DNA of 64,000 nt from an uncultured Aliiroseovarius sp. (GTDB lineage Bacteria > Pseudomonadota > Alphaproteobacteria > Rhodobacterales > Rhodobacteraceae). The position numbers and the translations under genes were made by a program. Below, in pieces: positions 1 to 64,000 of this stretch. The notes beneath the pieces were generated by a model. The model made no database searches. It was not told the DNA's origin and saw only the letters and a list, made by a program, of their open reading frames with translations. Numbering within the stretch: the first letter of the stretch is position 1; every line of letters starts with the position of its first letter. The stretch is from assembly GCF_947497285.1 (NCBI RefSeq), contig NZ_CANMFT010000009.1, forward strand, positions 1 through 64,000, in the 5' to 3' direction.

Positions 1-724
1 CGGCATAAACAATAGCAGGTGACCTGATTTGCGCGGTGAGGAGTTCCGCGGCCTCGCGCTCGGCATCCCGTTGTCGCTGTTCTTCTTCCTGCCGACGACG
101 TTCCTCGAGAAGGCGCTGATCGGCAATGAGGGCACCCTGATGCAACTCGGCCTCGAGCGCTTCCCGCTGCGCGCGTTCCGCATCGAGCAGGCTTTGCAGA
201 CTGCTCATGCGGGATGCGTTTTCCCGCTCCAAGGCTGTCAACTCGCGCTCCCTTTCTGCGATCTGCCCTTCGAGCGCTTTGGTTTGGGCATCAAAAGCAT
301 CGCGCAGATCACCAACGGCGGCTTGGATTTCCGCATTGCGCTCGGATTGGCTGGTGGTGAGGGCCTCACGCAGGTGGGCAAGCTCATCAAGCATTTCGCG
401 ACTCGGTTCCGGGGCAGGGGTGGCCGGTACGTCGAGCGCCTCCTCGACCGCGATGAGCGCGTCATTGACCCGCCGGTCCGTCTCATCAGGGGGGAACTCC
501 AGCCGCCCACCGCCGGGTTGTCCATCCTGGAATGGCGTGACTTCGGATGTCTCGAGCGGCGCAGGACCGTCCTGGGCGGCGGTTGCGAGCCAATAGGCAA
601 CGGCAGCACCGCCCAGCCCCAGGGCGATGGCCAAGGCACCCACGCCGACTCCACCGGACCGGGTTTTTGTCTTACCGTCCTTGAACGTGTCGAGGCGTTT
701 TTGAAGATCAGGATCATCGGCCAT
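1..724 (-). CDS. virB10: VirB10-like T4SS core protein, N-terminal part (runs off the window)
   Basis: Minus-strand frame open from ATG at 724 to the left edge, about 241 codons seen. A short cytoplasmic N-terminus (MADDPDLQKRLDTF) is followed by one membrane segment at about residues 25-48, a Pro/acidic linker, and a long Glu/Gln/Arg-rich coiled coil at about 85-225. This is the architecture of VirB10/TrbI, which spans the envelope and links the inner-membrane and outer-membrane parts of the T4SS core. The conserved C-terminal beta-barrel domain is outside the window. The ATG lies 2 nt after the virB9 stop, so it is the last visible gene of the virB operon. The family call rests on the N-terminal layout plus position after virB8-virB9. 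Confidence 0.85.
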   Translation of the reverse strand, partial: MADDPDLQKRLDTFKDGKTKTRSGGVGVGALAIALGLGGAAVAYWLATAAQDGPAPLETSEVTPFQDGQPGGGRLEFPPDETDRRVNDALIAVEEALDVPATPAPEPSREMLDELAHLREALTTSQSERNAEIQAAVGDLRDAFDAQTKALEGQIAERERELTALERENASRMSSLQSLLDAERAQREALEAELHQGALIADQRLLEERRRQEEEQRQRDAEREAAELLTAQIRSPAIVYA

Positions 725-726
725 GG

Positions 727-1440
727 TCAGTTGCTCACATAGATGGCGGATCGATCCCGCGCGATGCAGAGCGCCTCGTCGTCGATACGCAGAGTCCAGT
801 AGTCATTCACACCGAGCACGCGGACGGTGTTGCCATCCTGCGTCCAGTTGACAGTACGCTCGCGGCCCTGCTCGTTGGCCTTGAAGATCGCGGGCTGGCG
901 GCCGTTTTCGGGAAAAGTGAAATAGGTGTAGCGCCCATCGTCATAGACCGTTGCCGTGCGGAAATCGCTTTCGCCGGAGACGAGATAAGCGTAGTTGCGC
1001 GGCGCCTCAAAGCCTTTGGGCGTGCTGGTTCTGCGTTCTTCCTCCGGATAGCGAAACCGCACTTCGAAAAACATGCCCGTTCGGTTCGGGATCGAGCCTT
1101 CGCGCAGATGGAAAGAGTAGCTCCGCCGGTTGGTGATCACCGTCATGTTGGTGGAGGACCCTTCAACATGTGGTTTGATCGTCAGCACGTTGCCGAGCTC
1201 GGGGATTGGATCAACCTGGAAGCTTTCCGTGTCACCGACGATCACAGCTTCGAACCGCTCGCCGCGCCCGAAGTGGAGAGTGGTCGAATGGCGTAGATCG
1301 GTCTCAATTCGGAAGACCTGGTTCTCGTTGTAGACGGCGTAGCGGATGCGAACATCAAGCGGGCCGCCCGTGGGCGTGGCCTCGGCGAAGGCGTCTAATG
1401 GTAAAGAAAGGGCTAGGAGCAGTGTGGGCAGAATTTTCAT
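727..1440 (-). CDS. virB9: VirB9/TrbG/CagX family T4SS outer-membrane core protein
   Basis: 237 residues with an N-terminal signal peptide ending near DAFA (residue 19). The mature part has the beta-sandwich pattern of VirB9: an early R-I-R-Y segment, a central TNMTVITNRRSYSFHL stretch, and a C-terminal half with YTYFTFPENGRQPAIF, close to typical wording in VirB9 proteins. VirB9 sits in the periplasm and, with VirB7 and VirB10, forms the outer-membrane core complex of the conjugation or secretion channel. It starts 6 bp after virB8 and ends 2 bp before virB10. Length is near the lower end for the family. Confidence 0.93.
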   Translation of the reverse strand: MKILPTLLLALSLPLDAFAEATPTGGPLDVRIRYAVYNENQVFRIETDLRHSTTLHFGRGERFEAVIVGDTESFQVDPIPELGNVLTIKPHVEGSSTNMTVITNRRSYSFHLREGSIPNRTGMFFEVRFRYPEEERRTSTPKGFEAPRNYAYLVSGESDFRTATVYDDGRYTYFTFPENGRQPAIFKANEQGRERTVNWTQDGNTVRVLGVNDYWTLRIDDEALCIARDRSAIYVSN

Positions 1441-1446
1441 TTGGGA

Positions 1447-2103
1447 TCAATTCTCGAGAGTTTCAGCATCGACGCGGTAGGAGGTGACGACAAAGCCAAG
1501 GGGATTGGCCCAGACATCCTGCAGGCGCTGGCGGGTTTCCGGGCGAAATTCATAGGCGAGGGTGGCGACGTAGGGCCGGGTCACGGTGCGGGTGTCACGT
1601 TCTCGGCGAAGCGTGCGGGTGAAACGGACCTGGGCGACGCCGGGCTCGATCTGGTTCACCGAGCGGATTACCACATCGATCTTGGCCTCGCGGCCATAGA
1701 TGGTGATCGGGTAATCCTCGTTGGTCGATGACCAGAGATCGCGCAGGGTACGGGCGGCATCGCCTTCGGAACGGTCCAGCACCGAGTTGATGCGTTGTTC
1801 GCCATCGGTGAGGTCATAGGTCTCCCGATCATCGACGTAAGAAACGAGGTTGGCCTGGATGATGGCGTCGCTTTCATCAAGGGTGAGGGCCGCGACCTGG
1901 GATACGCGATCCATCTCGCCGGTTTTCTTATCGACGACGACGACAAAAGTCTCGACAGATTTCAGAGGGAAGAGGGATACGGCTCCGAGAAATCCAACCA
2001 GCCCGACGACCACGCCTGCCGCTGCCACGAAATACGCAAATCGCTCCCGCCGTCTTGGCCCATAGATGAAATCAGCCTCGAAGGCGTCACGTGCTTTACT
2101 CAT
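1447..2103 (-). CDS. virB8: VirB8 family T4SS inner-membrane assembly factor
   Basis: 218 residues: a short cytoplasmic N-terminus, one membrane helix at about 22-45, and a periplasmic NTF2-like domain. Features seen include VVVVDKKTGEMDRV, the YVDDRETYD stretch and the C-terminal ATLAYEFRPETRQRLQDVW, typical of VirB8. VirB8 is a bitopic scaffold that contacts VirB9, VirB10 and VirB5. The gene lies between virB6 and virB9, as expected, with 3-6 bp gaps. No separate virB7 sits between virB6 and virB8 as in the Agrobacterium order. Confidence 0.93.
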   Translation of the reverse strand: MSKARDAFEADFIYGPRRRERFAYFVAAAGVVVGLVGFLGAVSLFPLKSVETFVVVVDKKTGEMDRVSQVAALTLDESDAIIQANLVSYVDDRETYDLTDGEQRINSVLDRSEGDAARTLRDLWSSTNEDYPITIYGREAKIDVVIRSVNQIEPGVAQVRFTRTLRRERDTRTVTRPYVATLAYEFRPETRQRLQDVWANPLGFVVTSYRVDAETLEN

Positions 2104-2106
2104 GGA

Positions 2107-3132
2107 TCAGGTGGCCTCGCTCGTGTTGCGGAAAGACTTGGCGCGCGCCAGCATCGCACCGGGAGTTTGGCGGATGACCTGACCGGTTTTGACGAGGCCA
2201 TCGCTGGTGGCATGGCGCAACTCATGCGGTGTTTTGCCGGTGGCTATGCGGGTCCCGCCGCCCGTGCCGTATTCACCTGCGTTCACGACGCCTTGACGCG
2301 CCAATCCGGTGAGACCGATAGCATTGGAGGCGATCCCGACCACGCCGGTGAGGTTCGAGGCGATGTAAGGCACCGAGGCCATGATGCCTGCGCTCAGGAT
2401 CAGGATGACGAGGAAGGGTAGGATCAGGCTGACCGTGGCCACGTTGTCAGGATCGGCCGAGGAGGCCCCGATAATCTCGGCGATGGCGACGATGATGCCA
2501 GCAGCACCGGCTGCTGCTACAGGCATGAGGGCATAGCCAATGGTGGCGCGCGACCATGCCTCGAAGAGCGACTGGGTGGGTTTGAAGAGCGAGGCCAGGA
2601 TCATGAAGGGCGCGATCACGATCATCAGGGTGAAGACGATCTTGGCGAAGGCGATGATCCCGGCTGTGACAGCAGCAAAGATGGCTGACAGAACAAAGAA
2701 GATCGCGCCCAGCACTGCGCCAAAGACCCAGCCCGCATTGTCGCCGATCGCATCGCCATAGGCGGTGATGCGATTGACCATGGAATCGAGGCTTTCATAG
2801 ACGCCGGCTTCGTCGCCGGATGCCGTGAGAGACAGGATGCGGGCCCCGATGGCGTCTGGAACATCCGTTGCGATCCCGTAGATGATGGAGAAATTGTCCC
2901 AACTCTGCGCGAAGAGGCCAACCAGGGCCACTTTGATGCCGAAGGCAAATCCGCTGCCGAAACTCATGGGGCGCAACTGCATCACGACATTGACGCCGAG
3001 CAGGATCAGCAAGACGCCTGAACCGATGGAAATCACGTCGCCGATCTGACCGGCGGCCTGGACAAACCCGGCTTCCGCGACGGAATCGATGGCGTCATCC
3101 ACCTCGCTGAGTATGTCGCGAATGATCCCCAT
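2107..3132 (-). CDS. virB6: VirB6/TrbL family polytopic T4SS protein
   Basis: 341 residues with about six hydrophobic segments (near 30-50, 60-75, 145-185, 195-215 and 220-275) and a long loop near 100-140. This fits VirB6/TrbL, the polytopic inner-membrane component that handles substrate early in translocation. The C-terminal 60 residues are hydrophilic and basic. Its ATG overlaps the stop of the upstream small gene (TAATG), so translation is probably coupled. Confidence 0.88.
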   Translation of the reverse strand: MGIIRDILSEVDDAIDSVAEAGFVQAAGQIGDVISIGSGVLLILLGVNVVMQLRPMSFGSGFAFGIKVALVGLFAQSWDNFSIIYGIATDVPDAIGARILSLTASGDEAGVYESLDSMVNRITAYGDAIGDNAGWVFGAVLGAIFFVLSAIFAAVTAGIIAFAKIVFTLMIVIAPFMILASLFKPTQSLFEAWSRATIGYALMPVAAAGAAGIIVAIAEIIGASSADPDNVATVSLILPFLVILILSAGIMASVPYIASNLTGVVGIASNAIGLTGLARQGVVNAGEYGTGGGTRIATGKTPHELRHATSDGLVKTGQVIRQTPGAMLARAKSFRNTSEAT

Positions 3133-3518
3133 TACTCCGAGCAGACCTCTTGGAACTCGGCTTCCAGAGCGTCGGCTTGCCCACGCAATGCGATAACATC
3201 GAAGGGGAGTTTTGGGTTGTCAGACGTCTGGAACCGTTCATGCGCAACGACGGCGTCATCCCATGACACCGCATCGAACTGGCAGCCACAGTTGCGCGTC
3301 TCGATGGCCCTTTCCGCCGCGACGATACGTAAGATTTCACGGTAGCCATTGCGGACAAGGGCGAAGGAATGCAGTTCGCGTGGCGGACGCGGCGCAACAC
3401 ATGCTTCAGCCTGTTCTTCAGGCTGGGCCATGGATTCAAAGCTGCCGGAAGTCTGGGCGAAACCCGGCCCTGCGAAGGCCAGCAAAAGCCCAAGCGCGAT
3501 ATCGATACGTCGGATCAC
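3132..3518 (-). CDS. Small secreted protein of the virB operon, function unknown
   Basis: 128 residues with a signal peptide (MIRRIDIALGLLLAFAGPGFA) and four Cys in the mature part: EACVAP, the pair in RNCGCQFD, and a final EVCSE. It lies between virB5 and virB6 and overlaps each by one to four bases, so it is surely translated with the operon. I do not recognise a named family. An accessory periplasmic T4SS factor or an exclusion or lipoprotein-like role would fit the location, but this is inference. The paired Cys suggest an intramolecular disulfide. Confidence 0.7.
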   Translation of the reverse strand: MIRRIDIALGLLLAFAGPGFAQTSGSFESMAQPEEQAEACVAPRPPRELHSFALVRNGYREILRIVAAERAIETRNCGCQFDAVSWDDAVVAHERFQTSDNPKLPFDVIALRGQADALEAEFQEVCSE

Positions 3519-4309
3519 TCGGACACCTCCATGGAGCGGAAGCGTCGTTCGGCGGCGAGAGTGGCGGCATCGACAACGCCGAGCTGGCCTGCGCTCACAC
3601 CCTGGGCTGCTTCGAGGCGCCAGATCTGGGTCATGATGATCCCGAGCTCAGCGGTGACACGGGTGTTGAGATCGACCGCCGCCTTCAGCCCGTCCTGATC
3701 ATCAATGAGGCCCACCATGGTTTCCAACCGCTCAAGGCTGGCCCCGGCTTCCTCGTGGGATTCTTGCGCTGCCACCGAGAGCATGGCGCTGGCACCTGCC
3801 GAGGTGGCGAGGCGGTTGTCGGCGGATTCCGTGGAAGCGGACAGGTCTGAGAGCTGGGTGGAGGTGAGTCCGGTACCGGTGAGTGCGGTCTCGACCTGGC
3901 TTGCCAGATCCGATCCGGAGATAAACCCGGAGGTAAAATCCCCGTTAGCCAGTGCCTGCAAGGTTTCGAGAGGTCCGACCAGAGCGCCGCGCAGCTCTTC
4001 GAATTCTTCTATCGTGGCGAAGAGATCACCCAGCCCGTTGCCGTTGATGAGCGAGCGCAATTGGGCCTCAAGGTTTTCGAGCTGCATCAGTTGTGTTTCC
4101 AACTCCCTCCGGAGCGTTGTCAGCTGTTCATGCTGGATGCCGAGATCTTCAGCCATGTGCTCCAGTTGCAGCAGGAGTTGTTTCAGCGCTTGCCCGTCAA
4201 ACGTGGGCACGCCTTGAGCCGTGGCTGGGGTGACAAGGACCGGAGAAATTAGGACTGCGGATGTGCAAAGGCTGAGCGCGGTGGCCGCGCTGAGTAGAAT
4301 GCGTTTCAT
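3515..4309 (-). CDS. virB5: VirB5-like minor pilin
   Basis: 264 residues: signal peptide to about residue 32 (ATAQG), then a long helical region rich in Leu/Glu/Gln (residues 38-90), a Gly/Ser-rich middle, and a second helical half with LIDDQDGLKAAVDLNTRV and the C-terminal tail RRFRSMEVSE. This is the layout of VirB5/TraC minor pilins, which sit at the pilus tip. The C-terminal half closely resembles that of the neighbouring transglycosylase hybrid, which ends in the same MEVSE. ATGA overlap with the hybrid gene upstream. Confidence 0.82.
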   Translation of the reverse strand: MKRILLSAATALSLCTSAVLISPVLVTPATAQGVPTFDGQALKQLLLQLEHMAEDLGIQHEQLTTLRRELETQLMQLENLEAQLRSLINGNGLGDLFATIEEFEELRGALVGPLETLQALANGDFTSGFISGSDLASQVETALTGTGLTSTQLSDLSASTESADNRLATSAGASAMLSVAAQESHEEAGASLERLETMVGLIDDQDGLKAAVDLNTRVTAELGIIMTQIWRLEAAQGVSAGQLGVVDAATLAAERRFRSMEVSE

Positions 4310-5424
4310 TCGGATACCTCCATGGCCATGAACTTCCTCTCTTCCAGGCGATCCACGACGAGATGCTGGGCGCGGGCTGCCTCGCGCATCTGGTTTGCAG
4401 CCATCAGCCGGACGCGGAGAGAGAGGATGCGGGCGATCTCGGCCCGTGCGTAGGAGTTGAGCTCGATTGCTGCCTTCACATTCGGCTGTTCATCAATCTG
4501 CCGGATGATCGCGGCCAGTCGGTTGACCACCTGCTCGGTTGTCGCGTGAGCATCGGCGGCATAATAAAGGCTCGCATCCGAGATGTTGGAATACTCCGCC
4601 AGCGCCATATCGGCCGGCGTCAGCGTGCCAAGCGCATCCGCGCCGCCGACCACGGCGAGGTATTCATTGTAGAAATGCGAGATGTTGCGCACATAGCCTT
4701 GGGTTTCCGGGAAGGGCGGTACACCGCCATATTGCTGCACCCGACCGGGCCCGGCATTATAGGCGGCCAATGCGTGCGGGATATTGCCAAAGCTACCCAG
4801 TTGCGTGGTGATGTAGCGCGCGCCACCGCGCAGATTGTCCATGACATCATAGCGGTCGACACCCATGTCAGAGGCAGTGCCGGGCATGAGCTGGGTGAGA
4901 CCATAGGCGCCGACCGGGCTTTGGGCGGTGACGCTGAACCGACTTTCCTGCTTGATCAGGGCCTGGAACAGGCAGCGCCACTGGGTGGGAGACAGGCCCG
5001 CCCGCGCCACGCCGGGAGATCCGGCATATTCCCCAGCGACTTGAACAATCATCATCTCGATGGTTTCGCGGCCTTCGCCGAAAATGCGGCTGTCCATCGG
5101 ATGATTAGAGGTAGACGGATAGATCGCCGAGGCCGGGAAACTGGCATTGCCCTCAAGGGACTGGATGTTGAAGCCCTGTCCGGTGATGGCATCGGTGATC
5201 TCTTCCAGCACACGCAACTGTTCGGCCTGGATTTCAGCCAGTTGCTCCTCCGTGGACAGAACCTCACGTTGTGTTGTCGCGTCCTCACCCAACTGACCAA
5301 GCATCGCCACCAGCTGCCCAAGCCCGGAATTGTCCTGGACCGGCACGCCTTGCGCGAGCGCGTCAAAAGGCACGCAGACAGGCAGACAGAAAGTGGCTGC
5401 AGATATGAGGAGCGTGGCCCGCAT
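4306..5424 (-). CDS. VirB5-like protein with an inserted lytic transglycosylase (SLT) domain
   Basis: 372 residues from ATG 5424, chosen because it overlaps the lipoprotein stop as TGATG and is followed by a clean signal peptide (MRATLLISAATFCLPV...). Residues about 25-85 are a VirB5-like amphipathic helix. Residues about 155-265 form a soluble lytic transglycosylase domain with the catalytic Glu in KQESRF, then GAYGLTQLMPGTA and LAAYNAGPGRVQQYGG. Residues about 285-372 match the second half of the neighbouring VirB5 (IDEQPNVKAAIELNSYAR against IDDQDGLKAAVDLNTRV), and both proteins end in MEVSE. VirB1-type enzymes open peptidoglycan for pilus assembly. Here that activity seems built into a minor-pilin scaffold. 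A separate VirB1-like gene also exists at 8597. Confidence 0.85.
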   Translation of the reverse strand: MRATLLISAATFCLPVCVPFDALAQGVPVQDNSGLGQLVAMLGQLGEDATTQREVLSTEEQLAEIQAEQLRVLEEITDAITGQGFNIQSLEGNASFPASAIYPSTSNHPMDSRIFGEGRETIEMMIVQVAGEYAGSPGVARAGLSPTQWRCLFQALIKQESRFSVTAQSPVGAYGLTQLMPGTASDMGVDRYDVMDNLRGGARYITTQLGSFGNIPHALAAYNAGPGRVQQYGGVPPFPETQGYVRNISHFYNEYLAVVGGADALGTLTPADMALAEYSNISDASLYYAADAHATTEQVVNRLAAIIRQIDEQPNVKAAIELNSYARAEIARILSLRVRLMAANQMREAARAQHLVVDRLEERKFMAMEVSE

Positions 5425-5618
5425 CAGCCGCCCAGCACCGGCTCGAATGTGCAATCACTTTCGATGTCAGGGGATTTCGTGGAGAACGATAGGTGTGGGG
5501 TCGCGTTGCGCGACACACCTGGTTCACCGTTCTTGCCGAAACAGGGGGAGGTCTTCTCGGTGTAACGTTCGCAGGCGGCAACACCGAGAAGTGTGATCAT
5601 CAACAAAGTCATTCGCAT
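5424..5618 (-). CDS. Small lipoprotein, candidate VirB7 equivalent
   Basis: 64 residues beginning MRMTLLMITLLGVAAC, a lipobox with the acylated Cys at residue 16. The mature part has two more Cys (SPCFG and SDCTF) that could form a disulfide. A strong ribosome site (GGAGGAACCC before ATG) lies inside the end of virB4. VirB7 lipoproteins anchor VirB9 at the outer membrane and are this small, but normally lie between virB6 and virB8. No lipoprotein is encoded there, so this gene is the only visible candidate. Role inferred from size, lipobox and operon. Confidence 0.72.
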   Translation of the reverse strand: MRMTLLMITLLGVAACERYTEKTSPCFGKNGEPGVSRNATPHLSFSTKSPDIESDCTFEPVLGG

Positions 5619-7999
5619 GGGTTCCTCCAGAATTCAGGGGTGGTGCGCCAATCGGGTTCGACCTGGGCCTCGCCGGTCCGCCCACCCCCGAGGATCGGGA
5701 GCAAGTCCCCTAGGGCTGACAGATCAGCATCGACAAAGAGGCTGTCGCCGGCGGATCGGACCAGCGCGATCCGCTGACCGGCCGTTGGCTGGGTGAGCAG
5801 GGAGGCTTCCTTTTCCGAGACGCGTAGGAAGTCATAATCAGCGGGCGTGGCCCGATCATTGGGAAAGAGAATTTGGGTTGGAACGGTTTCGACGATGGTC
5901 TTGCCGACCCGGGCGTCGCGCAACTGACTTGGATATTGCGTCATCATCACCACGACGCAGTTCATCTTGCGAAGGGTCACCAACCAGTTTTCCAGCCGCG
6001 CGCCGAAGTAGGGATCATCGAGCAGCTTCCAGGCCTCATCGAGAACGATGATCGTGGGGCGGCGATCTTCAACCACGCGTTCGATTTGGCGGAAGATGTA
6101 GGACAGCACTGCCATGCGCTCGGTTGACATGTCCAGGATCTCGGTCATGTCAAACCCGACGATATCGCTGTCGAGTGACAGCGCGGGACCGGAAGAGTTC
6201 GCGGCAAACACCCAGCCGTAGCGTCCGCCCGGTACCCATTCGCCAACGCGTGATTGCAACTCGCCGCCATCGTCGAGTGCGCGGAACAGGGTCTCGAAAC
6301 TCTCGAAGGATTGCAGCGAAGCCCCGGCACCCGCGTTCTGGCGCACCGCGCTTTGGACGTGGCGGGACTGTTCGCCCGAGAGGGTGCCGTGGGTGGAAAG
6401 AAGCGTGCCCAGCCAGTCAGACAACCAGGCACGACCTCGTTCATCGGTTTCTGTGGCCAACGGGTTGAGACCCGTGGGCACACCGGCCCGCACCTCGTGA
6501 TACTTGCCGCCCAAGGCGCGCACGGCCATCTCGAGGCCGCGGTCCTTGTCGAAGAAGAACAGCCGGGTCCCTACCCGCTGCGACTGCGCCGCGAGAAAGG
6601 CCGTCGTCAGCGTCTTGCCGGTGCCGGTGCGGCCCAGCACCAGCGTATGGCCGACAGTGGGTTCTTCGACCGCGTCGCCTGCCTCGTGGAAATTGAACCT
6701 ATAACCGGACGTTCCAGCGCTTGGCAGTACGGTGATGGGTTCACCCCACGGACTGTCCTGCCCGCCGCGCCCTTCGACCGACCCATGCAGCGCCGCGAAA
6801 TCCGCGAAGTTGATCGAGGAGATCGGCGTGCGCCTCGCCCGGTAGCCAAAGTTCCCGGGATGTTGAGCGAAATAAGTGGCTTTCAGCGCCATGTTCTCGC
6901 GCACGATCACGGCCATGATCTCCTGGCCCGCGCGTTTGATCTGTGCTGCGGCGCGCTCGAGCATTTCGCGGCTTTCTGCGTAGACGGCGATGGAGAGGTG
7001 ATGATTGCCAAAGGCGATGCGGCCCGCCTCCTGATCATCTGCGGCAATGGCGAGTTGGTCGCGCAGCGAGACGGCGGCATCATCCGAGGCGTGCATCTGG
7101 CGGATGATCCGCTGGATACGCTCGGCCATGATATTGGTCGGAATCGGAGTGAAAGAATTGGTCAGCACCATGTCGAGCGGCAGGTCGAGCCCGTCGAGCA
7201 GCGTGACATCCGTGAGGGCGGGGTAGGACTTGATGCTGAACAGCGCGCCGTATCGGGTTGTACCGGTGGTGGCGCACTCAACCCAGACCGTGTCGCCTTC
7301 GAAAGTTGCACGGACATCGCCCAACTGATGAGACAAGGGCAGGGCGCTTTGGCCAAACGCCACCGGCGCAAACGATCCTGAGTTCAGCGTGTTCAGAAAC
7401 CCAAGCCATTCACCGCTCGCCGTGGTCAGGCGTTTCGGTTTAGCATTGGCCAGGGCGACCTCGAAGAACCCAATGACTTCATTCAGCTCATGCACCCGCG
7501 CAGTGCGATCCTTAACCCAGCCTTTGCGGGCGAGGCCACGCAGGAGCGGCAGCCGTGAGGATAGTTCAGGACGGCGTAGGATGGTGAGATAGAGTTGTGT
7601 CTTCTTCGGTTGCAGGTCTGTGACATGGCGCTGCCAGCGCCGATCAATCTCAGAGGCAAAGCTGTCGCCTTCAATGGGATGCAGCAAAAGATCCTGCGGC
7701 ATCGAGATCCGATGCACATAGAAGCCGAAGAGATCGCCGGTCTGGGCAACGATGGCGGCAACTGCGCGTCGAAGCGCGTCGAGCTCCGCATCCGGCGAAG
7801 TCATTGGGTTGAGACCATCAAGGCGCAGGGTGGCCAACAGATCGCCCTCGCGTAGGATCAGCACATCTTCCGCCACCCGCGCAAAATACGGCAGGTGCTC
7901 TGCGAGAAAGCTCTCCCGTGCGAATGTACGCCCGTCCGCTGCCAAAAGCGCAGGGGATGTGGATTTGCTGCCATCAAGTGCCAAAGCTGTCACCTCCAT
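5609..7999 (-). CDS. virB4: VirB4 T4SS ATPase
   Basis: 796 residues, normal for VirB4/CagE. The N-terminal domain is followed by a C-terminal AAA-like ATPase domain with Walker A GRTGTGKT at about residue 455-462 and Walker B TIIVLDEAWKLLDD at about 650, plus MTQYPSQLRDA typical of VirB4. It powers pilus biogenesis and substrate transfer at the inner membrane. It overlaps virB3 by 26 bp and the downstream lipoprotein by 10 bp. Intact. Confidence 0.97.
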   Translation of the reverse strand: MEVTALALDGSKSTSPALLAADGRTFARESFLAEHLPYFARVAEDVLILREGDLLATLRLDGLNPMTSPDAELDALRRAVAAIVAQTGDLFGFYVHRISMPQDLLLHPIEGDSFASEIDRRWQRHVTDLQPKKTQLYLTILRRPELSSRLPLLRGLARKGWVKDRTARVHELNEVIGFFEVALANAKPKRLTTASGEWLGFLNTLNSGSFAPVAFGQSALPLSHQLGDVRATFEGDTVWVECATTGTTRYGALFSIKSYPALTDVTLLDGLDLPLDMVLTNSFTPIPTNIMAERIQRIIRQMHASDDAAVSLRDQLAIAADDQEAGRIAFGNHHLSIAVYAESREMLERAAAQIKRAGQEIMAVIVRENMALKATYFAQHPGNFGYRARRTPISSINFADFAALHGSVEGRGGQDSPWGEPITVLPSAGTSGYRFNFHEAGDAVEEPTVGHTLVLGRTGTGKTLTTAFLAAQSQRVGTRLFFFDKDRGLEMAVRALGGKYHEVRAGVPTGLNPLATETDERGRAWLSDWLGTLLSTHGTLSGEQSRHVQSAVRQNAGAGASLQSFESFETLFRALDDGGELQSRVGEWVPGGRYGWVFAANSSGPALSLDSDIVGFDMTEILDMSTERMAVLSYIFRQIERVVEDRRPTIIVLDEAWKLLDDPYFGARLENWLVTLRKMNCVVVMMTQYPSQLRDARVGKTIVETVPTQILFPNDRATPADYDFLRVSEKEASLLTQPTAGQRIALVRSAGDSLFVDADLSALGDLLPILGGGRTGEAQVEPDWRTTPEFWRNPCE

Positions 8000-8252
8000 G
8001 CAGGGCGCGGTTCTTCGTAGCGCGGACGGAACCGTAAGAGACCCGCAGCACCTCGAAAAAATGAGGCTCCTTGTCGGCCACGACCCAGAGCACCGGGTAG
8101 GCGATCATCCCGATCAGGAAAAACACCAATGACTTCGTCCAGATGAACGGCAGAACAACCCCCAAGGCTAAGACAACCAGATAGCCAACAGGGAGACCTA
8201 GATATTTGGGAGGCCTCGCAAGACCCAAAAACAAAGGGGATCGTTCTGCCAT
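7974..8252 (-). CDS. virB3: VirB3 T4SS inner-membrane protein
   Basis: 92 residues. An N-terminal PLFLGLARPPKYLGLP motif, characteristic of VirB3, is followed by two closely spaced membrane segments (about 22-60) and a hydrophilic C-terminus containing EPHFFEVLRV. VirB3 works with VirB4 in pilus biogenesis. It sits directly between virB2 and virB4, the classical order, and overlaps virB4. Confidence 0.93.
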   Translation of the reverse strand: MAERSPLFLGLARPPKYLGLPVGYLVVLALGVVLPFIWTKSLVFFLIGMIAYPVLWVVADKEPHFFEVLRVSYGSVRATKNRALHGGDSFGT

Positions 8253-8294
8253 CAGCCTACCTCACCGATTGGAGCCAGAAGGGTGAGACAAACA

Positions 8295-8576
8295 TCAGGT
8301 GAACCCGTCAACGATAGTGCCGGCCGAGAAAATCAACACAATTCCGATGATGACGGAGGCAAACCATCCCCAGTTCAACCGCCCCATCATGCACATGAAG
8401 CCAGTGCCGATGACGGCAAGCGTGGACACGGCAATGCCAATTGGACCCGTGAGGGCCGCCTCGACCGTCTCCAGCATGGTTTGGATCGGCGAGAGGTCTT
8501 GCGCAAGCGCAGGGTTGGAACAAAGCGCCTGTGCTGCCGTGGCGAGCAATAAGTGTCGGAGGCGAGAATATCTCAT
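8295..8576 (-). CDS. virB2: VirB2 major pilin precursor
   Basis: 93 residues from ATG 8576, preferred over an upstream in-frame ATG because AAAGGA lies 6 nt before it. Long signal peptide ending NPALAQ, then a short loop and two hydrophobic helices (GIAVSTLAVIGTGFMCMMG and WFASVIIGIVLIFSAG) separated by the basic-aromatic turn RLNWGW. This is the TrbC/VirB2 cyclic or linear pilin pattern. The mature product of about 67 residues would be the conjugative pilus subunit. It lies between the virB1-like gene and virB3. Confidence 0.92.
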   Translation of the reverse strand: MRYSRLRHLLLATAAQALCSNPALAQDLSPIQTMLETVEAALTGPIGIAVSTLAVIGTGFMCMMGRLNWGWFASVIIGIVLIFSAGTIVDGFT

Positions 8577-8596
8577 AGTCGGTCCTTTGCGATGGA

Positions 8597-9262
8597 TCAT
8601 TGCAACGCGATCACGACGGGCGCGCGCGTGCTGCGCCTGGTTGAAACCAGATTGCCAGGCAGGCCTGTCTGTTGACGGGATAAACGATCTCGAATGTTGT
8701 GAATGCGGGCGATGAAGTCCCGGGTCTCTGTGAAGGGAGGCACGCCGCCATAAGCCCTGACGCGATGAGGACCTGCGTTGTAGGCAGCGAGCGCCAGATC
8801 GACATCACGAAACGCACCTATCTGGGCCATCAGATACCGCGCTGCCCCTTCGAGGTTTTGGACGGGGTCGGTCGGGTCAATTCCCAGATCATGTGCTGTC
8901 GCGGGCATCAGCTGGCCAAGACCATAAGCTCCTTTGGGGCTGACAGCAGTCGGGTTGTAACCACTTTCGGCTTCGATCAATGCCTGGAACAGAAAATGCC
9001 AATCGGCGGGTGAGAGCTTGATGGAAAGCAGGGAGCGGTTCGCAACGTGACGTTCTGATGTTGCGCGGATGGCCGAGAGGATCGCGTGACGGGTTTCAAG
9101 ATGAGATGGCTTTAGGCGTGCGACCTCGTGTTCCGCCGATTCTCGCCCGTGATCGTTCCAGCCGGACGTTCTGACGCTGCCGTCAGCCCTGATCACCATC
9201 AGGTCCGCCATCGCCGCCCTCGGCGTTGCGGATATCGAGATCGATAGAGACAGGGCGACCAT
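8597..9262 (-). CDS. virB1: VirB1-like lytic transglycosylase
   Basis: About 221 residues from ATG 9262. Signal-like segment (VALSLSISISATPRAAMA), then an SLT domain with catalytic Glu in EAESGYNP, GAYGLGQLMPATAHDLG and LAAYNAGPHRVRAYGG. It cleaves peptidoglycan to let the T4SS cross the wall. The start is uncertain: TTG 9289 or ATG 9367 would lengthen the N-terminus with positive charges but overlap the upstream gene by 107-185 bp. Even the 9262 start overlaps that gene by 80 bp. This is the conventional VirB1, in addition to the transglycosylase domain in the hybrid at 4306-5424. Confidence 0.9.
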   Translation of the reverse strand: MVALSLSISISATPRAAMADLMVIRADGSVRTSGWNDHGRESAEHEVARLKPSHLETRHAILSAIRATSERHVANRSLLSIKLSPADWHFLFQALIEAESGYNPTAVSPKGAYGLGQLMPATAHDLGIDPTDPVQNLEGAARYLMAQIGAFRDVDLALAAYNAGPHRVRAYGGVPPFTETRDFIARIHNIRDRLSRQQTGLPGNLVSTRRSTRAPVVIALQ

Positions 9263-9515
9263 CACCAAAGCTGGTGTGGTGATTGACAAGCCCCGGCCAG
9301 ATCGCGAAGTGGCGCACCTTGGGTCCGTGTTTCTGGACCTTGGCTGCGACCAGGATGAGTTCTTCATCCCCGACGCAATAGATGCACTGGTACAGCGGCT
9401 TACCGTCACCTGTACCTCCTACGAGCTCATACCGACAGGTGAACGCCACCTTCCTCTGAATGAGGTCTTTCACACCATCCAGTGTGATCAGACTCAGGTG
9501 TCTCGCTATCGGCAT
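9183..9515 (-). CDS. Small cytoplasmic protein at the head of the virB operon, unknown
   Basis: 110 residues from ATG 9515 (MPIARHLSLITLDGVKDLI), preceded by an AGGGAGA ribosome site. An in-frame ATG at 9545 lacks such a site. No signal peptide or membrane segment. The middle has a Cys pair (QCIYCVGDEE) and the C-terminus is Gly/Asp-rich (EGGDGGPDGDQG). It is the first gene of the operon and overlaps virB1. A regulatory role is possible from its position, but no helix-turn-helix is obvious and I do not recognise the family. Confidence 0.6.
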   Translation of the reverse strand: MPIARHLSLITLDGVKDLIQRKVAFTCRYELVGGTGDGKPLYQCIYCVGDEELILVAAKVQKHGPKVRHFAIWPGLVNHHTSFGDGRPVSIDLDIRNAEGGDGGPDGDQG

Positions 9516-9672
9516 GGTCTCTCCCTTTGAGAGACCTTCATACATGATGCAAACATCACGAAAAGCATAGATAGAGTCAATATATATAAAACGTAGGAAA
9601 TAGAAATATGTGGAAACAGGCCGAAATCCCCACTAAGTTGAGCTTGATTTAGACCGCCATAAGGAGGGGCTG
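9516..9672. promoter_or_regulatory. AT-rich divergent intergenic region before the virB operon
   Basis: This is the most AT-rich stretch nearby (around 9575-9615), between the virB operon (minus) and the gene at 9673 (plus). On the minus strand a TTGACT hexamer lies near 9575-9580. Just downstream is an inverted repeat TGATG-CAAA-CATCA at 9545-9558, inside the probable leader. It could be an operator for the virB promoter. The plus-strand gene has its own AAGGAGGGG ribosome site at about 9661-9669. Confidence 0.4.
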
Positions 9673-10251
9673 ATGCGCTCATTCATTCTCAACTTGATCT
9701 TTTCAGCGATGATTCTACCGATCTCAGCCAAGCCCAGTCGCGCCTACGACATGGATTGCGCGATCATGCTCTGCATGGCGGGAGGGTTTCCGCCGGGGGC
9801 GGTCTGTTCAGCCGCCTATGCGGAAATGATCCGGCGCATCACGCCCTGGCCGATACGACCACCGTTTGGAATCTGCTCCTTCGCGGCGGCGCCAGTTGAA
9901 TTGGGAGGTTCAGGCGGGAAATGGGAGGTGGATGTTTCCACGTCCGATTATGCTTGGTTGCGGCGGACACGTGTGCTCTGGTTTTATGGGACGTCGTATA
10001 AGGAAGATACTGGGCCACGGAAATGGGACTGGTCCCTTCGCTCATGCGATCATGAGAACAGCAACTGCCAGGTCCTCATCCGAGTTTATAAGTCGAGGAC
10101 AGCTTGGCCAATCAGTTTTGTCAGCCAGAACGGTCAAACGATCCCCTATCCTGAAGATGGACGCCTTCCGTCCCTCTATCGCCGCGCGGTATTGGTTGAG
10201 TATGGCGACTATAAGGGAATGATGGGTCATTCGGCCTGGTATACCTATTGA
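9673..10251 (+). CDS. Secreted Cys-rich protein next to the T4SS, unknown
   Basis: 192 residues with a very good ribosome site (AAGGAGGGG) and a signal peptide ending near SRAYD (residue 25). The mature part starts with a Cys-rich patch (DCAIMLCMAGGFPPGAVC) and has further Cys at GICSF, RSCDHE and NCQV, so several disulfides are likely. It is divergent from the virB operon. Small secreted proteins of this kind often flank alphaproteobacterial conjugation loci, but I cannot name a family. Surface exclusion or pilus-associated roles are speculative. Confidence 0.65.
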   Translation: MRSFILNLIFSAMILPISAKPSRAYDMDCAIMLCMAGGFPPGAVCSAAYAEMIRRITPWPIRPPFGICSFAAAPVELGGSGGKWEVDVSTSDYAWLRRTRVLWFYGTSYKEDTGPRKWDWSLRSCDHENSNCQVLIRVYKSRTAWPISFVSQNGQTIPYPEDGRLPSLYRRAVLVEYGDYKGMMGHSAWYTY

Positions 10252-10532
10252 CCGGGTGAAATGTCATTGTCTCCGAGCAAGTGCACACTAATCATGGTGT
10301 CATCAATTGCTGAAGGATCCTCAAACCATACGCGTATCACCTGACCGGAGTTCCAGAGGTAGTCCCGCCAGACAAGCCGTTCCGTGGTTTCTTCCCGCAT
10401 GACAGCTTCAGAGATGGGTTTGGCGAAGAGCAGCTTCTTACACATCGTCTGCGGTCCAACTGGGATATTGGTTGGAGACGTTCCTTTTGCCTCGCAAGCC
10501 AACGGATTGCGTGCTGCAGGGTGCACTGTCAC
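10245..10532 (-). CDS. Possible small protein downstream of luxI
   Basis: 95 codons from a GTG at 10532, with shorter starts at ATG 10443 and ATG 10398. The C-terminal half (WRDYLWNSGQVIRVWFEDP) looks protein-like. The N-terminal 30 residues are unconvincing. It lies 67 bp downstream of luxI on the same strand and overlaps the end of the convergent gene at 9673-10251 by 7 bp. Weak support beyond an open frame. Confidence 0.35.
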   Translation of the reverse strand: MTVHPAARNPLACEAKGTSPTNIPVGPQTMCKKLLFAKPISEAVMREETTERLVWRDYLWNSGQVIRVWFEDPSAIDDTMISVHLLGDNDISPGQ

Positions 10533-10598
10533 CCTGGTTCATGGACCTTCTCAACCTTTGAGCTGGCAGGTCTGGTTGCGTATTGTCCTTACCTACAG

Positions 10599-11285
10599 TC
10601 ATTTGCCGCTCTCTCGCGGCTTGTTCAGATCCTCATAGATCACGGGGCAGGCAAAAGCCTGGAAACGCCCATCATTATTGCCACAAATCGGACCGATCGT
10701 GGTGGGTGTGAAACCCATCGACCGCGCCATTTTCTGAAACCCGATCGGACCGAGAAACAAGCAGCTATCTGCCCTTTGTGATGCAAGAAAGGCATTCGAT
10801 GCCTGCAGCACCGCAGCCCCAGCGCCGGGCGTGCCATCGGTGACAAGGCGTGTGAGTTCCCAGGTGCCGCGATCGACAGGCGGAACGCCAGTACAAAGAT
10901 CAACAGGCAAGCCATCGAGCAGACCGCGACATGCGTCGCGGATCATGTAGGAGAACAAGCCATGATCTGCAGCACCTGCAACGCTGTCGGTGCGCACAAG
11001 TCGCGCACCACCCACAACCATGTTTGTGCCTTCCAACAGAGCGATGATGTAGACAGAGTCGGGGCGGTCATATTGATCGAGATCGGTCTGTCCTGAGATC
11101 CAGACTTTCCAGCCCTTGCCCAAGGCAAAGACGCGTTTCCTAAGGTCCAGAAAATGCCCGATCAGGCGCATTTCTGACGAAAAGGCAGCGCGTGGGGAAA
11201 ACAGCTCTTGCGGCATTTGCGCGACGACACAGGAGACACCGTCTTTTGATCGGGGTGCCAATACATTTGTTTGTGTGTGGGCCAT
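10599..11285 (-). CDS. luxI: LuxI-type acyl-homoserine lactone synthase
   Basis: 228 residues from ATG 11285 (an in-frame ATG at 11315 is possible). Family landmarks: a basic-aromatic LRKRVFALGKGWKV segment, an acidic DQYDRPDSVYIIAL loop, VGGARLVRTD, and TWELTRLV, corresponding to the conserved R-F-W, D-D, R and E-x-x-R residues of LuxI enzymes. The enzyme makes N-acyl-homoserine lactones from SAM and acyl-ACP. It is divergent from the luxR-type gene at 11460, making a complete quorum-sensing pair directly upstream of the virB region, as in Ti-type plasmids where AHL signalling controls transfer. Confidence 0.9.
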   Translation of the reverse strand: MAHTQTNVLAPRSKDGVSCVVAQMPQELFSPRAAFSSEMRLIGHFLDLRKRVFALGKGWKVWISGQTDLDQYDRPDSVYIIALLEGTNMVVGGARLVRTDSVAGAADHGLFSYMIRDACRGLLDGLPVDLCTGVPPVDRGTWELTRLVTDGTPGAGAAVLQASNAFLASQRADSCLFLGPIGFQKMARSMGFTPTTIGPICGNNDGRFQAFACPVIYEDLNKPRESGK

Positions 11286-11378
11286 GGTTCGCTTTCGGAT
11301 TCGATGATTTGACATGCCAATCAGTCACCGAGCGGGTGGGCAGGTCTAGCAAAATCGTTCACTTATTGATAGAAACTG

Positions 11379-11443
11379 ACCTGAGGCCAGAAACCTCAGG
11401 TTTGCCCCGACCTACCGTCGGTGCAGATCTGACCTAGGGTCAG
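11379..11443. promoter_or_regulatory. Two palindromes between luxI and luxR, candidate lux-box operators
   Basis: Palindrome 1: ACCTGAGG (11379-11386) and CCTCAGGT (11394-11401), perfect 8-bp arms with a 7-bp spacer. Palindrome 2: CTGACC (11429-11434), TAG, GGTCAG (11438-11443). Both contain the word CTGACCT (11376 and 11429), so they may be two sites for the same dimer. Palindrome 2 lies 17 bp before luxR and palindrome 1 about 95 bp before the luxI ATG, positions suited to autoregulation by the LuxR protein. The binding protein is inferred. Confidence 0.55.
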
Positions 11444-11459
11444 GTCCGGTATGTGATGA

Positions 11460-12143
11460 GTGGGGGAATCAGCTTTGGAGATCTACGAAAAGGGGATCCA
11501 ACAGAACCCCGATGCTATCGAAACAACGAATGCTGTTTCCAAAGCCTTTGCACCGTTTCGGGCGGATATCGAGGAAATTGCCATTTCCGGATACAGCCTT
11601 CTGGTGAATGTAAATGTGCGCGGATACGAGTATTTTGAAAGCACGTACCCGCCCGAATGGAAGGAAGAATACGAGAAGCGGCGCTACTTTGCCTTTGATC
11701 CTGTTCTGGTCTGGTCGCTGTTTTCTACAGGAGACAAGCGCTGGTCCGAGGTACCGATCCCTGACCTGCGCCGGTTCATGAACTCCGCAAAGAAATATGG
11801 ATTGGTCTATGGTGCCGCGTTCAGCCGAAAGACTGGGACCAACCGGTCCTTGCTGAGTGTCTCGCGCCATGACCGGGAATTGCTGCCTCATGAAATCTTG
11901 TTTCTGTCCGGACTAGCGACTGATTTTTTTGAAAGCCTTGAAGACGAGCGTGCGTTGTCGCAAGGCGAGATCGCCGTGTTGCAATGCCTGTCTGAAGACA
12001 AGAATGTTAAAGAAGCAGCGGAACATCTGGGAATATCTGAGTCTGCGGCTAAAGAAAGGCTTGCCTCGGCACGACGTAAAGTGGGGTGCAAGACCAACTA
12101 TCAGCTTGTGGCCACGGCGCTGAGGAAGAATTTGATCCGTTGA
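11460..12143 (+). CDS. luxR: LuxR-family AHL-responsive transcription regulator
   Basis: 227 residues. The N-terminal autoinducer-binding domain (about 1-160) contains STYPPEWKEEYEKRRYFAFD, with the Trp/Tyr/Asp pattern that contacts AHL. The C-terminal LuxR helix-turn-helix (about 166-225) reads LSQGEIAVLQCLSEDKNV, then EAAEHLGISESAAKERLASA. Length is normal. Divergent from luxI with candidate operators between. The product probably controls luxI and perhaps the virB operon. Confidence 0.92.
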   Translation: MGESALEIYEKGIQQNPDAIETTNAVSKAFAPFRADIEEIAISGYSLLVNVNVRGYEYFESTYPPEWKEEYEKRRYFAFDPVLVWSLFSTGDKRWSEVPIPDLRRFMNSAKKYGLVYGAAFSRKTGTNRSLLSVSRHDRELLPHEILFLSGLATDFFESLEDERALSQGEIAVLQCLSEDKNVKEAAEHLGISESAAKERLASARRKVGCKTNYQLVATALRKNLIR

Positions 12144-12254
12144 CTATCGACAGAATGTTAAAAAATTCGATCCTGAAGGCTCTTACGAAGACGTACGTAA
12201 CACCGATTCGGAACCAATGCGGACGGGGCGGGATGCCACGTTTGGGCCTTCGAA
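12144..12254. other. Intergenic junction between luxR and the IS30/LacI remnant
   Basis: 111 bp without a gene. AT-rich just after luxR, then ordinary. No convincing terminator. It marks the border where a LacI-type fragment is cut off at its C-terminus. Confidence 0.4.
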
Positions 12255-12950
12255 TTAATCCAACATCAGCTGGCCCGCCGCTAGTCCGATTTCGTACAAG
12301 TGCATTCGAACGATGGTCAGCGGCGGATCATTGATGTCGATCAGGGGAATATCGTTGTACCCGGTGATCGATATGTCGTCGGGAATGCGGTGGCCGGCCT
12401 TGCGGCAGGCGTGGATTGCGCCGACGACCACCAGATCATTCACACATATGATGACCTCGGGCCGCGTCGGAGTGGCGGACAACAACGTCTCGGCGGCCTC
12501 ATCTCCTTTTTCGGCAGTCATGCGATGCTCGGGCAGGTACCACCACAGTTCCTGATCCATGCCTTCTTTGGAATAGATGTAGCGATAAATGGTTTCCTGG
12601 CAGACGCGTAACTTAGCGCCTTCATAAATCATCCGGTTGCCGATCTGCTCGGGGGTCCAGCCAAGCTTAACCTTAGCCACAACTGTCTTGCACAGATCAG
12701 GATGCCGGATCAGTTTGCGTTGCACGGATCGACGCTTGTCCGTTTGTAATTGAGCCGCATGACCGAAGTATCCAGCATACTTCTTGGGGAATGCATCATC
12801 GGCCCAAAAGTTGCGCTTGATCTCTCGAAAAATCGTGGATTTGTGACGTTTCAAAACGCGCGCCATCTCTCGGACGGGGACTTTCGCATGCCACCAATCC
12901 TCAATTCTGCGGCGTTCTTTCAAGCTCAGTTGCGTGTAAACCGCTCCCAT
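12255..12950 (-). pseudogene. Chimeric remnant: IS30-family transposase N-terminus joined to a LacI-family C-terminus
   Basis: One open frame of 231 codons made of two unrelated pieces. Residues 1 to about 144 are the N-terminal part of an IS30 transposase: HTH region with LSLKERRRIEDWW and HKSTIFREIKRN, then LGWTPEQIGNRM and QETIYRYIYSKEGMD. The DDE catalytic core is missing. From about residue 147 the frame continues as the ligand-binding C-terminal part of a LacI/GalR regulator (RPEVIICVNDLVVVGAIHAC, IPDDISITGYNDIPL, PPLTIVRMHLYEIG) and stops early in QLMLD. Both ancestors are truncated, so the product is probably not functional for either role. Confidence 0.85.
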
Positions 12951-13160
12951 GCGATATTCCTCCTATTAGATAACTCATTGTTTTCTAACAGGAGTCGCAC
13001 TTCATGGTAGCGCGCTCCAACGCTAAATATATAAACGCATAATGAAGTTTATGTTAATTAATTCTGGGCGATGCTCTAGATCGCAGTTTTGAGGTAAGCA
13101 ATCCTAAGAAGAACGTCAAATCCACGTCAGTTATTGCTGGCAACTTCTAAAAACTGCCGG
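12951..13160. other. Intergenic region between the IS30 remnant and the glycerol operon
   Basis: 210 bp, AT-rich at 13020-13065 (a TATATAAACGCATAATG region). It should hold the outer end of the IS30 element near 12955-13000, but I could not pair a second inverted repeat because the other end is lost. No gene seen. No strong hairpin after the stop codon at 13161. Confidence 0.4.
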
Positions 13161-14300
13161 TCAAGCACGTTGCAGAATTTCGCAGATTTCACTTTGGTCA
13201 AGAACGACAGGATTGGCCTTGGTGGATGAGGCATTCGCGCTGAGCTTCCCGATTGTCTCGATTTCCGTTTCGAGAACACCTAAGTCGTACAGACTCGGCA
13301 ATCCATTGGAATCGACAAACCGGTGTAGGGATAACACTCCGCTCCCCATCGGGACGCCAAGGCCATTGGCGAGCCATCCGTCCACTTCGTCAAATCGCGC
13401 GACGCTCTCTGATCGGCGCTTCAAGGCCTCGGAATTGATGGTAAGCCCGGAAGCCAGAAGCCTTCCGCAGATGGCCCCGTGGGCCGCGCCCCGCCCGCCG
13501 ATAACAGAGGCGAGACCATGAATGATTCCCAATCCAGAATTCGCCAAGGCTATACCGCTGAGAAAGCTCGCGCGGGCCAGTGCGTCGCGTGCTTTGGCGT
13601 CTTCACACGTCATCAGCCTGTGCAATGCGGCCATGGCCGGACGGATATTGGCCTCGCACAGAGCGTCCGTCACCGGATTGGCCCGGTTGCACAGATAGCT
13701 TTCGATAAGCTGGGTAATCGCGTCCAGCGCGCTCGCCAGTGTCAGGCTTTTTGGGGACCTGTCGGTCAGTGCAGGGTCCACGATTGCCAGATCCGGCACG
13801 AGGCGCGGATCCCGCATGCTGATCTTTGCCCGCCGTTCGGGAACGCCAATCACCGCATTGCGCGTCGCTTCGGCGCCGGTTCCGGCGGTTGTCGGGATGG
13901 CAATGAATGGCAAGGGATCATTCAGCTGTCGCGGGGATGCGGTGCCCAGTTCCAGATACTCCGCGACGTCGCCCTCGCTGACGCAGAGCCCGGCAACGGC
14001 CTTGCCCAGATCAAGAGTCGCGCCGCCCCCAACAGAGACAATGCACTCTGCCCTGTGATCGCGGGCGACGGCAACGGCATTGCGGACGCCTTCAAGATCC
14101 GGCTCTCCCGCCGAATACACGACTTGCAGGCAGCAGCCCGAACGGATCAGGTCCGCGGCCAGTTCGTCCACCCATGCCACCGACCTTCCCCGTACCAGCA
14201 AGACACGGGGTCCAATCCCGGCGATCTCGGCCGCGGCCGTAGCACGACAGTCACGACCGAAAATCGTACGTTTCGGGGCGGTCAGCGCAAAACCTGTCAT
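13161..14300 (-). CDS. Iron-containing alcohol dehydrogenase
   Basis: 379 residues with the group III ADH layout: an N-terminal NAD(P)-binding domain with [17 protein letters not shown] and [12 protein letters not shown], and a metal-binding C-terminal domain. Metal ligands expected as D, H, H, H appear as the D and a Q in [11 protein letters not shown] in [11 protein letters not shown] and H in GAAHGAICG, so one usual His is Gln, a known variant in this superfamily. Substrate not predictable. It is last in the glycerol operon, overlapping fba by 4 bp, so an aldehyde or polyol linked to glycerol is plausible. Confidence 0.85.
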
Positions 14301-15364
14301 GCGGCGGCGGCGCTCCCGGTTACCTGGCGGGCATAGTGCGCGGCCATGTCGGACAGGGCGATGGGCTTGATCCGGGGCGCATAGCCCGCGCTGCCGAATT
14401 GCTCGAACCGATCGCGGCAGACGGCGGACATGGCCTCGATGCCCGGCGCGAGGTATTTGCGCGGATCGAACTCACCGGGGTGTTTGGCAAAGACCGTGCG
14501 GATCGCGCCTGTCAATGCCAGCCGCAGATCCGTATCCACATTGACCTTGCGCACGCCATAGCGGATGCCGTTCTGGATTTCCTCGACCGGTACGCCCCAG
14601 GTTGGGGCAATCTCGCCGCCATGAGCATTGATGATGTCCTGCAACTCCTGCGGCACAGAGGAGGAGCCGTGCATCACCAGATGCGTGTCCGGCAGACGCG
14701 CATGAATCTCGCGCAGGCGGTCAATCGCGAGGATGTCGCCATCCGGTTTGCGGGTGAACTTGTAGGCCCCGTGCGATGTGCCGATGGCTACCGCCAGCGC
14801 ATCGACGCCGGTCAGACGCACGAAGTCTGCCGCTTCTTCCGGGTCGGTCAGAAGCTGTTCACGCGACAAGGCCCCTTCGAACCCATGACCGTCCTCGGCC
14901 TCTCCGCGCAGGGTTTCGAGCGACCCCAGATGCCCGATTTCCCCCTCCACCGACACACCCACCAGATGCGCCATTTCGACGACCTTGGCCGTCACGGCAA
15001 CGTTTTCGTCAAACGTGGTGGGCGTCTTGCCATCGGCTTTGAGAGAGCCGTCCATCATGACCGAGGAGAACCCGTTGGTGATCGCCGAAAGGCAGGTCGC
15101 GGGCGCGTTGCCATGGTCCTGATGCATGCAGACCGGGATATGCGGGTAAAGCTCGATCGCGGCGCGGATCAGGTGTGACAGCACGATGTCATTGGCAAAG
15201 GCGCGCGCGCCCCGGCTGGCCTGCATGATGACCGGGCTTTGGGTGGCGTCCGCTGCCGCCATGATGGCCAGCATCTGCTCCATGTTGTTCACGTTGAACG
15301 CGGGCAGCGCGTAATCATGTTCTGCCGCGTGATCGAGTAGCTGACGCAGGGATACGAGAGCCAT
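14297..15364 (-). CDS. fba: Class II fructose-bisphosphate aldolase
   Basis: 355 residues, Calvin-cycle/class IIA-like. Zn ligands and substrate loops seen: [46 protein letters not shown], and [14 protein letters not shown] near the C-terminus. It condenses DHAP and glyceraldehyde-3-phosphate to fructose-1,6-bisphosphate when run toward gluconeogenesis. It is placed between fbp and the ADH gene in the glycerol operon, where DHAP from GlpD would be its direct substrate. Confidence 0.95.
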
Positions 15365-15379
15365 GAAGATGTCCTTTCT

Positions 15380-16387
15380 TCAGGACGCGGCCGAACCGGC
15401 GTCCACTGTTTGATATTGTGCAATTCGTTCCACCTCATTCGCGGAGCCAAGGATGACCGGCACGCGTTGATGATGGCCCGTTGGCTGGATATCGAGAATG
15501 CGGGTCGCACCGTCTGTGGCGGCACCGCCCGCCTGTTCCACCAAAAGCGCCATCGGGTTGGCCTCGTAGAGTAGGCGCAGTTTACCCCCCGCTGCGCGAT
15601 TGTCGTCATCGGCCGGGTAGAGAAAGACACCGCCGCGGGTCAGGATGCGGTGCACTTCGGCCACCATGGAGGCGGTCCAGCGCATATTGAAATCGCGTCC
15701 ACGTGGACCGGTGCTACCTGCCAGGCATTCATCCACATAGCGCCGCACTGCCGCGTCCCACAGGCGATAACGTGACGTGTTTATGGCAAATTCCGCCGTC
15801 TCTTCCGGGATCGTCATCTGCGGATGGGTCAGCCGGAAATCCCCGGTCCCGTATTCACAGGAAAACCCGTAGACGCCATTGCCCACGGTCAGGACGAACA
15901 TCATGGTTGGCCCATAAATCGCGTAGCCCGAACAGAGCTGCGCGTGCCCGGGTTTCAGAACATCCCGGTCGCTGTCCGCCTCGGCAGTGCAAACCGAAAA
16001 GATTGAGCCGACGGACAGGTTGACGTCGATATTCGAAGATCCGTCCAGCGGGTCATAGAACAACAGATAATCGCCTTCTTCCGGCTCCTTGAGCCAGACC
16101 GCATCTTCGCGCTCTTCGCTGACCAGCGCGGCAAGACGCGGCGAGCTTTCGCAAATGCGGGCAAAGACCTCGTCGGCGATCACGTCGAGTTTCTTCTGGT
16201 CTTCGCCCTGCACATTGGTGTCCCCGGCAAGGCCATGGTTGCCCTCGAACGCCGCGTTGCGCAGCCGGTTGCCGATCACCCGGCAGGCCGAGGCGATGTC
16301 CTCGATCAGGAAAATGAGATTGGGATCAAGCCCGCCGGGCTCGGCATAGCGGGTCAGGAAGCGGCGTAGTGTGATCGGTTCGGACAT
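15380..16387 (-). CDS. fbp: Class I fructose-1,6-bisphosphatase
   Basis: 335 residues from ATG 16387 (MSEPITLRRFL), 2 bp after the glpK stop. A 35-residue upstream extension within glpK has no support. The metal-binding motif YDPLDGSSNIDVN at about residue 120 and GGVFLYPADDDNRAAGGK identify the family. It hydrolyses FBP to fructose-6-phosphate. Together with fba it turns glycerol-derived triose phosphate into hexose phosphate. Confidence 0.95.
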   Translation of the reverse strand: MSEPITLRRFLTRYAEPGGLDPNLIFLIEDIASACRVIGNRLRNAAFEGNHGLAGDTNVQGEDQKKLDVIADEVFARICESSPRLAALVSEEREDAVWLKEPEEGDYLLFYDPLDGSSNIDVNLSVGSIFSVCTAEADSDRDVLKPGHAQLCSGYAIYGPTMMFVLTVGNGVYGFSCEYGTGDFRLTHPQMTIPEETAEFAINTSRYRLWDAAVRRYVDECLAGSTGPRGRDFNMRWTASMVAEVHRILTRGGVFLYPADDDNRAAGGKLRLLYEANPMALLVEQAGGAATDGATRILDIQPTGHHQRVPVILGSANEVERIAQYQTVDAGSAAS

Positions 16388-16389
16388 GC

Positions 16390-17868
<1,479 letters not shown>

Positions 17869-17937
17869 GACCGCCTCTCCTCAAAGCGATGTTTGTCGGT
17901 GCCGCAATGGGCAAGTTGTCGTGGGAAGTGACTTGGT

Positions 17938-17964
17938 GGTCGAGGCCCAAAGAGGGCCCCGACC
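17938..17964 (-). terminator. Stable hairpin between glpV and glpK
   Basis: GGTCGAGGCCC (17938-17948), loop AAAGA, GGGCCCCGACC (17954-17964), one G-U pair on the transcribed strand. It starts 13 bp after the glpV stop with no U-tract, so partial attenuation or 3' mRNA protection is more likely than full termination. Confidence 0.6.
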
Positions 17965-17976
17965 GGGGAGGAAGGC

Positions 17977-19689
17977 TTACTGCCAGGACGCGATCAGCTC
18001 GTCGTAGCTAACGGTCTTGGGCTCTTCGTCCTCGTTCTCAAGCTTGGCGTAAGGGGCGCCGGGCTGGGCGAACCAGTGCTCCGCATCCATCTCTTCGTTC
18101 AGCTTGGGACCGATGTCACCCTGGATACCGGCACGCTCCAGACGCTCAAGAACACGCTCCTGGTCGGCGCAAAGGCTGTCCAGCGCTTCCTGTGCGGTCT
18201 TGGCGCCGGACATGGCGTCACCGATATTCTGCCACCACAGCTGGGCCAGCTTCGGGTAATCCGGAACGTTGGTGCCGGTGGGCGACCATGCGACACGGGC
18301 GGGCGAACGGTAGAATTCGACCAGACCACCCAGTTTGTCGGCACGCTCGGTGAAGCTGTCATGCTGCACAGTGGATTCGCGGATGAAGGTCAGACCCACA
18401 TGGGATTTCTTCACGTCCACGGTCTTGGAGGTGACGAACTGGGCATAGAGCCACGCGGCTTGCGCACGATCCACCGGGGTGGACTGCATCAACGTCCAGG
18501 AGCCAGCGTCCTGATAGCCGACCTTCTGGCCTTCTTTCCAGTAGACGCCATGCGGGCTGGGAGCCATGCGCCATTTCGGCGTGCCGTCCTCGTTCATCAC
18601 CGGCAGGCCGGGCTTTACGGTATCGGCGGTAAAGGCGGTGTACCAGAACATCTGCTGCGCGACGTTGCCCTGCGCAGGGATCGGGCCTGCTTCGGAGAAG
18701 GTCATGCCTGCGGCAGCGGGGGGCGAGTATTTGTTCAGCCATTCGATGGCCTTCTCGACCGCGTAGACAGCCGCCGGAGAGTTGGTCGCACCGCCGCGGG
18801 CCACACAAGAACCGGTGGGCTGGGAGTTTTCGTTCACACGAATGCCCCATTCGTCCACGGGCAGACCGTTGGGCTCACCCACGTCTCCCATACCGGCCAT
18901 CGACATCCAAGCATCGGTGTAGCGCCAGCCCAGCGAGGGGTCTTTCTTGCCGTAGTCCATGTTGCCAAAGACTTCGCCTTCGACACCCAGATGCGACAGG
19001 TCGCGACCGGTGAAGAATTCCGCGATGTCCTCATAGGCCGACCAGTTGACCGGAACGCCGAGATCGTAGCCATAGGCCGCTTTGAAGTCGGCCTTGTTCT
19101 TCTCGTCGTTGAACCAGTCATAGCGGAACCAATAGAGGTTCGCGAATTGCTGGGTCGGCATCTGGTAGACTTTGCCATCCGGACCGGTGGTGAAGCTCAG
19201 GCCGATGAAATCTTCCAGATCCAGCGTCGGCAGGGTCACCGCCGCGCCTTCGCCTGCCATCCAGTCGGTCAGGTTGCGCACCTGCTGATAGCGCCAGTGG
19301 GTACCGATCAGGTCGGAGTCATTGACATAGGCGTCATAGATGTTTTCGCCGGACTGCATCTGCGTCTGCAGTTTTTCGACCACGTCGCCTTCGCCAATCA
19401 GGTCATGGGTGACCTTGATGCCGGTGATCGCGGTAAAGGCCGGGGCCAGCACCTGGGATTCGTACTCATGCGTGGTGATGGTCTCGGAAACGACCTTGAT
19501 CTCCATGCCTTCGAACGGCTTGGCCGCGTCGATGAAGAACTGCATCTCCGCTTCCTGCTCGGCGCGGCTGATCGACGACAGATCGCCGATTTCCGCATCG
19601 AGGAACGCCTTGGCGGCATCCATGTCGGCAAAGGCTGGTCCCGCAAGGACCAACAGCGCCGCTGTGGTGGATTTGAGGTTAAGGTTCAT
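17977..19689 (-). CDS. glpV: Glycerol ABC transporter substrate-binding protein
   Basis: 570 residues with a signal peptide ending PAFA|DMDAA (about 21). This is a large cluster-type periplasmic binding protein. The mature part contains ITGIKVTHDLIGEGDVVEKL, YDAYVNDSDLIGTHWRY and a Cys at TGSCVARGGATN. Size and operon fit GlpV, the glycerol-binding protein of the GlpSTPQUV importer of rhizobia. It is flanked on both sides by strong hairpins, as expected for a highly translated binding protein. Confidence 0.92.
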   Translation of the reverse strand: MNLNLKSTTAALLVLAGPAFADMDAAKAFLDAEIGDLSSISRAEQEAEMQFFIDAAKPFEGMEIKVVSETITTHEYESQVLAPAFTAITGIKVTHDLIGEGDVVEKLQTQMQSGENIYDAYVNDSDLIGTHWRYQQVRNLTDWMAGEGAAVTLPTLDLEDFIGLSFTTGPDGKVYQMPTQQFANLYWFRYDWFNDEKNKADFKAAYGYDLGVPVNWSAYEDIAEFFTGRDLSHLGVEGEVFGNMDYGKKDPSLGWRYTDAWMSMAGMGDVGEPNGLPVDEWGIRVNENSQPTGSCVARGGATNSPAAVYAVEKAIEWLNKYSPPAAAGMTFSEAGPIPAQGNVAQQMFWYTAFTADTVKPGLPVMNEDGTPKWRMAPSPHGVYWKEGQKVGYQDAGSWTLMQSTPVDRAQAAWLYAQFVTSKTVDVKKSHVGLTFIRESTVQHDSFTERADKLGGLVEFYRSPARVAWSPTGTNVPDYPKLAQLWWQNIGDAMSGAKTAQEALDSLCADQERVLERLERAGIQGDIGPKLNEEMDAEHWFAQPGAPYAKLENEDEEPKTVSYDELIASWQ

Positions 19690-19735
19690 TGGTTTTACCC
19701 TCCCATTTTGAACCGATGAATGAGGAAGTTCGAAA

Positions 19736-19766
19736 CGTGGCCGGGTCTCCTCCTGTCCCGGCCACG
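19736..19766 (-). promoter_or_regulatory. Stable hairpin between glpU and glpV
   Basis: CGTGGCCGGG (19736-19745), 11-nt loop, CCCGGCCACG (19757-19766): perfect 10-bp stem in the glpU-glpV gap. With the hairpin after glpV it would bracket the glpV message and could set its stability or processing. Confidence 0.6.
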
Positions 19767-19777
19767 GGGGCCTGTGA

Positions 19778-20050
19778 CTACACCCAGCGGAAGACCGCTG
19801 CGGCGTAGATCAGGCAGACGATGAGGGCGTAAGGTTGTTGCGCCCCAACGATCCCGAGCCAGGCCAGATTGATAAAAGCCGAGCCCAGAAGGGTGATGAA
19901 GAGCCGGTCGCCCCTCGTGGTTTCGATCCGCAGCAGCCCCACGCGGGGCGTTTCCGGGAATTTGATCGCGAGCACCGTGAAGGTGATCAGCAATGAGGCG
20001 ATGACCATGAAGAAAATCGCGGTCGGCCAGGTCCATGCCATCCAGTCCAT
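19778..20050 (-). CDS. glpU: Small membrane protein of the glycerol transporter (DUF2160)
   Basis: 90 residues with two or three membrane segments: WPTAIFFMVIASLLITFTVL near the N-terminus, LFITLLGSAFINLAWLG and PYALIVCLIYAAAVF near the C-terminus. It begins MDWMAWTWPTA, typical of DUF2160/GlpU proteins, which are always found in this operon. Its exact part in glycerol uptake is unknown. It lies 24 bp after glpQ. Confidence 0.88.
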   Translation of the reverse strand: MDWMAWTWPTAIFFMVIASLLITFTVLAIKFPETPRVGLLRIETTRGDRLFITLLGSAFINLAWLGIVGAQQPYALIVCLIYAAAVFRWV

Positions 20051-20074
20051 TGAAAGTCCTCCCTTGCTTCAGAC

Positions 20075-20926
20075 TTACACACGACCCAGGGCAAAGCCCT
20101 TGGCGATGTAGTTGCGGACGAAGTAGATCACGAGCGCGCCGGGCACGATGGTCAGGATACCGGCGGCCGCCAGCACGCCCCAGTCGATGCCCGATGCCCC
20201 TTGGGTCCGGGTCATGATCGCGGCAATCGGTTTGGCGGCGACGGTGGTCAGCGTTCGGCTCAGCAGCAGTTCCACCCATGAGAACATGAAGCAGAAGAAT
20301 GCGGCAACCCCGATGCCACTGGCAATCAGCGGCGTAAAGATCTTCACGAAGAAGGCGCCAAAGCTGTAGCCGTCGATATAGGCGGTTTCGTCGATCTCCT
20401 TGGGCACACCGCGCATGAAGCCTTCCAAAATCCACACCGCGAGCGGCACGTTGAACAGGGTATGCGCCAGCGCCACGGCGATATGCGTGTCGAACAGACC
20501 CACCGAGCTGTAGAGCTGGAAGAATGGCAGCGCGAAAACCGCGGGCGGCGCCATCCGGTTGGTCAAGAGCCAGAAGAACAGGTGCTTGTCGCCCATGAAG
20601 TGGTAGCGCGAGAAGGCATAAGCCGCCGGCAGCGCCACCGCGAGGGAAATCACCGTGTTCACCGTCACGTAGATGATCGAGTTCACATAGCCCATATACC
20701 AGGCCGGATCGGTGAGGATCGTGGCGTAGTTGGCGAATGTGAGATTGCGCGGGAACAGCGTGAACTCGTTCAGGATCTCGGTGTTGGTCTTCAGGCTCAT
20801 GTTCAGCAGCCAGTAGATCGGCAGCAGAAGGAACAGGAGATAGAGGGTCATCACCACGAGACGGCTGTTGATCTTGGGCAGCGCACGCCTGCGGGACGCG
20901 GTTTGGTTTACGGTCATATCGGCCAT
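20075..20926 (-). CDS. glpQ: Glycerol ABC transporter permease
   Basis: 283 residues, six membrane segments, MalG-type permease. The EAA motif appears as EIDETAYIDGYSFGAFFVKI at about residue 180. It forms the membrane channel with GlpP and contacts the ATPases GlpS and GlpT. It starts 3 bp after the glpP stop. Confidence 0.95.
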   Translation of the reverse strand: MADMTVNQTASRRRALPKINSRLVVMTLYLLFLLLPIYWLLNMSLKTNTEILNEFTLFPRNLTFANYATILTDPAWYMGYVNSIIYVTVNTVISLAVALPAAYAFSRYHFMGDKHLFFWLLTNRMAPPAVFALPFFQLYSSVGLFDTHIAVALAHTLFNVPLAVWILEGFMRGVPKEIDETAYIDGYSFGAFFVKIFTPLIASGIGVAAFFCFMFSWVELLLSRTLTTVAAKPIAAIMTRTQGASGIDWGVLAAAGILTIVPGALVIYFVRNYIAKGFALGRV

Positions 20927-20929
20927 GGG

Positions 20930-21799
20930 TCAGCCCTCCCGCTTATCAAGGTTGGTCATCACGGTGTAGAACACCCAGGAGATGAGAAGGATCACGAGGA
21001 AATACATGATCGAGAAAGCCGCCGCCGGTCCAAGGTCGAACTGTCCCAGCGCCATCTTGACGAGGTCGATCGACAGAAGCGTGGTGGCGTTGCCGGGGCC
21101 ACCGCCGGTGACGACGAACGGCTCGGTATAGATCATGAAGCTGTCCATGAAGCGCAACAGGATCGCGATCATCAAGACGCCCGCCATCTTGGGCAGTTCG
21201 ATGAAGCGGAACACTTTCCAGCGCGACGCCTGGTCGATCTTGGCCGCCTGATAATAGGCGTCGGGGATCGACTTCAGACCGGCAAAGGCCAGAAGCGCAA
21301 CAAGCGAGGTCCAGTGCCACACATCCATCACGATGATGGTGATCCAGGCCGCAACGATGTCCTGCGTGTAGTTGTAGTTGATGCCGAGCGCATCAAGCGT
21401 GTAGCCCAGCAGACCAATGTCAACACGGCCAAAGATCTGCCAGATCGTGCCAACCACGTTCCATGGAATGAGCAGCGGCAGCGACATCAGCACAAGGCAG
21501 AAGGACGACCAAAAGCCGGATTTCGGCATGTTCAGCGCCACGAAGATGCCCAGCGGGATTTCGATGGCCAGAATGATGCCCGAGAACATGAGCTGGCGGC
21601 CAAGCGCGTCCCACATGCGTTCCGAGCGCAGCATTTCTTCGAACCATTCGAGCCCGGCCCAGAAGAACTGGTTATTCCCGAACGTGTCCTGCACGGAGTA
21701 GTTGACCACGGTCATCAGCGGGATCACCGCCGAAAAGGCCACCAGAAGCAGCATAGGCAGGACGAGAAACCATGCCTTTTGATTGACTGTCTTTTCCAT
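20930..21799 (-). CDS. glpP: Glycerol ABC transporter permease
   Basis: 289 residues, MalF-type permease with about six membrane segments and an EAA loop around SIPDAYYQAAKIDQASRWKV. N-terminus MEKTVNQKAWFLVLPM. Its ATG overlaps the stop of the 44-residue ORF (TAATG). It partners GlpQ. Confidence 0.95.
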   Translation of the reverse strand: MEKTVNQKAWFLVLPMLLLVAFSAVIPLMTVVNYSVQDTFGNNQFFWAGLEWFEEMLRSERMWDALGRQLMFSGIILAIEIPLGIFVALNMPKSGFWSSFCLVLMSLPLLIPWNVVGTIWQIFGRVDIGLLGYTLDALGINYNYTQDIVAAWITIIVMDVWHWTSLVALLAFAGLKSIPDAYYQAAKIDQASRWKVFRFIELPKMAGVLMIAILLRFMDSFMIYTEPFVVTGGGPGNATTLLSIDLVKMALGQFDLGPAAAFSIMYFLVILLISWVFYTVMTNLDKREG

Positions 21800-21932
21800 T
21801 ACTTCGCCCCCTCCCCGGAAGATTGCGCCACGGGGCGCGCGATTTGTGCGGATGCCTGATCGAGGAAACGGTCAACCATTTGGATCTGGCGTTCCATGAT
21901 CTGTTGCGATGTCAGGATCGGACGGCCATCCA

Positions 21933-21933
<1 letters not shown>
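21799..21933 (-). CDS. 44-residue ORF between glpT and glpP
   Basis: ATG at 21933 overlaps the glpT stop (TGATG) and its TAA overlaps the glpP start (TAATG), so it has the same coupling as its neighbours on both sides. The product starts MDGRPILTSQQIMERQIQMV, is helical and polar, and ends SSGEGAK. No membrane segment or signal. The 135 bp are too long to be a spacer in an operon otherwise packed to a few bases. I know no family for it. Small partner of the transporter is an inference. Confidence 0.6.
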
Positions 21934-23009
<1,076 letters not shown>

Positions 23010-23020
23010 GGTGTCCTCCC

Positions 23021-24109
23021 TCAGGCCGCAAGCGCATAGGCGGCGGGGGCCACCAGCTTGCCGTCTTCGCCAAAAATGTAGACATGGCGGGGGTCCAGCC
23101 AGACATCGAGCCGCGCACCCAGTTCCAGCTCATGAACCCCATGGATCAACCCGACCCAGCGTTCGCCGAAATGGTCCAGGTGAACAAAGGTTTCCGACCC
23201 GGTCAGCTCGGTCACCGACAGTTTCGTGGCGAATTGCATCGCGTTTGCCGAATGCTGGCTGATCTCAAGATGGTTCGGGCGGAACCCGGCGGTGTAGCGG
23301 CCATCGGCCAATTCGGCGAGCTTGCCGGTTGCCGCGGTGCTCTGACCATCGCCGAACATGATGCGGTCGCCAGTCTTGGAGATCGGCAGGAAGTTCATCG
23401 GCGGATCCGAGAAGACCCGCGCCGTGGTGGCATCCACCGGCTGGCGATAGACCGACGGGGTCGGGCCGAACTGGGTGATACGCCCTTCGGACAGGGTGGC
23501 GACATTGCCGCCCAGAAGCAGCGCCTCTTCCGGCTCTGTCGTAGCATAGACAAAGATCGAGCCCGAGGCCTCAAAGATTTTCGGAATCTCGACCCGCAGC
23601 TCTTCGCGCAGCTTGTAATCGAGGTTCGCGAGCGGCTCGTCGAGCAGTACAAGCCCGGCATTCTTGACCAGCGCGCGCGCCAAAGCGCAGCGCTGTTGCT
23701 GACCGCCCGACAATTCCAGCGGCTTGCGCTCCAGCATCGGGGTCAGCTTCATCAATTCTGCGGTTTCGCGGACGCGGGCCTCGATCTCGGCCTTGTTCGC
23801 GCCCATCAGCTTCATCGGCGAGGCGATGTTGTCATAGACACTCATCGTCGGGTAGTTGATGAACTGCTGGTAAACCATCGCCACCTTCCGGTCCTGAACG
23901 CGCTGGCCGGTGACATCCTGATCGTTCCAGATCACCTGTCCCGTGGCGGGCACATCGAGCCCGGCCATCAGCCGCATCAGCGATGTCTTGCCCGACAGGG
24001 TCGGTCCAAGCAGCACATTCATCGTGCCCTTTTCCAGCGTCAGATCCGTCGGGTAGATATGTGTCTGCCCCTCGACGGTCTTTGATACGCCTCTCAATTC
24101 GAGCGTCAT
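23021..24109 (-). CDS. glpS: Glycerol ABC transporter ATPase
   Basis: 362 residues. Walker A appears as GPTLSGKTSLMR (G-P-T-x-S-G-K-T), the signature is a good LSGGQQQRCALARAL, and Walker B is VLLDEPLANLD followed by YATTEPEEAL, where the usual switch His is replaced by Glu. C-terminal TOBE domain. It pairs with GlpT. The complementary loss of canonical motifs in the pair suggests an asymmetric dimer. Confidence 0.95.
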   Translation of the reverse strand: MTLELRGVSKTVEGQTHIYPTDLTLEKGTMNVLLGPTLSGKTSLMRLMAGLDVPATGQVIWNDQDVTGQRVQDRKVAMVYQQFINYPTMSVYDNIASPMKLMGANKAEIEARVRETAELMKLTPMLERKPLELSGGQQQRCALARALVKNAGLVLLDEPLANLDYKLREELRVEIPKIFEASGSIFVYATTEPEEALLLGGNVATLSEGRITQFGPTPSVYRQPVDATTARVFSDPPMNFLPISKTGDRIMFGDGQSTAATGKLAELADGRYTAGFRPNHLEISQHSANAMQFATKLSVTELTGSETFVHLDHFGERWVGLIHGVHELELGARLDVWLDPRHVYIFGEDGKLVAPAAYALAA

Positions 24110-24122
24110 CAGGTCCTCCTCC

Positions 24123-25721
24123 TTATTCCGCCGCCGCGGGTGTGGAATGGCGACGTTGCGCCATCCACTTATCGAGCGCCTGGGTTTGCTCGGCCGTCAG
24201 CCGCAGCCCCAGCTTGTTGCGCCGCCAGATCACGTCCTCTGCCGTGCGCGCATATTCATGTGTCATGAGCCAGCGGATCTCGGTCTCGGTCAGCGTGGCG
24301 CCGAATTCCTGCCCAAGATCAGTGGCTTGCTTTGCATCGCCCAGAATGCCTAGGGCCTCTGTGCCATAGGCGCGTACCAGCCGCAGCGCCCAGAAATCGT
24401 TCAGGAACGGAAAACGGGACTGCAGATCGGCCACCAGACGCGCCACCCCATCGACCGGAAAATCCCCGCCGGGCAGTGCGACGCCAGCGGTCCATTTGCC
24501 CTTGGTCAGTGTCAGGTGTTCCCCGATTTTCTCCATCGCGCTTTCCGCGAGGCGGCGATAGGTGGTGATCTTGCCGCCAAAGATATTCAGCACCGGCGCG
24601 CCTGCGCTGGTATCAACCTTGAGCGTATAGTCCCGCGTTGCCGCCGTGGCGCTGCTTGCGCCGTCATCATAAAGCGGGCGAACGCCGGAATAGGTCCAGA
24701 CCACATCGTCGCGGGTCAGCTGCTGTTTGAAATACTGGTTGGCAAAGCCAAGCAGGTAATCCTGTTCCTCGGGCGTGCAATCCGGTTTGACCGAGGGATC
24801 AGAATGTTCGGCATCCGTGGTGCCGATCAGGGTATAGTCGGTCTCATAGGGGATCGAAAAGATGATCCGCCCGTCCGCTCCCTGAAAGAAATAGCATTTG
24901 TCGTGATCGTATAGCTTGCGGGTCACGATATGGGAGCCGCGGACCAGCCGCACACCTTCACGCGAATTCAGCCGCACCTTGGTCTGGATGATGTCCCCGA
25001 CCCAGGGTCCGCCCGCGTTGACCAGCATCCGGGCATAAAAAGTCCGCAGATGGTTGTTTTCGGTATTGCGCGTTTCAATGCGCCATAGCCCATTTTCGCT
25101 TGTCGCACTGACAACCTGTGTACGGGTCATGACATGCGCGCCGCGTGCTTCGGCGTCGCGGGCATTGAGCACCACAAGGCGCGAATCCTCAACCCAGCAG
25201 TCAGAATATTCATAGGCCTTGGCAAAACGATCCTGCAGCGGCGCGCCCTCTTTCGAGCCGCTCAGCTCCACGGTCGACGTCCCCGGCAGGATCTTGCGCC
25301 CGCCCAGGTGGTCATACATAAACAGCCCCAACCGGATGAGCCAAGCGGGCCTGCGCCCTTTCATCCACGGCATGAAGAGGCTGAGAAGTTTGGAAGTCGG
25401 CGTATCCGACTCAAACCGCATATCTTTATGATAAGGAAGCACAAAACGCATCGGCCAGCTGATATGTGGCATCGCCTTCAAAAGCGTTTCCCGCTCGATC
25501 AGCGCCTCGCGTACCAGCCGGAATTCGAAATATTCCAGGTACCGCAACCCGCCATGAAACAGCTTGGTCGATGCCGACGATGTCGCCGAGGCAAGGTCGT
25601 TCATTTCCGCCAATGTCACCGATAGCCCACGCCCCGCCGCGTCCCGGGCGATGCCGCAGCCATTGATGCCGCCGCCAATGATGAACAGGTCCGTGATTTC
25701 CGTGTCGGTCGGGTGTGCCAC
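24123..25721 (-). CDS. glpD: Aerobic glycerol-3-phosphate dehydrogenase
   Basis: 532 residues from GTG 25721, chosen because GGAGG lies 8 nt upstream. The TTG five codons earlier would overlap that site. FAD-binding FIIGGGINGCGIARDAAGRG at the N-terminus, then SATSSASTKLFHGGLRYLE typical of GlpD. It oxidises glycerol-3-phosphate to DHAP at the inner membrane and passes electrons to quinone. First gene of the operon, divergent from glpR. Confidence 0.96.
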   Translation of the reverse strand: MAHPTDTEITDLFIIGGGINGCGIARDAAGRGLSVTLAEMNDLASATSSASTKLFHGGLRYLEYFEFRLVREALIERETLLKAMPHISWPMRFVLPYHKDMRFESDTPTSKLLSLFMPWMKGRRPAWLIRLGLFMYDHLGGRKILPGTSTVELSGSKEGAPLQDRFAKAYEYSDCWVEDSRLVVLNARDAEARGAHVMTRTQVVSATSENGLWRIETRNTENNHLRTFYARMLVNAGGPWVGDIIQTKVRLNSREGVRLVRGSHIVTRKLYDHDKCYFFQGADGRIIFSIPYETDYTLIGTTDAEHSDPSVKPDCTPEEQDYLLGFANQYFKQQLTRDDVVWTYSGVRPLYDDGASSATAATRDYTLKVDTSAGAPVLNIFGGKITTYRRLAESAMEKIGEHLTLTKGKWTAGVALPGGDFPVDGVARLVADLQSRFPFLNDFWALRLVRAYGTEALGILGDAKQATDLGQEFGATLTETEIRWLMTHEYARTAEDVIWRRNKLGLRLTAEQTQALDKWMAQRRHSTPAAAE

Positions 25722-25788
25722 GCGATTCTCCTCCAAGCGCGTTGTGCCACATTTGTGACGAAATCGCAGGAAGATCGCAACACAAAAA

Positions 25789-25807
25789 TTTTCGTTTATG
25801 TTCGATT
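25789..25807. promoter_or_regulatory. Candidate GlpR operator in the glpD-glpR gap
   Basis: Tandem TTCG words in an AT-rich context: TTTTCGTTTATGTTCGATT, 70 bp before the glpD start and in the divergent promoter region. DeoR-family GlpR repressors bind TTCG-containing repeats of this kind. Another TTCG-rich patch occurs at about 25903-25918. Site identity is inferred. Confidence 0.4.
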
Positions 25808-25980
25808 CTGAGCTTACTGGGGAATATCAACGGCTTACCCCAACGTCAATTTGCGCGAGATCAGACAGAACAGAGCCAACCTGGGGAATTTTTGTTGCCT
25901 TTCTATTCGTTTTTCGCGAAGCTCTTGCCCCAACGCCGCACAGATCCGGCCGTAAACGATATTGGGAGACAAGGCCGATC

Positions 25981-26745
25981 ATGTCGCAAACATTCCGCCA
26001 TCCCGAAATTCTTGAGATCGTGCGCCGCGAAGGCAAGGTTACGGTCGAGGGGCTTGCCCGGCATTTTGACGTGACGCTTCAGACCATTCGCCGGGATCTG
26101 ACGGATCTTGCCGATGCGGGGCGTCTGGAACGGGTGCATGGCGGCGCGGTCCTGCCGTCGGGCACAACCAATATCGGCTATGAAGAGCGCCGCTCGCTCA
26201 AGTCCGACGAAAAGCGCGCCATGGCCCGCGCATGTGCAGCGGAGATCCCGAACGGCATTTCGCTGTTTCTCAATATCGGCACGTCAACCGAGGCCGTCGC
26301 GCAAGAGCTGATGCATCATGAAAACCTCATGGTTGTCACCAACAACATGAACGTGGCCAATATCCTTGCCGGGAACCGCGATTGCGAAATCATCGTAACC
26401 GGCGGACAATTGCGCCGCGCCGATGGCGGGCTGGTTGGCAATCTGGCCGCGGAAACAATCCGCCAGTTCAAATTCGATCTGGCCGTGATTGGCTGTTCCG
26501 CGCTGGATCGCGAAGGCGACCTTTTGGATTTCGACATTCAGGAGGTCAGCGTCAGCCAGGCCATCCTGCGCCAGTCCCGCAAGACATATTTGGTCGCCGA
26601 CCAGTCGAAACTTTCACGCAGCGCCCCGGCCCGGATTGCCTCACTCGCTGATATTGACACGTTTTTTACCGATCGGCCCTTGCCCGCGGACCTGGCCACG
26701 TCATGTGATGCCTGGCGGACGAAACTTGTTGTCGCTGACCGGTGA
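25981..26745 (+). CDS. glpR: DeoR-family regulator, glycerol-3-phosphate repressor
   Basis: 254 residues from ATG 25981 (MSQTFRHPEILEIVRREGKV). A longer in-frame extension to 25798 is implausible because it crosses the promoter region. N-terminal DeoR helix-turn-helix with VEGLARHFDVTLQTIRRDL and HGGAVLPSG. C-terminal sugar-phosphate-binding domain with SLFLNIGTSTEAVA, NNMNVAN and IIVTGGQLRRADGG. Divergent from glpD. It most likely represses the glycerol operon until glycerol-3-phosphate appears. Confidence 0.93.
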   Translation: MSQTFRHPEILEIVRREGKVTVEGLARHFDVTLQTIRRDLTDLADAGRLERVHGGAVLPSGTTNIGYEERRSLKSDEKRAMARACAAEIPNGISLFLNIGTSTEAVAQELMHHENLMVVTNNMNVANILAGNRDCEIIVTGGQLRRADGGLVGNLAAETIRQFKFDLAVIGCSALDREGDLLDFDIQEVSVSQAILRQSRKTYLVADQSKLSRSAPARIASLADIDTFFTDRPLPADLATSCDAWRTKLVVADR

Positions 26746-26792
26746 CGCGGTCAGATTGCAATCTCTGCCAGATCGGGAAGGAGTTGCAGTGA

Positions 26793-26809
26793 GCACCATT
26801 CATTGGTGC
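26793..26809 (+). terminator. Inverted repeat downstream of glpR
   Basis: GCACCA (26793-26798), loop TTCAT, TGGTGC (26804-26809), 48 bp after the glpR stop. The following run is CTTCGCAGAGTTTGACTTTTC, only loosely U-rich. Probable weak terminator of glpR. Confidence 0.4.
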
Positions 26810-26850
26810 CTTCGCAGAGTTTGACTTTTCTTTGGGCACCTCAAAAAATT

Positions 26851-26884
26851 GCTGTCGCGTTGCCCTTAAAACTGAGACACGACG
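26851..26884 (+). repeat. Transposon end, outer copy
   Basis: 34-bp sequence starting GCTGTCGCGTTGCCCTTAAA, lying just outside the 3' end of the truncated transposase. A copy with 32 of 34 matching bases occurs in the same orientation at 27651-27684, exactly 800 bp away. TGT at the start is the usual terminal triplet of tni/Mu-like elements. Confidence 0.7.
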
Positions 26885-26906
26885 GGGAGTGGACGGAACA
26901 TGGGGG

Positions 26907-27653
26907 TCATGTGGCGCGTTTGCTGTTTGCAACCGTCAGGCGACCGTCGAGGACGGCGGCCCGTGTGATGGCAACTCGGTGAGCCCCTTTTGGTGACCAC
27001 CTCATCCTTCTGCGCTTTCCCATGCGGGAATTGGCAATGTCATCGACTGATCCTTCGGCACGAGAAGACGAGATGGGCAGCCCTTTACGGTACCGTCGGC
27101 CATAGTCGACAAGGGATTCCATGTTGTTCGCGAGATAGGTGTACAGTGTCTCGCAGCGGACCTGCACGCGAGCGGCAGCGGTGCGGACAGCCAGAGGTTC
27201 TTCCGCAAGGCGGGCGCAATCGTGCATGAGCCCCTTCAGATAAGTTTCCGCGACACGTGCTCTGCCGTGCCAAAGCCACCAGCGGAGGCTTTTCGCAGGG
27301 CGCTGGAACAGCACTGGATTGCCGGCAAAACTTTGTGTCTGGACGAGCCCCTGAACGGCTGCCTCGACATGCTGCACACGCATGGAGATGTGCCACCAGT
27401 CGAGAATATGCTTCACCGGGGCGTCGCCGTTGGTGGCATTTCGGATCAGATTTGGCAAAGCTGGCTCGCCGTCCGAGATCACCGTCAACAGACGGCCTGG
27501 CTTCCATCCGAAGTCTGACAGCTCGTCTCGCATTCGGCTGCCTGGCGATGCCGTCGCATTGGCGACCAAGCCAAATCGTCGGCACATATTGCGGCTTTCA
27601 ATCTTACCGACTACAAGATCCAGGTGTCGCTGCTGATACTCCGGTCGACAGCT
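26907..27653 (-). pseudogene. 5'-truncated transposase, ISKra4-like
   Basis: The open frame runs from the transposon end at 27651 into a C-terminal transposase half. It includes VISDGEPALPNLIRNA, HILDWWHISMRVQHVE, and ISSSRAEGSVDDIANSRMGK followed by MRWSPKGAHRVAITRAAVLDG, a C-terminus like that of ISKra4-type transposases. The frame is open upstream of ATG 27587 through CRPEYQQRHLDLVVGKIE to the repeat, so the coding sequence was cut by an insertion. The N-terminal part and catalytic start are missing. The family name is from memory of the C-terminal motif and is moderately certain. Confidence 0.7.
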
Positions 27654-27724
27654 GTCGCGTTGCCCTTAAATCTGAAACACGACGCGTTCGGGGATATTTT
27701 TTGCCCTTAATTATGAGATTCGAC
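27651..27724 (+). mobile_element. Right end of a tni-type transposon with two transposase-binding repeats
   Basis: Outer repeat 27651-27684 and an inner related repeat 27701-27724 (TTGCCCTTAATTATGAGATT, then CGAC; 19 of 24 bases shared with the outer one), spaced by 41 bp. Multiple direct repeats at an end are typical of Tn7/Tn5053/Mu-like elements, where TniA/TnsB binds. The inner repeat overlaps the tniQ stop codon, so the gene ends at the very tip of the element. The element interrupts the transposase at 26907-27653. Confidence 0.6.
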
Positions 27725-28498
27725 TGCCATCGCGCCTATGCTTTTCGCGCGCCTTTGCGCGATATGATCAACCGCAACAAGCAGACGTGGCTCCTTCTCG
27801 AAGGCGCGCAATAGAGCAACCCTTGCATAGTCGTCGATGCTGTGGATGGCGATGGCTGCCTTAGCCAAGGGATAAGACCGAGCAGCGGCGATTGCGGCAA
27901 GACAGAACAGCCTCACTTCCGATCTGGGGTTCTGGAGAGCGAACGACGGATCCCCGCGGAAGGTTTTGAGTGACATGGCAAAGGCGACTGCACGCATTGC
28001 GCGCCGAAGTGGTCTGGGGCCGCGTGATCGCGCGGCGCACTCAAGCATCCCTGCCCCACGACGCGCTCGGTATGTCAGTTTCTCGGATACTTGTTCGTCG
28101 TCTGCTTTGCCGAGGGTCTGCACAAGTCTCGCCCCGCAAACCTGGCAGTCGAATGCCCAGGCCCGCCTCCAATGCTTGAGCGAAAGGCCCTCTCGGGAGC
28201 ATTGCGGGCAATGCTGGAATGGCATCTGGGCTGTCAGCGAGGCTTCTCGTGGCGTCATTATTGGAAAGGTCAAAGATCGCACGACGTCTGGGGCGACACG
28301 TGCAGCGCTGGCAATCTTCTCTGCCGCCACCGCTTCGATGTTGAGGTCCAAGGCGGTGCTATGCGCGGTATCGATCTTGATATGAGCCAGCAGTTCGGCG
28401 TCATCACAGTAGTTGGCCGCAGCCAACCGAGACAACCAACCTGACAACAACTCGTCTGGCAGCGGCGCGACAGTCTTGGGCAGCGGGTGCGGCTTCAC
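27707..28498 (-). CDS. tniQ: TniQ-family transposition protein
   Basis: 263 residues from GTG 28498, which overlaps the tniB stop (GTGA). An ATG at 28558 is also possible. N-terminal TniQ motif PLPDELLSGWLSRLAAANY, then a zinc-ribbon with CPQC and CQVCGARL. TniQ/TnsD-like proteins help choose the target for TniA/TniB transposition. The gene looks intact, but tniB is only a tail and tniA is absent, so the element is not autonomous. Confidence 0.85.
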   Translation of the reverse strand: MKPHPLPKTVAPLPDELLSGWLSRLAAANYCDDAELLAHIKIDTAHSTALDLNIEAVAAEKIASAARVAPDVVRSLTFPIMTPREASLTAQMPFQHCPQCSREGLSLKHWRRAWAFDCQVCGARLVQTLGKADDEQVSEKLTYRARRGAGMLECAARSRGPRPLRRAMRAVAFAMSLKTFRGDPSFALQNPRSEVRLFCLAAIAAARSYPLAKAAIAIHSIDDYARVALLRAFEKEPRLLVAVDHIAQRRAKSIGAMAVESHN

Positions 28499-28750
28499 AC
28501 CCCGGACTTCTCGAGCCGCCGATGGGGGTTCGCATGGCGCGACCAAACCGGCGTCCATTTTACGATTGCGTCATCGGTGATGCATTCATCACCTGTTACA
28601 ATGGCGTCGATGGAAAGATCCTTGATCAGGGCGAAAATGCGCGAGGTCACCCCACCGGTCAGTGCAAGTATCTGCTTGAGTGACTTGACCTTCAGATTGG
28701 ATTTCTTCTCGAGGGGCATTGCCGCGATGAGTGTCTGGATCATGGCGGAA
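28495..28750 (-). pseudogene. tniB: C-terminal remnant of TniB (AAA ATPase)
   Basis: About 82 codons ending at 28495: AAMPLEKKSNLKVKSLKQIL, LTGGVTSRIFALIKDLSIDA, CITDDAIVKW. This is the sensor-2/C-terminal part of TniB. The Walker motifs and most of the protein are missing, replaced at about 28745-28750 by the Crp/Fnr gene. The ATG at 28743 falls inside the original coding sequence and is not a real start. Confidence 0.75.
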
Positions 28751-29183
28751 GGCTATTATTGAGAGACAGCCAGGCATCGAGACGGTCTGAAACGGTCCGA
28801 ATCGTACGAATTTCCGCGCGCATTCGGGTTTCCTGCACTGTCCGAGACAGGATTCGAACCCAAATCTCAACCAGGTCATCGTCTCTCCGCAAGGCATCCC
28901 GAAACTCATGTGTTGGAAGCAATGCGACTTCGCTGGCTTCACGTGCCGCAGCTTCGCAATGATAGTGTGCAGAATGGAGCGATGCTTCGGCAAGAACTTC
29001 ACCGCGACGCGCGACATGGAGGGTCAAGACGGTTCCTTGTTCAGTCACCCGGCGCAGTGCAACCGCTCCGAAGTTTACCCGGATCATGACTTTTACCGGA
29101 TCACCTACTGAAAAGAGGCTCTGGCCAGGTGACAACCGGCGGGTCATCGCACTGGCGAAAATATCGTCAAGCGCGCTAGACAT
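28740..29183 (-). pseudogene. Crp/Fnr-type regulator lacking its DNA-binding domain
   Basis: 147 residues from ATG 29183. Cyclic-nucleotide-binding fold with RRLSPGQSLFSVGDPVKVMI, TLHVARRGEVLAEASLH and the dimer helix TVQETRMRAEIRTIRTVSDR. The frame ends right after DAWLSLNNSLPP, where relatives continue into the winged helix. The loss coincides with the tniB fragment, so a rearrangement probably removed the HTH. It lies divergent from the copper-type gene at 29257, which it may once have regulated. Confidence 0.75.
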
Positions 29184-29256
29184 GATTGCTATCATATGAG
29201 GCTTGCTGCGCACGTGTCACAAAGAGGGTGACCCAGAATGCGCCAGGAGAACCCCA

Positions 29257-29835
29257 GTGAAACCAATCCACCTTTTGTTTGTCGCAGCCATTGGCTTGCC
29301 TTCGCCCGCGATCACGCAAAGCATGAGCGCCCACGATGGCATGAATCACGGGAGCTCTGATCACACGATGATGGTGCAAGGTTCTTCGTCTGCGGGGAAT
29401 GCCCCGACCCAAGGCGGACAAGCGGCGTTCGCCGCCATTCAGGAGATCGTGATGATTCTCATGTCTGACCCGGCGACCAATTGGGATCGAGTGGATGTTT
29501 CGGCGCTCAGGCAACATCTTGTCGACATGAACAATGTGACGATGCGTGCGGATGTAGAGGCAGAGGCGATCGACGGCGGCGCGCGTTTTGTTGTTTCCTC
29601 CCCCGATGCAAACGTCGTCGCATCGATCCGGCGCATGTCGTTTGCACATGCCGCGACCATGAACGGCACGGAGGGCTGGGATTTCACGGTGAAGGAAACA
29701 GACAAGGGTGTGGCCTTCACGGCAACCGGTGATGCTCCGCGCATCCGCTCTCTTGGATTTGTTGGCCTTATGACCGTGGGCGCGCACCATCAGCAGCACC
29801 ACCTCGCACTCGCTCGAGGCGATATGCGCCACTAG
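29257..29835 (+). CDS. Secreted Met/His-containing protein next to the copper genes
   Basis: 192 residues from GTG 29257, selected because AGGAGA lies 7 nt upstream. Signal peptide to about residue 21 (SPAITQS), then a short His/Met-rich stretch (HDGMNHGSSDHTMM) and a C-terminal VGAHHQQHHLALARG, both likely metal ligands. The middle domain is not recognised. Convergent with the multicopper oxidase gene. Probably a periplasmic copper-binding or sensing protein, inferred from composition and context. Confidence 0.65.
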   Translation: MKPIHLLFVAAIGLPSPAITQSMSAHDGMNHGSSDHTMMVQGSSSAGNAPTQGGQAAFAAIQEIVMILMSDPATNWDRVDVSALRQHLVDMNNVTMRADVEAEAIDGGARFVVSSPDANVVASIRRMSFAHAATMNGTEGWDFTVKETDKGVAFTATGDAPRIRSLGFVGLMTVGAHHQQHHLALARGDMRH

Positions 29836-29878
29836 CGATACTTGAGGCGGTATCACCATCGGCGACACGGATTGAGCG

Positions 29879-31336
29879 CTAAACAACCGCGAACTGCCCC
29901 ATCATGCCGCCATCTTCATGCTCGAGGATGTGACAGTGAAACATGAACGGCAAGGCTTCACTGGCGGGCTGATCAAACCTCATCAAGAGTTCGGCGCGAC
30001 CATCAATCAGGACCGTGTCCTTCCAACCGGTGTTCTGTGGATTCGGTGCGCGGCCGTTTTCGCTAAGCACTTGGAACGTCACACCGTGCACGTGGAATGG
30101 GTGCATCATCATGTTTGCCGACACGGACCACCGCTCCAATGCTCCACGCTGGATGGTGAAATCCGTGCGTCGCATATCGAACGACCGGCCGTTGATCGAA
30201 AACCGGTTCGAACTCCGGCGCATCATCATCCCCGGCCCCATCCCCATATCCAGTGTTACTTTGCGGCGAGTTGCTTTGGTTTCGTCCATATCAGGCCGCG
30301 ATCCACCGAGGTCTAGGGGAAGTGCAGCGATACGCGCATTGAGCGCTGTGTCCACTTTGAACGGAAGTATTTCGAATGGTGGTCCGGCCGCTCGATGGCC
30401 GCCCATCATGCCGCCACCCATCATCCCCATGTTTGTGCTTTGTTGGCTTATAAGCGACACATCTTTCCCGTCCCCGAAATCCACAAGAACCTCATAGCGT
30501 TCGCCTGGTGAAAGGGTCAGTTCGTTCAACTCGATGGGTTTGTCGAGCAAACCGGTATCCGTAGCTACCAGATGCATTGCGCGATCATCGGACATTGAAA
30601 GCGTGTAAATCCGGGCATTCGATCCGTTCAACAGGCGAAGTCGCACGATGCCTCGGGGCACCATTGCCGTTGCGCTGACCTGGCCATTGATGAGCATCGT
30701 GTCGCCAAGGAATCCCATCATCTGGTCCGGCATCGACAAGCTGTAGTCCATGCGGCCGCGCCTATCAAAACGCCGATCCTGAAGAACGAGGGTCAGATCA
30801 TCGATGCCATAGGTCGACGGCAAGCCCCTTTCATCATCCAACCCATCGCTAAGCTGAAGAACACCTGCCAGCCCCATGTGGACCTGACGCGCGGTTTCGC
30901 CGTGAATATGAGTGTGATACCAAACCGTCGCTGACGCCTGGTCGACGGGTAATTCCGGTGACCATGTGGCCCCGGGTGCAATGGGTTGGTGCGGTCCGCC
31001 ATCGACATCACCAGGGATGACCAAACCGTGCCAATGTACGGACATCGCTTCGTTCAGGCGATTTTCTACTTCGGCCTGAACCGCGCCCTTGTTAGCGACG
31101 CGCACGGTTGGACCCAGAAAGGCTTGGTTGAAACCCCAGGTTTCTGTCGCTGTATTTCCCAGGAAGTTCGTTTGGCCCGATTGGGCCGCAAGCCGAAATC
31201 GCCCCGTACCTGTCGCATCCAGAAGCGGAGGCATGGCAAGGGGACCCGCCTCACGGTTCGCCCAGGAAAGCTTCGGGATGAACGTTGCAACGGCGCCAGC
31301 GCCGAGACCGGTAATCAGACCGCGTCGAGTGATCAT
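29879..31336 (-). CDS. Multicopper oxidase, CueO/CopA-like
   Basis: 485 residues, Tat-type signal (MITRRGLITGLGAGA). Copper ligands: HWHGL, WYHTHIHGET, HPFHVHGV and the terminal HCHILEHEDGG. Met-rich loops (NMGMMGGGMMGG and MGMGPGMMM) resemble those of cuprous oxidases. It oxidises periplasmic Cu(I) to less harmful Cu(II). Third gene of copA-cueR-mco, 13 bp after cueR. Confidence 0.94.
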   Translation of the reverse strand: MITRRGLITGLGAGAVATFIPKLSWANREAGPLAMPPLLDATGTGRFRLAAQSGQTNFLGNTATETWGFNQAFLGPTVRVANKGAVQAEVENRLNEAMSVHWHGLVIPGDVDGGPHQPIAPGATWSPELPVDQASATVWYHTHIHGETARQVHMGLAGVLQLSDGLDDERGLPSTYGIDDLTLVLQDRRFDRRGRMDYSLSMPDQMMGFLGDTMLINGQVSATAMVPRGIVRLRLLNGSNARIYTLSMSDDRAMHLVATDTGLLDKPIELNELTLSPGERYEVLVDFGDGKDVSLISQQSTNMGMMGGGMMGGHRAAGPPFEILPFKVDTALNARIAALPLDLGGSRPDMDETKATRRKVTLDMGMGPGMMMRRSSNRFSINGRSFDMRRTDFTIQRGALERWSVSANMMMHPFHVHGVTFQVLSENGRAPNPQNTGWKDTVLIDGRAELLMRFDQPASEALPFMFHCHILEHEDGGMMGQFAVV

Positions 31337-31348
31337 TAACTGAATTCC

Positions 31349-31768
31349 TTACTGCTTGGCATCATGTGTGTTCGAGTGGCGATCTTTGCCGCTCAACTCT
31401 TCCAGGATTGGACAGTCGGGGCGATGATCACCGGCACACTCTTCAGACAGGCGCGTGAGCGTGGCGTGCATGGCCTGCAGGTCGGCGATCTTGGCCTCAA
31501 TTTCATTGAGATGTTTTCCGGTGACTTTCTTGACCTCTGCACTGGCGCGGGACTTGTCCTCGTAAAGCGCAAGCAGCGTCCGGCAATCTTCAATGGTGAA
31601 GCCCAAAGCGCGCGCACGTGCCAGAAAGGTCAGTTTGTGAACATCGGCATCGTTAAATACCCGATATCCGTTCGTTTCACGCTTGGGTTTGACCAGACTG
31701 ATGTCCTCATAATACCGGATCGTCTTTGCGGGCAGGCCGGACTGGCGTGCAACATCTCCAATGTTCAT
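31349..31768 (-). CDS. cueR: CueR/HmrR-type copper-responsive MerR regulator
   Basis: 139 residues. MerR HTH at the N-terminus (MNIGDVARQSGLPAKTIRYY), dimerisation helix, and the C-terminal Cu(I)-binding loop ECAGDHRPDCPIL, whose two Cys are spaced as in CueR. It twists promoters with 19-bp spacers to activate copper export genes. Operators of the right form are present at 34321, 34390, 40400 and 55452. Confidence 0.94.
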   Translation of the reverse strand: MNIGDVARQSGLPAKTIRYYEDISLVKPKRETNGYRVFNDADVHKLTFLARARALGFTIEDCRTLLALYEDKSRASAEVKKVTGKHLNEIEAKIADLQAMHATLTRLSEECAGDHRPDCPILEELSGKDRHSNTHDAKQ

Positions 31769-31779
31769 GCTTTTCTCCT

Positions 31780-34290
31780 TTATTCCGCCGGGGCGGGAAC
31801 CGCTTGCACGGCTTCCCTACCCCTGGTTTCATTTTCGTCAAGAAGTGGTGCCACGCGGCGCAGTCTCAGGGCGTTCGTCAGAACAAATACCGAAGAAAGC
31901 GCCATCGCACCTGCTGCCAGAACCGGCGAAAGCATCAGCCCGAACGCCGGGTACAAAACGCCCGCGGCCACCGGGATCAGCGCGGTATTGTAACTGAACG
32001 CCCAGAACAGGTTCTGACGGATGTTACGCATCGTGCGCGTTGAAACTTCGAACGCATTGACCACGCCTCGCAGGTCGCCGGACATGAGAACAACATCGGC
32101 GGATTCGATGGCGACATCTGTTCCGGTCCCGATGGCGATGCCCACATCCGCATGGGCGAGCGCCGGGGCATCGTTTATGCCGTCACCTACGAAAGCGATT
32201 TTCTGCCCGCCTGCCCTGAGCCGGTCGAGTGCTTCGACTTTTCCGTCCGGCAGCACACCCGCAACGACATGATCGATTCCGGTTTCCGCCGCGATCGCAT
32301 CGGCTGTCTGCTGTTTGTCACCGGTAATCATCGCCACTTTCAAGCCTTGGCGATGCAGCGCTTCGATTGCTTCGCGGCTGCTGGCTTTTACAGGGTCAGA
32401 GACCCCGATTACGGCAGCGATCCGTCCTCCGATTGCAGCATAAAGCGCCGTGCGTCCACGTTTCGCCAGATCGATTTCGGCTTCTGCGAGCGTTCCCGGG
32501 TCAATCCCTTCACGAAGCATGAACCTGTCGGCCCCGACCAGAACTTCGACACCGTCCACATCTGCTTTCACACCATAGCCCGTGACGGACTGAAACCCGG
32601 AGGCTTTGACATCAGCAGCCTTCTCGACTAGCGCCGCGCGTACAATCGCCTGGGCGATCGGATGCTCGGACTTTTCTTCGACCGCCGCGACTTGCGCCAG
32701 CACCGCTGTACGCTGAAACCCGTCTGTCAGGATGACATCGGTAAGTTCGGGGCGGCCTTGCGTAACAGTGCCGGTCTTGTCGAGCGCCACAACCCCGACC
32801 GAGGTTAGCTGTTGCAGGGCATCCCCCTTGCGAAACAAAACGCCCATTTCGGCCGCGCGCCCGGTGCCCACCATGATTGAAGTCGGCGTGGCCAGCCCCA
32901 TCGCGCACGGGCATGCTATGATCAGAACCGACACCCCGGCAACCAACGCAAAGGTAAGCGCCGGATCTGGCCCCACAAACAGCCAGACAAGGACTGTCAG
33001 CAACGCAACCCCCATGACCGCGGGAACAAACCAGAGGGTGATCCGGTCCACGAGCCCCTGAATCGGAAGTTTCGCGCCCTGCGCCTCTTCTACCATCCGG
33101 ATAATCTGTGCCAGCGTAGTGTCCGCCCCAACGCGTGTGGCGCGAAATTGGATACTCCCAACTCCGTTGACCGTCCCACCAGTAACCGCGTCACCCGGCG
33201 CCTTTGCCACGGGAACCGGCTCGCCGGTGATCATGCTTTCGTCAAGGTGGCTCACGCCATCTGTGACTTCGCCGTCCACGGCAATGCGCTCTCCGGGGCG
33301 CACTTGAACCGTATCGCCAACCCTCAGTTCTTCGATGGCCAACTCAATCGGTTCTCCATCCCGAAGAACCCGCGCCGTGCGGGCCTGCAGGCCCAGGAGT
33401 TTCTGTATCGCGGCGCCAGTGCGTCCTTTTGCACGCGCCTCCAGATACCGGCCGACTAATATCAGCACGACGATGACCGCCGCCGCCTCAAAATACACCG
33501 CCCGCACCGATGCAGGAAGAACTGCGGGCAGGAACGTCGCAACCACCGAATAAGCATAGGCTGCACCTGTACCGACCGCGACAAGGCTGTTCATGTCAGG
33601 CGCACCCTTCAAAAGCGAAGGAAAGCCCTTGAGATAGAAAAACCGACCCGGCCCCAACAAAACCGCCGTGGTCAGGGCGAACTGAATCAGCCAGCTTGTC
33701 TGGTGGCCGATCGCGCGACCGATCCATTCATGCATGCCTGGAACAAGATGCGCGCCCATTTCGAGCAGAAACACCGGCAGTGCCAAAGACGCCGCCAGGA
33801 TCGTTCGTCGGGCGATTTCACGAGCCTCTTCTTCCTTGCGGGCAGCACGATCCAACGACGCATCCGCCTCGGCAATCTCGGCTGGATAACCAGCCTGTGT
33901 AGCGGCTTTGGCAAGCGCCGCAGCATCCGTTGCTCCCTCAAGGTAGGAAATAGTGGCAGTCTCCGACGCGAGGTTAACGTTCACGTCGAGAACGCCAGGC
34001 ACGGCGGCCAGCGCCTTGTCAACGCGGCCAACGCAGGACGCGCAGGTCATCGAGGCGACATTGAGCGTTACACTGGCGCGACGTGCTGGATAACCCGCCT
34101 CGTCAAGTGTCCCTGCGATTTCGCGCAGCCGTTCCGGCGCATCGACTGACACACGGGCGGTCTCATTGGCCAGATTTACCGAAACATCGTCCACGCCCTC
34201 CAGGGAACCAAGCGCGCGATCCACGCGCCCGACACAGGACGCACAGGTCATCGATTCAATGGACAGCGTTGCGCTTGTTGGGTTGGTCAT
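31780..34290 (-). CDS. copA: Cu(I)-exporting P1B-type ATPase
   Basis: 836 residues with two N-terminal HMA domains (each with MTCASC, near residues 15 and 85), eight membrane helices, the actuator ITGEPVP, membrane metal site [10 protein letters not shown], phosphorylation site [15 protein letters not shown] and [10 protein letters not shown]. It pumps Cu(I) from cytoplasm to periplasm. First gene of copA-cueR-mco, with a CueR-type promoter just upstream. Confidence 0.97.
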
Positions 34291-34320
34291 TGTCGTCTCC
34301 GATTCCGGCTTTCAACCTTA

Positions 34321-34351
34321 CATCTAGGGATTCCAGTTACTGTAAGGTCAA
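34321..34351 (-). promoter_or_regulatory. CueR-type promoter of copA
   Basis: On the minus strand TTGACC (34351-34346), a 19-bp spacer, TAGATG (34326-34321). The spacer holds the dyad CCTTACAGTAACTGGAAT, close to the CCTTCCAGTTACTGGAAGG consensus of CueR/HmrR. The overlong 19-bp spacer is the hallmark of MerR-family promoters. Confidence 0.8.
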
Positions 34352-34389
34352 GGGCGAGAGAGAAATATGTTCAACAGAGCGAAACCGAC

Positions 34390-34420
34390 TTGACCCTCCC
34401 CCTACTGGAGCCCCCATATC
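34390..34420 (+). promoter_or_regulatory. CueR-type promoter of copZ
   Basis: TTGACC (34390-34395), 19-bp spacer with CTACTGGAG in its right half, CATATC (34415-34420). The dyad is weaker than that of copA, but hexamers and spacing fit. The copZ ATG is 30 bp downstream. Confidence 0.6.
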
Positions 34421-34450
34421 CCGAAAAGACATCAAGATTAGGAGCCAATC

Positions 34451-34651
34451 ATGGAATTCAGTGTTCCCGAAATGAGCTGCGGGCATTGCACGGCCGCAAT
34501 TGAAAAAGCCGTCAAGGATGTAGATCCAGCGGCAACGGTTAATTGCGATCTCGACACCCGTCGTGTGGCCGTTGATACCTCCCTTTCACAGGCGGATGTG
34601 AGCCTGGCGATCAAAGCGGCAGGGTACGAGTCTGAACCTGCCGCTGCTTGA
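34451..34651 (+). CDS. copZ: CopZ-type copper chaperone
   Basis: 66 residues, a single HMA domain with the metal site EMSCGHCTAAIEKA at about residue 7-20 and the usual ferredoxin-like pattern ending in IKAAGYESE. It carries Cu(I) in the cytoplasm to CopA or CueR. Divergent from copA, sharing the regulatory gap. A hairpin follows the gene. Confidence 0.93.
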   Translation: MEFSVPEMSCGHCTAAIEKAVKDVDPAATVNCDLDTRRVAVDTSLSQADVSLAIKAAGYESEPAAA

Positions 34652-34657
34652 AAAACT

Positions 34658-34685
34658 GCCGCCTCAGGATCAGACTTGAGGCGGC
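34658..34685. terminator. Bidirectional hairpin terminator between copZ and the convergent operon
   Basis: GCCGCCTCA (34658-34666), 10-nt loop, TGAGGCGGC (34677-34685). On the minus strand it is followed by AGTTTTTC, so it is a good Rho-independent terminator for the dsbA-ending operon. On the plus strand the U-tract is weak. Confidence 0.75.
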
Positions 34686-34697
34686 ACGTCCGTTCTT

Positions 34698-35432
34698 TCA
34701 CTCGTCCCGGCCGAACCGGGCGTCGGAAACATAGATCTCCAGTTCGGATTGCTCCACGAAACCTGGTACCAAAGCATCACCAATCACGAATGATGGCGTA
34801 CCGTTGAAACCTAGGGCCTGTGTCAGGCGCATGGAAGACGCAATGTGCTCTTGCACTTCCGGTGCCTCCATGTCCCGACGAAGCTGGCCGATATCAAGAC
34901 CCACCTCTTTCGCGATGCGCAGAACCGATGCCTCTTCGGCGCGGCCGCTCATCCCCATCATGGCCCAGTGGAATTCTTCGTATTTGCCCTGGTTGCGCGC
35001 GGCCAGGGCTGCTTTGGCCGCAAACACTGATCCGTCCCCCAAGATCGGCCACTCTCGGTAGACAAGCCGCACATTCGGGTCGCCATCAAGCAGGCCCTGA
35101 ACTTGCGGCATGGCCCTGCGGCAGAAAGAACAATTGTAATCGAAGAACTCAACAACCGTCACATCTCCATCCGGATTACCTAGAACCGGTGCATTGGGGT
35201 CTTGTTCCAAAAGGTTCCTTTGGTTGATCAGAACCTCAGCTTGCGCAGATGCTTGGGCGCCTGCCTGCTGTTGTTCAAGGATGGCGACCGCCTCCATCAC
35301 GATTTGCGGATTTGCGCGGATTGTCTCAAGAACCAGCTCTCGTACGCGCGCTTCATCCAGTCCATCGGCATAGGCCGTGAAAGGTGCCATGATTGCCAGC
35401 GTAAGCGCCGCAATTCCTTGTCTGAATCTCAT
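34698..35432 (-). CDS. DsbA/ScsC-like periplasmic thiol oxidoreductase
   Basis: 244 residues from ATG 35432 (GAGGAAAC ribosome site). Signal peptide to about residue 23 (TAYADG), a helical N-terminal dimerisation-like region, then a thioredoxin-fold DsbA domain with active site FFDYNCSFCRRAMP, and cis-Pro loop NGTPSFVIG. It handles disulfides of secreted proteins. Last gene of the eight-gene unit, 1 bp after the cytochrome gene and before the terminator. Confidence 0.9.
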   Translation of the reverse strand: MRFRQGIAALTLAIMAPFTAYADGLDEARVRELVLETIRANPQIVMEAVAILEQQQAGAQASAQAEVLINQRNLLEQDPNAPVLGNPDGDVTVVEFFDYNCSFCRRAMPQVQGLLDGDPNVRLVYREWPILGDGSVFAAKAALAARNQGKYEEFHWAMMGMSGRAEEASVLRIAKEVGLDIGQLRRDMEAPEVQEHIASSMRLTQALGFNGTPSFVIGDALVPGFVEQSELEIYVSDARFGRDE

Positions 35433-35433
35433 T

Positions 35434-35916
35434 TCAGTTTCCTCCCCGTTCATTATCGAAACGTGTTCGTTCAGCCTGGAGCTGACGCTGACGCTCAGGC
35501 CAGGTTGATTGGATAAACGCTAGAATGCTCCAGATTTCTTCGTCGCCCAGATCATCGCCAAATCCCGGCATGCCGCTGTCAAACTCAACCCCTTGGTCGG
35601 CCAAAACAGCTTTCCCGCCACGCTTCGTGTAGTCAAAAAGCATTCGATCTGCGTGGTGCCATGTGTGCCCGGTCTCATCATGCGGAGGGGCGGGCAATCG
35701 CCCGTCCTCTCCCGGTGAGCGCCAGTCTTGTTGCCCCTCGAGATTATCGCCATGGCATGACGCGCAATACTCGCCATACAAAGCCTGTCCAACTTGGATG
35801 TCTGGTTCGTTGGGAGCGGTTATGGATTGGGGGCTGCTTTCTTGCGAGACAACCCACCCGGTCGCTCCTATGAGGACGATAGCCGCCGCACCGAGCAAAA
35901 TGGTTGGTTTGTTCAT
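35434..35916 (-). CDS. Membrane-anchored monohaem cytochrome c
   Basis: 160 residues from ATG 35916, which overlaps the oxidase stop (ATGA). N-terminal hydrophobic anchor or signal (about 5-24), haem motif CASCH at about residue 53, and a probable axial Met in SGMPGFGDDL. Could pass electrons to or from the multicopper oxidase encoded immediately upstream. Confidence 0.88.
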   Translation of the reverse strand: MNKPTILLGAAAIVLIGATGWVVSQESSPQSITAPNEPDIQVGQALYGEYCASCHGDNLEGQQDWRSPGEDGRLPAPPHDETGHTWHHADRMLFDYTKRGGKAVLADQGVEFDSGMPGFGDDLGDEEIWSILAFIQSTWPERQRQLQAERTRFDNERGGN

Positions 35917-37307
35917 GATACGTCGATCCATGTCATCATGCCCGAAGCCGCATGTGAGAGCATGTGGCAGTGGAAAAGCCACTTGCCCGGGTTGTCCGCG
36001 ACAAATGCGATTTCGCGCGTTTCACCGCCAAACATCAAAACCGTATCCCGCAAAGGCCCTACCGAACCATCCTTCAGCAACTCACGAAAATGCATGCCAT
36101 GAAGATGCATCGCGTGCGGAAACGACGTGTCATTGTAAATTTCCAGACGTGCGGTTTCTCGACGCGATAAACGGGCAAGTGGAGCGTCGGTCATGCCGAC
36201 CGCCCCGTTGAATGCCCAGAACTGGTTGGCCTGCGCGAGTTGGCGAAAGGAATTGCGCTCACCGTTTAGCTCTGCGGCATTCAGGCCACCCATCGCCCCA
36301 CCTTCCATGTTCAGGCGCAACCGTCGTGCTGTTTCAACACCCTCTATTTCCATGTTCGGGTTGGGCGGAAGTGGCACCGGATCAGCGCGCGACGTTGCAG
36401 CCGCGTCGCCGGCAACCGTGAAAGTCGTTTGCGAATACTGCTGCTGGTCATCAATTCGGACGAGATGAGCCATATCTCCGGACTCGGCAACAACATCAAC
36501 GAAAAGATCGACCCGCTCTCCCGGGGACAGCAAGAATGCCCCTTCAACCAACTCCGGCTTTGCCAAAGGCATACCGTCGTAAGCCATCACCCAACCTTTC
36601 AACCCAGCAAGGCCCAGTTCGAAAATCCGGGCGTTCGCCGCGTTGATCAAGCGCAAGCGAAGTCGCTCGTTGCGCTTGACTGGCAATGTGAAACCGGACG
36701 TGCCATTGGTCGCTATGTAATTGCCCCGCCGGCCCGCATGACTGCGATCGTGCGGAGCCTCAAATTCCGGATCGATTTGGGCCGTTTTCGGGTCAAGAAG
36801 CCAATCATCAAGTATCAGCACCTCGTCACGGTCAACGTCCGCCGCAACCGGTTCTTCGACAATCAACGCACCATAAAGCCCTCTGGCAACCTGTTCAAAA
36901 GAGCGATTATGAGCATGAAACCAGAAAGTTCCCGCATCAGGGGCAACGAAATCGTAGTCAAAGCTTTTTCCCGGCTCCACCGCATCTTGGGTGAGACCTG
37001 CAACTCCGTCCATAGCATTGTCGATCCGAAGCCCATGCCAATGGACAGAGCTTGCTTGCGGCAGCTCGTTGACAAACCGTCTCGCAACGCGCTCACCTTG
37101 TTTTGCCCGGATCGCAGGTCCCGGCATTTGCCCGTCATATCCCCAAATCTCAGTCTGCGGATACGCTGACGGCGCCAACTGTACTCTAGCTGGTCGAGCC
37201 GTCATCACGGCCATCTCTTCCGAAGCAGCAAATCCCGCATTCGGCAGTGCTCCGAGTAATCCCACTGCGCCGCTTGCTTGCAGAAATTCCCGCCGTGTTT
37301 GTGGCAT
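35913..37307 (-). CDS. Second multicopper oxidase, Tat-exported
   Basis: 464 residues with Tat signal MPQTRREFLQASGAVG. Copper ligand motifs: VHWHGLRID, FWFHAHNRS, FPHAMHLHGMHF and FHCHMLSHAASGMM. It lacks the long Met-rich inserts of the first oxidase and belongs to the shorter laccase-like group. Co-translated with cytochrome c genes on both sides, so its electron partner may be a cytochrome. 48 bp after the dihaem cytochrome gene. Confidence 0.92.
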   Translation of the reverse strand: MPQTRREFLQASGAVGLLGALPNAGFAASEEMAVMTARPARVQLAPSAYPQTEIWGYDGQMPGPAIRAKQGERVARRFVNELPQASSVHWHGLRIDNAMDGVAGLTQDAVEPGKSFDYDFVAPDAGTFWFHAHNRSFEQVARGLYGALIVEEPVAADVDRDEVLILDDWLLDPKTAQIDPEFEAPHDRSHAGRRGNYIATNGTSGFTLPVKRNERLRLRLINAANARIFELGLAGLKGWVMAYDGMPLAKPELVEGAFLLSPGERVDLFVDVVAESGDMAHLVRIDDQQQYSQTTFTVAGDAAATSRADPVPLPPNPNMEIEGVETARRLRLNMEGGAMGGLNAAELNGERNSFRQLAQANQFWAFNGAVGMTDAPLARLSRRETARLEIYNDTSFPHAMHLHGMHFRELLKDGSVGPLRDTVLMFGGETREIAFVADNPGKWLFHCHMLSHAASGMMTWIDVS

Positions 37308-37355
37308 GTCGTCCCTTTCGTTTTTGCGGGCAGTCTGGGACCGCCCACAATCTTG

Positions 37356-38255
37356 TCACCCACCAGAATGATCATCCATCAAATAGGTTGCGATGGCCTG
37401 TCGATCTGCATCCGTCAGGAATTGCGTTCCTTGAAGAACAACCTCACCCATTGAACCACCGAAGGCGTCTCCGCTGGGCGTAATTCCCGTCTTCAGGGCG
37501 TAGGCGAGCGCATCCACTGTCCAGTCACGAGACTGGAGCGTTTCATGGTCGATCGCCGGCGCTTTGTTGCCTCCTGGAAGAGATGGGTTGCCGGCGAAAT
37601 GCTCGTCATCGGAGTTTCGAGCGCCAAGGATGTTTCTGCCTGTGTGGCAGGCCGCGCAATGCGTCGCTCCTTCGACGAGTTCCCGCCCACGGTTCCAGAC
37701 AAGGTCGTTACCTTCTATCGGGGCTGTCCGAGGTGGCTCAAGAAATGCCGCGCGCCACAGTTTCAGACCCCATCGTTGATTAAACGGAAACGCCATTTGA
37801 TGACTTGGGGCCGGTTGAGACACCGCAGGGACGGTCTGAAAGGCCGCCCAAAGATCTGCAATGTCCTGATCTGTGAAATTCGCATAAAACGGATAGGTGA
37901 AGGCCGGGTAGTACGGCTCTCCCTCGGGCGAGATGCCCTGCCGAACCGCTTTTGCAAACTCCTCGATTGTCCAATCACCGATGCCACGCTCCGGATCGGT
38001 GGTCAGGTTTGCGGAAAAGAGTGCCCCGAAGGGCGTGTCCAACTTCACACCACCCGCAAGTGGAGCGCCGCGGTCCTCAAAATCAGTGTGGCACGCAATG
38101 CAACCGCTTGCACGCGCGAGATAGGCGCCCCGATCCACGTCACCTATCAACTCGATTGGATCGGGTTTCAGGCCTATCGGCCAAATCACCAGTGTTCCAA
38201 GCCCAACGATGCCCAGTAACGCTACGCCGGAACCAAATAAGACAATTCGCTTCAT
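37356..38255 (-). CDS. Dihaem cytochrome c
   Basis: 299 residues from ATG 38255, 1 bp after the preceding stop. N-terminal membrane anchor (VLFGSGVALLGIVGLGTLVI) and two haem sites, CIACH at about residue 50 and CAACH at about 200. It looks like the dihaem subunits that serve alcohol or aldehyde dehydrogenases and other periplasmic oxidases. Here the neighbour is a multicopper oxidase. Confidence 0.9.
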   Translation of the reverse strand: MKRIVLFGSGVALLGIVGLGTLVIWPIGLKPDPIELIGDVDRGAYLARASGCIACHTDFEDRGAPLAGGVKLDTPFGALFSANLTTDPERGIGDWTIEEFAKAVRQGISPEGEPYYPAFTYPFYANFTDQDIADLWAAFQTVPAVSQPAPSHQMAFPFNQRWGLKLWRAAFLEPPRTAPIEGNDLVWNRGRELVEGATHCAACHTGRNILGARNSDDEHFAGNPSLPGGNKAPAIDHETLQSRDWTVDALAYALKTGITPSGDAFGGSMGEVVLQGTQFLTDADRQAIATYLMDDHSGG

Positions 38256-38256
38256 C

Positions 38257-38835
38257 TTATTTTGACTCCGCACGGAATTTTGTATGACAGGCCGAGCAAA
38301 CCTGACTGACCATTGCGAAGGCGCCATCCACCGGCATACCCGCAATGTCGTCAGCCGTCATCGACCCCTGCATCATTCCACCGCCCATCATGGTGCCGCC
38401 ACCCATCATCGAACTGCCGCCCATCATTGCGCCAGAAGACATGCCACTTTGGGTGCCTGCCATCATGCCGTTGTTGGCCGCTCTCGCCAGTCCGTCAGCA
38501 TAGATCTCAAGTTGCTCGGCCAATTCGGTGAATTCGTTCCAGTTGGTCCAGACCGCATCCCTGGTTTCCGACGGGGCACCGCCACTGCCTTCCGGGAAAA
38601 GCTCTGTGAGATCAGCGCCTGCGTGATTTCCAATCGTTTTTGCTACCGAACGAACAGTGGCGGCATTGAATTCGATTTCGCCACGCATCATTGGGGTGAT
38701 CGCTTTAACAGCTTTTCCCATGGCGCTCATGGCATCCATGCGTTCTTTGACAATTCCGGTAGCGCCGCCATGAGCGTAGGCGGCGAGCGCGGCCGAGGTG
38801 AAAACAAAAGCGGTAATTACGGTGAGTTTTTTCAT
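38257..38835 (-). CDS. Cytochrome c' / c-556 family protein with Met-rich insert
   Basis: 192 residues from ATG 38835 (AAGGAC ribosome site). Signal peptide to about residue 20. Four-helix cytochrome c' pattern with the haem site CSACHTKFRAES at the very C-terminus. Before it lies an unusual Met/Gly-rich insert of about 35 residues (GMMAGTQSGMSSGAMMGG and repeats of MMGGG) that resembles copper-binding Met motifs. This insert is not typical for cytochrome c'. Confidence 0.88.
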   Translation of the reverse strand: MKKLTVITAFVFTSAALAAYAHGGATGIVKERMDAMSAMGKAVKAITPMMRGEIEFNAATVRSVAKTIGNHAGADLTELFPEGSGGAPSETRDAVWTNWNEFTELAEQLEIYADGLARAANNGMMAGTQSGMSSGAMMGGSSMMGGGTMMGGGMMQGSMTADDIAGMPVDGAFAMVSQVCSACHTKFRAESK

Positions 38836-38875
38836 CGGTTTGGTCCTTGATCTGTATGAGTTGATGTATCTGCAA

Positions 38876-39226
38876 TCAGGACCGAACGCGCGGAGGTGGT
38901 GGATCAGACAAAGCCAACCAGCTTTCGCGTGAATGGCTGGTGAAAGAAAATGGCAAGGGGGTTTCGGCACTTGCGACTGTAAAGTTCGGTTGCAGCGTTA
39001 GAACGGCGGTCACGTAACAGTCCAAGCCGGGATGGCAGTGACCAGAAATCTCCGCGAAATCTGCGTCATGCGCACCCCGGTGGGACTTCTCGTGCTCTCC
39101 GGCAATGGCGAATTCAACTTCGGGATGCGCGCGCACCGCTTCAGGAAGCGCCAGAAAAACACCAAGCACAGTCACAACGACAACACGGACTAGAAGACTT
39201 ACCTGATTTCCTCTCGAAAGATGCAT
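38876..39226 (-). CDS. Small secreted protein of the copper-cytochrome operon, unknown
   Basis: 116 residues with a hydrophobic signal (VVVVTVLGVFLALPEAVRA). The mature part is His-rich (EHEKSHRGAHDADF) with a Cys pair (GHCHPGLDCY) and ends SDPPPPRVRS, a Pro-rich tail seen in small proteins beside copper genes. ATG overlaps the stop of the cytochrome gene upstream (TGATG). Possible copper-binding protein, unproven. Confidence 0.65.
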   Translation of the reverse strand: MHLSRGNQVSLLVRVVVVTVLGVFLALPEAVRAHPEVEFAIAGEHEKSHRGAHDADFAEISGHCHPGLDCYVTAVLTLQPNFTVASAETPLPFSFTSHSRESWLALSDPPPPRVRS

Positions 39227-39684
39227 CAGTTGATCCCGTTCTCCCGTTGAAGCTCGCGCACGTAGCGCGCAATGTATTTCACGTCTGCTTGGGTCAGCCC
39301 TTTGACCGGAGGCATGTTTCCGAACTTCCAGTGGTGCGCGCGCACGCCGTTTTTAGCGGCCAAAACGAATGCCATGTCTGAATGGTGGCTTGGCTCGTAA
39401 ATCTTGTGAACCAACGGAGGTGCGACACCGTTCTGGCCTGCCGCATTTTCACCGTGGCAGTCCGCGCATTTTGCCTCGAATGCACGCTTGCCGAACTCCG
39501 CTTCAGCAGACAAATTGGCTGGCATGCGAAGCTCAACGATTGGTTCGCCCTGGGCGATCCGGCTTGTGTCCGGTGTCACCATCGAATGACCCTGAGTGGC
39601 GGGTGCGGGTTGCAGAAACTGCAACACTGCCACGGCCAAACCCGCAAGCAAGACCCCTCCAACGAACAGACCAGGTTTATTCAT
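39226..39684 (-). CDS. Monohaem cytochrome c
   Basis: 152 residues from ATG 39684 (AAAAGGACGACAA upstream). N-terminal membrane anchor (FVGGVLLAGLAVAVLQFL), haem site CADCHGENAAG at about residue 75 and a C-terminal axial Met in FGNMPPVKGL. A small electron carrier, 34 bp after the L,D-transpeptidase gene. Confidence 0.9.
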   Translation of the reverse strand: MNKPGLFVGGVLLAGLAVAVLQFLQPAPATQGHSMVTPDTSRIAQGEPIVELRMPANLSAEAEFGKRAFEAKCADCHGENAAGQNGVAPPLVHKIYEPSHHSDMAFVLAAKNGVRAHHWKFGNMPPVKGLTQADVKYIARYVRELQRENGIN

Positions 39685-39718
39685 TTGTCGTCCTTTTCCC
39701 GTCTTGGGGCGGTTTTCT

Positions 39719-40288
39719 TCAGATAAGCTTGACTTGTGTCCCGATCGGCGTCCGCTCGTACACTTCCTCGATTTGCTCGTTGAAAAGACCAATGCATCCG
39801 TTCGACGATTTTCGCCCGATTTTGCGTGTGTCCTGGGTTCCGTGGATCCGGTAGTATTGCCACGAAAGGTAGAGCGCCCGTGTCCCGAGAGGGTTTATCG
39901 GATCGCCGCCTTTGACGTATGCGGGCCATTCAGGATTGCGCTCACGCATGGATGGGGTTGGAGCCCAGCCCGGATTTTTTCGCTTTTCGACAACTTCGGT
40001 GTAGCCGCGCTTTGTCAGCTCGTCCGTCAGTGGCACCGACGTGGGGTAGACTCGCATCTCCCCGTCCGTTGTCCAATGCTGGAGAACCTTGGTGGTTGTG
40101 TCGGACACGATTACTCCCTTGCCCAAGCCGTCGAAATGATCCCGCCAGTCGTGCAATGCGAACGACGATATGTTGCGGCGCACAGGTTCAGATTCCTGCG
40201 CCCGCACTATCGAGGGAGCGGCAAGGAATGCTGACGCTCCAAAGAACAAAGTTCGTCTGGTGATCTGGATTGATCTGAACCTGCCCAT
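39719..40288 (-). CDS. L,D-transpeptidase (YkuD family), Tat-exported
   Basis: 189 residues, twin-arginine signal (ITRRTLFFGASAFLA). YkuD catalytic region with RIHGTQDT, then SSNGCIGL, giving the His and the active Cys. It makes 3-3 crosslinks in peptidoglycan or attaches proteins to it. First gene of the eight-gene minus-strand unit, with GGAGG before the ATG. One of three paralogues in the window. Confidence 0.92.
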   Translation of the reverse strand: MGRFRSIQITRRTLFFGASAFLAAPSIVRAQESEPVRRNISSFALHDWRDHFDGLGKGVIVSDTTTKVLQHWTTDGEMRVYPTSVPLTDELTKRGYTEVVEKRKNPGWAPTPSMRERNPEWPAYVKGGDPINPLGTRALYLSWQYYRIHGTQDTRKIGRKSSNGCIGLFNEQIEEVYERTPIGTQVKLI

Positions 40289-40399
40289 GTCTTGCCTCCA
40301 ATTAGTAGGATCATCCGCTTAGGTCTTCGGATTTTTTCTACTAGAAGACTGCTCGACATCAACCTGACAAGGCAGTGATTTTTGTATCCATATGTAACC

Positions 40400-40430
40400 T
40401 TGACCTTACCATATGTGAGGCCTGCAAATG
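40400..40430 (+). promoter_or_regulatory. CueR-type operator in the divergent gap before the DUF2933 gene
   Basis: TTGACC (40400-40405), 19-bp spacer with the dyad CCTTAC-CATAT-GTGAGG, then CAAATG (40425-40430). The -10 is poor. A direct repeat CCATATGTRA (40388 and 40409) overlaps it. It lies between the minus-strand eight-gene unit and the plus-strand DUF2933 operon, so it might serve both. Confidence 0.5.
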
Positions 40431-40459
40431 GGGGTGCGATCAAATGTTGCGAGGAATCG

Positions 40460-40765
40460 ATGACTAAAAAATCCAGCCCAACCGGGTCAGGCCACTCAAA
40501 GATTATGCACTACGGCATGATGGTGTGCTGTGCCGTTATGCTATTGCCGATTGCAGGCTATTTTGTTGCTGGAGGAACGATTGGCGGGCTTTGGGGCAAA
40601 TCAGCGGTCTTTCTGCCGCTTGTGCTTTGTGTCGGGGCGCATTTCGTGATGCATAAGATGATGGGGAAATCCTGTCATGGGGCTTCAGAGGACGAAGGAA
40701 CGACAAAGGCGATTCCATTACTCACGGACCAACGAATGGAAAAATCCCAACGCCAAGGGGTGTGA
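40460..40765 (+). CDS. Small two-helix membrane protein, DUF2933-like
   Basis: 101 residues from ATG 40460 (GAGGAATCG upstream). Two membrane segments (MMVCCAVMLLPIAGYFV and FLPLVLCVGAHFVMH) with His/Met at the second (VMHKMMGKSCHG), the pattern of DUF2933 proteins commonly found beside copper or heavy-metal ATPases. Function unknown. Confidence 0.72.
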   Translation: MTKKSSPTGSGHSKIMHYGMMVCCAVMLLPIAGYFVAGGTIGGLWGKSAVFLPLVLCVGAHFVMHKMMGKSCHGASEDEGTTKAIPLLTDQRMEKSQRQGV

Positions 40766-40766
40766 A

Positions 40767-40991
40767 TTGGCCGGTCGTTGTCGCGTTGTTTGTGTAAGCT
40801 TGCTAGGGCTCGCAGTTACTGGCTGTTCTTCAACTGTTGATCAATGCGTCAAACCGGATGGCCCGGCGGTGTCTTCGAAAGGCACCGCTTCTGCGATTCC
40901 AGAAGGGTGTAGAATTGAAGGATCTCCTTCCGGCTCCGTGCAAGCCATTTCCTGCGCAAACGGGCGCCAGGGCTATGTAATTATTAAATAA
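40767..40991 (+). CDS. Small lipoprotein with a TTG start
   Basis: 74 residues from TTG 40767, 1 bp after the preceding stop, with AAGGGG 6 nt upstream. Lipobox LGLAVTGCSS. The mature part has three more Cys (DQCVKPD, EGCRIEG, ISCANG). The only in-frame ATG (40677) lies inside the previous gene and would bury the lipobox. Unknown function. Confidence 0.6.
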   Translation: MAGRCRVVCVSLLGLAVTGCSSTVDQCVKPDGPAVSSKGTASAIPEGCRIEGSPSGSVQAISCANGRQGYVIIK

Positions 40992-41016
40992 ATAACCATT
41001 CGAGAGGGTCTATGGA

Positions 41017-41775
41017 ATGGCAAGCAGGCGTGGAGTTGTCTTTGGCATTGCGGCATTCGCAGCGGGTGTTATGTCCATTCGATACGCGCGATCATTTCTG
41101 GAACCTCTCCCCGAGTTTCAGGATTTGACCGATCCAGTTGGATTTCGAGAAATCTCTGGAGGTCCGTCATCAACCGGTTTTGATCCTTTTGTTGGTTTGG
41201 CTGATCCGAACGAGCGAACTAGGCTGCGCACTCCTAGTGATGTTCGGCAGAACCTCTGCAAGGCTCTTTTCGGGGAAACGGACGAAAACTTCGGTTTCGT
41301 TCCCTTGGCATCTTTCTCGGACTATTATTGTCCATATTGCCGGGTTCAGACAAAACGCTTGGCTGGTTTGGCGGAACAGCTGGGCGCTGGTGTTAAAGTT
41401 GTCTGGCACGAACTGCCTTTGCTTGGCGATACATCAATGCTCGCCGCAAAAGCTGCTTTGGCGGCGAAAAGGCAGGGTGCATACGTCCAATTCCACGAAC
41501 GTCTTCTTTCCAGCCCATTTCAGGCAACACCTGAGTACTTACAATTGCTCGCAGAGTCTCTTGACCTCGATCACGCACGCCTGGTTTCGGACATGGAAAG
41601 CAAGGATGTGTTGCAAGAGCTTGATACCAGCTCGATCTTATCTGAGATTTTCGGGTTTATCGGAACGCCCGCATTGGTGGTTGGCCGTACTGTCATTCAG
41701 GGCCAGATTTCCGATCGCAACCTACTGAAAATTATCGACCTGGAGCGCTCAGAAGGATGGGCACAGGTATGCTGA
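41017..41775 (+). CDS. DsbA-family thiol oxidoreductase
   Basis: 252 residues with an N-terminal membrane or signal segment (VVFGIAAFAAGVMS), active site SDYYCPYCRVQTKRL (CPYC) at about residue 104 and cis-Pro loop IGTPALVVG. The CPYC dipeptide differs from the CSFC of the other DsbA-like protein here. It overlaps the DsbD-like gene, its probable redox partner. Confidence 0.88.
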   Translation: MASRRGVVFGIAAFAAGVMSIRYARSFLEPLPEFQDLTDPVGFREISGGPSSTGFDPFVGLADPNERTRLRTPSDVRQNLCKALFGETDENFGFVPLASFSDYYCPYCRVQTKRLAGLAEQLGAGVKVVWHELPLLGDTSMLAAKAALAAKRQGAYVQFHERLLSSPFQATPEYLQLLAESLDLDHARLVSDMESKDVLQELDTSSILSEIFGFIGTPALVVGRTVIQGQISDRNLLKIIDLERSEGWAQVC

Positions 41776-43895
41776 TGGCGCGCAGCAAGTGCCAAGTCAT
41801 TCTTTTGGTTTTGACTTCAATTGTGTTTTCTGTGCTTCAAAATCACGCGGCACAGGCTGAGGTATCCGCCAAATTCAACTCTCCTGCTGTAACGGCGGCG
41901 CTCATTTCGGTCCAGAACGGTGTGGCCCCTGATGCGAACACAATATCTGCGGGGCTGGACCTAGACCTCGGTGAAGGCTGGAAGGCCTACTGGCGATCGC
42001 CAGGAGAGGTTGGTCTTCCTCCGGAAATCGACTGGAGCAGATCGCAGAACGTCGCGAATGTCAAAATGCTTTGGCCGGCACCAACCCGGTTCACGGCATT
42101 CGGGATCGAGAACTTCGGCTACAGCGATGAGGTCGTTTTCCCTCTGGAGGTTCAACTGGAGCAGCCAGGCAAACCCGTCTCCCTTTTTGCCAGGGTTTCT
42201 CTGCTGATCTGCTCGAATGTCTGTGTCCCGCAGAATTTCGAACTGTCGCTGACCCTTCCCTCGGGAATCGGAATTGATAATAAAAGCGCCAGCCGGCTGA
42301 GCGAATTTATTGCGCGGGTGCCGCTCGAAGAGAAGGATGCACAGCTGGAATCCGCCATTGCGCATGTTGATGACGGTTTTTCGGAATTGACGATTTCGGT
42401 AAAGGCCGCTGCGCCATTTCAGGCGCCTGACGTGTTCCCTGAACTCGGAACCGGCACCGCTCTTGGCAAACCTGACATTCGGCTGGGCGATCGCGGAACC
42501 CTGCTTTGGGCGCGCTTCACGGTGTTGTCATATGACGAGGAGCGCTCCAGGCCTCCGATCGTCACCGTTACTGATGGTGCCGGTCGCGCCTTCACCGTGA
42601 CCCCCGACCGGGTCGAGACGCAGCCCGCGCCGCCTTTCCGCCTCAATGTGCTTGGTCCCGGCATTGACCAACTCGCCTGGATCGCGCTGGTTGCGTTTCT
42701 TGGCGGGATGATCCTAAACGCCATGCCTTGCGTGCTTCCGGTCCTGTCGATCAAGCTTTCTTCCGCCCTCAAACAGCAGGGCCGTGACAAACAGGTAGTA
42801 CGTGGCGGATTTCTTGCGGCCGCTGCAGGCGTCATGGTGTTCATGTGGGGGCTTGCCGCCGTGCTTTTCCTGCTGCAACGCTTCGGAGTCATGGTCGGTT
42901 GGGGGCTTCAGTTTCAAAACCCCGTGTTCCTGGCCCTGATGTTCACCGTCCTGGCTGTGTTTTCGGCAAACCTTTTCGGGTTGTTCGAAATCGCTTTGCC
43001 ATCCGGCCTGCAGACGCGGCTCTCCAATACTGGCCGCAGGCATGGCTATACCTCCGACTTTTTCACAGGCTTGTTCGGCGCGGTTATGGCGACGCCGTGT
43101 TCAGCGCCATTTCTTGGTACCGCTATCGCCTTCGCGCTCGCTGGTCGTGGAACCGATCTGCTGATCGTTTTCACCTTTCTCGGTCTCGGGCTCGCCACAC
43201 CTTACCTGGTTGTCGCCGCATCCCCGCGCCTAGTGACCTTCCTGCCAAAGCCCGGCCGTTGGATGGTCGGATTGAAGCTTGTGTTGGGCCTGCTTCTGGT
43301 TGTCACCGCACTCTGGCTGTTTTGGGTTCTCACAGGCGTCGCCGGTACCCGGGCGGCGATTGCGGTTGCCGCCCTGTCAGCAGCCTTGATCCTGGTCCAG
43401 TCCCGCGGCGGCCTGTCACCCCGGCTGCGCTGGCCGGGAATCGCGGTGTTATCGATCCTGCCGCTCGTCGCATCCACCATGCTGGCGCAACCTGCCGCCA
43501 ACCACGTAAGCGCAACAACTCAGGAATGGACGGCATTCGACCGCGCCGAAATTGCCCGCCTGGTCTCTCGTGGCGAGGTGGTGTTTGTCGATGTCACCGC
43601 CGACTGGTGTTTGACCTGCAAAGCGAACAAGGCACTTGTTCTCGATCGCGAACCCGTCCTCCAGGCTCTGCGAAGTGATGATGTCACACAAATGCAAGCA
43701 GACTGGACACGGCCAAACGAGGCCATCTCGCGCTACTTGGAAGGTTTCAACCGCTTCGGCATTCCGTTTAACGCGGTCTACGGCCCGGGTGCCCCGAACG
43801 GGATCGTGTTGTCGGAGATTCTCTCGGCGGCTACCGTTCTCCAAGCTTTGGAAGATGCCCGTCTCGCAACGCCGGTTGCCGCGGCACAGAACTAA
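41757..43895 (+). CDS. DsbD/ScsB-like transmembrane thiol reductase
   Basis: 712 residues from ATG 41757. ATG 41769 or 41775 (the latter forming TGATG with the DsbA stop) are equally possible and all give a signal peptide ending AAQAE. N-terminal immunoglobulin-like domain with Cys in LLICSNVCVPQ; eight-helix membrane domain with the two reactive Cys in NAMPCVLPVL and MATPCSAPFLG; C-terminal thioredoxin with DWCLTCKANK. It carries electrons from cytoplasmic thioredoxin to periplasmic thiols. The ScsB type is linked to copper tolerance. Confidence 0.92.
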   Translation: MGTGMLMARSKCQVILLVLTSIVFSVLQNHAAQAEVSAKFNSPAVTAALISVQNGVAPDANTISAGLDLDLGEGWKAYWRSPGEVGLPPEIDWSRSQNVANVKMLWPAPTRFTAFGIENFGYSDEVVFPLEVQLEQPGKPVSLFARVSLLICSNVCVPQNFELSLTLPSGIGIDNKSASRLSEFIARVPLEEKDAQLESAIAHVDDGFSELTISVKAAAPFQAPDVFPELGTGTALGKPDIRLGDRGTLLWARFTVLSYDEERSRPPIVTVTDGAGRAFTVTPDRVETQPAPPFRLNVLGPGIDQLAWIALVAFLGGMILNAMPCVLPVLSIKLSSALKQQGRDKQVVRGGFLAAAAGVMVFMWGLAAVLFLLQRFGVMVGWGLQFQNPVFLALMFTVLAVFSANLFGLFEIALPSGLQTRLSNTGRRHGYTSDFFTGLFGAVMATPCSAPFLGTAIAFALAGRGTDLLIVFTFLGLGLATPYLVVAASPRLVTFLPKPGRWMVGLKLVLGLLLVVTALWLFWVLTGVAGTRAAIAVAALSAALILVQSRGGLSPRLRWPGIAVLSILPLVASTMLAQPAANHVSATTQEWTAFDRAEIARLVSRGEVVFVDVTADWCLTCKANKALVLDREPVLQALRSDDVTQMQADWTRPNEAISRYLEGFNRFGIPFNAVYGPGAPNGIVLSEILSAATVLQALEDARLATPVAAAQN

Positions 43896-44086
43896 GCCGA
43901 TGCACACACGATTTGTCCTCCTTGTCAGAGGAAGGCACGCTGACGAATACCACGCTTTGAATTCACTTCGCCGTGAAGCTTGAGCAAAGTCATGGTTCAA
44001 AGCGCCACAGTTCAATATCAAGAGCAAACTCGCAACTGATTTCTAACGGCCAAGCAAGCTCGGCACATTAAACGAAGGAAAACACC

Positions 44087-44563
44087 ATGCCACCAATCAA
44101 CCCCAACCGCAGAGCCGTTTTGCAAAGCGCTGCGGCCGCGCTGATTGCATCCACCCTGCCTGCAATTGCTCAAAGCAACTCTACACTCCACGTGATCAAG
44201 GATCCCAATTGCGGATGCTGCGGTGCTTGGATCAAGATAATGCGTGTTTCGGGGTTTGATGTCACCGTTCAGAACGCGTCAAATGAGGCTCTTTATGGTT
44301 ACAAACTCAGAAACGGAATTTCCGAAGACCTTGCCTCATGCCACACCGCGACGATCGAGGGGTATTTCGTTGAAGGCCACGTTCCAGCATCCGATGTGCG
44401 TCGCCTGCTTGCCGAGCGCCCCGATGCGATTGGATTGACCGTGCCCGGCATGCCTTATGGGTCGCCCGGAATGGGTCCCGAGAGCGAACGAGACGCCTAC
44501 GATGTGCTTTTGATGAAAAAGGATGGCACGACCGAGGTATTCGCAAGTTACCAAGGCGAATAG
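44087..44563 (+). CDS. DUF411 putative copper-binding protein
   Basis: 158 residues, Tat-like signal (NRRAVLQSAAAALIAS). The DUF411 motif KDPNCGCCGAWIKIM at about residue 40, and the later SCHTATIEGYFVEGHVPA and GLTVPGMPYGSPGM are diagnostic. DUF411 proteins accompany copper resistance genes and are thought to bind copper in the periplasm. AAGGA ribosome site 7 nt upstream. Confidence 0.92.
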   Translation: MPPINPNRRAVLQSAAAALIASTLPAIAQSNSTLHVIKDPNCGCCGAWIKIMRVSGFDVTVQNASNEALYGYKLRNGISEDLASCHTATIEGYFVEGHVPASDVRRLLAERPDAIGLTVPGMPYGSPGMGPESERDAYDVLLMKKDGTTEVFASYQGE

Positions 44564-44614
44564 GGTGTCTTGAAACCACCTGTCTACAGGGTCGGTCTTG
44601 AAGCGCTTTGGCAC

Positions 44615-45520
44615 TCAGTTTGCAGATCTGCCCAATGCCTTGCCTTCGCCCGCAGCGGCGCGCCAGATCAGCACCAACCCCACAGCGATCATCGGAAGCG
44701 TCAATGCTTGACCCTGTGTCAGCCCTAGATCGCCAATCTGCCAGGCAAACCCGGTCGGATTGCCCGCGCTGACAAACTGCGCGTCCGGCTGGCGTACGAA
44801 CTCGACAGTAAACCTCGCCAGACCATAGCCGGCAAAAAAGACACCCATCAATAATCCGGGCCTTCTGAACCCGGCCTTTCGAAACGCAAGCCAGATAATG
44901 ACCGTACCGAGCAGAATGCCCTCAAGCGCCGCTTCATAGAGCTGGGATGGGTGGCGGGCGCAGAGCTGCCCGATCTGCTGCCCGCAATCCTGCGCCGCCC
45001 GTCCGGGGAATACCACGCTCCAGGGCAAATCGGTGGGGCGGCCCCAAAGCTCGGCATTGATGAAATTGGCCACCCTGCCGAGGAACAGGCCCGGCGCCGT
45101 AATCAGCGCCAGCAGATCACCGGTCGAAAGTAGCGACAATTTTTGCCGCAATGCATAGACCAGGGCCACGATGGCAACGCCGAGAAGCCCGCCGTGAAAC
45201 GACATCCCGCCTTGCCAGATCTTCAAAATCGCCAGCGGATCGTTGGAAAACTGCCCGGGATTGTAGAACAGGACATATCCCATCCGGCCACCGAGGATGA
45301 TGCCCAGGATCAGGTAGGTGACCAGATCTTCGAACTGGTCGGGCTGCATCACAGGCTGGTCATTACGCCACATTTGCGGCCGCGCCAACACCACCTTGGC
45401 CAACCGCCAGGCAATAAGGATCCCAACGATATAGGCCAGGGCATACCATCTGAGGGCAACCTCAAAGCCAAAGACGTCGAATGCGAACAGTTCGGGGGAG
45501 ATGTCCGGAAAAGGGATCAT
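44615..45520 (-). CDS. lgt: Prolipoprotein diacylglyceryl transferase, probably an accessory copy
   Basis: 301 residues, seven membrane segments. Lgt signature [20 protein letters not shown], catalytic-region MSFHGGLLG, and [13 protein letters not shown]. It attaches diacylglycerol to lipobox Cys. Normally a single essential chromosomal gene, so a copy inside a metal island beside an L,D-transpeptidase is notable. Convergent with the DUF411 gene. Confidence 0.93.
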
Positions 45521-45616
45521 TTTGGTATGCCTATCGTTGCGTCGGCCCGAGTTGCCCGGTCAAAGCTGTTTCGGCTGAGGTCCATCTGGACCTCGGAAGT
45601 TCTTCAAAGCTCGACT

Positions 45617-46198
45617 TCAGGCGACGGGATGCAGAACCACGCGGGTTTCCATGGGAACACGGTTGTACAGATCGATAACCTGATCATTCACCAAACGCGC
45701 ACACCCGTTAGATACGCGGCGTGCCAGCGTCGAAGGTTCATTGGTCCCGTGAATCCGCAGATAGGTGTCGCCACGACCGGGCTGGAACAGATAAAGCGCC
45801 CGTGCGCCCAGCGGGTTGTTGAGACCACCGGGCAGCCCATTCGAAAGCCGCCCGTACCGGTTCGGTTCGCGCCTGATCATGTCGGGAGTGGGCCTCCAAT
45901 AGGGCCACTCTCTTTTCGCTCCGACAAAAAACTCGCCCGCCTCATAGAGCCCAGGTCGACCAATACCCACTGTGTATCTGAGGGCTTTCTTTTTCGGCAA
46001 CGTCCAGTAGAGCGCAAACTGGCCGGGATCGACATGGATTTCATTGGGCTCAAAATCCGTTTCGAGCCGGACCTCGCGGGGCATGAACGCTTCGGGCAAC
46101 TGGTAGTCCGGGATAATCTCGTCATGCGCCAGCAGGGGTGTTGCCGCAGCGAATGCCGACATTGCCATCCCGCCTTTCAGTAAATCACGCCGTTTCAT
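45617..46198 (-). CDS. L,D-transpeptidase (YkuD family)
   Basis: 193 residues with Tat-like signal MKRRDLLKGGMAMSAF. Catalytic region YLRIHGTNEP and RVSNGCARLVNDQVIDLY. The central WPYWRPTPDMIRREP and NPLGARALYLF blocks are shared with the other two paralogues. 4 bp after ccmI and 96 bp before lgt. Confidence 0.92.
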   Translation of the reverse strand: MKRRDLLKGGMAMSAFAAATPLLAHDEIIPDYQLPEAFMPREVRLETDFEPNEIHVDPGQFALYWTLPKKKALRYTVGIGRPGLYEAGEFFVGAKREWPYWRPTPDMIRREPNRYGRLSNGLPGGLNNPLGARALYLFQPGRGDTYLRIHGTNEPSTLARRVSNGCARLVNDQVIDLYNRVPMETRVVLHPVA

Positions 46199-46202
46199 GG
46201 CT

Positions 46203-47360
46203 CTATCCTTTCAATTCCGATAACGCGCGTTCGATCCTTTGTCGTCTCGGATCGGTTTCCGGTGCGTTCTGCAACAAGGCGCTCGCTTTCTCATATGCGG
46301 ATACTGCGTTATCGCGCTCGCCAAGCACGGTGTAGGCGTTTGCCAGCCTCATCCAGCCTTCCAGGTCGTCCGGCTCGTCTTCGAGACGGGATGCCAGGCG
46401 TTCAACCATGGACCGGATAAAGGCGGACCTGTCCTCTTCGGTCATGTCGCCAGCTGCCGCGACATCGTCCGCCGATGGTCCCGGGCCCGCTACCATCGGA
46501 GCAAAGCTGGCCAAGTTTACCGGGGCGCGGCCAATCTCGCTTCCAATTCGGTTCGCTTTGGCGACAAAGGTTTCCATCCAAGGCGCGAAACCCTCCGCTT
46601 CATTCAGGCGGCTGATCAACAGGTCATGTGCGTCCTTCGTTTTACCGGCCTGTTCCAATGAGACCGCCATGTAAAAGGCCGCTGCCGGATTGGCAGGGTC
46701 CAACCTGAACGCTTGGTCGATCGCCGACTGTGCCCGAGGCGTGACAATCCCAGCCTCTGCCATGACCAATGCTTCGGCAAGCCGCGACCAGGTTTCAGAT
46801 GTGGCACCTTCACGACGCGTGATGACGTCAAAGGCCTGAACGGCGTCACTGTGTTTCCCCATGCGCATATAGGTCTGCCCAAGCAGCATCCACCCGTCCG
46901 ATTGACCGCCATTTGGTTCGCTGGTCAGGCGTTCAAAAAGCTTCTGCGCCAAGTCAGCGATTTTTTGTTCTTCTTCGCGCTCGGCCTGAAGTGCTTCCAA
47001 CGCACGGCTTGATGAAACAGGAGTGCCGTTAATCGAATAGTATCCAATAGCCAGAATTGGAACGAACAACGCGGCCAAATACATGGCGGCGTTTCCATCG
47101 CCAGCTGATTGCGGGCCTGCGTCAGAGGTTTTACGCGACAACGCCAGGATTCGCCGCTTGATCTCCATCCTGGCGGCGTCGGCTTCACCCTCGGAAATCA
47201 CGCCGCGCTCATGGTCTCTTTGGACTTCGTCCAGCTGGTCCACCAATACCGCCGAGGTTCCATCCTCGGTGGCGACAACACCCTTGCCCTTTGCTAAAAG
47301 CGGCCAGGCTGCGAACAGCACCGCTATCAGGGTCATAAACCCGAAACCGGCCCAGATCAT
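46203..47360 (-). CDS. ccmI: CcmI cytochrome c biogenesis factor
   Basis: 385 residues. N-terminal membrane helix, cytoplasmic loop with DEVQRDHERGVISEGEADAA typical of CcmI, a second helix (AAMYLAALFVPILAIGYY) and a periplasmic TPR region (DGWMLLGQTYMRMGKHSDAV; LEGWMRLANAYTVLGERDNA). CcmI presents apocytochrome c to the CcmF/H haem lyase. Overlaps ccmH by 4 bp. Confidence 0.93.
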   Translation of the reverse strand: MIWAGFGFMTLIAVLFAAWPLLAKGKGVVATEDGTSAVLVDQLDEVQRDHERGVISEGEADAARMEIKRRILALSRKTSDAGPQSAGDGNAAMYLAALFVPILAIGYYSINGTPVSSSRALEALQAEREEEQKIADLAQKLFERLTSEPNGGQSDGWMLLGQTYMRMGKHSDAVQAFDVITRREGATSETWSRLAEALVMAEAGIVTPRAQSAIDQAFRLDPANPAAAFYMAVSLEQAGKTKDAHDLLISRLNEAEGFAPWMETFVAKANRIGSEIGRAPVNLASFAPMVAGPGPSADDVAAAGDMTEEDRSAFIRSMVERLASRLEDEPDDLEGWMRLANAYTVLGERDNAVSAYEKASALLQNAPETDPRRQRIERALSELKG

Positions 47361-47833
47361 GATGGATCTCCTGATTTTTCATTGTCGATAAACTTCGCCA
47401 CCTGACGCTCTTCGGCTTCTGTTAATTCAGGTAACGCGCTTTTCCGCCTGCCTCGCAGAACGATGTTCAGACCAAAGAGCAGAGCGATCAGCGTCAAGGC
47501 GATCGGTGTGCCCCACAAAGCGTAGGTCGACGGTTTGAATGGAGGCTTCAGCAGGACATAGTCGCCATAGCGTGCCTGGATGTAGGCCATCACCTGATTG
47601 TTGCTGTCTCCCTCCAGCAACCGTTCCCGGACCAGTAGCCTCAGATCTCTCGCGACGCCCGCGTTGGAACTGTCGATGTCCTGGTTTTGACAGACAACGC
47701 AGCGCAGATCCTTCGAGATAACGCGCGCCCGTTCCTCAAGCACCGGGTCAGCAAGCATTTCGTCGGGTTCCACCGCTTGCGCTGACAGCGGCAGAAGGAG
47801 CATGAAGACAAGCGGAACGACAAACCGATGCAT
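47357..47833 (-). CDS. ccmH: CcmH apocytochrome c thiol reductase subunit
   Basis: 158 residues, signal peptide ending AQAVEP, redox motif LRCVVCQNQDIDSSNAGVA at about residue 43, and a C-terminal membrane helix (LWGTPIALTLIALLFGLNIV). It keeps the CXXCH Cys of apocytochrome reduced. Stop and start overlap with its neighbours. Confidence 0.95.
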   Translation of the reverse strand: MHRFVVPLVFMLLLPLSAQAVEPDEMLADPVLEERARVISKDLRCVVCQNQDIDSSNAGVARDLRLLVRERLLEGDSNNQVMAYIQARYGDYVLLKPPFKPSTYALWGTPIALTLIALLFGLNIVLRGRRKSALPELTEAEERQVAKFIDNEKSGDPS

Positions 47834-48396
47834 TAGCTGTTCCTTTCCTCAAGCGCGCCAGCCTGAGTGAGCGCTTCACGGAACTTTGCAATGGCCTCAT
47901 CGCCCACGACCGGTCCGACATAGCGGAAAAGAACCGTGCCATCCGTTCCGATGATGAAACTTTCCGGAACACCGGAAATCCCCCACTCGATCCCGATCCT
48001 ACCGTTCAGGTCCGATCCGATCCGCTCGTACGGGTTTCCAAGATTGGCAAGCCAGCGCACCGCATCCTTGGGCTTATCCTTGTAATTGATCCCGAACAGC
48101 CGGATGCCATCGCGTTCGACCAGGTTGGTCAACACTGTATGCTCGGCGCGGCACGGAACGCACCATGAGGCAAACACGTTGAGCACGATCGGGCGATCAT
48201 GCCCGGTCAAATCGGCGCGCGACAATCCCGGTGTTTGCAGACCCTCAACCGCTGCAAGCTCGAACTCCGGCGCAGGCTGTTCAATAAGAACCGAAGGGAT
48301 CTCGCTTGGATCACGGTTTGGATTCAGACCCCAGAGGAAGAACCCTCCAAAGATCACAGCGATCACAAGGGGCGCAAAGGCAAGAATACGTTTCAT
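47833..48396 (-). CDS. ccmG: CcmG/DsbE thioredoxin-like protein
   Basis: 187 residues with an N-terminal membrane anchor and a TlpA/DsbE thioredoxin domain: VLNVFASWCVPCRAEH at about residue 80, and GVPESFIIGTDGTVLFRYVG. It supplies reductant to CcmH. 3 bp after ccmF. Confidence 0.95.
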   Translation of the reverse strand: MKRILAFAPLVIAVIFGGFFLWGLNPNRDPSEIPSVLIEQPAPEFELAAVEGLQTPGLSRADLTGHDRPIVLNVFASWCVPCRAEHTVLTNLVERDGIRLFGINYKDKPKDAVRWLANLGNPYERIGSDLNGRIGIEWGISGVPESFIIGTDGTVLFRYVGPVVGDEAIAKFREALTQAGALEERNS

Positions 48397-48399
48397 CTT

Positions 48400-50400
48400 C
48401 TACTCCGCCGGAACCGAGGTGGTCGCGTCAATGGTTCTGCGCCGAGGCGCGCCAACCCGTAGCCTCCTGTCCGAAAGGGACAGCCCCCCTCCAAGAACCA
48501 GCATGAACGATCCGATCCAGATGAAGTTCACCAGGGGCTCATAAAGAATGCGAAGCGTCCAGGCGCCGCTTTCTTCGGCATCTTCCGAAGCAGGCGCTGC
48601 AATCGAAGCGTATAGATCGCCTGCCAGGGTCGAGCGGATCGCGGATTCCGTCGTCGAGCTTTGTGCCACCGGAAATGTTCGGCGTTCGGGATAGAGCATC
48701 GTCACGATCTCACCGTCGCGACGCACGACCAACGTGCCTCGGTCTGCAAAGTAATTCGGGCCGCTAAGGCGCTGAACACCTTCAAACGTAACGTCAAAAC
48801 CGGCAATGAAGATGTTCGAACCTGGCCCGACAAACACGACCTGTTCAGATTTCCAGGCGCTCGATCCAACAAAACCGAATATTGCGACTGCAAGACCCGC
48901 ATGCGCCATAGTCATACCATGGGTTGCCCTTGGCAGGTTTCGCGCGCGTCGCAGTGCCTCTTTGAAGGAGACATCGAACAGTCGAATTCTAAGCGCCCAT
49001 TCCCGTAAGGTCGCAAGGAACAGCCAGATCGCCAGAAGGATCGAAAGATAGGCAAGAACCGGGCCGCCCATAGTCATATACCAAATGGCAAGGACTCCCA
49101 GCACCGACAGAATGGCGACGAAGCGAAGCCGCTGAAAGACTCCAGCAAGGTCGGCGCGCTTCCATGACAAATACGGACCAAGCCCCATCACAAAGACAAG
49201 AGGCAGCATCATCGGAATGAAAGAGGCGTTGAAAAACGGTGGTCCAACCGAAATCTTGTCACCGGTCACAGCCTCCAGAAAGAGCGGGTACAGCGTTCCG
49301 AACAGAACCGTTCCAGTGGCCGCCGCCAGAATGAGGTTGTTTACCAGTAGCCCCGCCTCCCGGCTGACTGGCTTGAAGAGTCCACCTGCTTCCATCATCG
49401 GTGCACGCCACGCAAATAGCGCCAGTGAACCGCCGATTGACAGCGCCAGAAGCATCAAAATGTAGAGCCCGCGTTCGGGATCGACCGCGAAGGCATGGAC
49501 CGACGTCAAAAGCCCTGACCGCACGACAAAGGTACCCAGCAGCGATAGCGAAAACGTCAGGATCGCCAGAAGGATCGTCCAGCTTTTGAATGCGTCGCGT
49601 TTCTCGGTCACGATGGCCGAATGCAGCAGCGCCGTGCCAAGCAGCCATGGCATGAAGCTGACGTTCTCAACCGGATCCCAGAACCACCATCCCCCCCAGC
49701 CTAGCTCGTAATATGCCCACCATGACCCAAGTGCGATACCCGCGGTCAGGCTCATCCACGCCGCCAGTGTCCACGGTCGGACCCACCGCGCCCAGGCCGT
49801 ATCGATCCTCCCCTCCAGCAAGGCCGCAACGGCAAATGAAAAGACAATCGAGAACCCGACATAGCCCAGGTATAATAGCGGTGGGTGCATCGCCAACCCG
49901 ACATCCTGAAGCAGCGGGTTCAGATCATTGCCGTCGATTGGCGGTGGAAACAGGCGTTCGAAGGGGTTTGAGGTCAACAGCATGAAGGACAGGAATCCGA
50001 CGCTGATCCAGGCCTGCACCGACAAGGTTCGGGCCTTGAGAGGCTCGGGGATGTTTGAACCGAAAAAGGAAACCGCAGCGCCGAATGCCGTCAGAATGAG
50101 AACCCAAAGAAGGAGCGACCCCTCATGGCTGCCCCAGGTCGCCGCAACCTTGTAAAGCATCGGCTTCAGGGAGTGTGAGTTTTCGGCGACATTCAAAACC
50201 GTAAAATCGCTGACAGTAAACGCGCGCATCAATGCCGCGAATGCCAAGCCAACGAACAACAGTTGAGCCACTGACAAAGCCCGCGCCGAGCGCATCCACA
50301 TTAGGTTGCCACGTGCCGCACCGAGGATGGGAAGCACGCTTTGGACGAGCGCAAGTGCCAATGCGAGTGCCAAAGCGAAGTGGCCGAATTCGGGTGTCAT
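48400..50400 (-). CDS. ccmF: CcmF haem lyase
   Basis: 666 residues with about 14 membrane segments. The WWD haem-handling domain reads WGGWWFWDPVENVSFMPWL at about residue 235. It ligates haem to apocytochrome c together with CcmH and CcmI. First gene of ccmF-G-H-I. ccmABCDE are not in the window and must be supplied from elsewhere. Confidence 0.96.
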   Translation of the reverse strand: MTPEFGHFALALALALALVQSVLPILGAARGNLMWMRSARALSVAQLLFVGLAFAALMRAFTVSDFTVLNVAENSHSLKPMLYKVAATWGSHEGSLLLWVLILTAFGAAVSFFGSNIPEPLKARTLSVQAWISVGFLSFMLLTSNPFERLFPPPIDGNDLNPLLQDVGLAMHPPLLYLGYVGFSIVFSFAVAALLEGRIDTAWARWVRPWTLAAWMSLTAGIALGSWWAYYELGWGGWWFWDPVENVSFMPWLLGTALLHSAIVTEKRDAFKSWTILLAILTFSLSLLGTFVVRSGLLTSVHAFAVDPERGLYILMLLALSIGGSLALFAWRAPMMEAGGLFKPVSREAGLLVNNLILAAATGTVLFGTLYPLFLEAVTGDKISVGPPFFNASFIPMMLPLVFVMGLGPYLSWKRADLAGVFQRLRFVAILSVLGVLAIWYMTMGGPVLAYLSILLAIWLFLATLREWALRIRLFDVSFKEALRRARNLPRATHGMTMAHAGLAVAIFGFVGSSAWKSEQVVFVGPGSNIFIAGFDVTFEGVQRLSGPNYFADRGTLVVRRDGEIVTMLYPERRTFPVAQSSTTESAIRSTLAGDLYASIAAPASEDAEESGAWTLRILYEPLVNFIWIGSFMLVLGGGLSLSDRRLRVGAPRRRTIDATTSVPAE

Positions 50401-50466
50401 GGTGTCTTCCAGTTCGTATGTGTTCGGTTGCGGGTTCGAAGCTCAAATAGGGTGTGGAGTCGGGAT

Positions 50467-50784
50467 TCAGCTTTCCAGGGTGCTTTTGCGCTTCTGGAAT
50501 TCCTCCTCGTCGATTTCACCTTTGGCGAAGCGGTCCCTCAAAATGTCCAGCGCGTCCGGCTGTTTGGGAGCGCTGTTCCCATTGGTGAACCGGCGGACTG
50601 CAACCACAATCAGAAAGATAACCAGTCCCCAGAAAACCAGCATCATCAAACCGCCAAACATTCCATACCCTCCACCCCACATCATGTGACCATAGTCCCA
50701 CGGCCCGTCACTTCGCTGATCTGCGAGCGCGATGGATGGCAAGAGAGCTGTCGTAGATGTGGACAACATATTGAAAAATCGCAT
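50467..50784 (-). CDS. Small membrane protein with a SHOCT domain
   Basis: 105 residues from ATG 50784, 4 bp after the histidine kinase stop. Signal-like N-terminus, a Gly/Met/Trp-rich segment (HMMWGGGYGMFGGLMM), one membrane helix (LVFWGLVIFLIVVAVR) and a C-terminal SHOCT helix pair (ALDILRDRFAKGEIDEEEFQ). Such proteins are common beside copper determinants. Function unknown. Confidence 0.8.
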   Translation of the reverse strand: MRFFNMLSTSTTALLPSIALADQRSDGPWDYGHMMWGGGYGMFGGLMMLVFWGLVIFLIVVAVRRFTNGNSAPKQPDALDILRDRFAKGEIDEEEFQKRKSTLES

Positions 50785-50788
50785 TTCT

Positions 50789-52195
50789 TCATTCCTCTTC
50801 TCCTTGAATGGCATCGCCAGCGAGAGGAATTGCGATACTGGCTCGCACTCCGCCTTCTTCCAGGTTTGCCAGTGAAATATCACCACCGTGCGCGCGGATG
50901 ATCGTGCGCGCGATGGCAAGTCCGAGACCATGCCCCCCGGTTTCGAGAGACCGCGATTCTTCAAGCCGATAGAACGGATCGAAAACGCGCTCCAGTTCGG
51001 TTGCCGGGATGCCCGGCCCCGAGTCATCGACGAAAATCAGAAGATCACTCTTTCGGACCGTGTAGCTAACGCGAGCACTCTTCCCATAACGAACCGCATT
51101 CTCGATGACATTGCGAAGAGCGCGCCGAAAAGCACTCGGACGAACACGCGTATGCATGCTTGCACCTGTTTCGAGCTCGAATTGCTCGACCATATCGATG
51201 CGAAGCGTCGATAGAAACTCGCCGATGTCCACCTCGACTGCTTCTTCAGATCCGGTCAGCCCGCGTGCAAATGTAAGCGTTGCGTCGACCATGGTCTGCA
51301 TTTCTTCGATCGAGGTCACAAGACTGTCGCGCGTTTCCGCTTCTTCCACCATTTCAGCTCGAACGCGCAGCGCCGTCAGCGGCGAACGCAAATCATGCCC
51401 CAGGGCGGCAAGCAGCCTTGTCCGATCGGCGACAAAGCGCGTGAGGCGGTCCTGCATTCGATTAAATGCTGTCGTGAGATCGCGCACCTCTTTGGGTCCC
51501 GACATCGGCAAATCAGCCACGTCTTCACCCCTGCCAAGGGCATCAGCGGCCTTCACCAGTCGTTGCAGCGGACCTGTTAGGCGTGACAGCAAAAACCAAA
51601 AGACGACAATCAAGAGCAGCGCCGCAGTAAGCGCGAATGTCAGTGTTGAAAACAGTGGCCATTGAAGCGGCGGTCGTTCGAACCTCGTGCCCACATTCAG
51701 CCACTGCCCGCCTGAAATGGCGATAGAAAGGTTCATCTCGACCGCCGACAATTCTCCTTGCATCATGGCCATATGCATTTCTGCCATTTCTTCCGACAAA
51801 TGTGGCAACGGCAGTATTTGTCCTTCGATTTGATGCAACTCGACACGGATATCGCGGCTGTAGGTATCACCAAGTAAAGCCCTGACACGGGCTTCGACCA
51901 ATCCGCCGTCGGAGTGACCAGTATGCGTCACGATCGGCTCGTCCGACATGTCGAAGCGAACTAAGGGGGAGTTGGCTGCACGCAAAATCGAGGCATGTAA
52001 ATCCGGCGGCGCTTCGTCGATTAGCCGCGCGACGTTTGCAGCTCTTCCGGCTGCCTCGAATCCGAAGGCAGCCCGGATCGCCAAGCTTCGCTCATCGACA
52101 AAGAGCCAAAGACTAACGATCTGCGCCGCGGTCAACGCTGCCACGACCAACAAGACCAACTGGACGCGCAATGTGTTGAATGGCCACTGCATCAT
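50789..52195 (-). CDS. Sensor histidine kinase, EnvZ-like core
   Basis: 468 residues from ATG 52195 (overlaps the response regulator stop as ATGA). Two membrane segments flank a periplasmic domain with a Met/His patch (HLSEEMAEMHMAMMQGELS), then HAMP, H-box LGHDLRSPLTALRVRAE, N-box NVIENAVRYG, and DDSGPGIP and GGHGLGLAIA. The Met/His patch suggests metal, perhaps copper, sensing. Forms an operon with the regulator and SHOCT gene. Confidence 0.93.
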   Translation of the reverse strand: MMQWPFNTLRVQLVLLVVAALTAAQIVSLWLFVDERSLAIRAAFGFEAAGRAANVARLIDEAPPDLHASILRAANSPLVRFDMSDEPIVTHTGHSDGGLVEARVRALLGDTYSRDIRVELHQIEGQILPLPHLSEEMAEMHMAMMQGELSAVEMNLSIAISGGQWLNVGTRFERPPLQWPLFSTLTFALTAALLLIVVFWFLLSRLTGPLQRLVKAADALGRGEDVADLPMSGPKEVRDLTTAFNRMQDRLTRFVADRTRLLAALGHDLRSPLTALRVRAEMVEEAETRDSLVTSIEEMQTMVDATLTFARGLTGSEEAVEVDIGEFLSTLRIDMVEQFELETGASMHTRVRPSAFRRALRNVIENAVRYGKSARVSYTVRKSDLLIFVDDSGPGIPATELERVFDPFYRLEESRSLETGGHGLGLAIARTIIRAHGGDISLANLEEGGVRASIAIPLAGDAIQGEEE

Positions 52196-52914
52196 TCGAG
52201 AACCTCGGCATCCGCCGCAAGGCAATACCCGCCATTTCTAACCGTTGTGATGATCTTTGGGCGGAGAATGTCAGGTTCGATTTTTCGGCGCAGCCGGCTA
52301 ATCTGGTTGTCGATCGTTCGATCAAGCGGCCCGGCCATTCGACCCGCAGTCAAGTCCAGCAATTGTTCGCGGCTGAGCACCATGCGCGCCCGTTCAAGAA
52401 GAACCGTCAGCAATTTGAAGTCCGAAGTGGTCAGAGGTGTTTCTACTCCGGCCTCATCAATTAGGACGTGCCTGTCGGTATCAAGCGTCAGATGTGCGAA
52501 GTGCACTTTTTTGCCCGCGAAGTCGCCCGCATGCATTTCCGGTCGCTCGGATCGTCGAAGCACTGCCTTGATGCGAGCGAGCAATTCGCGGGGGTTGAAT
52601 GGCTTGCTCACGTAGTCATCAGCTCCGATCTCAAGCCCGACGATCCGGTCCGTCTCCTCACCAAGAGCTGTTAGCAAGATGATCGGCAAACTGCGATCTG
52701 CAGAAAGCCGTTGGCAAGCCGAGAGACCACTTTCTCCCGGCATCATGACGTCAAGCACAATGAGATCGAAATGTCCCAAGGCGAGTTTGGCGTCCATGTC
52801 ATGCGCGTCTTTTGCAGCAGTCGCGCGCATGCCGTTCTTTTCGAGAAAGCGCGATACGCTCTCTCGAATTTCTTTGTGGTCATCGACCACCAGGATATGC
52901 GGTGCCTCGGACAT
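52192..52914 (-). CDS. OmpR-family response regulator
   Basis: 240 residues. Receiver domain with phospho-Asp in LIVLDVMMPGESG, Thr/Lys switch residues (LLTALGEE; VSKPFNPRELL), and a winged-helix C-terminus (LTTSDFKLLTVLLERARMVL; DNQISRLRRKIE). Cognate of the kinase at 50789. The divergent EF-hand gene at 53087 is a plausible target. Confidence 0.95.
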   Translation of the reverse strand: MSEAPHILVVDDHKEIRESVSRFLEKNGMRATAAKDAHDMDAKLALGHFDLIVLDVMMPGESGLSACQRLSADRSLPIILLTALGEETDRIVGLEIGADDYVSKPFNPRELLARIKAVLRRSERPEMHAGDFAGKKVHFAHLTLDTDRHVLIDEAGVETPLTTSDFKLLTVLLERARMVLSREQLLDLTAGRMAGPLDRTIDNQISRLRRKIEPDILRPKIITTVRNGGYCLAADAEVLE

Positions 52915-53086
52915 GTTTTTCCTTTTAATCAGTGTGGTTTCGAAGGGTCAGGGCCTATTTTGTCACCAATTGTATCAACTCACGGGTCTTGCGACAGGCC
53001 ATTACAAAACGCTCCGTGCAGGCCATTCAAAATTCGATTTCTCATACCGAACTGAAAGACATCGAAACCAAACACGTGAGGAACCA
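52915..53086. promoter_or_regulatory. Divergent promoter region between the response regulator and the EF-hand gene
   Basis: 172 bp without a gene, containing the AT-rich TTTTGTCACCAATTGTATCA at about 52958-52977 and no clear CueR-type element. Binding by the OmpR-type regulator is likely but no repeat can be assigned confidently. Confidence 0.35.
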
Positions 53087-53683
53087 ATGAAAAAGATCTC
53101 CGTTCTTGCAGTTACTATCGTTCTTTCGACAGCATCAGCCGGTATTGCGTTCGCCGACACTGGACACGGCCATGGTGCCAACGCACCGAATGCCGGGCCG
53201 AGTGCCGGGATGAAAGGCGGCGGGCAGAACATGATGAATGGCGGCGGGCATAACATGATGCAAATGATGATGCGCATGCACGCTGGCATGATGGGCGGCA
53301 CCGGCATGGGGCAGATGGGCATGATGGGCAACGGCGGCATATCGGGCATGATGGGTCCGATGATGGCCAAGTTCGATGCAGACGGTGATGGCAAGGTCAC
53401 ATCGGAAGAAGCGCACGGGCAACTTCAAGCGATGCATTCGAGTTTTGATGCGAACGGCGACAGCACTCTCTCGATCGATGAGTTCGAGATGCTGCACAGT
53501 TCCATGATCCGCGAAGCCATGGTTGACCGATTTCAGCATCTCGATGCGGATGGCGACGGCAAGGTGACCGCTGGTGAGATGACTGCGCCTGCTGACAAAA
53601 TGGAGCGCATGACCATGATGCGCGGGGACATGAAGCCGGGCGCGATGATGGGTGGCACCGACATGAGCAAAGACGAAAACTGA
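53087..53683 (+). CDS. Secreted Met/His-rich EF-hand protein
   Basis: 198 residues from ATG 53087. Signal peptide to about residue 24 (GIAFADTG). Residues 25-85 are His/Gly/Met-rich (HGHGANAPNAG, then MMQMMMRMHAGMMGGTGMGQ), probably copper-binding. Three EF-hand loops follow: DADGDGKVTSEE, DANGDSTLSIDE and DADGDGKVTAGE. The C-terminus is again Met-rich. Likely a periplasmic metal-buffering protein. Confidence 0.85.
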   Translation: MKKISVLAVTIVLSTASAGIAFADTGHGHGANAPNAGPSAGMKGGGQNMMNGGGHNMMQMMMRMHAGMMGGTGMGQMGMMGNGGISGMMGPMMAKFDADGDGKVTSEEAHGQLQAMHSSFDANGDSTLSIDEFEMLHSSMIREAMVDRFQHLDADGDGKVTAGEMTAPADKMERMTMMRGDMKPGAMMGGTDMSKDEN

Positions 53684-53768
53684 TCCGCGGCAACGCGGTT
53701 TCCCCCGCCCTGGTTGAACGTTGCGTCCTCTCGTTTGACCAGGGCGATTTCCAATCTGGAGTATCGGA

Positions 53769-54155
53769 ATGAGCTATACATATGATCGGCTATTGGCAGG
53801 AGTTCACATTGATGACGCGGATATGCGCGTTCGCGAAGCACTGAAAGAGAAGGGATTTGGCGTCCTGACCGAGATCGATGTGAAGGAGACGATGAAAAAT
53901 AAGATCGGCGTAGATATGGATGGGTATCGCATTCTCGGCGCATGCAACCCGAACATGGCGCATCAGGCTCTGGGTATCGAGGCTCGGATCGGGGCCATGC
54001 TGCCTTGTAATGTGATCCTGCGAAGCCTCGAAGGCGGAACGGAAATCAGCGCGGTCGATCCGGTCGCGTCAATGTCTGCCGTGGACAACCGGGACCTGCA
54101 CGCAGTTGCCGGGGAGGTACGCGAAATGCTGATTGAGGCGGTAGAAAAGGCTTGA
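53769..54155 (+). CDS. DUF302 protein
   Basis: 128 residues. DUF302 landmarks: KEKGFGVLTEIDVKETM, YRILGACNPNMAHQAL and GAMLPCNVILR. Two Cys are conserved in position. No signal peptide. DUF302 proteins accompany sulfur and metal stress genes; biochemical role unknown. Confidence 0.93.
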   Translation: MSYTYDRLLAGVHIDDADMRVREALKEKGFGVLTEIDVKETMKNKIGVDMDGYRILGACNPNMAHQALGIEARIGAMLPCNVILRSLEGGTEISAVDPVASMSAVDNRDLHAVAGEVREMLIEAVEKA

Positions 54156-54179
54156 TCGTTGTTAGGAGGACAATTCGCA

Positions 54180-54647
54180 ATGAGATTTGATCGCCGAACA
54201 TTCCTTGCGATGTCGGCCGCTATCTCCGCTCCGACATTCGCGACACCCGCGCTGGCTCAAAGCCGCAAAGTCTGGTCAGCCAAGCAAGCGCACGCGGCTT
54301 TACTGAAGGATCAGGTCAGGCTCTTGGATATCCGATCCCGCGAAGAGTGGCGGGAAACCGGAGTCGCCCAGGGGGCCTGGTTGGTCAGCATGCACGAAAA
54401 GCGGTTCCCTGAACGGTTGTTCGCAACGCGGCAATTGGCAGAAGGCCGAACCGTTGCCCTGATCTGCGCAACAGGCGGACGGTCTGGCGCCGTAATGAAT
54501 GCCCTGCGGCAAGCCGGTCATGCGGGATTTGTCGACGTATCGGAAGGAATGCTCGGAAACCGTCTCGGCCCGGGTTGGATAGCCGCAGGTCTTCCGGTTG
54601 TGTCGATGAACGAAGCCTTGGCCGTTTTGCCCGCCGCACTCCTTTGA
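54180..54647 (+). CDS. Tat-exported rhodanese-like sulfurtransferase
   Basis: 155 residues from ATG 54180 (AGGAGG 9 nt upstream). Tat signal MRFDRRTFLAMSAAIS to ALAQS, then a single rhodanese domain with LLDIRSREEWRETG and active-site loop ICATGGRSGAVM. May handle reactive sulfur or cyanide-type species in the periplasm. Confidence 0.93.
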   Translation: MRFDRRTFLAMSAAISAPTFATPALAQSRKVWSAKQAHAALLKDQVRLLDIRSREEWRETGVAQGAWLVSMHEKRFPERLFATRQLAEGRTVALICATGGRSGAVMNALRQAGHAGFVDVSEGMLGNRLGPGWIAAGLPVVSMNEALAVLPAALL

Positions 54648-54731
54648 AAAAAGCGATAAGGCGGCGAAGTACAAAGTTAAGAGGATAAAATCAAAAACCA
54701 GGGAAACAGGTTTAACAAGCAAATCCGACCC

Positions 54732-55379
54732 ATGCTGCCTTTGTTGGCCCTCTTTGCACTGGGTCTCCTCTTGCTCGCCTGGTCTCCAGAGCAGTTTAGC
54801 TTTTTTGATCGCGAAACAGTTGAGCACTTTGTCTCAGACACCGGGGTCATTGGCCCAGCTCTCATAGTTCTCTTGATGACTGTTGCAGTGGTTGCCAGCC
54901 CGATTCCGAGCGCCCCGATCGCATTGGCTGCCGGAGCAGCCTACGGTCACTACGCCGGAGCCGCCTATGTCGCAATCGGTTCCGAACTGGGAGCGATGAT
55001 CGCGTTTCTAGTCGCGCGCCATCTGGGGAGGGACGCTGTGGTGAAGTTGCTTGGTAGCAAGACAGACTACGGGCTTCTCGGCTCGCAAAACGCACTTACC
55101 GTGATCGTGTTTTCAAGCCGGTTACTTCCGTTCATTTCTTTCGACGCGATGAGCTACGCCGCGGGGTTGAGTAGCCTTCAGCTTTGGCGGTTCTTGCTCG
55201 CGACATTCGCAGGGATCATTCCCGCCAGTTTTGTGTTGGCTCATTTTGGCAGTGAGGCCATATCTGGCGATTTCGGTGCGGCGGAGTGGCTGACACTCGG
55301 GCTTGGTTTTCTCACCGCAATGCCGCTTCTGATTATCGCACTGAGACGCAATCCATCAGATGGTCGCTACCAGGCTTGA
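54732..55379 (+). CDS. VTT/DedA-type (TVP38 family) membrane protein
   Basis: 215 residues, five to six membrane helices. VTT core: VVASPIPSAPIALAAGAAYG, ELGAMIAFLVARHLGRD, and FSSRLLPFISFDAMSYAAGL. Family members act in membrane lipid or small-molecule transport. Function here unknown; it often sits near mer or cop genes. Confidence 0.88.
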   Translation: MLPLLALFALGLLLLAWSPEQFSFFDRETVEHFVSDTGVIGPALIVLLMTVAVVASPIPSAPIALAAGAAYGHYAGAAYVAIGSELGAMIAFLVARHLGRDAVVKLLGSKTDYGLLGSQNALTVIVFSSRLLPFISFDAMSYAAGLSSLQLWRFLLATFAGIIPASFVLAHFGSEAISGDFGAAEWLTLGLGFLTAMPLLIIALRRNPSDGRYQA

Positions 55380-55451
55380 CCATAACTAACTGAATTAAAA
55401 TAATAATGCGCTCTGGGAAGTCGCTCGATACCAATTGTTACAGTTCTCCCG

Positions 55452-55482
55452 TTGACCTTCCAGTGACTGGAGGTGTCACCTT
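55452..55482 (+). promoter_or_regulatory. CueR-type promoter of the YHS-type copper ATPase
   Basis: TTGACC (55452-55457), 19-bp spacer holding CCTTCCAGTGACTGGAGGTG, then CACCTT (55477-55482). The dyad is the best match in the window to the CueR/HmrR consensus, although the -10 is weak. The ATG of the ATPase follows 22 bp later, so the leader is very short. Confidence 0.75.
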
Positions 55483-55504
55483 TTTGGAAAGACAGGAGAA
55501 ATCG

Positions 55505-57862
55505 ATGGCCGACCATATGAACCATCACCACCACCATGGGCACGAACACGGTTCGGACAAAAGGCAACCCGGCGCTGACACCGTACTCGATCCCGTTTGC
55601 GGCATGGAGGTCGAAATCTCAGCCGAGACCAGAACAGCGGAATTCAACGATCAAGAATACTTTTTTTGCTCGGACAGTTGCCAGATCAAGTTTGAGACCG
55701 ATCCTTGGTTCTTTGCTTCAGGCAACGCCGAGAAAGCGGGCCAACAGGTTCAGACGGGCGCGCAATGGACCTGCCCGATGCATCCCGAAATCATCCGCGA
55801 CGAACCTGGCGCCTGCCCGATTTGCGGTATGGCGCTGGAACCGATGGTGCCGTCGGACGAGCCGAGCGAGGAACTCACCGATTTCACCCGGCGCATGTGG
55901 ATCAGCGCCGCAGCGGCCGTCCCGCTGGTCATTCTGACCATGGGCGAACTGGTCGGCCTGCCGGTGCGCGACTGGATCGGGCATCGCATCGCATCATATG
56001 TCGAGTTTCTTTTGGCGACCCCCATCATCCTATGGGCGGCCCGGCCCTTTTTTCAACGTGGATGGGACTCTATCAGGAACAATTCGCCCAACATGTGGAC
56101 GTTGATCTCGCTGGGCGTTGGTGCGGCCTATGTCTACTCGCTCATTGCGACGTTTCTTCCGGGGCTGTTCCCCGAGCAATACCGCGTCGGCGAAGCCGTG
56201 GGCACCTATTTCGAAGCCGCCGTGGTCATCGTGGCCCTGGTCTTCGTAGGCCAGGTGCTTGAATTGCGGGCGCGCGAACGAACGGGCGATGCAATCCGCG
56301 CGCTTCTCGATCTGGCGCCCAAGACCGCGCGCCGGATCCTGCCCGATGGTACGGAATATGACGCACCGCTTGAAAACATCGTTGAAGGTGATCTGCTCCG
56401 CGTCCGTCCCGGTGACAGCGTCCCGGTCGATGGCGAGGTTGTCGATGGCCGGACTTCGATCGACGAAAGCATGCTCACCGGCGAGCCAGTGCCGGTCGAA
56501 AAGACCGAACATGACCGGGTCACCGGCGGCACCATCAACAAGAACGGCACCATTGCCATCCGGGCCACCCAGGTTGGCGCGGACACCGTTCTGGCCCAGA
56601 TCGTTGACATGGTCTCTGGCGCGCGCCGCTCCCGCGCTCCGATTCAGGGCTTGGCCGACAAGGTCTCCTCAATCTTCGTGCCCACTGTTGTTATCTGTGC
56701 GATTGCCGCATTCCTGTTCTGGCTGGCATTTGGGCCGAGCCCGGCGCTGGTCTTTGCGATTGCCGCTTCCGTGTCGGTTCTGATCATCGCCTGCCCCTGT
56801 GCCCTCGGTCTGGCAACACCGATTTCGATCACGACCGCCGCCGGGCGCGGTGCGCAGGTCGGCGTTCTCATCAAGGATGCCGAAGCCTTGGAGAGAATGG
56901 CGCGCGTCGACACCGTGATTGTCGACAAGACCGGCACCCTGACCCTCGGGAAACCGAAACTGACCGATGTGCTGGCTCTCGCGGATCGGGACGAACAAGA
57001 GGTCCTGGCGCTTGCCGCAGCACTTGAACGCGGGTCAGAACACCCGCTGGCCGAAGCCATTGTCGAAGGGGCCCAGGAGCAAGGCATAACCCTGTCACAG
57101 GCCGAGCAGTTCGAGGCCGTCACAGGCAAGGGTGTACAGGGTGTCGTGGAAGGAAGCACGGTCGCGCTCGGTAATCCCGCGATGATGCAGCAATTGGGTC
57201 TCGACACGGCATCGGCGGACGAGATCGCAGATGGTCTGCGCAGCGACGGGAAAACGGCGATGTACATCGCGGTCGACGACGCGCTCTCCGGAATTGTTGC
57301 CGTCGCCGATCCGATCAAGGAGACGACCGCAGGTGCAATCCGGGACCTGCACGTGCTGGGTCTGCGCGTCATCATGGCGACAGGCGACAACCAGCGCACC
57401 GCGGAGGCCGTAGCTGGAAAACTTGGCATCGACGAGGTGCGCGCGGGCGTTCTGCCAGAGGACAAGAAGGCCCTGGTCGAGGAACTGCGCAGCAATGGGG
57501 CCCATATCGCCATGGCCGGCGACGGGGTGAACGATGCCCCTGCCCTCGCGGCCGCCGATGTCGGCATTGCCATGGGCACCGGGGCTGACGTGGCCGTCGA
57601 AAGTGCCGGGATCACGCTTCTCGGCGGTGACCTGGTGGGAATCGTGCGGGCCCGCAAACTTGCCAAAGCGACCTTGCGCAACATCAAGCAAAACCTGTTT
57701 TTTGCCTTCGCCTACAACGCCGCCGGCGTTCCGGTCGCGGCCGGTATTCTATACCCGGTTTTCGGCCTCTTGCTGTCGCCAATGATTGCCGCCGCGGCGA
57801 TGAGCCTGTCATCTGTCTCGGTCATTTCGAATGCGCTGCGGCTGCGGCGGGTGAAAATTTGA
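55505..57862 (+). CDS. Cu/Ag-exporting P1B ATPase with His-rich N-terminus and YHS domain
   Basis: 785 residues from ATG 55505. Instead of HMA domains it has a His-rich start ([12 protein letters not shown]), a YHS domain ([22 protein letters not shown]) and a CxMHP/CPICGM heavy-metal-binding domain (WTCPMHPEI and [11 protein letters not shown]). Then the P-type core: [40 protein letters not shown] and [13 protein letters not shown] indicates Cu(I)/Ag(I). Confidence 0.95.
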
Positions 57863-57885
57863 TTGTGGCACAGGAGTGAAAACCC

Positions 57886-58818
57886 ATGGCGAACGGACAT
57901 CAGGGACACATGCCCTCCAGCGGTCGCGGATTGGCGATTTCGGCTTGGCTGACGGGTGTGTATTTTGTCATCGAGCTTGGGATAGGCCTCTGGACCGGTT
58001 CCATCGCCGTGATCTCGGACGCTTTTCACACTTTCTCGGCGGTCGGAGGCGTGTTGGTCGCTATCGTGGCTGCAAAGCTGGCGCGGCGACCCGCGGATGA
58101 GGAGCGCAGCTTCGGCTGGTATCGCGCCGAGATCATCGGGGCGCTCGTCAATGGTGGGTTTCTGTTGGCCATGGCGCTCGTCGTCATCGCCATGGCCGCT
58201 ATGCGTCTCTCCTCACCGATCGATCTTCCGACAGGCCCAATGCTGATCGCAGCCGCCGGCGGGCTAATCACTGAGTTCATATCGCTAGGCCTGATCTGGA
58301 AGCAGAGCAAGGACGATCTCAACACCAAGGGCGCGCTCTGGCATGTCATCCAGACCTTCGTCGGCAGCCTTCTGATCATCGTGACCGCACTGGTGATCCG
58401 CTATACCGGTTTCTTGCTGATCGACCCGCTTCTGGGCATGGGATTCGGGTTTGTCCTGATCTGGGCCAGTTGGGGAATCCTCAGGGAGGCGGCGCATCTG
58501 TTGATGGAGGGCACACCGCCCGATGTCAGCCTGCCCGAGGTCAGCCGGGCGCTCGAAGCGCTCGGGGGTGTCGAAGACGTTCATCACGCCCATGCCTGGG
58601 CGCTGACGAGCGGGCGGCACGTGTTTTCAGCGCATTTGCGTATCGCGGAAGGCGCTCACCAGCACGCAATCCTGGAGGAAGCGCATTCCCAGCTTCGCGA
58701 AACCTTCGGGTTCTTCTTCGTCACGCTTCAGATCGAGACGCATTGCCTCGATGAAAGCGGTGCCGAAGCAATCGATTTGTCGGCAATTGAGAAGGAAGGA
58801 AACCACAGCCATGGCTGA
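57886..58818 (+). CDS. Cation diffusion facilitator family protein with altered metal sites
   Basis: 310 residues, six membrane helices and a C-terminal cytoplasmic domain (GGVEDVHHAHAWALTSGRHV) as in CzcD/ZitB. In typical members helix 2 and helix 5 each carry HxxxD. Here they read DAFHTFSA (H-x-x-x-A) and WHVIQTFVG (H-x-x-x-T), so both transport-site Asp are missing. Ends NHSHG and overlaps the next gene by 8 bp. Transport of Zn-like ions is therefore doubtful. Confidence 0.88.
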   Translation: MANGHQGHMPSSGRGLAISAWLTGVYFVIELGIGLWTGSIAVISDAFHTFSAVGGVLVAIVAAKLARRPADEERSFGWYRAEIIGALVNGGFLLAMALVVIAMAAMRLSSPIDLPTGPMLIAAAGGLITEFISLGLIWKQSKDDLNTKGALWHVIQTFVGSLLIIVTALVIRYTGFLLIDPLLGMGFGFVLIWASWGILREAAHLLMEGTPPDVSLPEVSRALEALGGVEDVHHAHAWALTSGRHVFSAHLRIAEGAHQHAILEEAHSQLRETFGFFFVTLQIETHCLDESGAEAIDLSAIEKEGNHSHG

Positions 58819-59236
58819 TGAAAACATTCACGCACTACATCGTATCTTCATAATCGCCGTTACACTCACCACGGCGGCCGAGATCGTCTACTTCACGGTC
58901 TGGGGATTGTACTTGTTTCCGGAAGGCAACGTCGCCGGTAAATTGGTCTGGACAATGACTTGTGGTGTCGCGATGGGGCTGGTGATCGGCGCCTTGACCT
59001 ATCTCTGGGTGGAGGAGCGGTTCCAGGGTGGAGAGGCCGTCTGGGGAGCCGCACTGGTAATGGCGGCGGTCGGCAGCTACTGCGCCTGGCTTTGCAGCAA
59101 GATCGACGCCCAACTGGGCTATTTCGGGGGCGACAAAAACACGACCCTGTTCATTCTGAGCGGGGTCATCCCAGCCATTTTAGGAGGGTTGCTCTACGGC
59201 TGGCTTGTTTATGGCAAATCCGCAAAAGCGGCGTAA
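58811..59236 (+). CDS. Four-helix membrane protein coupled to the CDF gene, unknown
   Basis: 141 residues from ATG 58811, overlapping the CDF stop. Four hydrophobic segments (about 10-30, 40-62, 72-92 and 105-130) and few charged residues. A conserved-looking acidic YLWVEERFQGGE loop. Not recognised. Tight coupling suggests a partner of the CDF protein. Confidence 0.7.
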   Translation: MADENIHALHRIFIIAVTLTTAAEIVYFTVWGLYLFPEGNVAGKLVWTMTCGVAMGLVIGALTYLWVEERFQGGEAVWGAALVMAAVGSYCAWLCSKIDAQLGYFGGDKNTTLFILSGVIPAILGGLLYGWLVYGKSAKAA

Positions 59237-59612
59237 GATGGGCACGTGATGTCTCAAGGGGCGTTGCTCAGGTTTCCGTTCAAAGTACCGGGTACGCCTA
59301 AGACGCCGGAACATAGCAATCCTCGGACATGCCGCGTTCATCACATCCTATCGGTATTCGAACGAGTTCGCTTTCCAACGACTTCAGTTTCCCGATCTTT
59401 GCCTAAACTTCGGCGTCTTGCGTGGTAGCGAAGTGAGCTTAGAGCATTAGGTGTTCTTCAGACTGGGCCTTACAAGGAAGTATCTGCTAATACACAAGCG
59501 CGTGTGGAGTCGTCTTTTTTCTTGAAGTTCTAGCGGGTGTAAGCTGTATCCAAAAGCCTACAGGTGGGCAATCGGCACGCCAAATGACCAAGACGATGGA
59601 GACTAGATCGAG
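59237..59612. other. Non-coding stretch between the CDF pair and the broken L,D-transpeptidase
   Basis: 376 bp without a supportable gene. Short open frames on the plus strand have no ribosome sites. A TTTTTTCTTG run at 59515-59524 is AT-rich, but no stem precedes it. The segment has a lower GC content than its neighbours. Confidence 0.4.
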
Positions 59613-60275
59613 ATGTTGACGAGACGCCATTTCATAGCAACGGGTGCGGCGCTGTTTTCGACGCCGATTGCAAACCCTGTGCTCGCCAGCACATGGCCAA
59701 CTGCCTCTTAAAAGGCCGCCTGGGATGCGCAGGTGACCCCACCGGATTTCGATCTCGAAACCTCCAATCCCTGGGGATTACAGCCACGTTTCCTGCCGCG
59801 GCGGGTCGAAGCAAGGGATGGTCTGACGCCGGGAGACATTCATGTCGACGCGGTGGCAAGATACCTTTACCGCATTGAAGAGGGCGGAACGGCGATGCGC
59901 TACGGTGTGGCGATTGCCCGTGGCAATCTCTATGAGCCGGGAACCTACACTATCCGTCGCAAGGTCGAGTGGCCGCATTGGACGCCGACCAAATCGATGA
60001 TCGAGCGCAACCCGCAATATGCCGAATTTGCAAATGGTCAAGAGCCCGGCCCAAGGAACGCACTTGGGTCACGTGCCCTTTATCTCTTTGTCGGCCAGCG
60101 TGACACATACCTGCGCATCCATGGGTCGCCCCAGTCGAGGTCAATAGGCGGTCGGGCCAGTTCGGGATGTGTTCGAATGGTGATGGCGCATATCAACGAA
60201 TTGTATCCCAAGGTCGCCATCGGCTCGACTGCGACTCTCTACTCCGCCGAAGACAGCGTTACGGCGCGAAGTTAA
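59613..60275 (+). pseudogene. L,D-transpeptidase gene interrupted by an in-frame TAA
   Basis: ATG 59613 begins a Tat-type signal (MLTRRHFIATGAALFSTP to LASTWPTAS), then TAA at 59709-59711, after which the same frame continues KAAWDAQVTPPDFDLETSNP and into a complete YkuD domain (WPHWTPTKSMIERNP, NPLGSRALYLF, RIHGSPQS, SSGCVRMV) to 60275. The signal peptide is thus cut from the enzyme by one stop codon. Restarting at GTG 59733 would give a cytoplasmic protein. Probably inactive unless the stop is read through. Confidence 0.85.
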
Positions 60276-60364
60276 TCCGCAACGCATCCAAGGCGTCACG
60301 CGCCAGAATCGTCAGCTAGGTATCTCCCTGGGGTCGAGTGTGCAGTCCAAATTTGCAATGACGC

Positions 60365-60634
60365 CTAAGAAGCCTGCTTCACGCAGATCGGGTTTCCACG
60401 AACTGTCCTGAGCGGCAAGAGCGTCGTCTCGACGGAACCGGCATGCATATACCAGTAGCAATTGTCTTCGGGGACCAGACGGGCTGTTGCAAGGTCCTGA
60501 TTTGGAGCCGCGAGCGCCGCAACTTCTTCAGGGAGAGGTGGAAGAGCTTCCGAACCCTGCGAGTTTGAAAAATCTGCGGAGCAGGCTCCAAGTACCAGCA
60601 CGGTGGAAAGAAGAATTGCGCTTCGTTTGTACAT
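60365..60634 (-). CDS. Small lipoprotein
   Basis: 89 residues, lipobox LVLGACSAD with Cys at residue 18. The mature part contains two Cys (EDNCYWYMHAG and NPICVKQ) that may pair. The NCYWYMHAG region resembles small lipoproteins of roseobacters, but no function is known. Stand-alone gene. Confidence 0.75.
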   Translation of the reverse strand: MYKRSAILLSTVLVLGACSADFSNSQGSEALPPLPEEVAALAAPNQDLATARLVPEDNCYWYMHAGSVETTLLPLRTVRGNPICVKQAS

Positions 60635-60657
60635 GAATGGGATTCCTCAAGGCACAT

Positions 60658-61025
60658 TGGTTTTTTTCTTCGCTCTCTTGTCTCGCATCAGTCATCATAT
60701 GGCGCAATGATTTTGCAAACCAAGACGTATGTTTCCCCGAGAAAAGTGGCAGAAACTCAATGGTTTTGCCAAAAACAGGCTCATATGCCCAATGATGGTC
60801 ACCATCGTACTTAGCACGGAGTTTTCCTCTTGAACCTCTAGTTGCTGTCCGTTGGAAAAGTGGCCCTAGTCGACGGATTTTCGGACTAAGTTGACCCGTC
60901 AAATCCGCGTGCGAGGCCGCATGATAACTACTCGATAATACCTCTATGAAGAAAAAAGGTGAGTGGTTAAGCGCTGCTCAACGCCGTAATCCTCCACCAG
61001 CGGCCTGTCGTGAAGTTCAAGCCGC
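60658..61025. other. Intergenic stretch before the BaeS-like kinase
   Basis: 368 bp without a convincing gene. A 32-codon frame from ATG at about 60946 (MKKKGEWLSAAQRR) overlaps the end of the kinase gene and is probably chance. AT-rich at 60650-60690, which may be the promoter of the lipoprotein. Confidence 0.4.
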
Positions 61026-62132
61026 TTACTTCAACGGCAAATGAACCGCGATTTCCAAGCGCTGACCGTTCAGCGTTGCGTCGACATTGCCCTGATTGGA
61101 CAGGCAAAGCTGTTTGACAATGGACAGACCCAGCCCGCTAGAGTGGTCCTGCTGGGTACGAGTACGGCTGTCGGACACACGATAGAAGCGGTCGAACAAG
61201 AACGGCAGCGCAGCGTGGTTGACGTCGGGGGCGTCATTGCTAAATTTCAGTCTGGCAACATTCTCGCCAACGCTTTTGGCTGCGCTAATTCGACACGATT
61301 TGTTGTCCGAGGCGTATCGCGCCATGTTGGACAAAAGGTTGTCTGCGATCTGCCGCAGGATGTTCTCCGACACTGCAAACCTCTGCCCCAACAGAGTGGA
61401 AGAAACATCCAGATCCAACTTTAGGCCGCGTTTCTGAAACCTTGCATCCCAACGGATCTTTGCATCGCTTATGCACTCGCCGACCGGTGTGCCGCTGCAA
61501 GGTTTCAGGTCGTCGTCGTTGGCAGGGTGTTGCAGTTGCATCGCTTCGATTGAATGGGTCAACGCTGAAAGGTGGCTAAGTTCGCTCGCCATCAGTTTGA
61601 AGAACGCTTCATCGGCCTGAAATACGCCATCCTCCAACCCTTCGGTGTAACCGCGAAGGCTGGTAATCGGGGTGCGCAGCTCGTGGCTGAGATCCGCCAG
61701 GTATTGGGCGCGGCGTTGGTCCTCTTGTTCAAGCGCTGCGGCAAGTGCGTTGAAGTTTTCGGCCAAATGGCCAACCTCGCCCCCCTCGATGGCCGACCGG
61801 ACGCGGTAATCGCCGTGGCGCAGACGTTCCGTCGCCCGAGCCAGCGACCGCAACGGGCGCACAATCAGGAATGCCAGCCCGATCGAGGCAAGAATTGCTG
61901 CCAGCAATCCGATGATGACGGTGGCCCAAAGCTGGCGTTCGACGTCGTCGACATACATTGCGTGCAAGCTACCTGGCTCGATATTGAATGTCGACATCAA
62001 CCGTTCAGAATAGACGCTGCTTTGGCGCATGAATGCCAGATACCAGGCTGCGGCGAGGGCCAGGATCACCGCCGCATTGGCCGCGATGATCTGCAAGGTC
62101 AGCCACGGCAGTCTGTGCAATCGTTCAAACAC
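61026..62132 (-). CDS. Sensor histidine kinase, BaeS-like
   Basis: 368 residues. Two membrane helices (about 12-34 and 68-90) around a short periplasmic loop, HAMP domain, H-box DLSHELRTPITSLRGYTEG, N-box ADNLLSNMARYA, and SSGLGLSIVKQL. The G1 box is degenerate (NDAPDVNHAALPFLFDRFYR), as in BaeS proteins. Overlaps its regulator gene by 8 bp. Confidence 0.93.
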   Translation of the reverse strand: MFERLHRLPWLTLQIIAANAAVILALAAAWYLAFMRQSSVYSERLMSTFNIEPGSLHAMYVDDVERQLWATVIIGLLAAILASIGLAFLIVRPLRSLARATERLRHGDYRVRSAIEGGEVGHLAENFNALAAALEQEDQRRAQYLADLSHELRTPITSLRGYTEGLEDGVFQADEAFFKLMASELSHLSALTHSIEAMQLQHPANDDDLKPCSGTPVGECISDAKIRWDARFQKRGLKLDLDVSSTLLGQRFAVSENILRQIADNLLSNMARYASDNKSCRISAAKSVGENVARLKFSNDAPDVNHAALPFLFDRFYRVSDSRTRTQQDHSSGLGLSIVKQLCLSNQGNVDATLNGQRLEIAVHLPLK

Positions 62133-62826
62133 AGGCGCTTGCCATCTTAAAGCTGCCCTGGGGCGAGAACTTGTACCCGAACCCGCGAACGGTCTGGATC
62201 ATGGCGCCAGCGTCCTGCCCAAGCTTGGCGCGCAGGTGGTGGACATGCACATCAATGGCCTTGGGGCTGACGGCATCCTCGTTGCCGTAAATGGCGGCAA
62301 TCAGCGAGCCGCGTTCGAAAACCCGGTTCGGACGTCCAAGAAGGCGTCGTAAAATTCGGTATTCATGCGGGGTCAGGTCGATAGTTGCTCCATTGACATT
62401 GCAGGTCGGCTGGGCGTCATCCAGCCGGATCGGACCCGCAATGATCTGGTTGCCCTGCTCCGGCCTTGGGAAAGAACTGCGCCGCAAGATCGCCTTTACC
62501 CGCACCAAAAGCTCCCGGGGGGAGAACGGCTTGACGATGTAGTCATCGGCACCCACCGAGAACCCGCGCAAAATGTCGACCTCGTTCCCCAACGCGGTCA
62601 GAAATAAAACAGGCGTCTGGTCACCGGCGGCGCGCATGGCGGCGGCAATGTCGGTACCCGTCTTGCCCGGCAGCATGACGTCGAAAATACACATGTCAAA
62701 GTCAGCACCCATCGCCATTTCCAGCCCCGCGCAGCCAGTGCTGGCGGTCGCAACGCGGTGCCCGGCGCGTTCTAGATAGGCGCTCAGCAGGTTAAGGATG
62801 TTTATGTCATCCTCGACCACCAAGGT
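62125..62826 (-). CDS. OmpR-family response regulator, BaeR-like, start codon uncertain
   Basis: About 233 residues. Receiver domain with VVEDDINILNLL, phospho-Asp in CIFDVMLPGKTG, VKPFSPRELL, and winged helix LTPHEYRILRRLLGRPN and IDVHVHHLRAKLG. No ATG exists in frame at the N-terminus: TTG 62826 and GTG 62823 are the only usual starts near the first strand. A GGAG lies farther upstream (about 62850), 8 nt before an ATC codon that would add the expected few residues. Confidence 0.92.
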   Translation of the reverse strand, partial: TLVVEDDINILNLLSAYLERAGHRVATASTGCAGLEMAMGADFDMCIFDVMLPGKTGTDIAAAMRAAGDQTPVLFLTALGNEVDILRGFSVGADDYIVKPFSPRELLVRVKAILRRSSFPRPEQGNQIIAGPIRLDDAQPTCNVNGATIDLTPHEYRILRRLLGRPNRVFERGSLIAAIYGNEDAVSPKAIDVHVHHLRAKLGQDAGAMIQTVRGFGYKFSPQGSFKMASACV

Positions 62827-62999
62827 GGATGCGATGGGTTCGATGATACGGGCTCCGCGAAAAACGAGTGTCTCACCTTAAGCGCGATTGGGGATCACAC
62901 GGACTGACAATCCAGTGATCCGCAAAGCGCGCCGCTAAGGTTCCGTTGAGAGAACCGCCGCCCCGGGAAATCGGGGCGGCCGGCGGGGTGCAGTCTTGA

Positions 63000-63464
63000 T
63001 TACAGGTCGCTGGCTGGGGTTGCGAAGATTTGCTTCCAGTTGCCCTCGCCCTTGCGGATCACGGTTTCCGTGTCCGCCAGGAACAGGTTGTTGTGTGCTC
63101 CCGGGCTGCTGTTGAGATAGAGCTGACCGTCGACGATGGCGAAAAGGTCAGGTTGCGTGGGCACCTTTTTGCCCTTGCTTGCTCCGGCCGAGCACCAGCC
63201 GCCGTAGGCTGGGGCAAATTTCGCCGGGTCGGCGTTGAACATCTCGAGGTTTTCAGCCGATGAGAAATACCACGTCGCGCCCTGATAGGTCGCGGAGTAG
63301 TCCGCTGATCCCATCGTCGGTGCGCCGACAGTATGATAGGCGACCACATCATAGCCACCCACGACCGCATCGCCGGCGATGTAATGTTCATCCACGGCCA
63401 ATGCCGGGCCCGCCGACAGCACCGCGAAAGCCGTCGCCGCGGTAATTCTAGCAAATTTGTTCAT
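63000..63464 (-). CDS. Secreted YHS-domain protein
   Basis: 154 residues from ATG 63464 (AAGGA 8 nt upstream; ATG 63473 is also possible). Signal peptide ending PALAVDEHY. YHS-like domain: GYDVVAYHTVGAPTMGSADY, ATWYFSSAENLEMFNADPAK, FAPAYGGWCSAGASKGKK. Family proteins are secreted and linked to metal handling. It lies 174 bp upstream of the BaeS/BaeR-type pair in its transcription direction. Confidence 0.88.
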   Translation of the reverse strand: MNKFARITAATAFAVLSAGPALAVDEHYIAGDAVVGGYDVVAYHTVGAPTMGSADYSATYQGATWYFSSAENLEMFNADPAKFAPAYGGWCSAGASKGKKVPTQPDLFAIVDGQLYLNSSPGAHNNLFLADTETVIRKGEGNWKQIFATPASDL

Positions 63465-64000
63465 CCTAATCATCCTTTGTCTGGTTGGATTCGACGTTTC
63501 CTCCCCGCTGGTGCCCATTCCAGACAGCAGCCGGATGCAGACAGAATAATCCCGCAAGATTTCAGCGCGGTTCGCTGTTGGTTAAGATTTGGTTAGGCTG
63601 CCAGGAGGCGAAGCGCTTTGGAACCGTGCGCCAAATGTTGATCGAACGACTGTCTGGGGTCGATTCCGGTTGGGGGCGGAATCGTATCATAAGCCGACCT
63701 TCGAGCGGATCGCGGCGAAATCACTGGAAGAGCCCAATGTTTGTACCGGCTGCTGTTCGCAAGTGAGATATTGGCGTGGCTAGCGGTAGTCGCTGATATG
63801 TATCCGGCCTGTTTATCGGCTCGCGGGCCGTGGCCATTTTGGGTTACGCACGCGCCTTGATCTCATTAGTGACCAGGTCGATGACGACCATTTGGGCTCT
63901 CAGATTCTGGGGGCGTATTGTCTCCGTTCCATGCTTTTCTCCTTCGCGAACTTCTTTGGGCTTCGGGTGCTTCAGATGGCACCTAAGGCCTCATCTCCTT
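63465..64000. other. Right edge without a clear gene
   Basis: 536 bp. A minus-strand frame from about 63990 to a TAA at 63844-63846 reads through ETIRPQNLRAQMVVIDLVTN near its end and could be the tail of a short or degenerate protein, perhaps transposon-related, but it has an in-frame stop upstream and no strong start. Otherwise nothing seen. Confidence 0.3.

Follow-up and report, generated by a model that had tools for sequence, protein, structure and literature searches.

Periplasmic Cu(I) is best known to be handled by O2-requiring oxidases or by efflux, and several described systems resemble parts of the locus analyzed here. CueO of the E. coli cue system is, like the oxidase of our unit, a periplasmic multicopper oxidase with a Tat-type signal and with CueR and CopA as neighbors; the unit oxidase differs, however, in lacking the residues aligned to D360, D439 and M441 of CueO and in being coupled to cytochromes, and a real CueO-like gene is found separately from the unit. 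Pco/Cop systems (PcoA/CopA, CopB) also place a Tat-type multicopper oxidase in copper islands, but the unit contains no CopB, CopC or CopD, and its oxidase scored 199.6 bits against TIGR01480 (PcoA/CopA, copper_res_A), below the cut-off of 478.95. The Scs system (ScsB/ScsC) shares with the locus a DsbA-like protein with an ScsC N-terminal domain and a DsbD-like protein, here encoded across a divergent promoter, whereas in our locus these parts are divided between two operons and interspersed with an oxidase and cytochromes. The ncgABC-nirK operon of Nitrosomonas europaea, compared by description, combines a multicopper oxidase with mono- and dihaem cytochromes c, as in the unit; it is tied to NirK and nitrite tolerance and, to our knowledge, contains no Met-rich cytochrome c', YkuD or DsbA. 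The Gig system of Cupriavidus metallidurans is set apart by description only, as the available part of its description does not name the pair of cytochrome c' and dihaem cytochrome (dih) considered below. The initial annotation knew of no described system with this composition, and our searches of the open literature, by titles and abstract openings, likewise found no description of the operon.

An eight-gene unit conserved in order and strand

In the window (the whole 64,000-nt stretch analyzed, from NZ_CANMFT010000009.1; C1 and C3 are other contigs of the host genome), all eight ORFs of the initial annotation were recovered in the order given there, on the minus strand between positions 34698 and 40288 (Table 1). 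The close packing of the genes was also borne out, with spacings from ldt to the DsbA gene of 34 bp, a 1 bp overlap, 40 bp, 1 bp, 48 bp, a 4 bp overlap and 1 bp; gaps and overlaps were likewise small in other loci. The terminator proposed at 34658 had been left unlisted by a simple hairpin scan (loops of 3-8), but folding confirmed a strong stem-loop there (-20.9 kcal/mol, equaled by none of 200 shuffled sequences). Seven of the eight proteins match Pfam families, the four cytochrome genes carry five CxxCH motifs, and dN/dS against the closest relative was < 0.32 for all eight genes. A defence function was rejected, as a PADLOC scan of five of the eight proteins gave no match.

Table 1. Features of the unit and its surroundings (positions in the window)
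Feature	Position	Strand	Evidence
YkuD-family protein ('ldt'), twin-Arg-type signal, active site SNGCIGL	39719..40288	-	PF03734 E 6e-22
cytA, monohaem cytochrome c, N-terminal hydrophobic segment, CADCH, conserved G.MP	39226..39684	-	PF00034
Small exported-looking protein, HCHPGLDC-type motif, PPPP tail	38876..39226	-	without Pfam family
Cytochrome c', Met-rich insert before CxxCH	38257..38835	-	PF01322 E 2e-22
dih, dihaem cytochrome c, related to sugar/alcohol dehydrogenase cytochrome subunits	37356..38255	-	PDB 8hdd_B E 3e-51, 7w2j_C, 8gy2_B
Laccase-like multicopper oxidase, Tat-type signal	35913..37307	-	PF07732/PF07731; nearest solved chain 4f7k E 4e-119
cytB, monohaem cytochrome c, CASCH, conserved SGMP	35434..35916	-	PF13442
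DsbA/ScsC-like thiol oxidoreductase	34698..35432 (alternative start 35453)	-	PF01323, ScsC_N PF18312 E 6e-8
Stem-loop of intrinsic terminator of operon	34658..34685	-	folding -20.9 kcal/mol, z -4.5
CopZ-like copper chaperone, convergent with operon	34451..34651	+	HMA PF00403; 60/63 loci
CopA-like heavy-metal P-type ATPase	31780..34290	-	orthologue annotation (heavy metal translocating P-type ATPase); 59/63 loci
CueR-like MerR-family regulator	31349..31768	-	orthologue named cueR; 59/63 loci
CueO-like multicopper oxidase, Met-rich segment	29879..31336	-	NF008205 E 3e-151, 505 bits vs cut-off 525
DUF2933 membrane protein, first gene across divergent promoter	40460..40765	+	PF11666; 61/63 loci
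Second DsbA-like protein and DsbD/ScsB-like reductase	41017..43895	+	dsbD in 59/63 loci
Lgt copy and second YkuD (SNGCARL, Arg kept)	44615..46198	-	YkuD PF03734; other Lgt on contig C1, 56% identical
CcmI, CcmH, CcmG, CcmF, accessory cytochrome c maturation set	46203..50400	-	other CcmF on contig C1, 53% identical
Histidine kinase and OmpR-type response regulator	50789..52914	-	
Proposed response-regulator box, a direct repeat GTTACATATGGATACA with its start 110 bp upstream of ldt	40383..40398	-	1 match, 0.07 expected in window
TTGACCTT.. half of CueR/MerR-type dyad facing DUF2933-dsbD, degenerate in window	40398..40421	+	conserved across loci

Conserved co-occurrence, the check suggested in the initial annotation, was assessed in the loci of the best 80 of 196 relatives of the unit oxidase, a choice that makes the sample favor close relatives. 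All eight genes were present in the same order and on the same strand in 54 of these 80 loci, so a gene order peculiar to the source strain is excluded. Near-duplicates are frequent in the sample: clustering at 93% yields 36 groups from the 80 loci and 14 from the 54 complete ones. The monohaem cytochromes cytA and cytB occur in 76 and 73 of the 80 loci, with their G.MP and SGMP motifs kept in 76/76 and 73/73 ORFs, respectively; the small protein shows a C[HD][PS][GE].DC motif in 46 of 49. The unit recurs on plasmids of marine bacteria, including Dinoroseobacter shibae and Phaeobacter inhibens, and on a plasmid of T. mobilis BBCC367. In this last strain, two further unnamed multicopper oxidases, not assigned to the unit oxidase gene, were reported to be expressed at 1 and 5 mM Cu (PMC6308992). 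Overall, the eight-gene set is a real conserved unit, and its interpretation in the initial annotation is partly supported.

A copper island and a shared upstream element

Copper genes were found on both sides of the unit in most loci, and its copper linkage is well supported. The unit belongs to a larger copper island, often with its own cytochrome c maturation genes: of the 8 wide regions inspected around the unit, 7 contain CcmFGHI. The exception was L119, in which neither YkuD nor Ccm genes were found near the unit. Counts of CcmF over draft genomes used identity cut-offs chosen after the gap in the list had been seen. One island variant adds penicillin-binding protein 2. In the island of the window, the CueO-like protein keeps a Met at the position aligned with M441.

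Of the 66 ldt loci, 62 carry the direct repeat ahead of ldt (at 88-118 bp in 61 and at 222 bp in one), against an expectation of 0.06 per strand over the 80 loci; in 61 of the 66 it is fused to AAGGTCAA. A full TTGACCTTCC..GGAAGG box facing ldt was present in eight loci. Scanning the window for a CueR-like pattern with 2 mismatches did not match the copy in the ldt/DUF2933 spacer, and a general promoter scan yielded nothing informative. Response regulators are annotated in other wide regions read, as the OmpR-type regulator is in the island here. Judging from these sequences, the operon is probably induced by copper.

The cytochrome pair, the oxidase and the YkuD protein

The steadiest part of the unit is the Met-rich cytochrome c' together with the dihaem cytochrome. 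Matches to dih were found in 93 of 390 genomes; among the best 30 (window included; some further matches show 39-44% identity), the c' gene directly preceded dih in all 30 loci read and encoded 7-15 Met within the 75 residues before CxxCH. The next gene after dih was the oxidase in 26 of the 30 loci and cytB in the other 4, although these loci span 3-4 kb and a farther oxidase is possible. In three plasmid regions the pair stands beside a PcoA/CopA-type oxidase and CopB, the former replacing the unit oxidase, and in one copper region no oxidase is annotated within 12.8 kb of the pair. The initial annotation had read the set as an electron chain running via the oxidase to the cytochromes, or the reverse. 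Given the four dihaem loci without it next, its replacement or absence in some plasmids (replaced in three plasmid regions) and the missing CueO Cu(I) residues, the oxidase is not the obligate center, and it was rejected as the fixed center of the unit.

Membership of c' in its family is indicated by PF01322 (80.6 bits) and by the C-terminal CxxCH in 62 of 63 locus ORFs, 61 of these 62 having 7-15 Met after residue 125; the compact length without a long pre-haem insert, which is typical but not strictly defining, is not seen here, the Met-rich insert being present. The host's other c' lacks this insert (2 Met by the same counting rule), and dih is matched nowhere else in the host genome. AdhB-type dehydrogenase cytochrome subunits carry three haems, whereas dih carries two CxxCH motifs (64/64 locus ORFs) and the unit contains no dehydrogenase. 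Two loci depart from the pattern. The c' of L127, though it lies within a copper region, contains just 5 Met and lacks MMG repeats, and L112, from another alphaproteobacterial family, has a related cytB-c'-dih-oxidase operon with a c' without the Met insert (2 Met) and no match to the copper genes of the island within its 18 kb. The core may thus have an older, different job.

Four H.H motifs were present in 80/80 locus oxidase ORFs. In an alignment of 14 sequences (the window and 13 of the 80 loci) to CueO, the catalytic-site copper ligands H443, C500, H505 and M510 (CueO numbering) aligned in 14/14. In the same 14 sequences D360, D439 and M441, which we take to be the substrate Cu(I) residues of CueO near the T1 site, are replaced by a gap, Thr and Phe, respectively; the Met at M355 is kept in 13. 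Seven further loci with distant oxidase relatives had zero or one cytochrome neighbor, and of the 8 oxidase loci that a class search added (7 from other families, 1 from the same family), only 2 had a CxxCH ORF within about 1.5 kb.

For the protein named an L,D-transpeptidase in the initial annotation, the YkuD domain holds (PF03734, 79.2 bits vs 23.4), but the catalytic Arg after the active-site Cys, present in three solved chains, is replaced by Gly167 in 20/20 aligned sequences (the window and 19 of 66 locus ORFs), so that transpeptidase activity cannot be assumed. In the same 20 sequences R11, R12 and SNGCIGL are invariant; the motif is absent from 6 of the 66 ORFs, five of them truncated or very short as called and one (L005) cut, still with CIGL. 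The YkuD-family amidase DpaA is likewise reported to lack the Arg conserved in LD-transpeptidases (PMC12729407), a likeness by description. Gly-type relatives with 54-57% identity lie on the host chromosome (C3:72134 and C1:523025, the latter SDGCIGL), and of 149 genomes from the family, 117 contain a DNA pattern coding for SNGCIGL (reversed control, 4; these are pattern matches, not each checked as YkuD). On these grounds, the Arg-to-Gly change was rejected as a copper adaptation.

Candidate roles of the unit

Given the copper neighbors, the conserved upstream element, the constant c'-dih pairing and the conserved Met motifs of the monohaem cytochromes, we tentatively favor, at somewhat short of an even chance, a mobile, probably copper-induced envelope-protection operon with a periplasmic Cu(I)-electron relay, both the induction and the electron path being what we infer. 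In the periplasm, the Met-rich insert of c' would bind Cu(I), and the dihaem cytochrome would carry the electron from the Cu(I)-loaded c' on to the laccase-like oxidase and O2 or, where the oxidase is absent, to the anchored monohaem cytochromes and the respiratory cytochrome c pool; Cu(I) would be turned into less toxic Cu(II). Together with Lgt and CcmFGHI of the wider island, YkuD, DsbA/ScsC and the small His/Cys protein would keep wall, disulfide, lipoprotein and haem-attachment chemistry running under copper. A couple at +160 mV lets typical cytochromes c accept an electron from Cu(I), but cytochromes c' are usually lower in potential than class I cytochromes, so the first step of the relay may be uphill. 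The value of +160 mV for Cu(II)/Cu(I) is that given in PMC7558416. It also counts against the relay that the Met-rich segments could simply buffer Cu(I). The L112 operon, the L127 c', the distant oxidase loci with few cytochromes and the degenerate dyad of the window were counted on the same side.

A possible but doubtful alternative is that the operon supplies second copies of envelope pathways poisoned by copper (YkuD, Lgt, Dsb, cytochrome c maturation, cytochromes), its cytochromes substituting for damaged ones rather than forming a Cu(I)-oxidizing chain. Such target replacement is consistent with the other CcmF, Lgt and Gly-type YkuD copies of the genome, with the frequent CcmFGHI and the added penicillin-binding protein, and with published reports of copper inhibition of cytochrome c assembly (PMC6247083; PMC7558416) as well as of disulfide formation, LD-transpeptidases and the Lgt step (PMC6593411). 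It does not fit a dih without a second match in the host, a Met-rich insert that the host's other c' lacks, or an oxidase that is not a CueO-type spare. Target replacement and the relay are compatible, and both may hold.

That the oxidase works as a genuine laccase on organic donors (algal phenolics, catechols), with cytochromes carrying those electrons and copper genes adjacent because the enzyme needs copper, seems improbable: the laccase annotation of 4f7k, the absent CueO-type Cu(I) residues, the similarity of dih to sugar/alcohol dehydrogenase cytochromes and the existence of an operon without matching copper neighbors would agree with it, but the Met-rich c', the linkage to CueR, CopA and CopZ in most loci and the lack of a dehydrogenase catalytic subunit in the unit argue against it. 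Still less probable is reverse flow, in which respiratory electrons would reach the oxidase through the cytochromes and the enzyme would serve as an accessory terminal oxidase, clearing O2 or radicals during copper stress, with a c' that may bind NO. The frequency of cytA and cytB in the oxidase loci and the NO-binding members of the c' family are in its favor; it leaves the Met-rich insert and the dihaem loci without a following oxidase unexplained.

We consider it possible, if rather unlikely, that the Met-rich c' and dih form a new redox enzyme, a Cu(I):cytochrome c oxidoreductase, which would feed Cu(I) electrons to the respiratory chain and detoxify even at O2 too low for cuprous oxidases. 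The oxidases would then be interchangeable exits, and the plasmid would often bring haem-attachment machinery so that the pair can be built while copper poisons that of the host. If true, pulling electrons off toxic copper by this set would be a new detoxification route. Such a route, run by dedicated cytochromes, would account for copper tolerance when oxygen is low and link detoxification with respiration; it would also help to explain the presence of cytochrome maturation, lipoprotein and cell-wall genes on marine copper plasmids. As the set is common on plasmids, including those of culturable species, the question is directly testable.

Conservation of the gene set and its active sites

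The eight minus-strand open reading frames proposed in the initial annotation (ldt, cytA, a gene for a small His- and Cys-containing protein, a cytochrome c' gene, the dihaem cytochrome c gene dih, a multicopper oxidase gene, cytB and dsbA) are present with the order and spacing given there, and folding placed a strong stem-loop at the end of the operon, where a terminator had been claimed. A profile scan of all eight proteins matched seven to Pfam families; no Pfam family was matched by the small protein. All eight genes showed dN/dS of 0.03 - 0.32 against the closest relative (L001); against a second relative (L002) the range was 0.06 - 0.32 for the six computable genes, with two saturated.

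When the oxidase was used as query, 196 relatives were found in named genomes, and the best 80 were retained as loci. Conserved co-occurrence, which had been suggested as a check on the unit, was observed: all eight genes lie on the same strand in 59 of these best 80 loci, in the same order in 54, while the five same-strand loci that are out of order have an extra oxidase-like stretch inserted and cytB placed behind dsbA. Spacing is also conserved (medians over loci: oxidase and cytB overlapping by 4 bp, cytochrome c' and dih separated by 2 bp, cytB and dsbA by 1 bp). Correlation of gene-family distances with oxidase distances was highest for cytA and dih (0.86 each), followed by cytB (0.83), the small protein (0.80), dsbA (0.78), cytochrome c' (0.73) and ldt (0.51), the latter thus representing the loosest member. 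As neighbours outside the unit gave correlations of 0.69 (CopA) to 0.92 (DsbD), distance correlation does not separate the unit from its neighbours.

The four H.H motifs of the oxidase occur in 80/80 locus open reading frames. In an alignment, the copper ligands tested are shared with CueO, whereas the Cu(I) residues of CueO are missing, which makes direct, CueO-style oxidation of Cu(I) by this enzyme unlikely. The protein initially named an L,D-transpeptidase does belong to the YkuD family (Pfam), but carries Gly where LD-transpeptidases have a conserved Arg; the same Arg is missing from DpaA, which acts as an amidase according to a passage in PMC12729407. A copper adaptation was ruled out as the reason for this change, since the DNA pattern coding the motif is common across genomes of the family.

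Coordinates of features in the window and in loci of other genomes or plasmids
Feature	Sequence	Position	Remark
VirB4-type ATPase (PF03135)	window	5609-7999	near window start
TniQ-family protein	window	27707-28558	adjoins copper island
CopZ-like gene	window	end 34651	convergent with operon
Stem-loop (terminator)	window	34658	closes operon
Eight-gene unit	window	34698-40288	minus strand
Small protein	window	38876-39226	HCHPGLDC motif, PPPP tail; highly diverged (mean distance 0.74), dN/dS about 0.32
Response regulator, OmpR type	window	52192-52914	
Further metal genes	window	54159-62823	rhodanese-like; cation diffusion facilitator; second heavy-metal P-type ATPase with YHS and HMBD domains; second two-component system
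CueR-like box match	window	55452	
Third YkuD	window	59733-60275	
Second direct-repeat copy	L085	1941-1956	other strand; adjoins another heavy-metal P-type ATPase gene
Four-gene run	L112	7057-10503	cytB, cytochrome c', dih, oxidase
Met-rich cytochrome c' and dih	L122	15352-16825	near CopA/CopB, then sigma-70-family factor
Met-rich cytochrome c' and dih	L124	5352-6825	near CopA/CopB, then sigma-70-family factor
Region around cytochrome c' and dih	L127	3091-11799	Neotabrizicola shimadae plasmid; penicillin-binding protein 2 and ferric-reductase-like membrane protein after dih

The cytochrome c'-dihaem cytochrome pair

The cytochrome c' carries a Met-rich insert with 7 - 15 Met in 61 of 62 locus open reading frames, the exception being a reduced locus (L075); the host's other cytochrome c' lacks this insert. 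A second search, with dih as query, matched 93 of 390 genomes of the order. Among the best 30 loci (window included), the Met-rich cytochrome c' was directly upstream of dih in 30/30, and dih was followed by the oxidase in 26 and by cytB in 4. On some plasmids the pair adjoins a PcoA/CopA-type oxidase and CopB, and it also occurs in plasmid copper regions without an adjacent oxidase; in one such region (L127), an oxidase annotation is absent within 12.8 kb. As judged from these neighbourhoods, the pair is the core of the set.

That this core is dedicated to copper is argued against by two loci. In L112, from another alphaproteobacterial family, the cytochrome c' of the four-gene run has no Met insert and no island copper gene was matched nearby; in L127 the cytochrome c' has only 5 Met. 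We read the cytochrome module as an older redox module that would have been adapted to copper later.

Copper island, putative control and plasmid occurrence

Among the 63 loci having ldt, cytA, cytochrome c', dih, oxidase and dsbA, neighbouring genes of the island were frequent (DUF2933 in 61, CopZ in 60, and CopA, CueR and DsbD in 59 each). Besides the unit, the window's island holds CueO, CopA, CueR, a second DsbA, DsbD, DUF411, Lgt, a second YkuD, CcmIHGF and a two-component system. Eight wide regions surrounding the unit were read, and seven of them (on six plasmids and in the locus L118) contain CcmF-G-H-I; in the eighth (L119) neither CcmF-G-H-I nor a matching ldt was found. Among 149 genomes of the family, 15 had the oxidase (≥ 60% identity) and 14 an island-type CcmF (≥ 63% identity, the next match being at 57%), with both in 7 genomes as compared to 1.4 expected (P = 5 × 10-5; Fisher's exact test). 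As island-type CcmF is absent from eight oxidase genomes, the Ccm set accompanies the oxidase often but not invariably. Among plasmid matches listed, at least 13 of 23 CcmF matches (≥ 71.9%) were also in the listed dih matches, about 7 - 17 kb apart. In Dinoroseobacter shibae, a plasmid gene for cytochrome c biogenesis has been reported to carry a transposon insertion (PMC4886583).

In the spacer between ldt and DUF2933, a direct repeat with a 10-bp period (G[AT]TACA-N4-GATACA) was found in 62 of the 66 loci with ldt, 88 - 118 bp before this gene (222 bp in one locus), as compared to a chance expectation of 0.06 over the 80 loci; the other strand of these 80 loci had none, and 1 of 14 loci without ldt carried the repeat too. 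Fused to it in 61/66 loci is the element AAGGTCAA, which corresponds to the -35 half of a CueR-like dyad oriented towards DUF2933-DsbD. Eight loci have a full CueR-like box facing ldt as well; the window's own dyad is degenerate. The OmpR-type response regulator is a putative binder of the direct repeat.

The DNA matched 244 plasmid records, 120 of them typed conjugative; as only 3 of the 244 were covered over 80% in one place, most of these matches are distant or partial. Of the 40 records listed, 39 have three or four cytochromes c annotated under the match, together with an oxidase named as copper or multicopper (in the exception, record H31, the genes carry other names); in 36, a DsbA family protein is annotated as well, along with an L,D-transpeptidase. 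The VirB4-type ATPase makes a type IV secretion or conjugation region likely near the window start. TniQ-family proteins are usually linked to transposition.

Proposed electron relay and possible replacement of copper-poisoned pathways

The linkage of the unit to copper is well supported by its gene neighbourhoods, and we infer both its putative induction and the electron transfer. We favour a relay in which Cu(I) would give an electron to the Met-rich cytochrome c', which would pass it to the dihaem cytochrome, and this in turn to the oxidase and O2 or to the cytochrome pool, with spare protective enzymes accompanying the relay. Alternatively, the envelope enzymes of the island would replace pathways poisoned by copper; this explanation accounts well for Lgt, Ccm, Dsb and YkuD, as each of these pathways is a reported copper target according to passages in three papers (PMC6593411; PMC6247083; PMC7558416). 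However, it leaves unexplained both the dihaem cytochrome, which has no other copy in the host genome, and the Met-rich insert of cytochrome c'. The relay and the replacement of poisoned pathways may both be true at once.

The initial annotation knew of no described system of this composition, and in agreement with this no paper on the set was found in the open-library literature (subscription papers lie mostly outside it); the set is present on a plasmid of one strain for which a proteome study reports unnamed multicopper oxidases under copper (PMC6308992). As a copper-linked determinant the set is of an already familiar kind; what is new is its cytochrome core.
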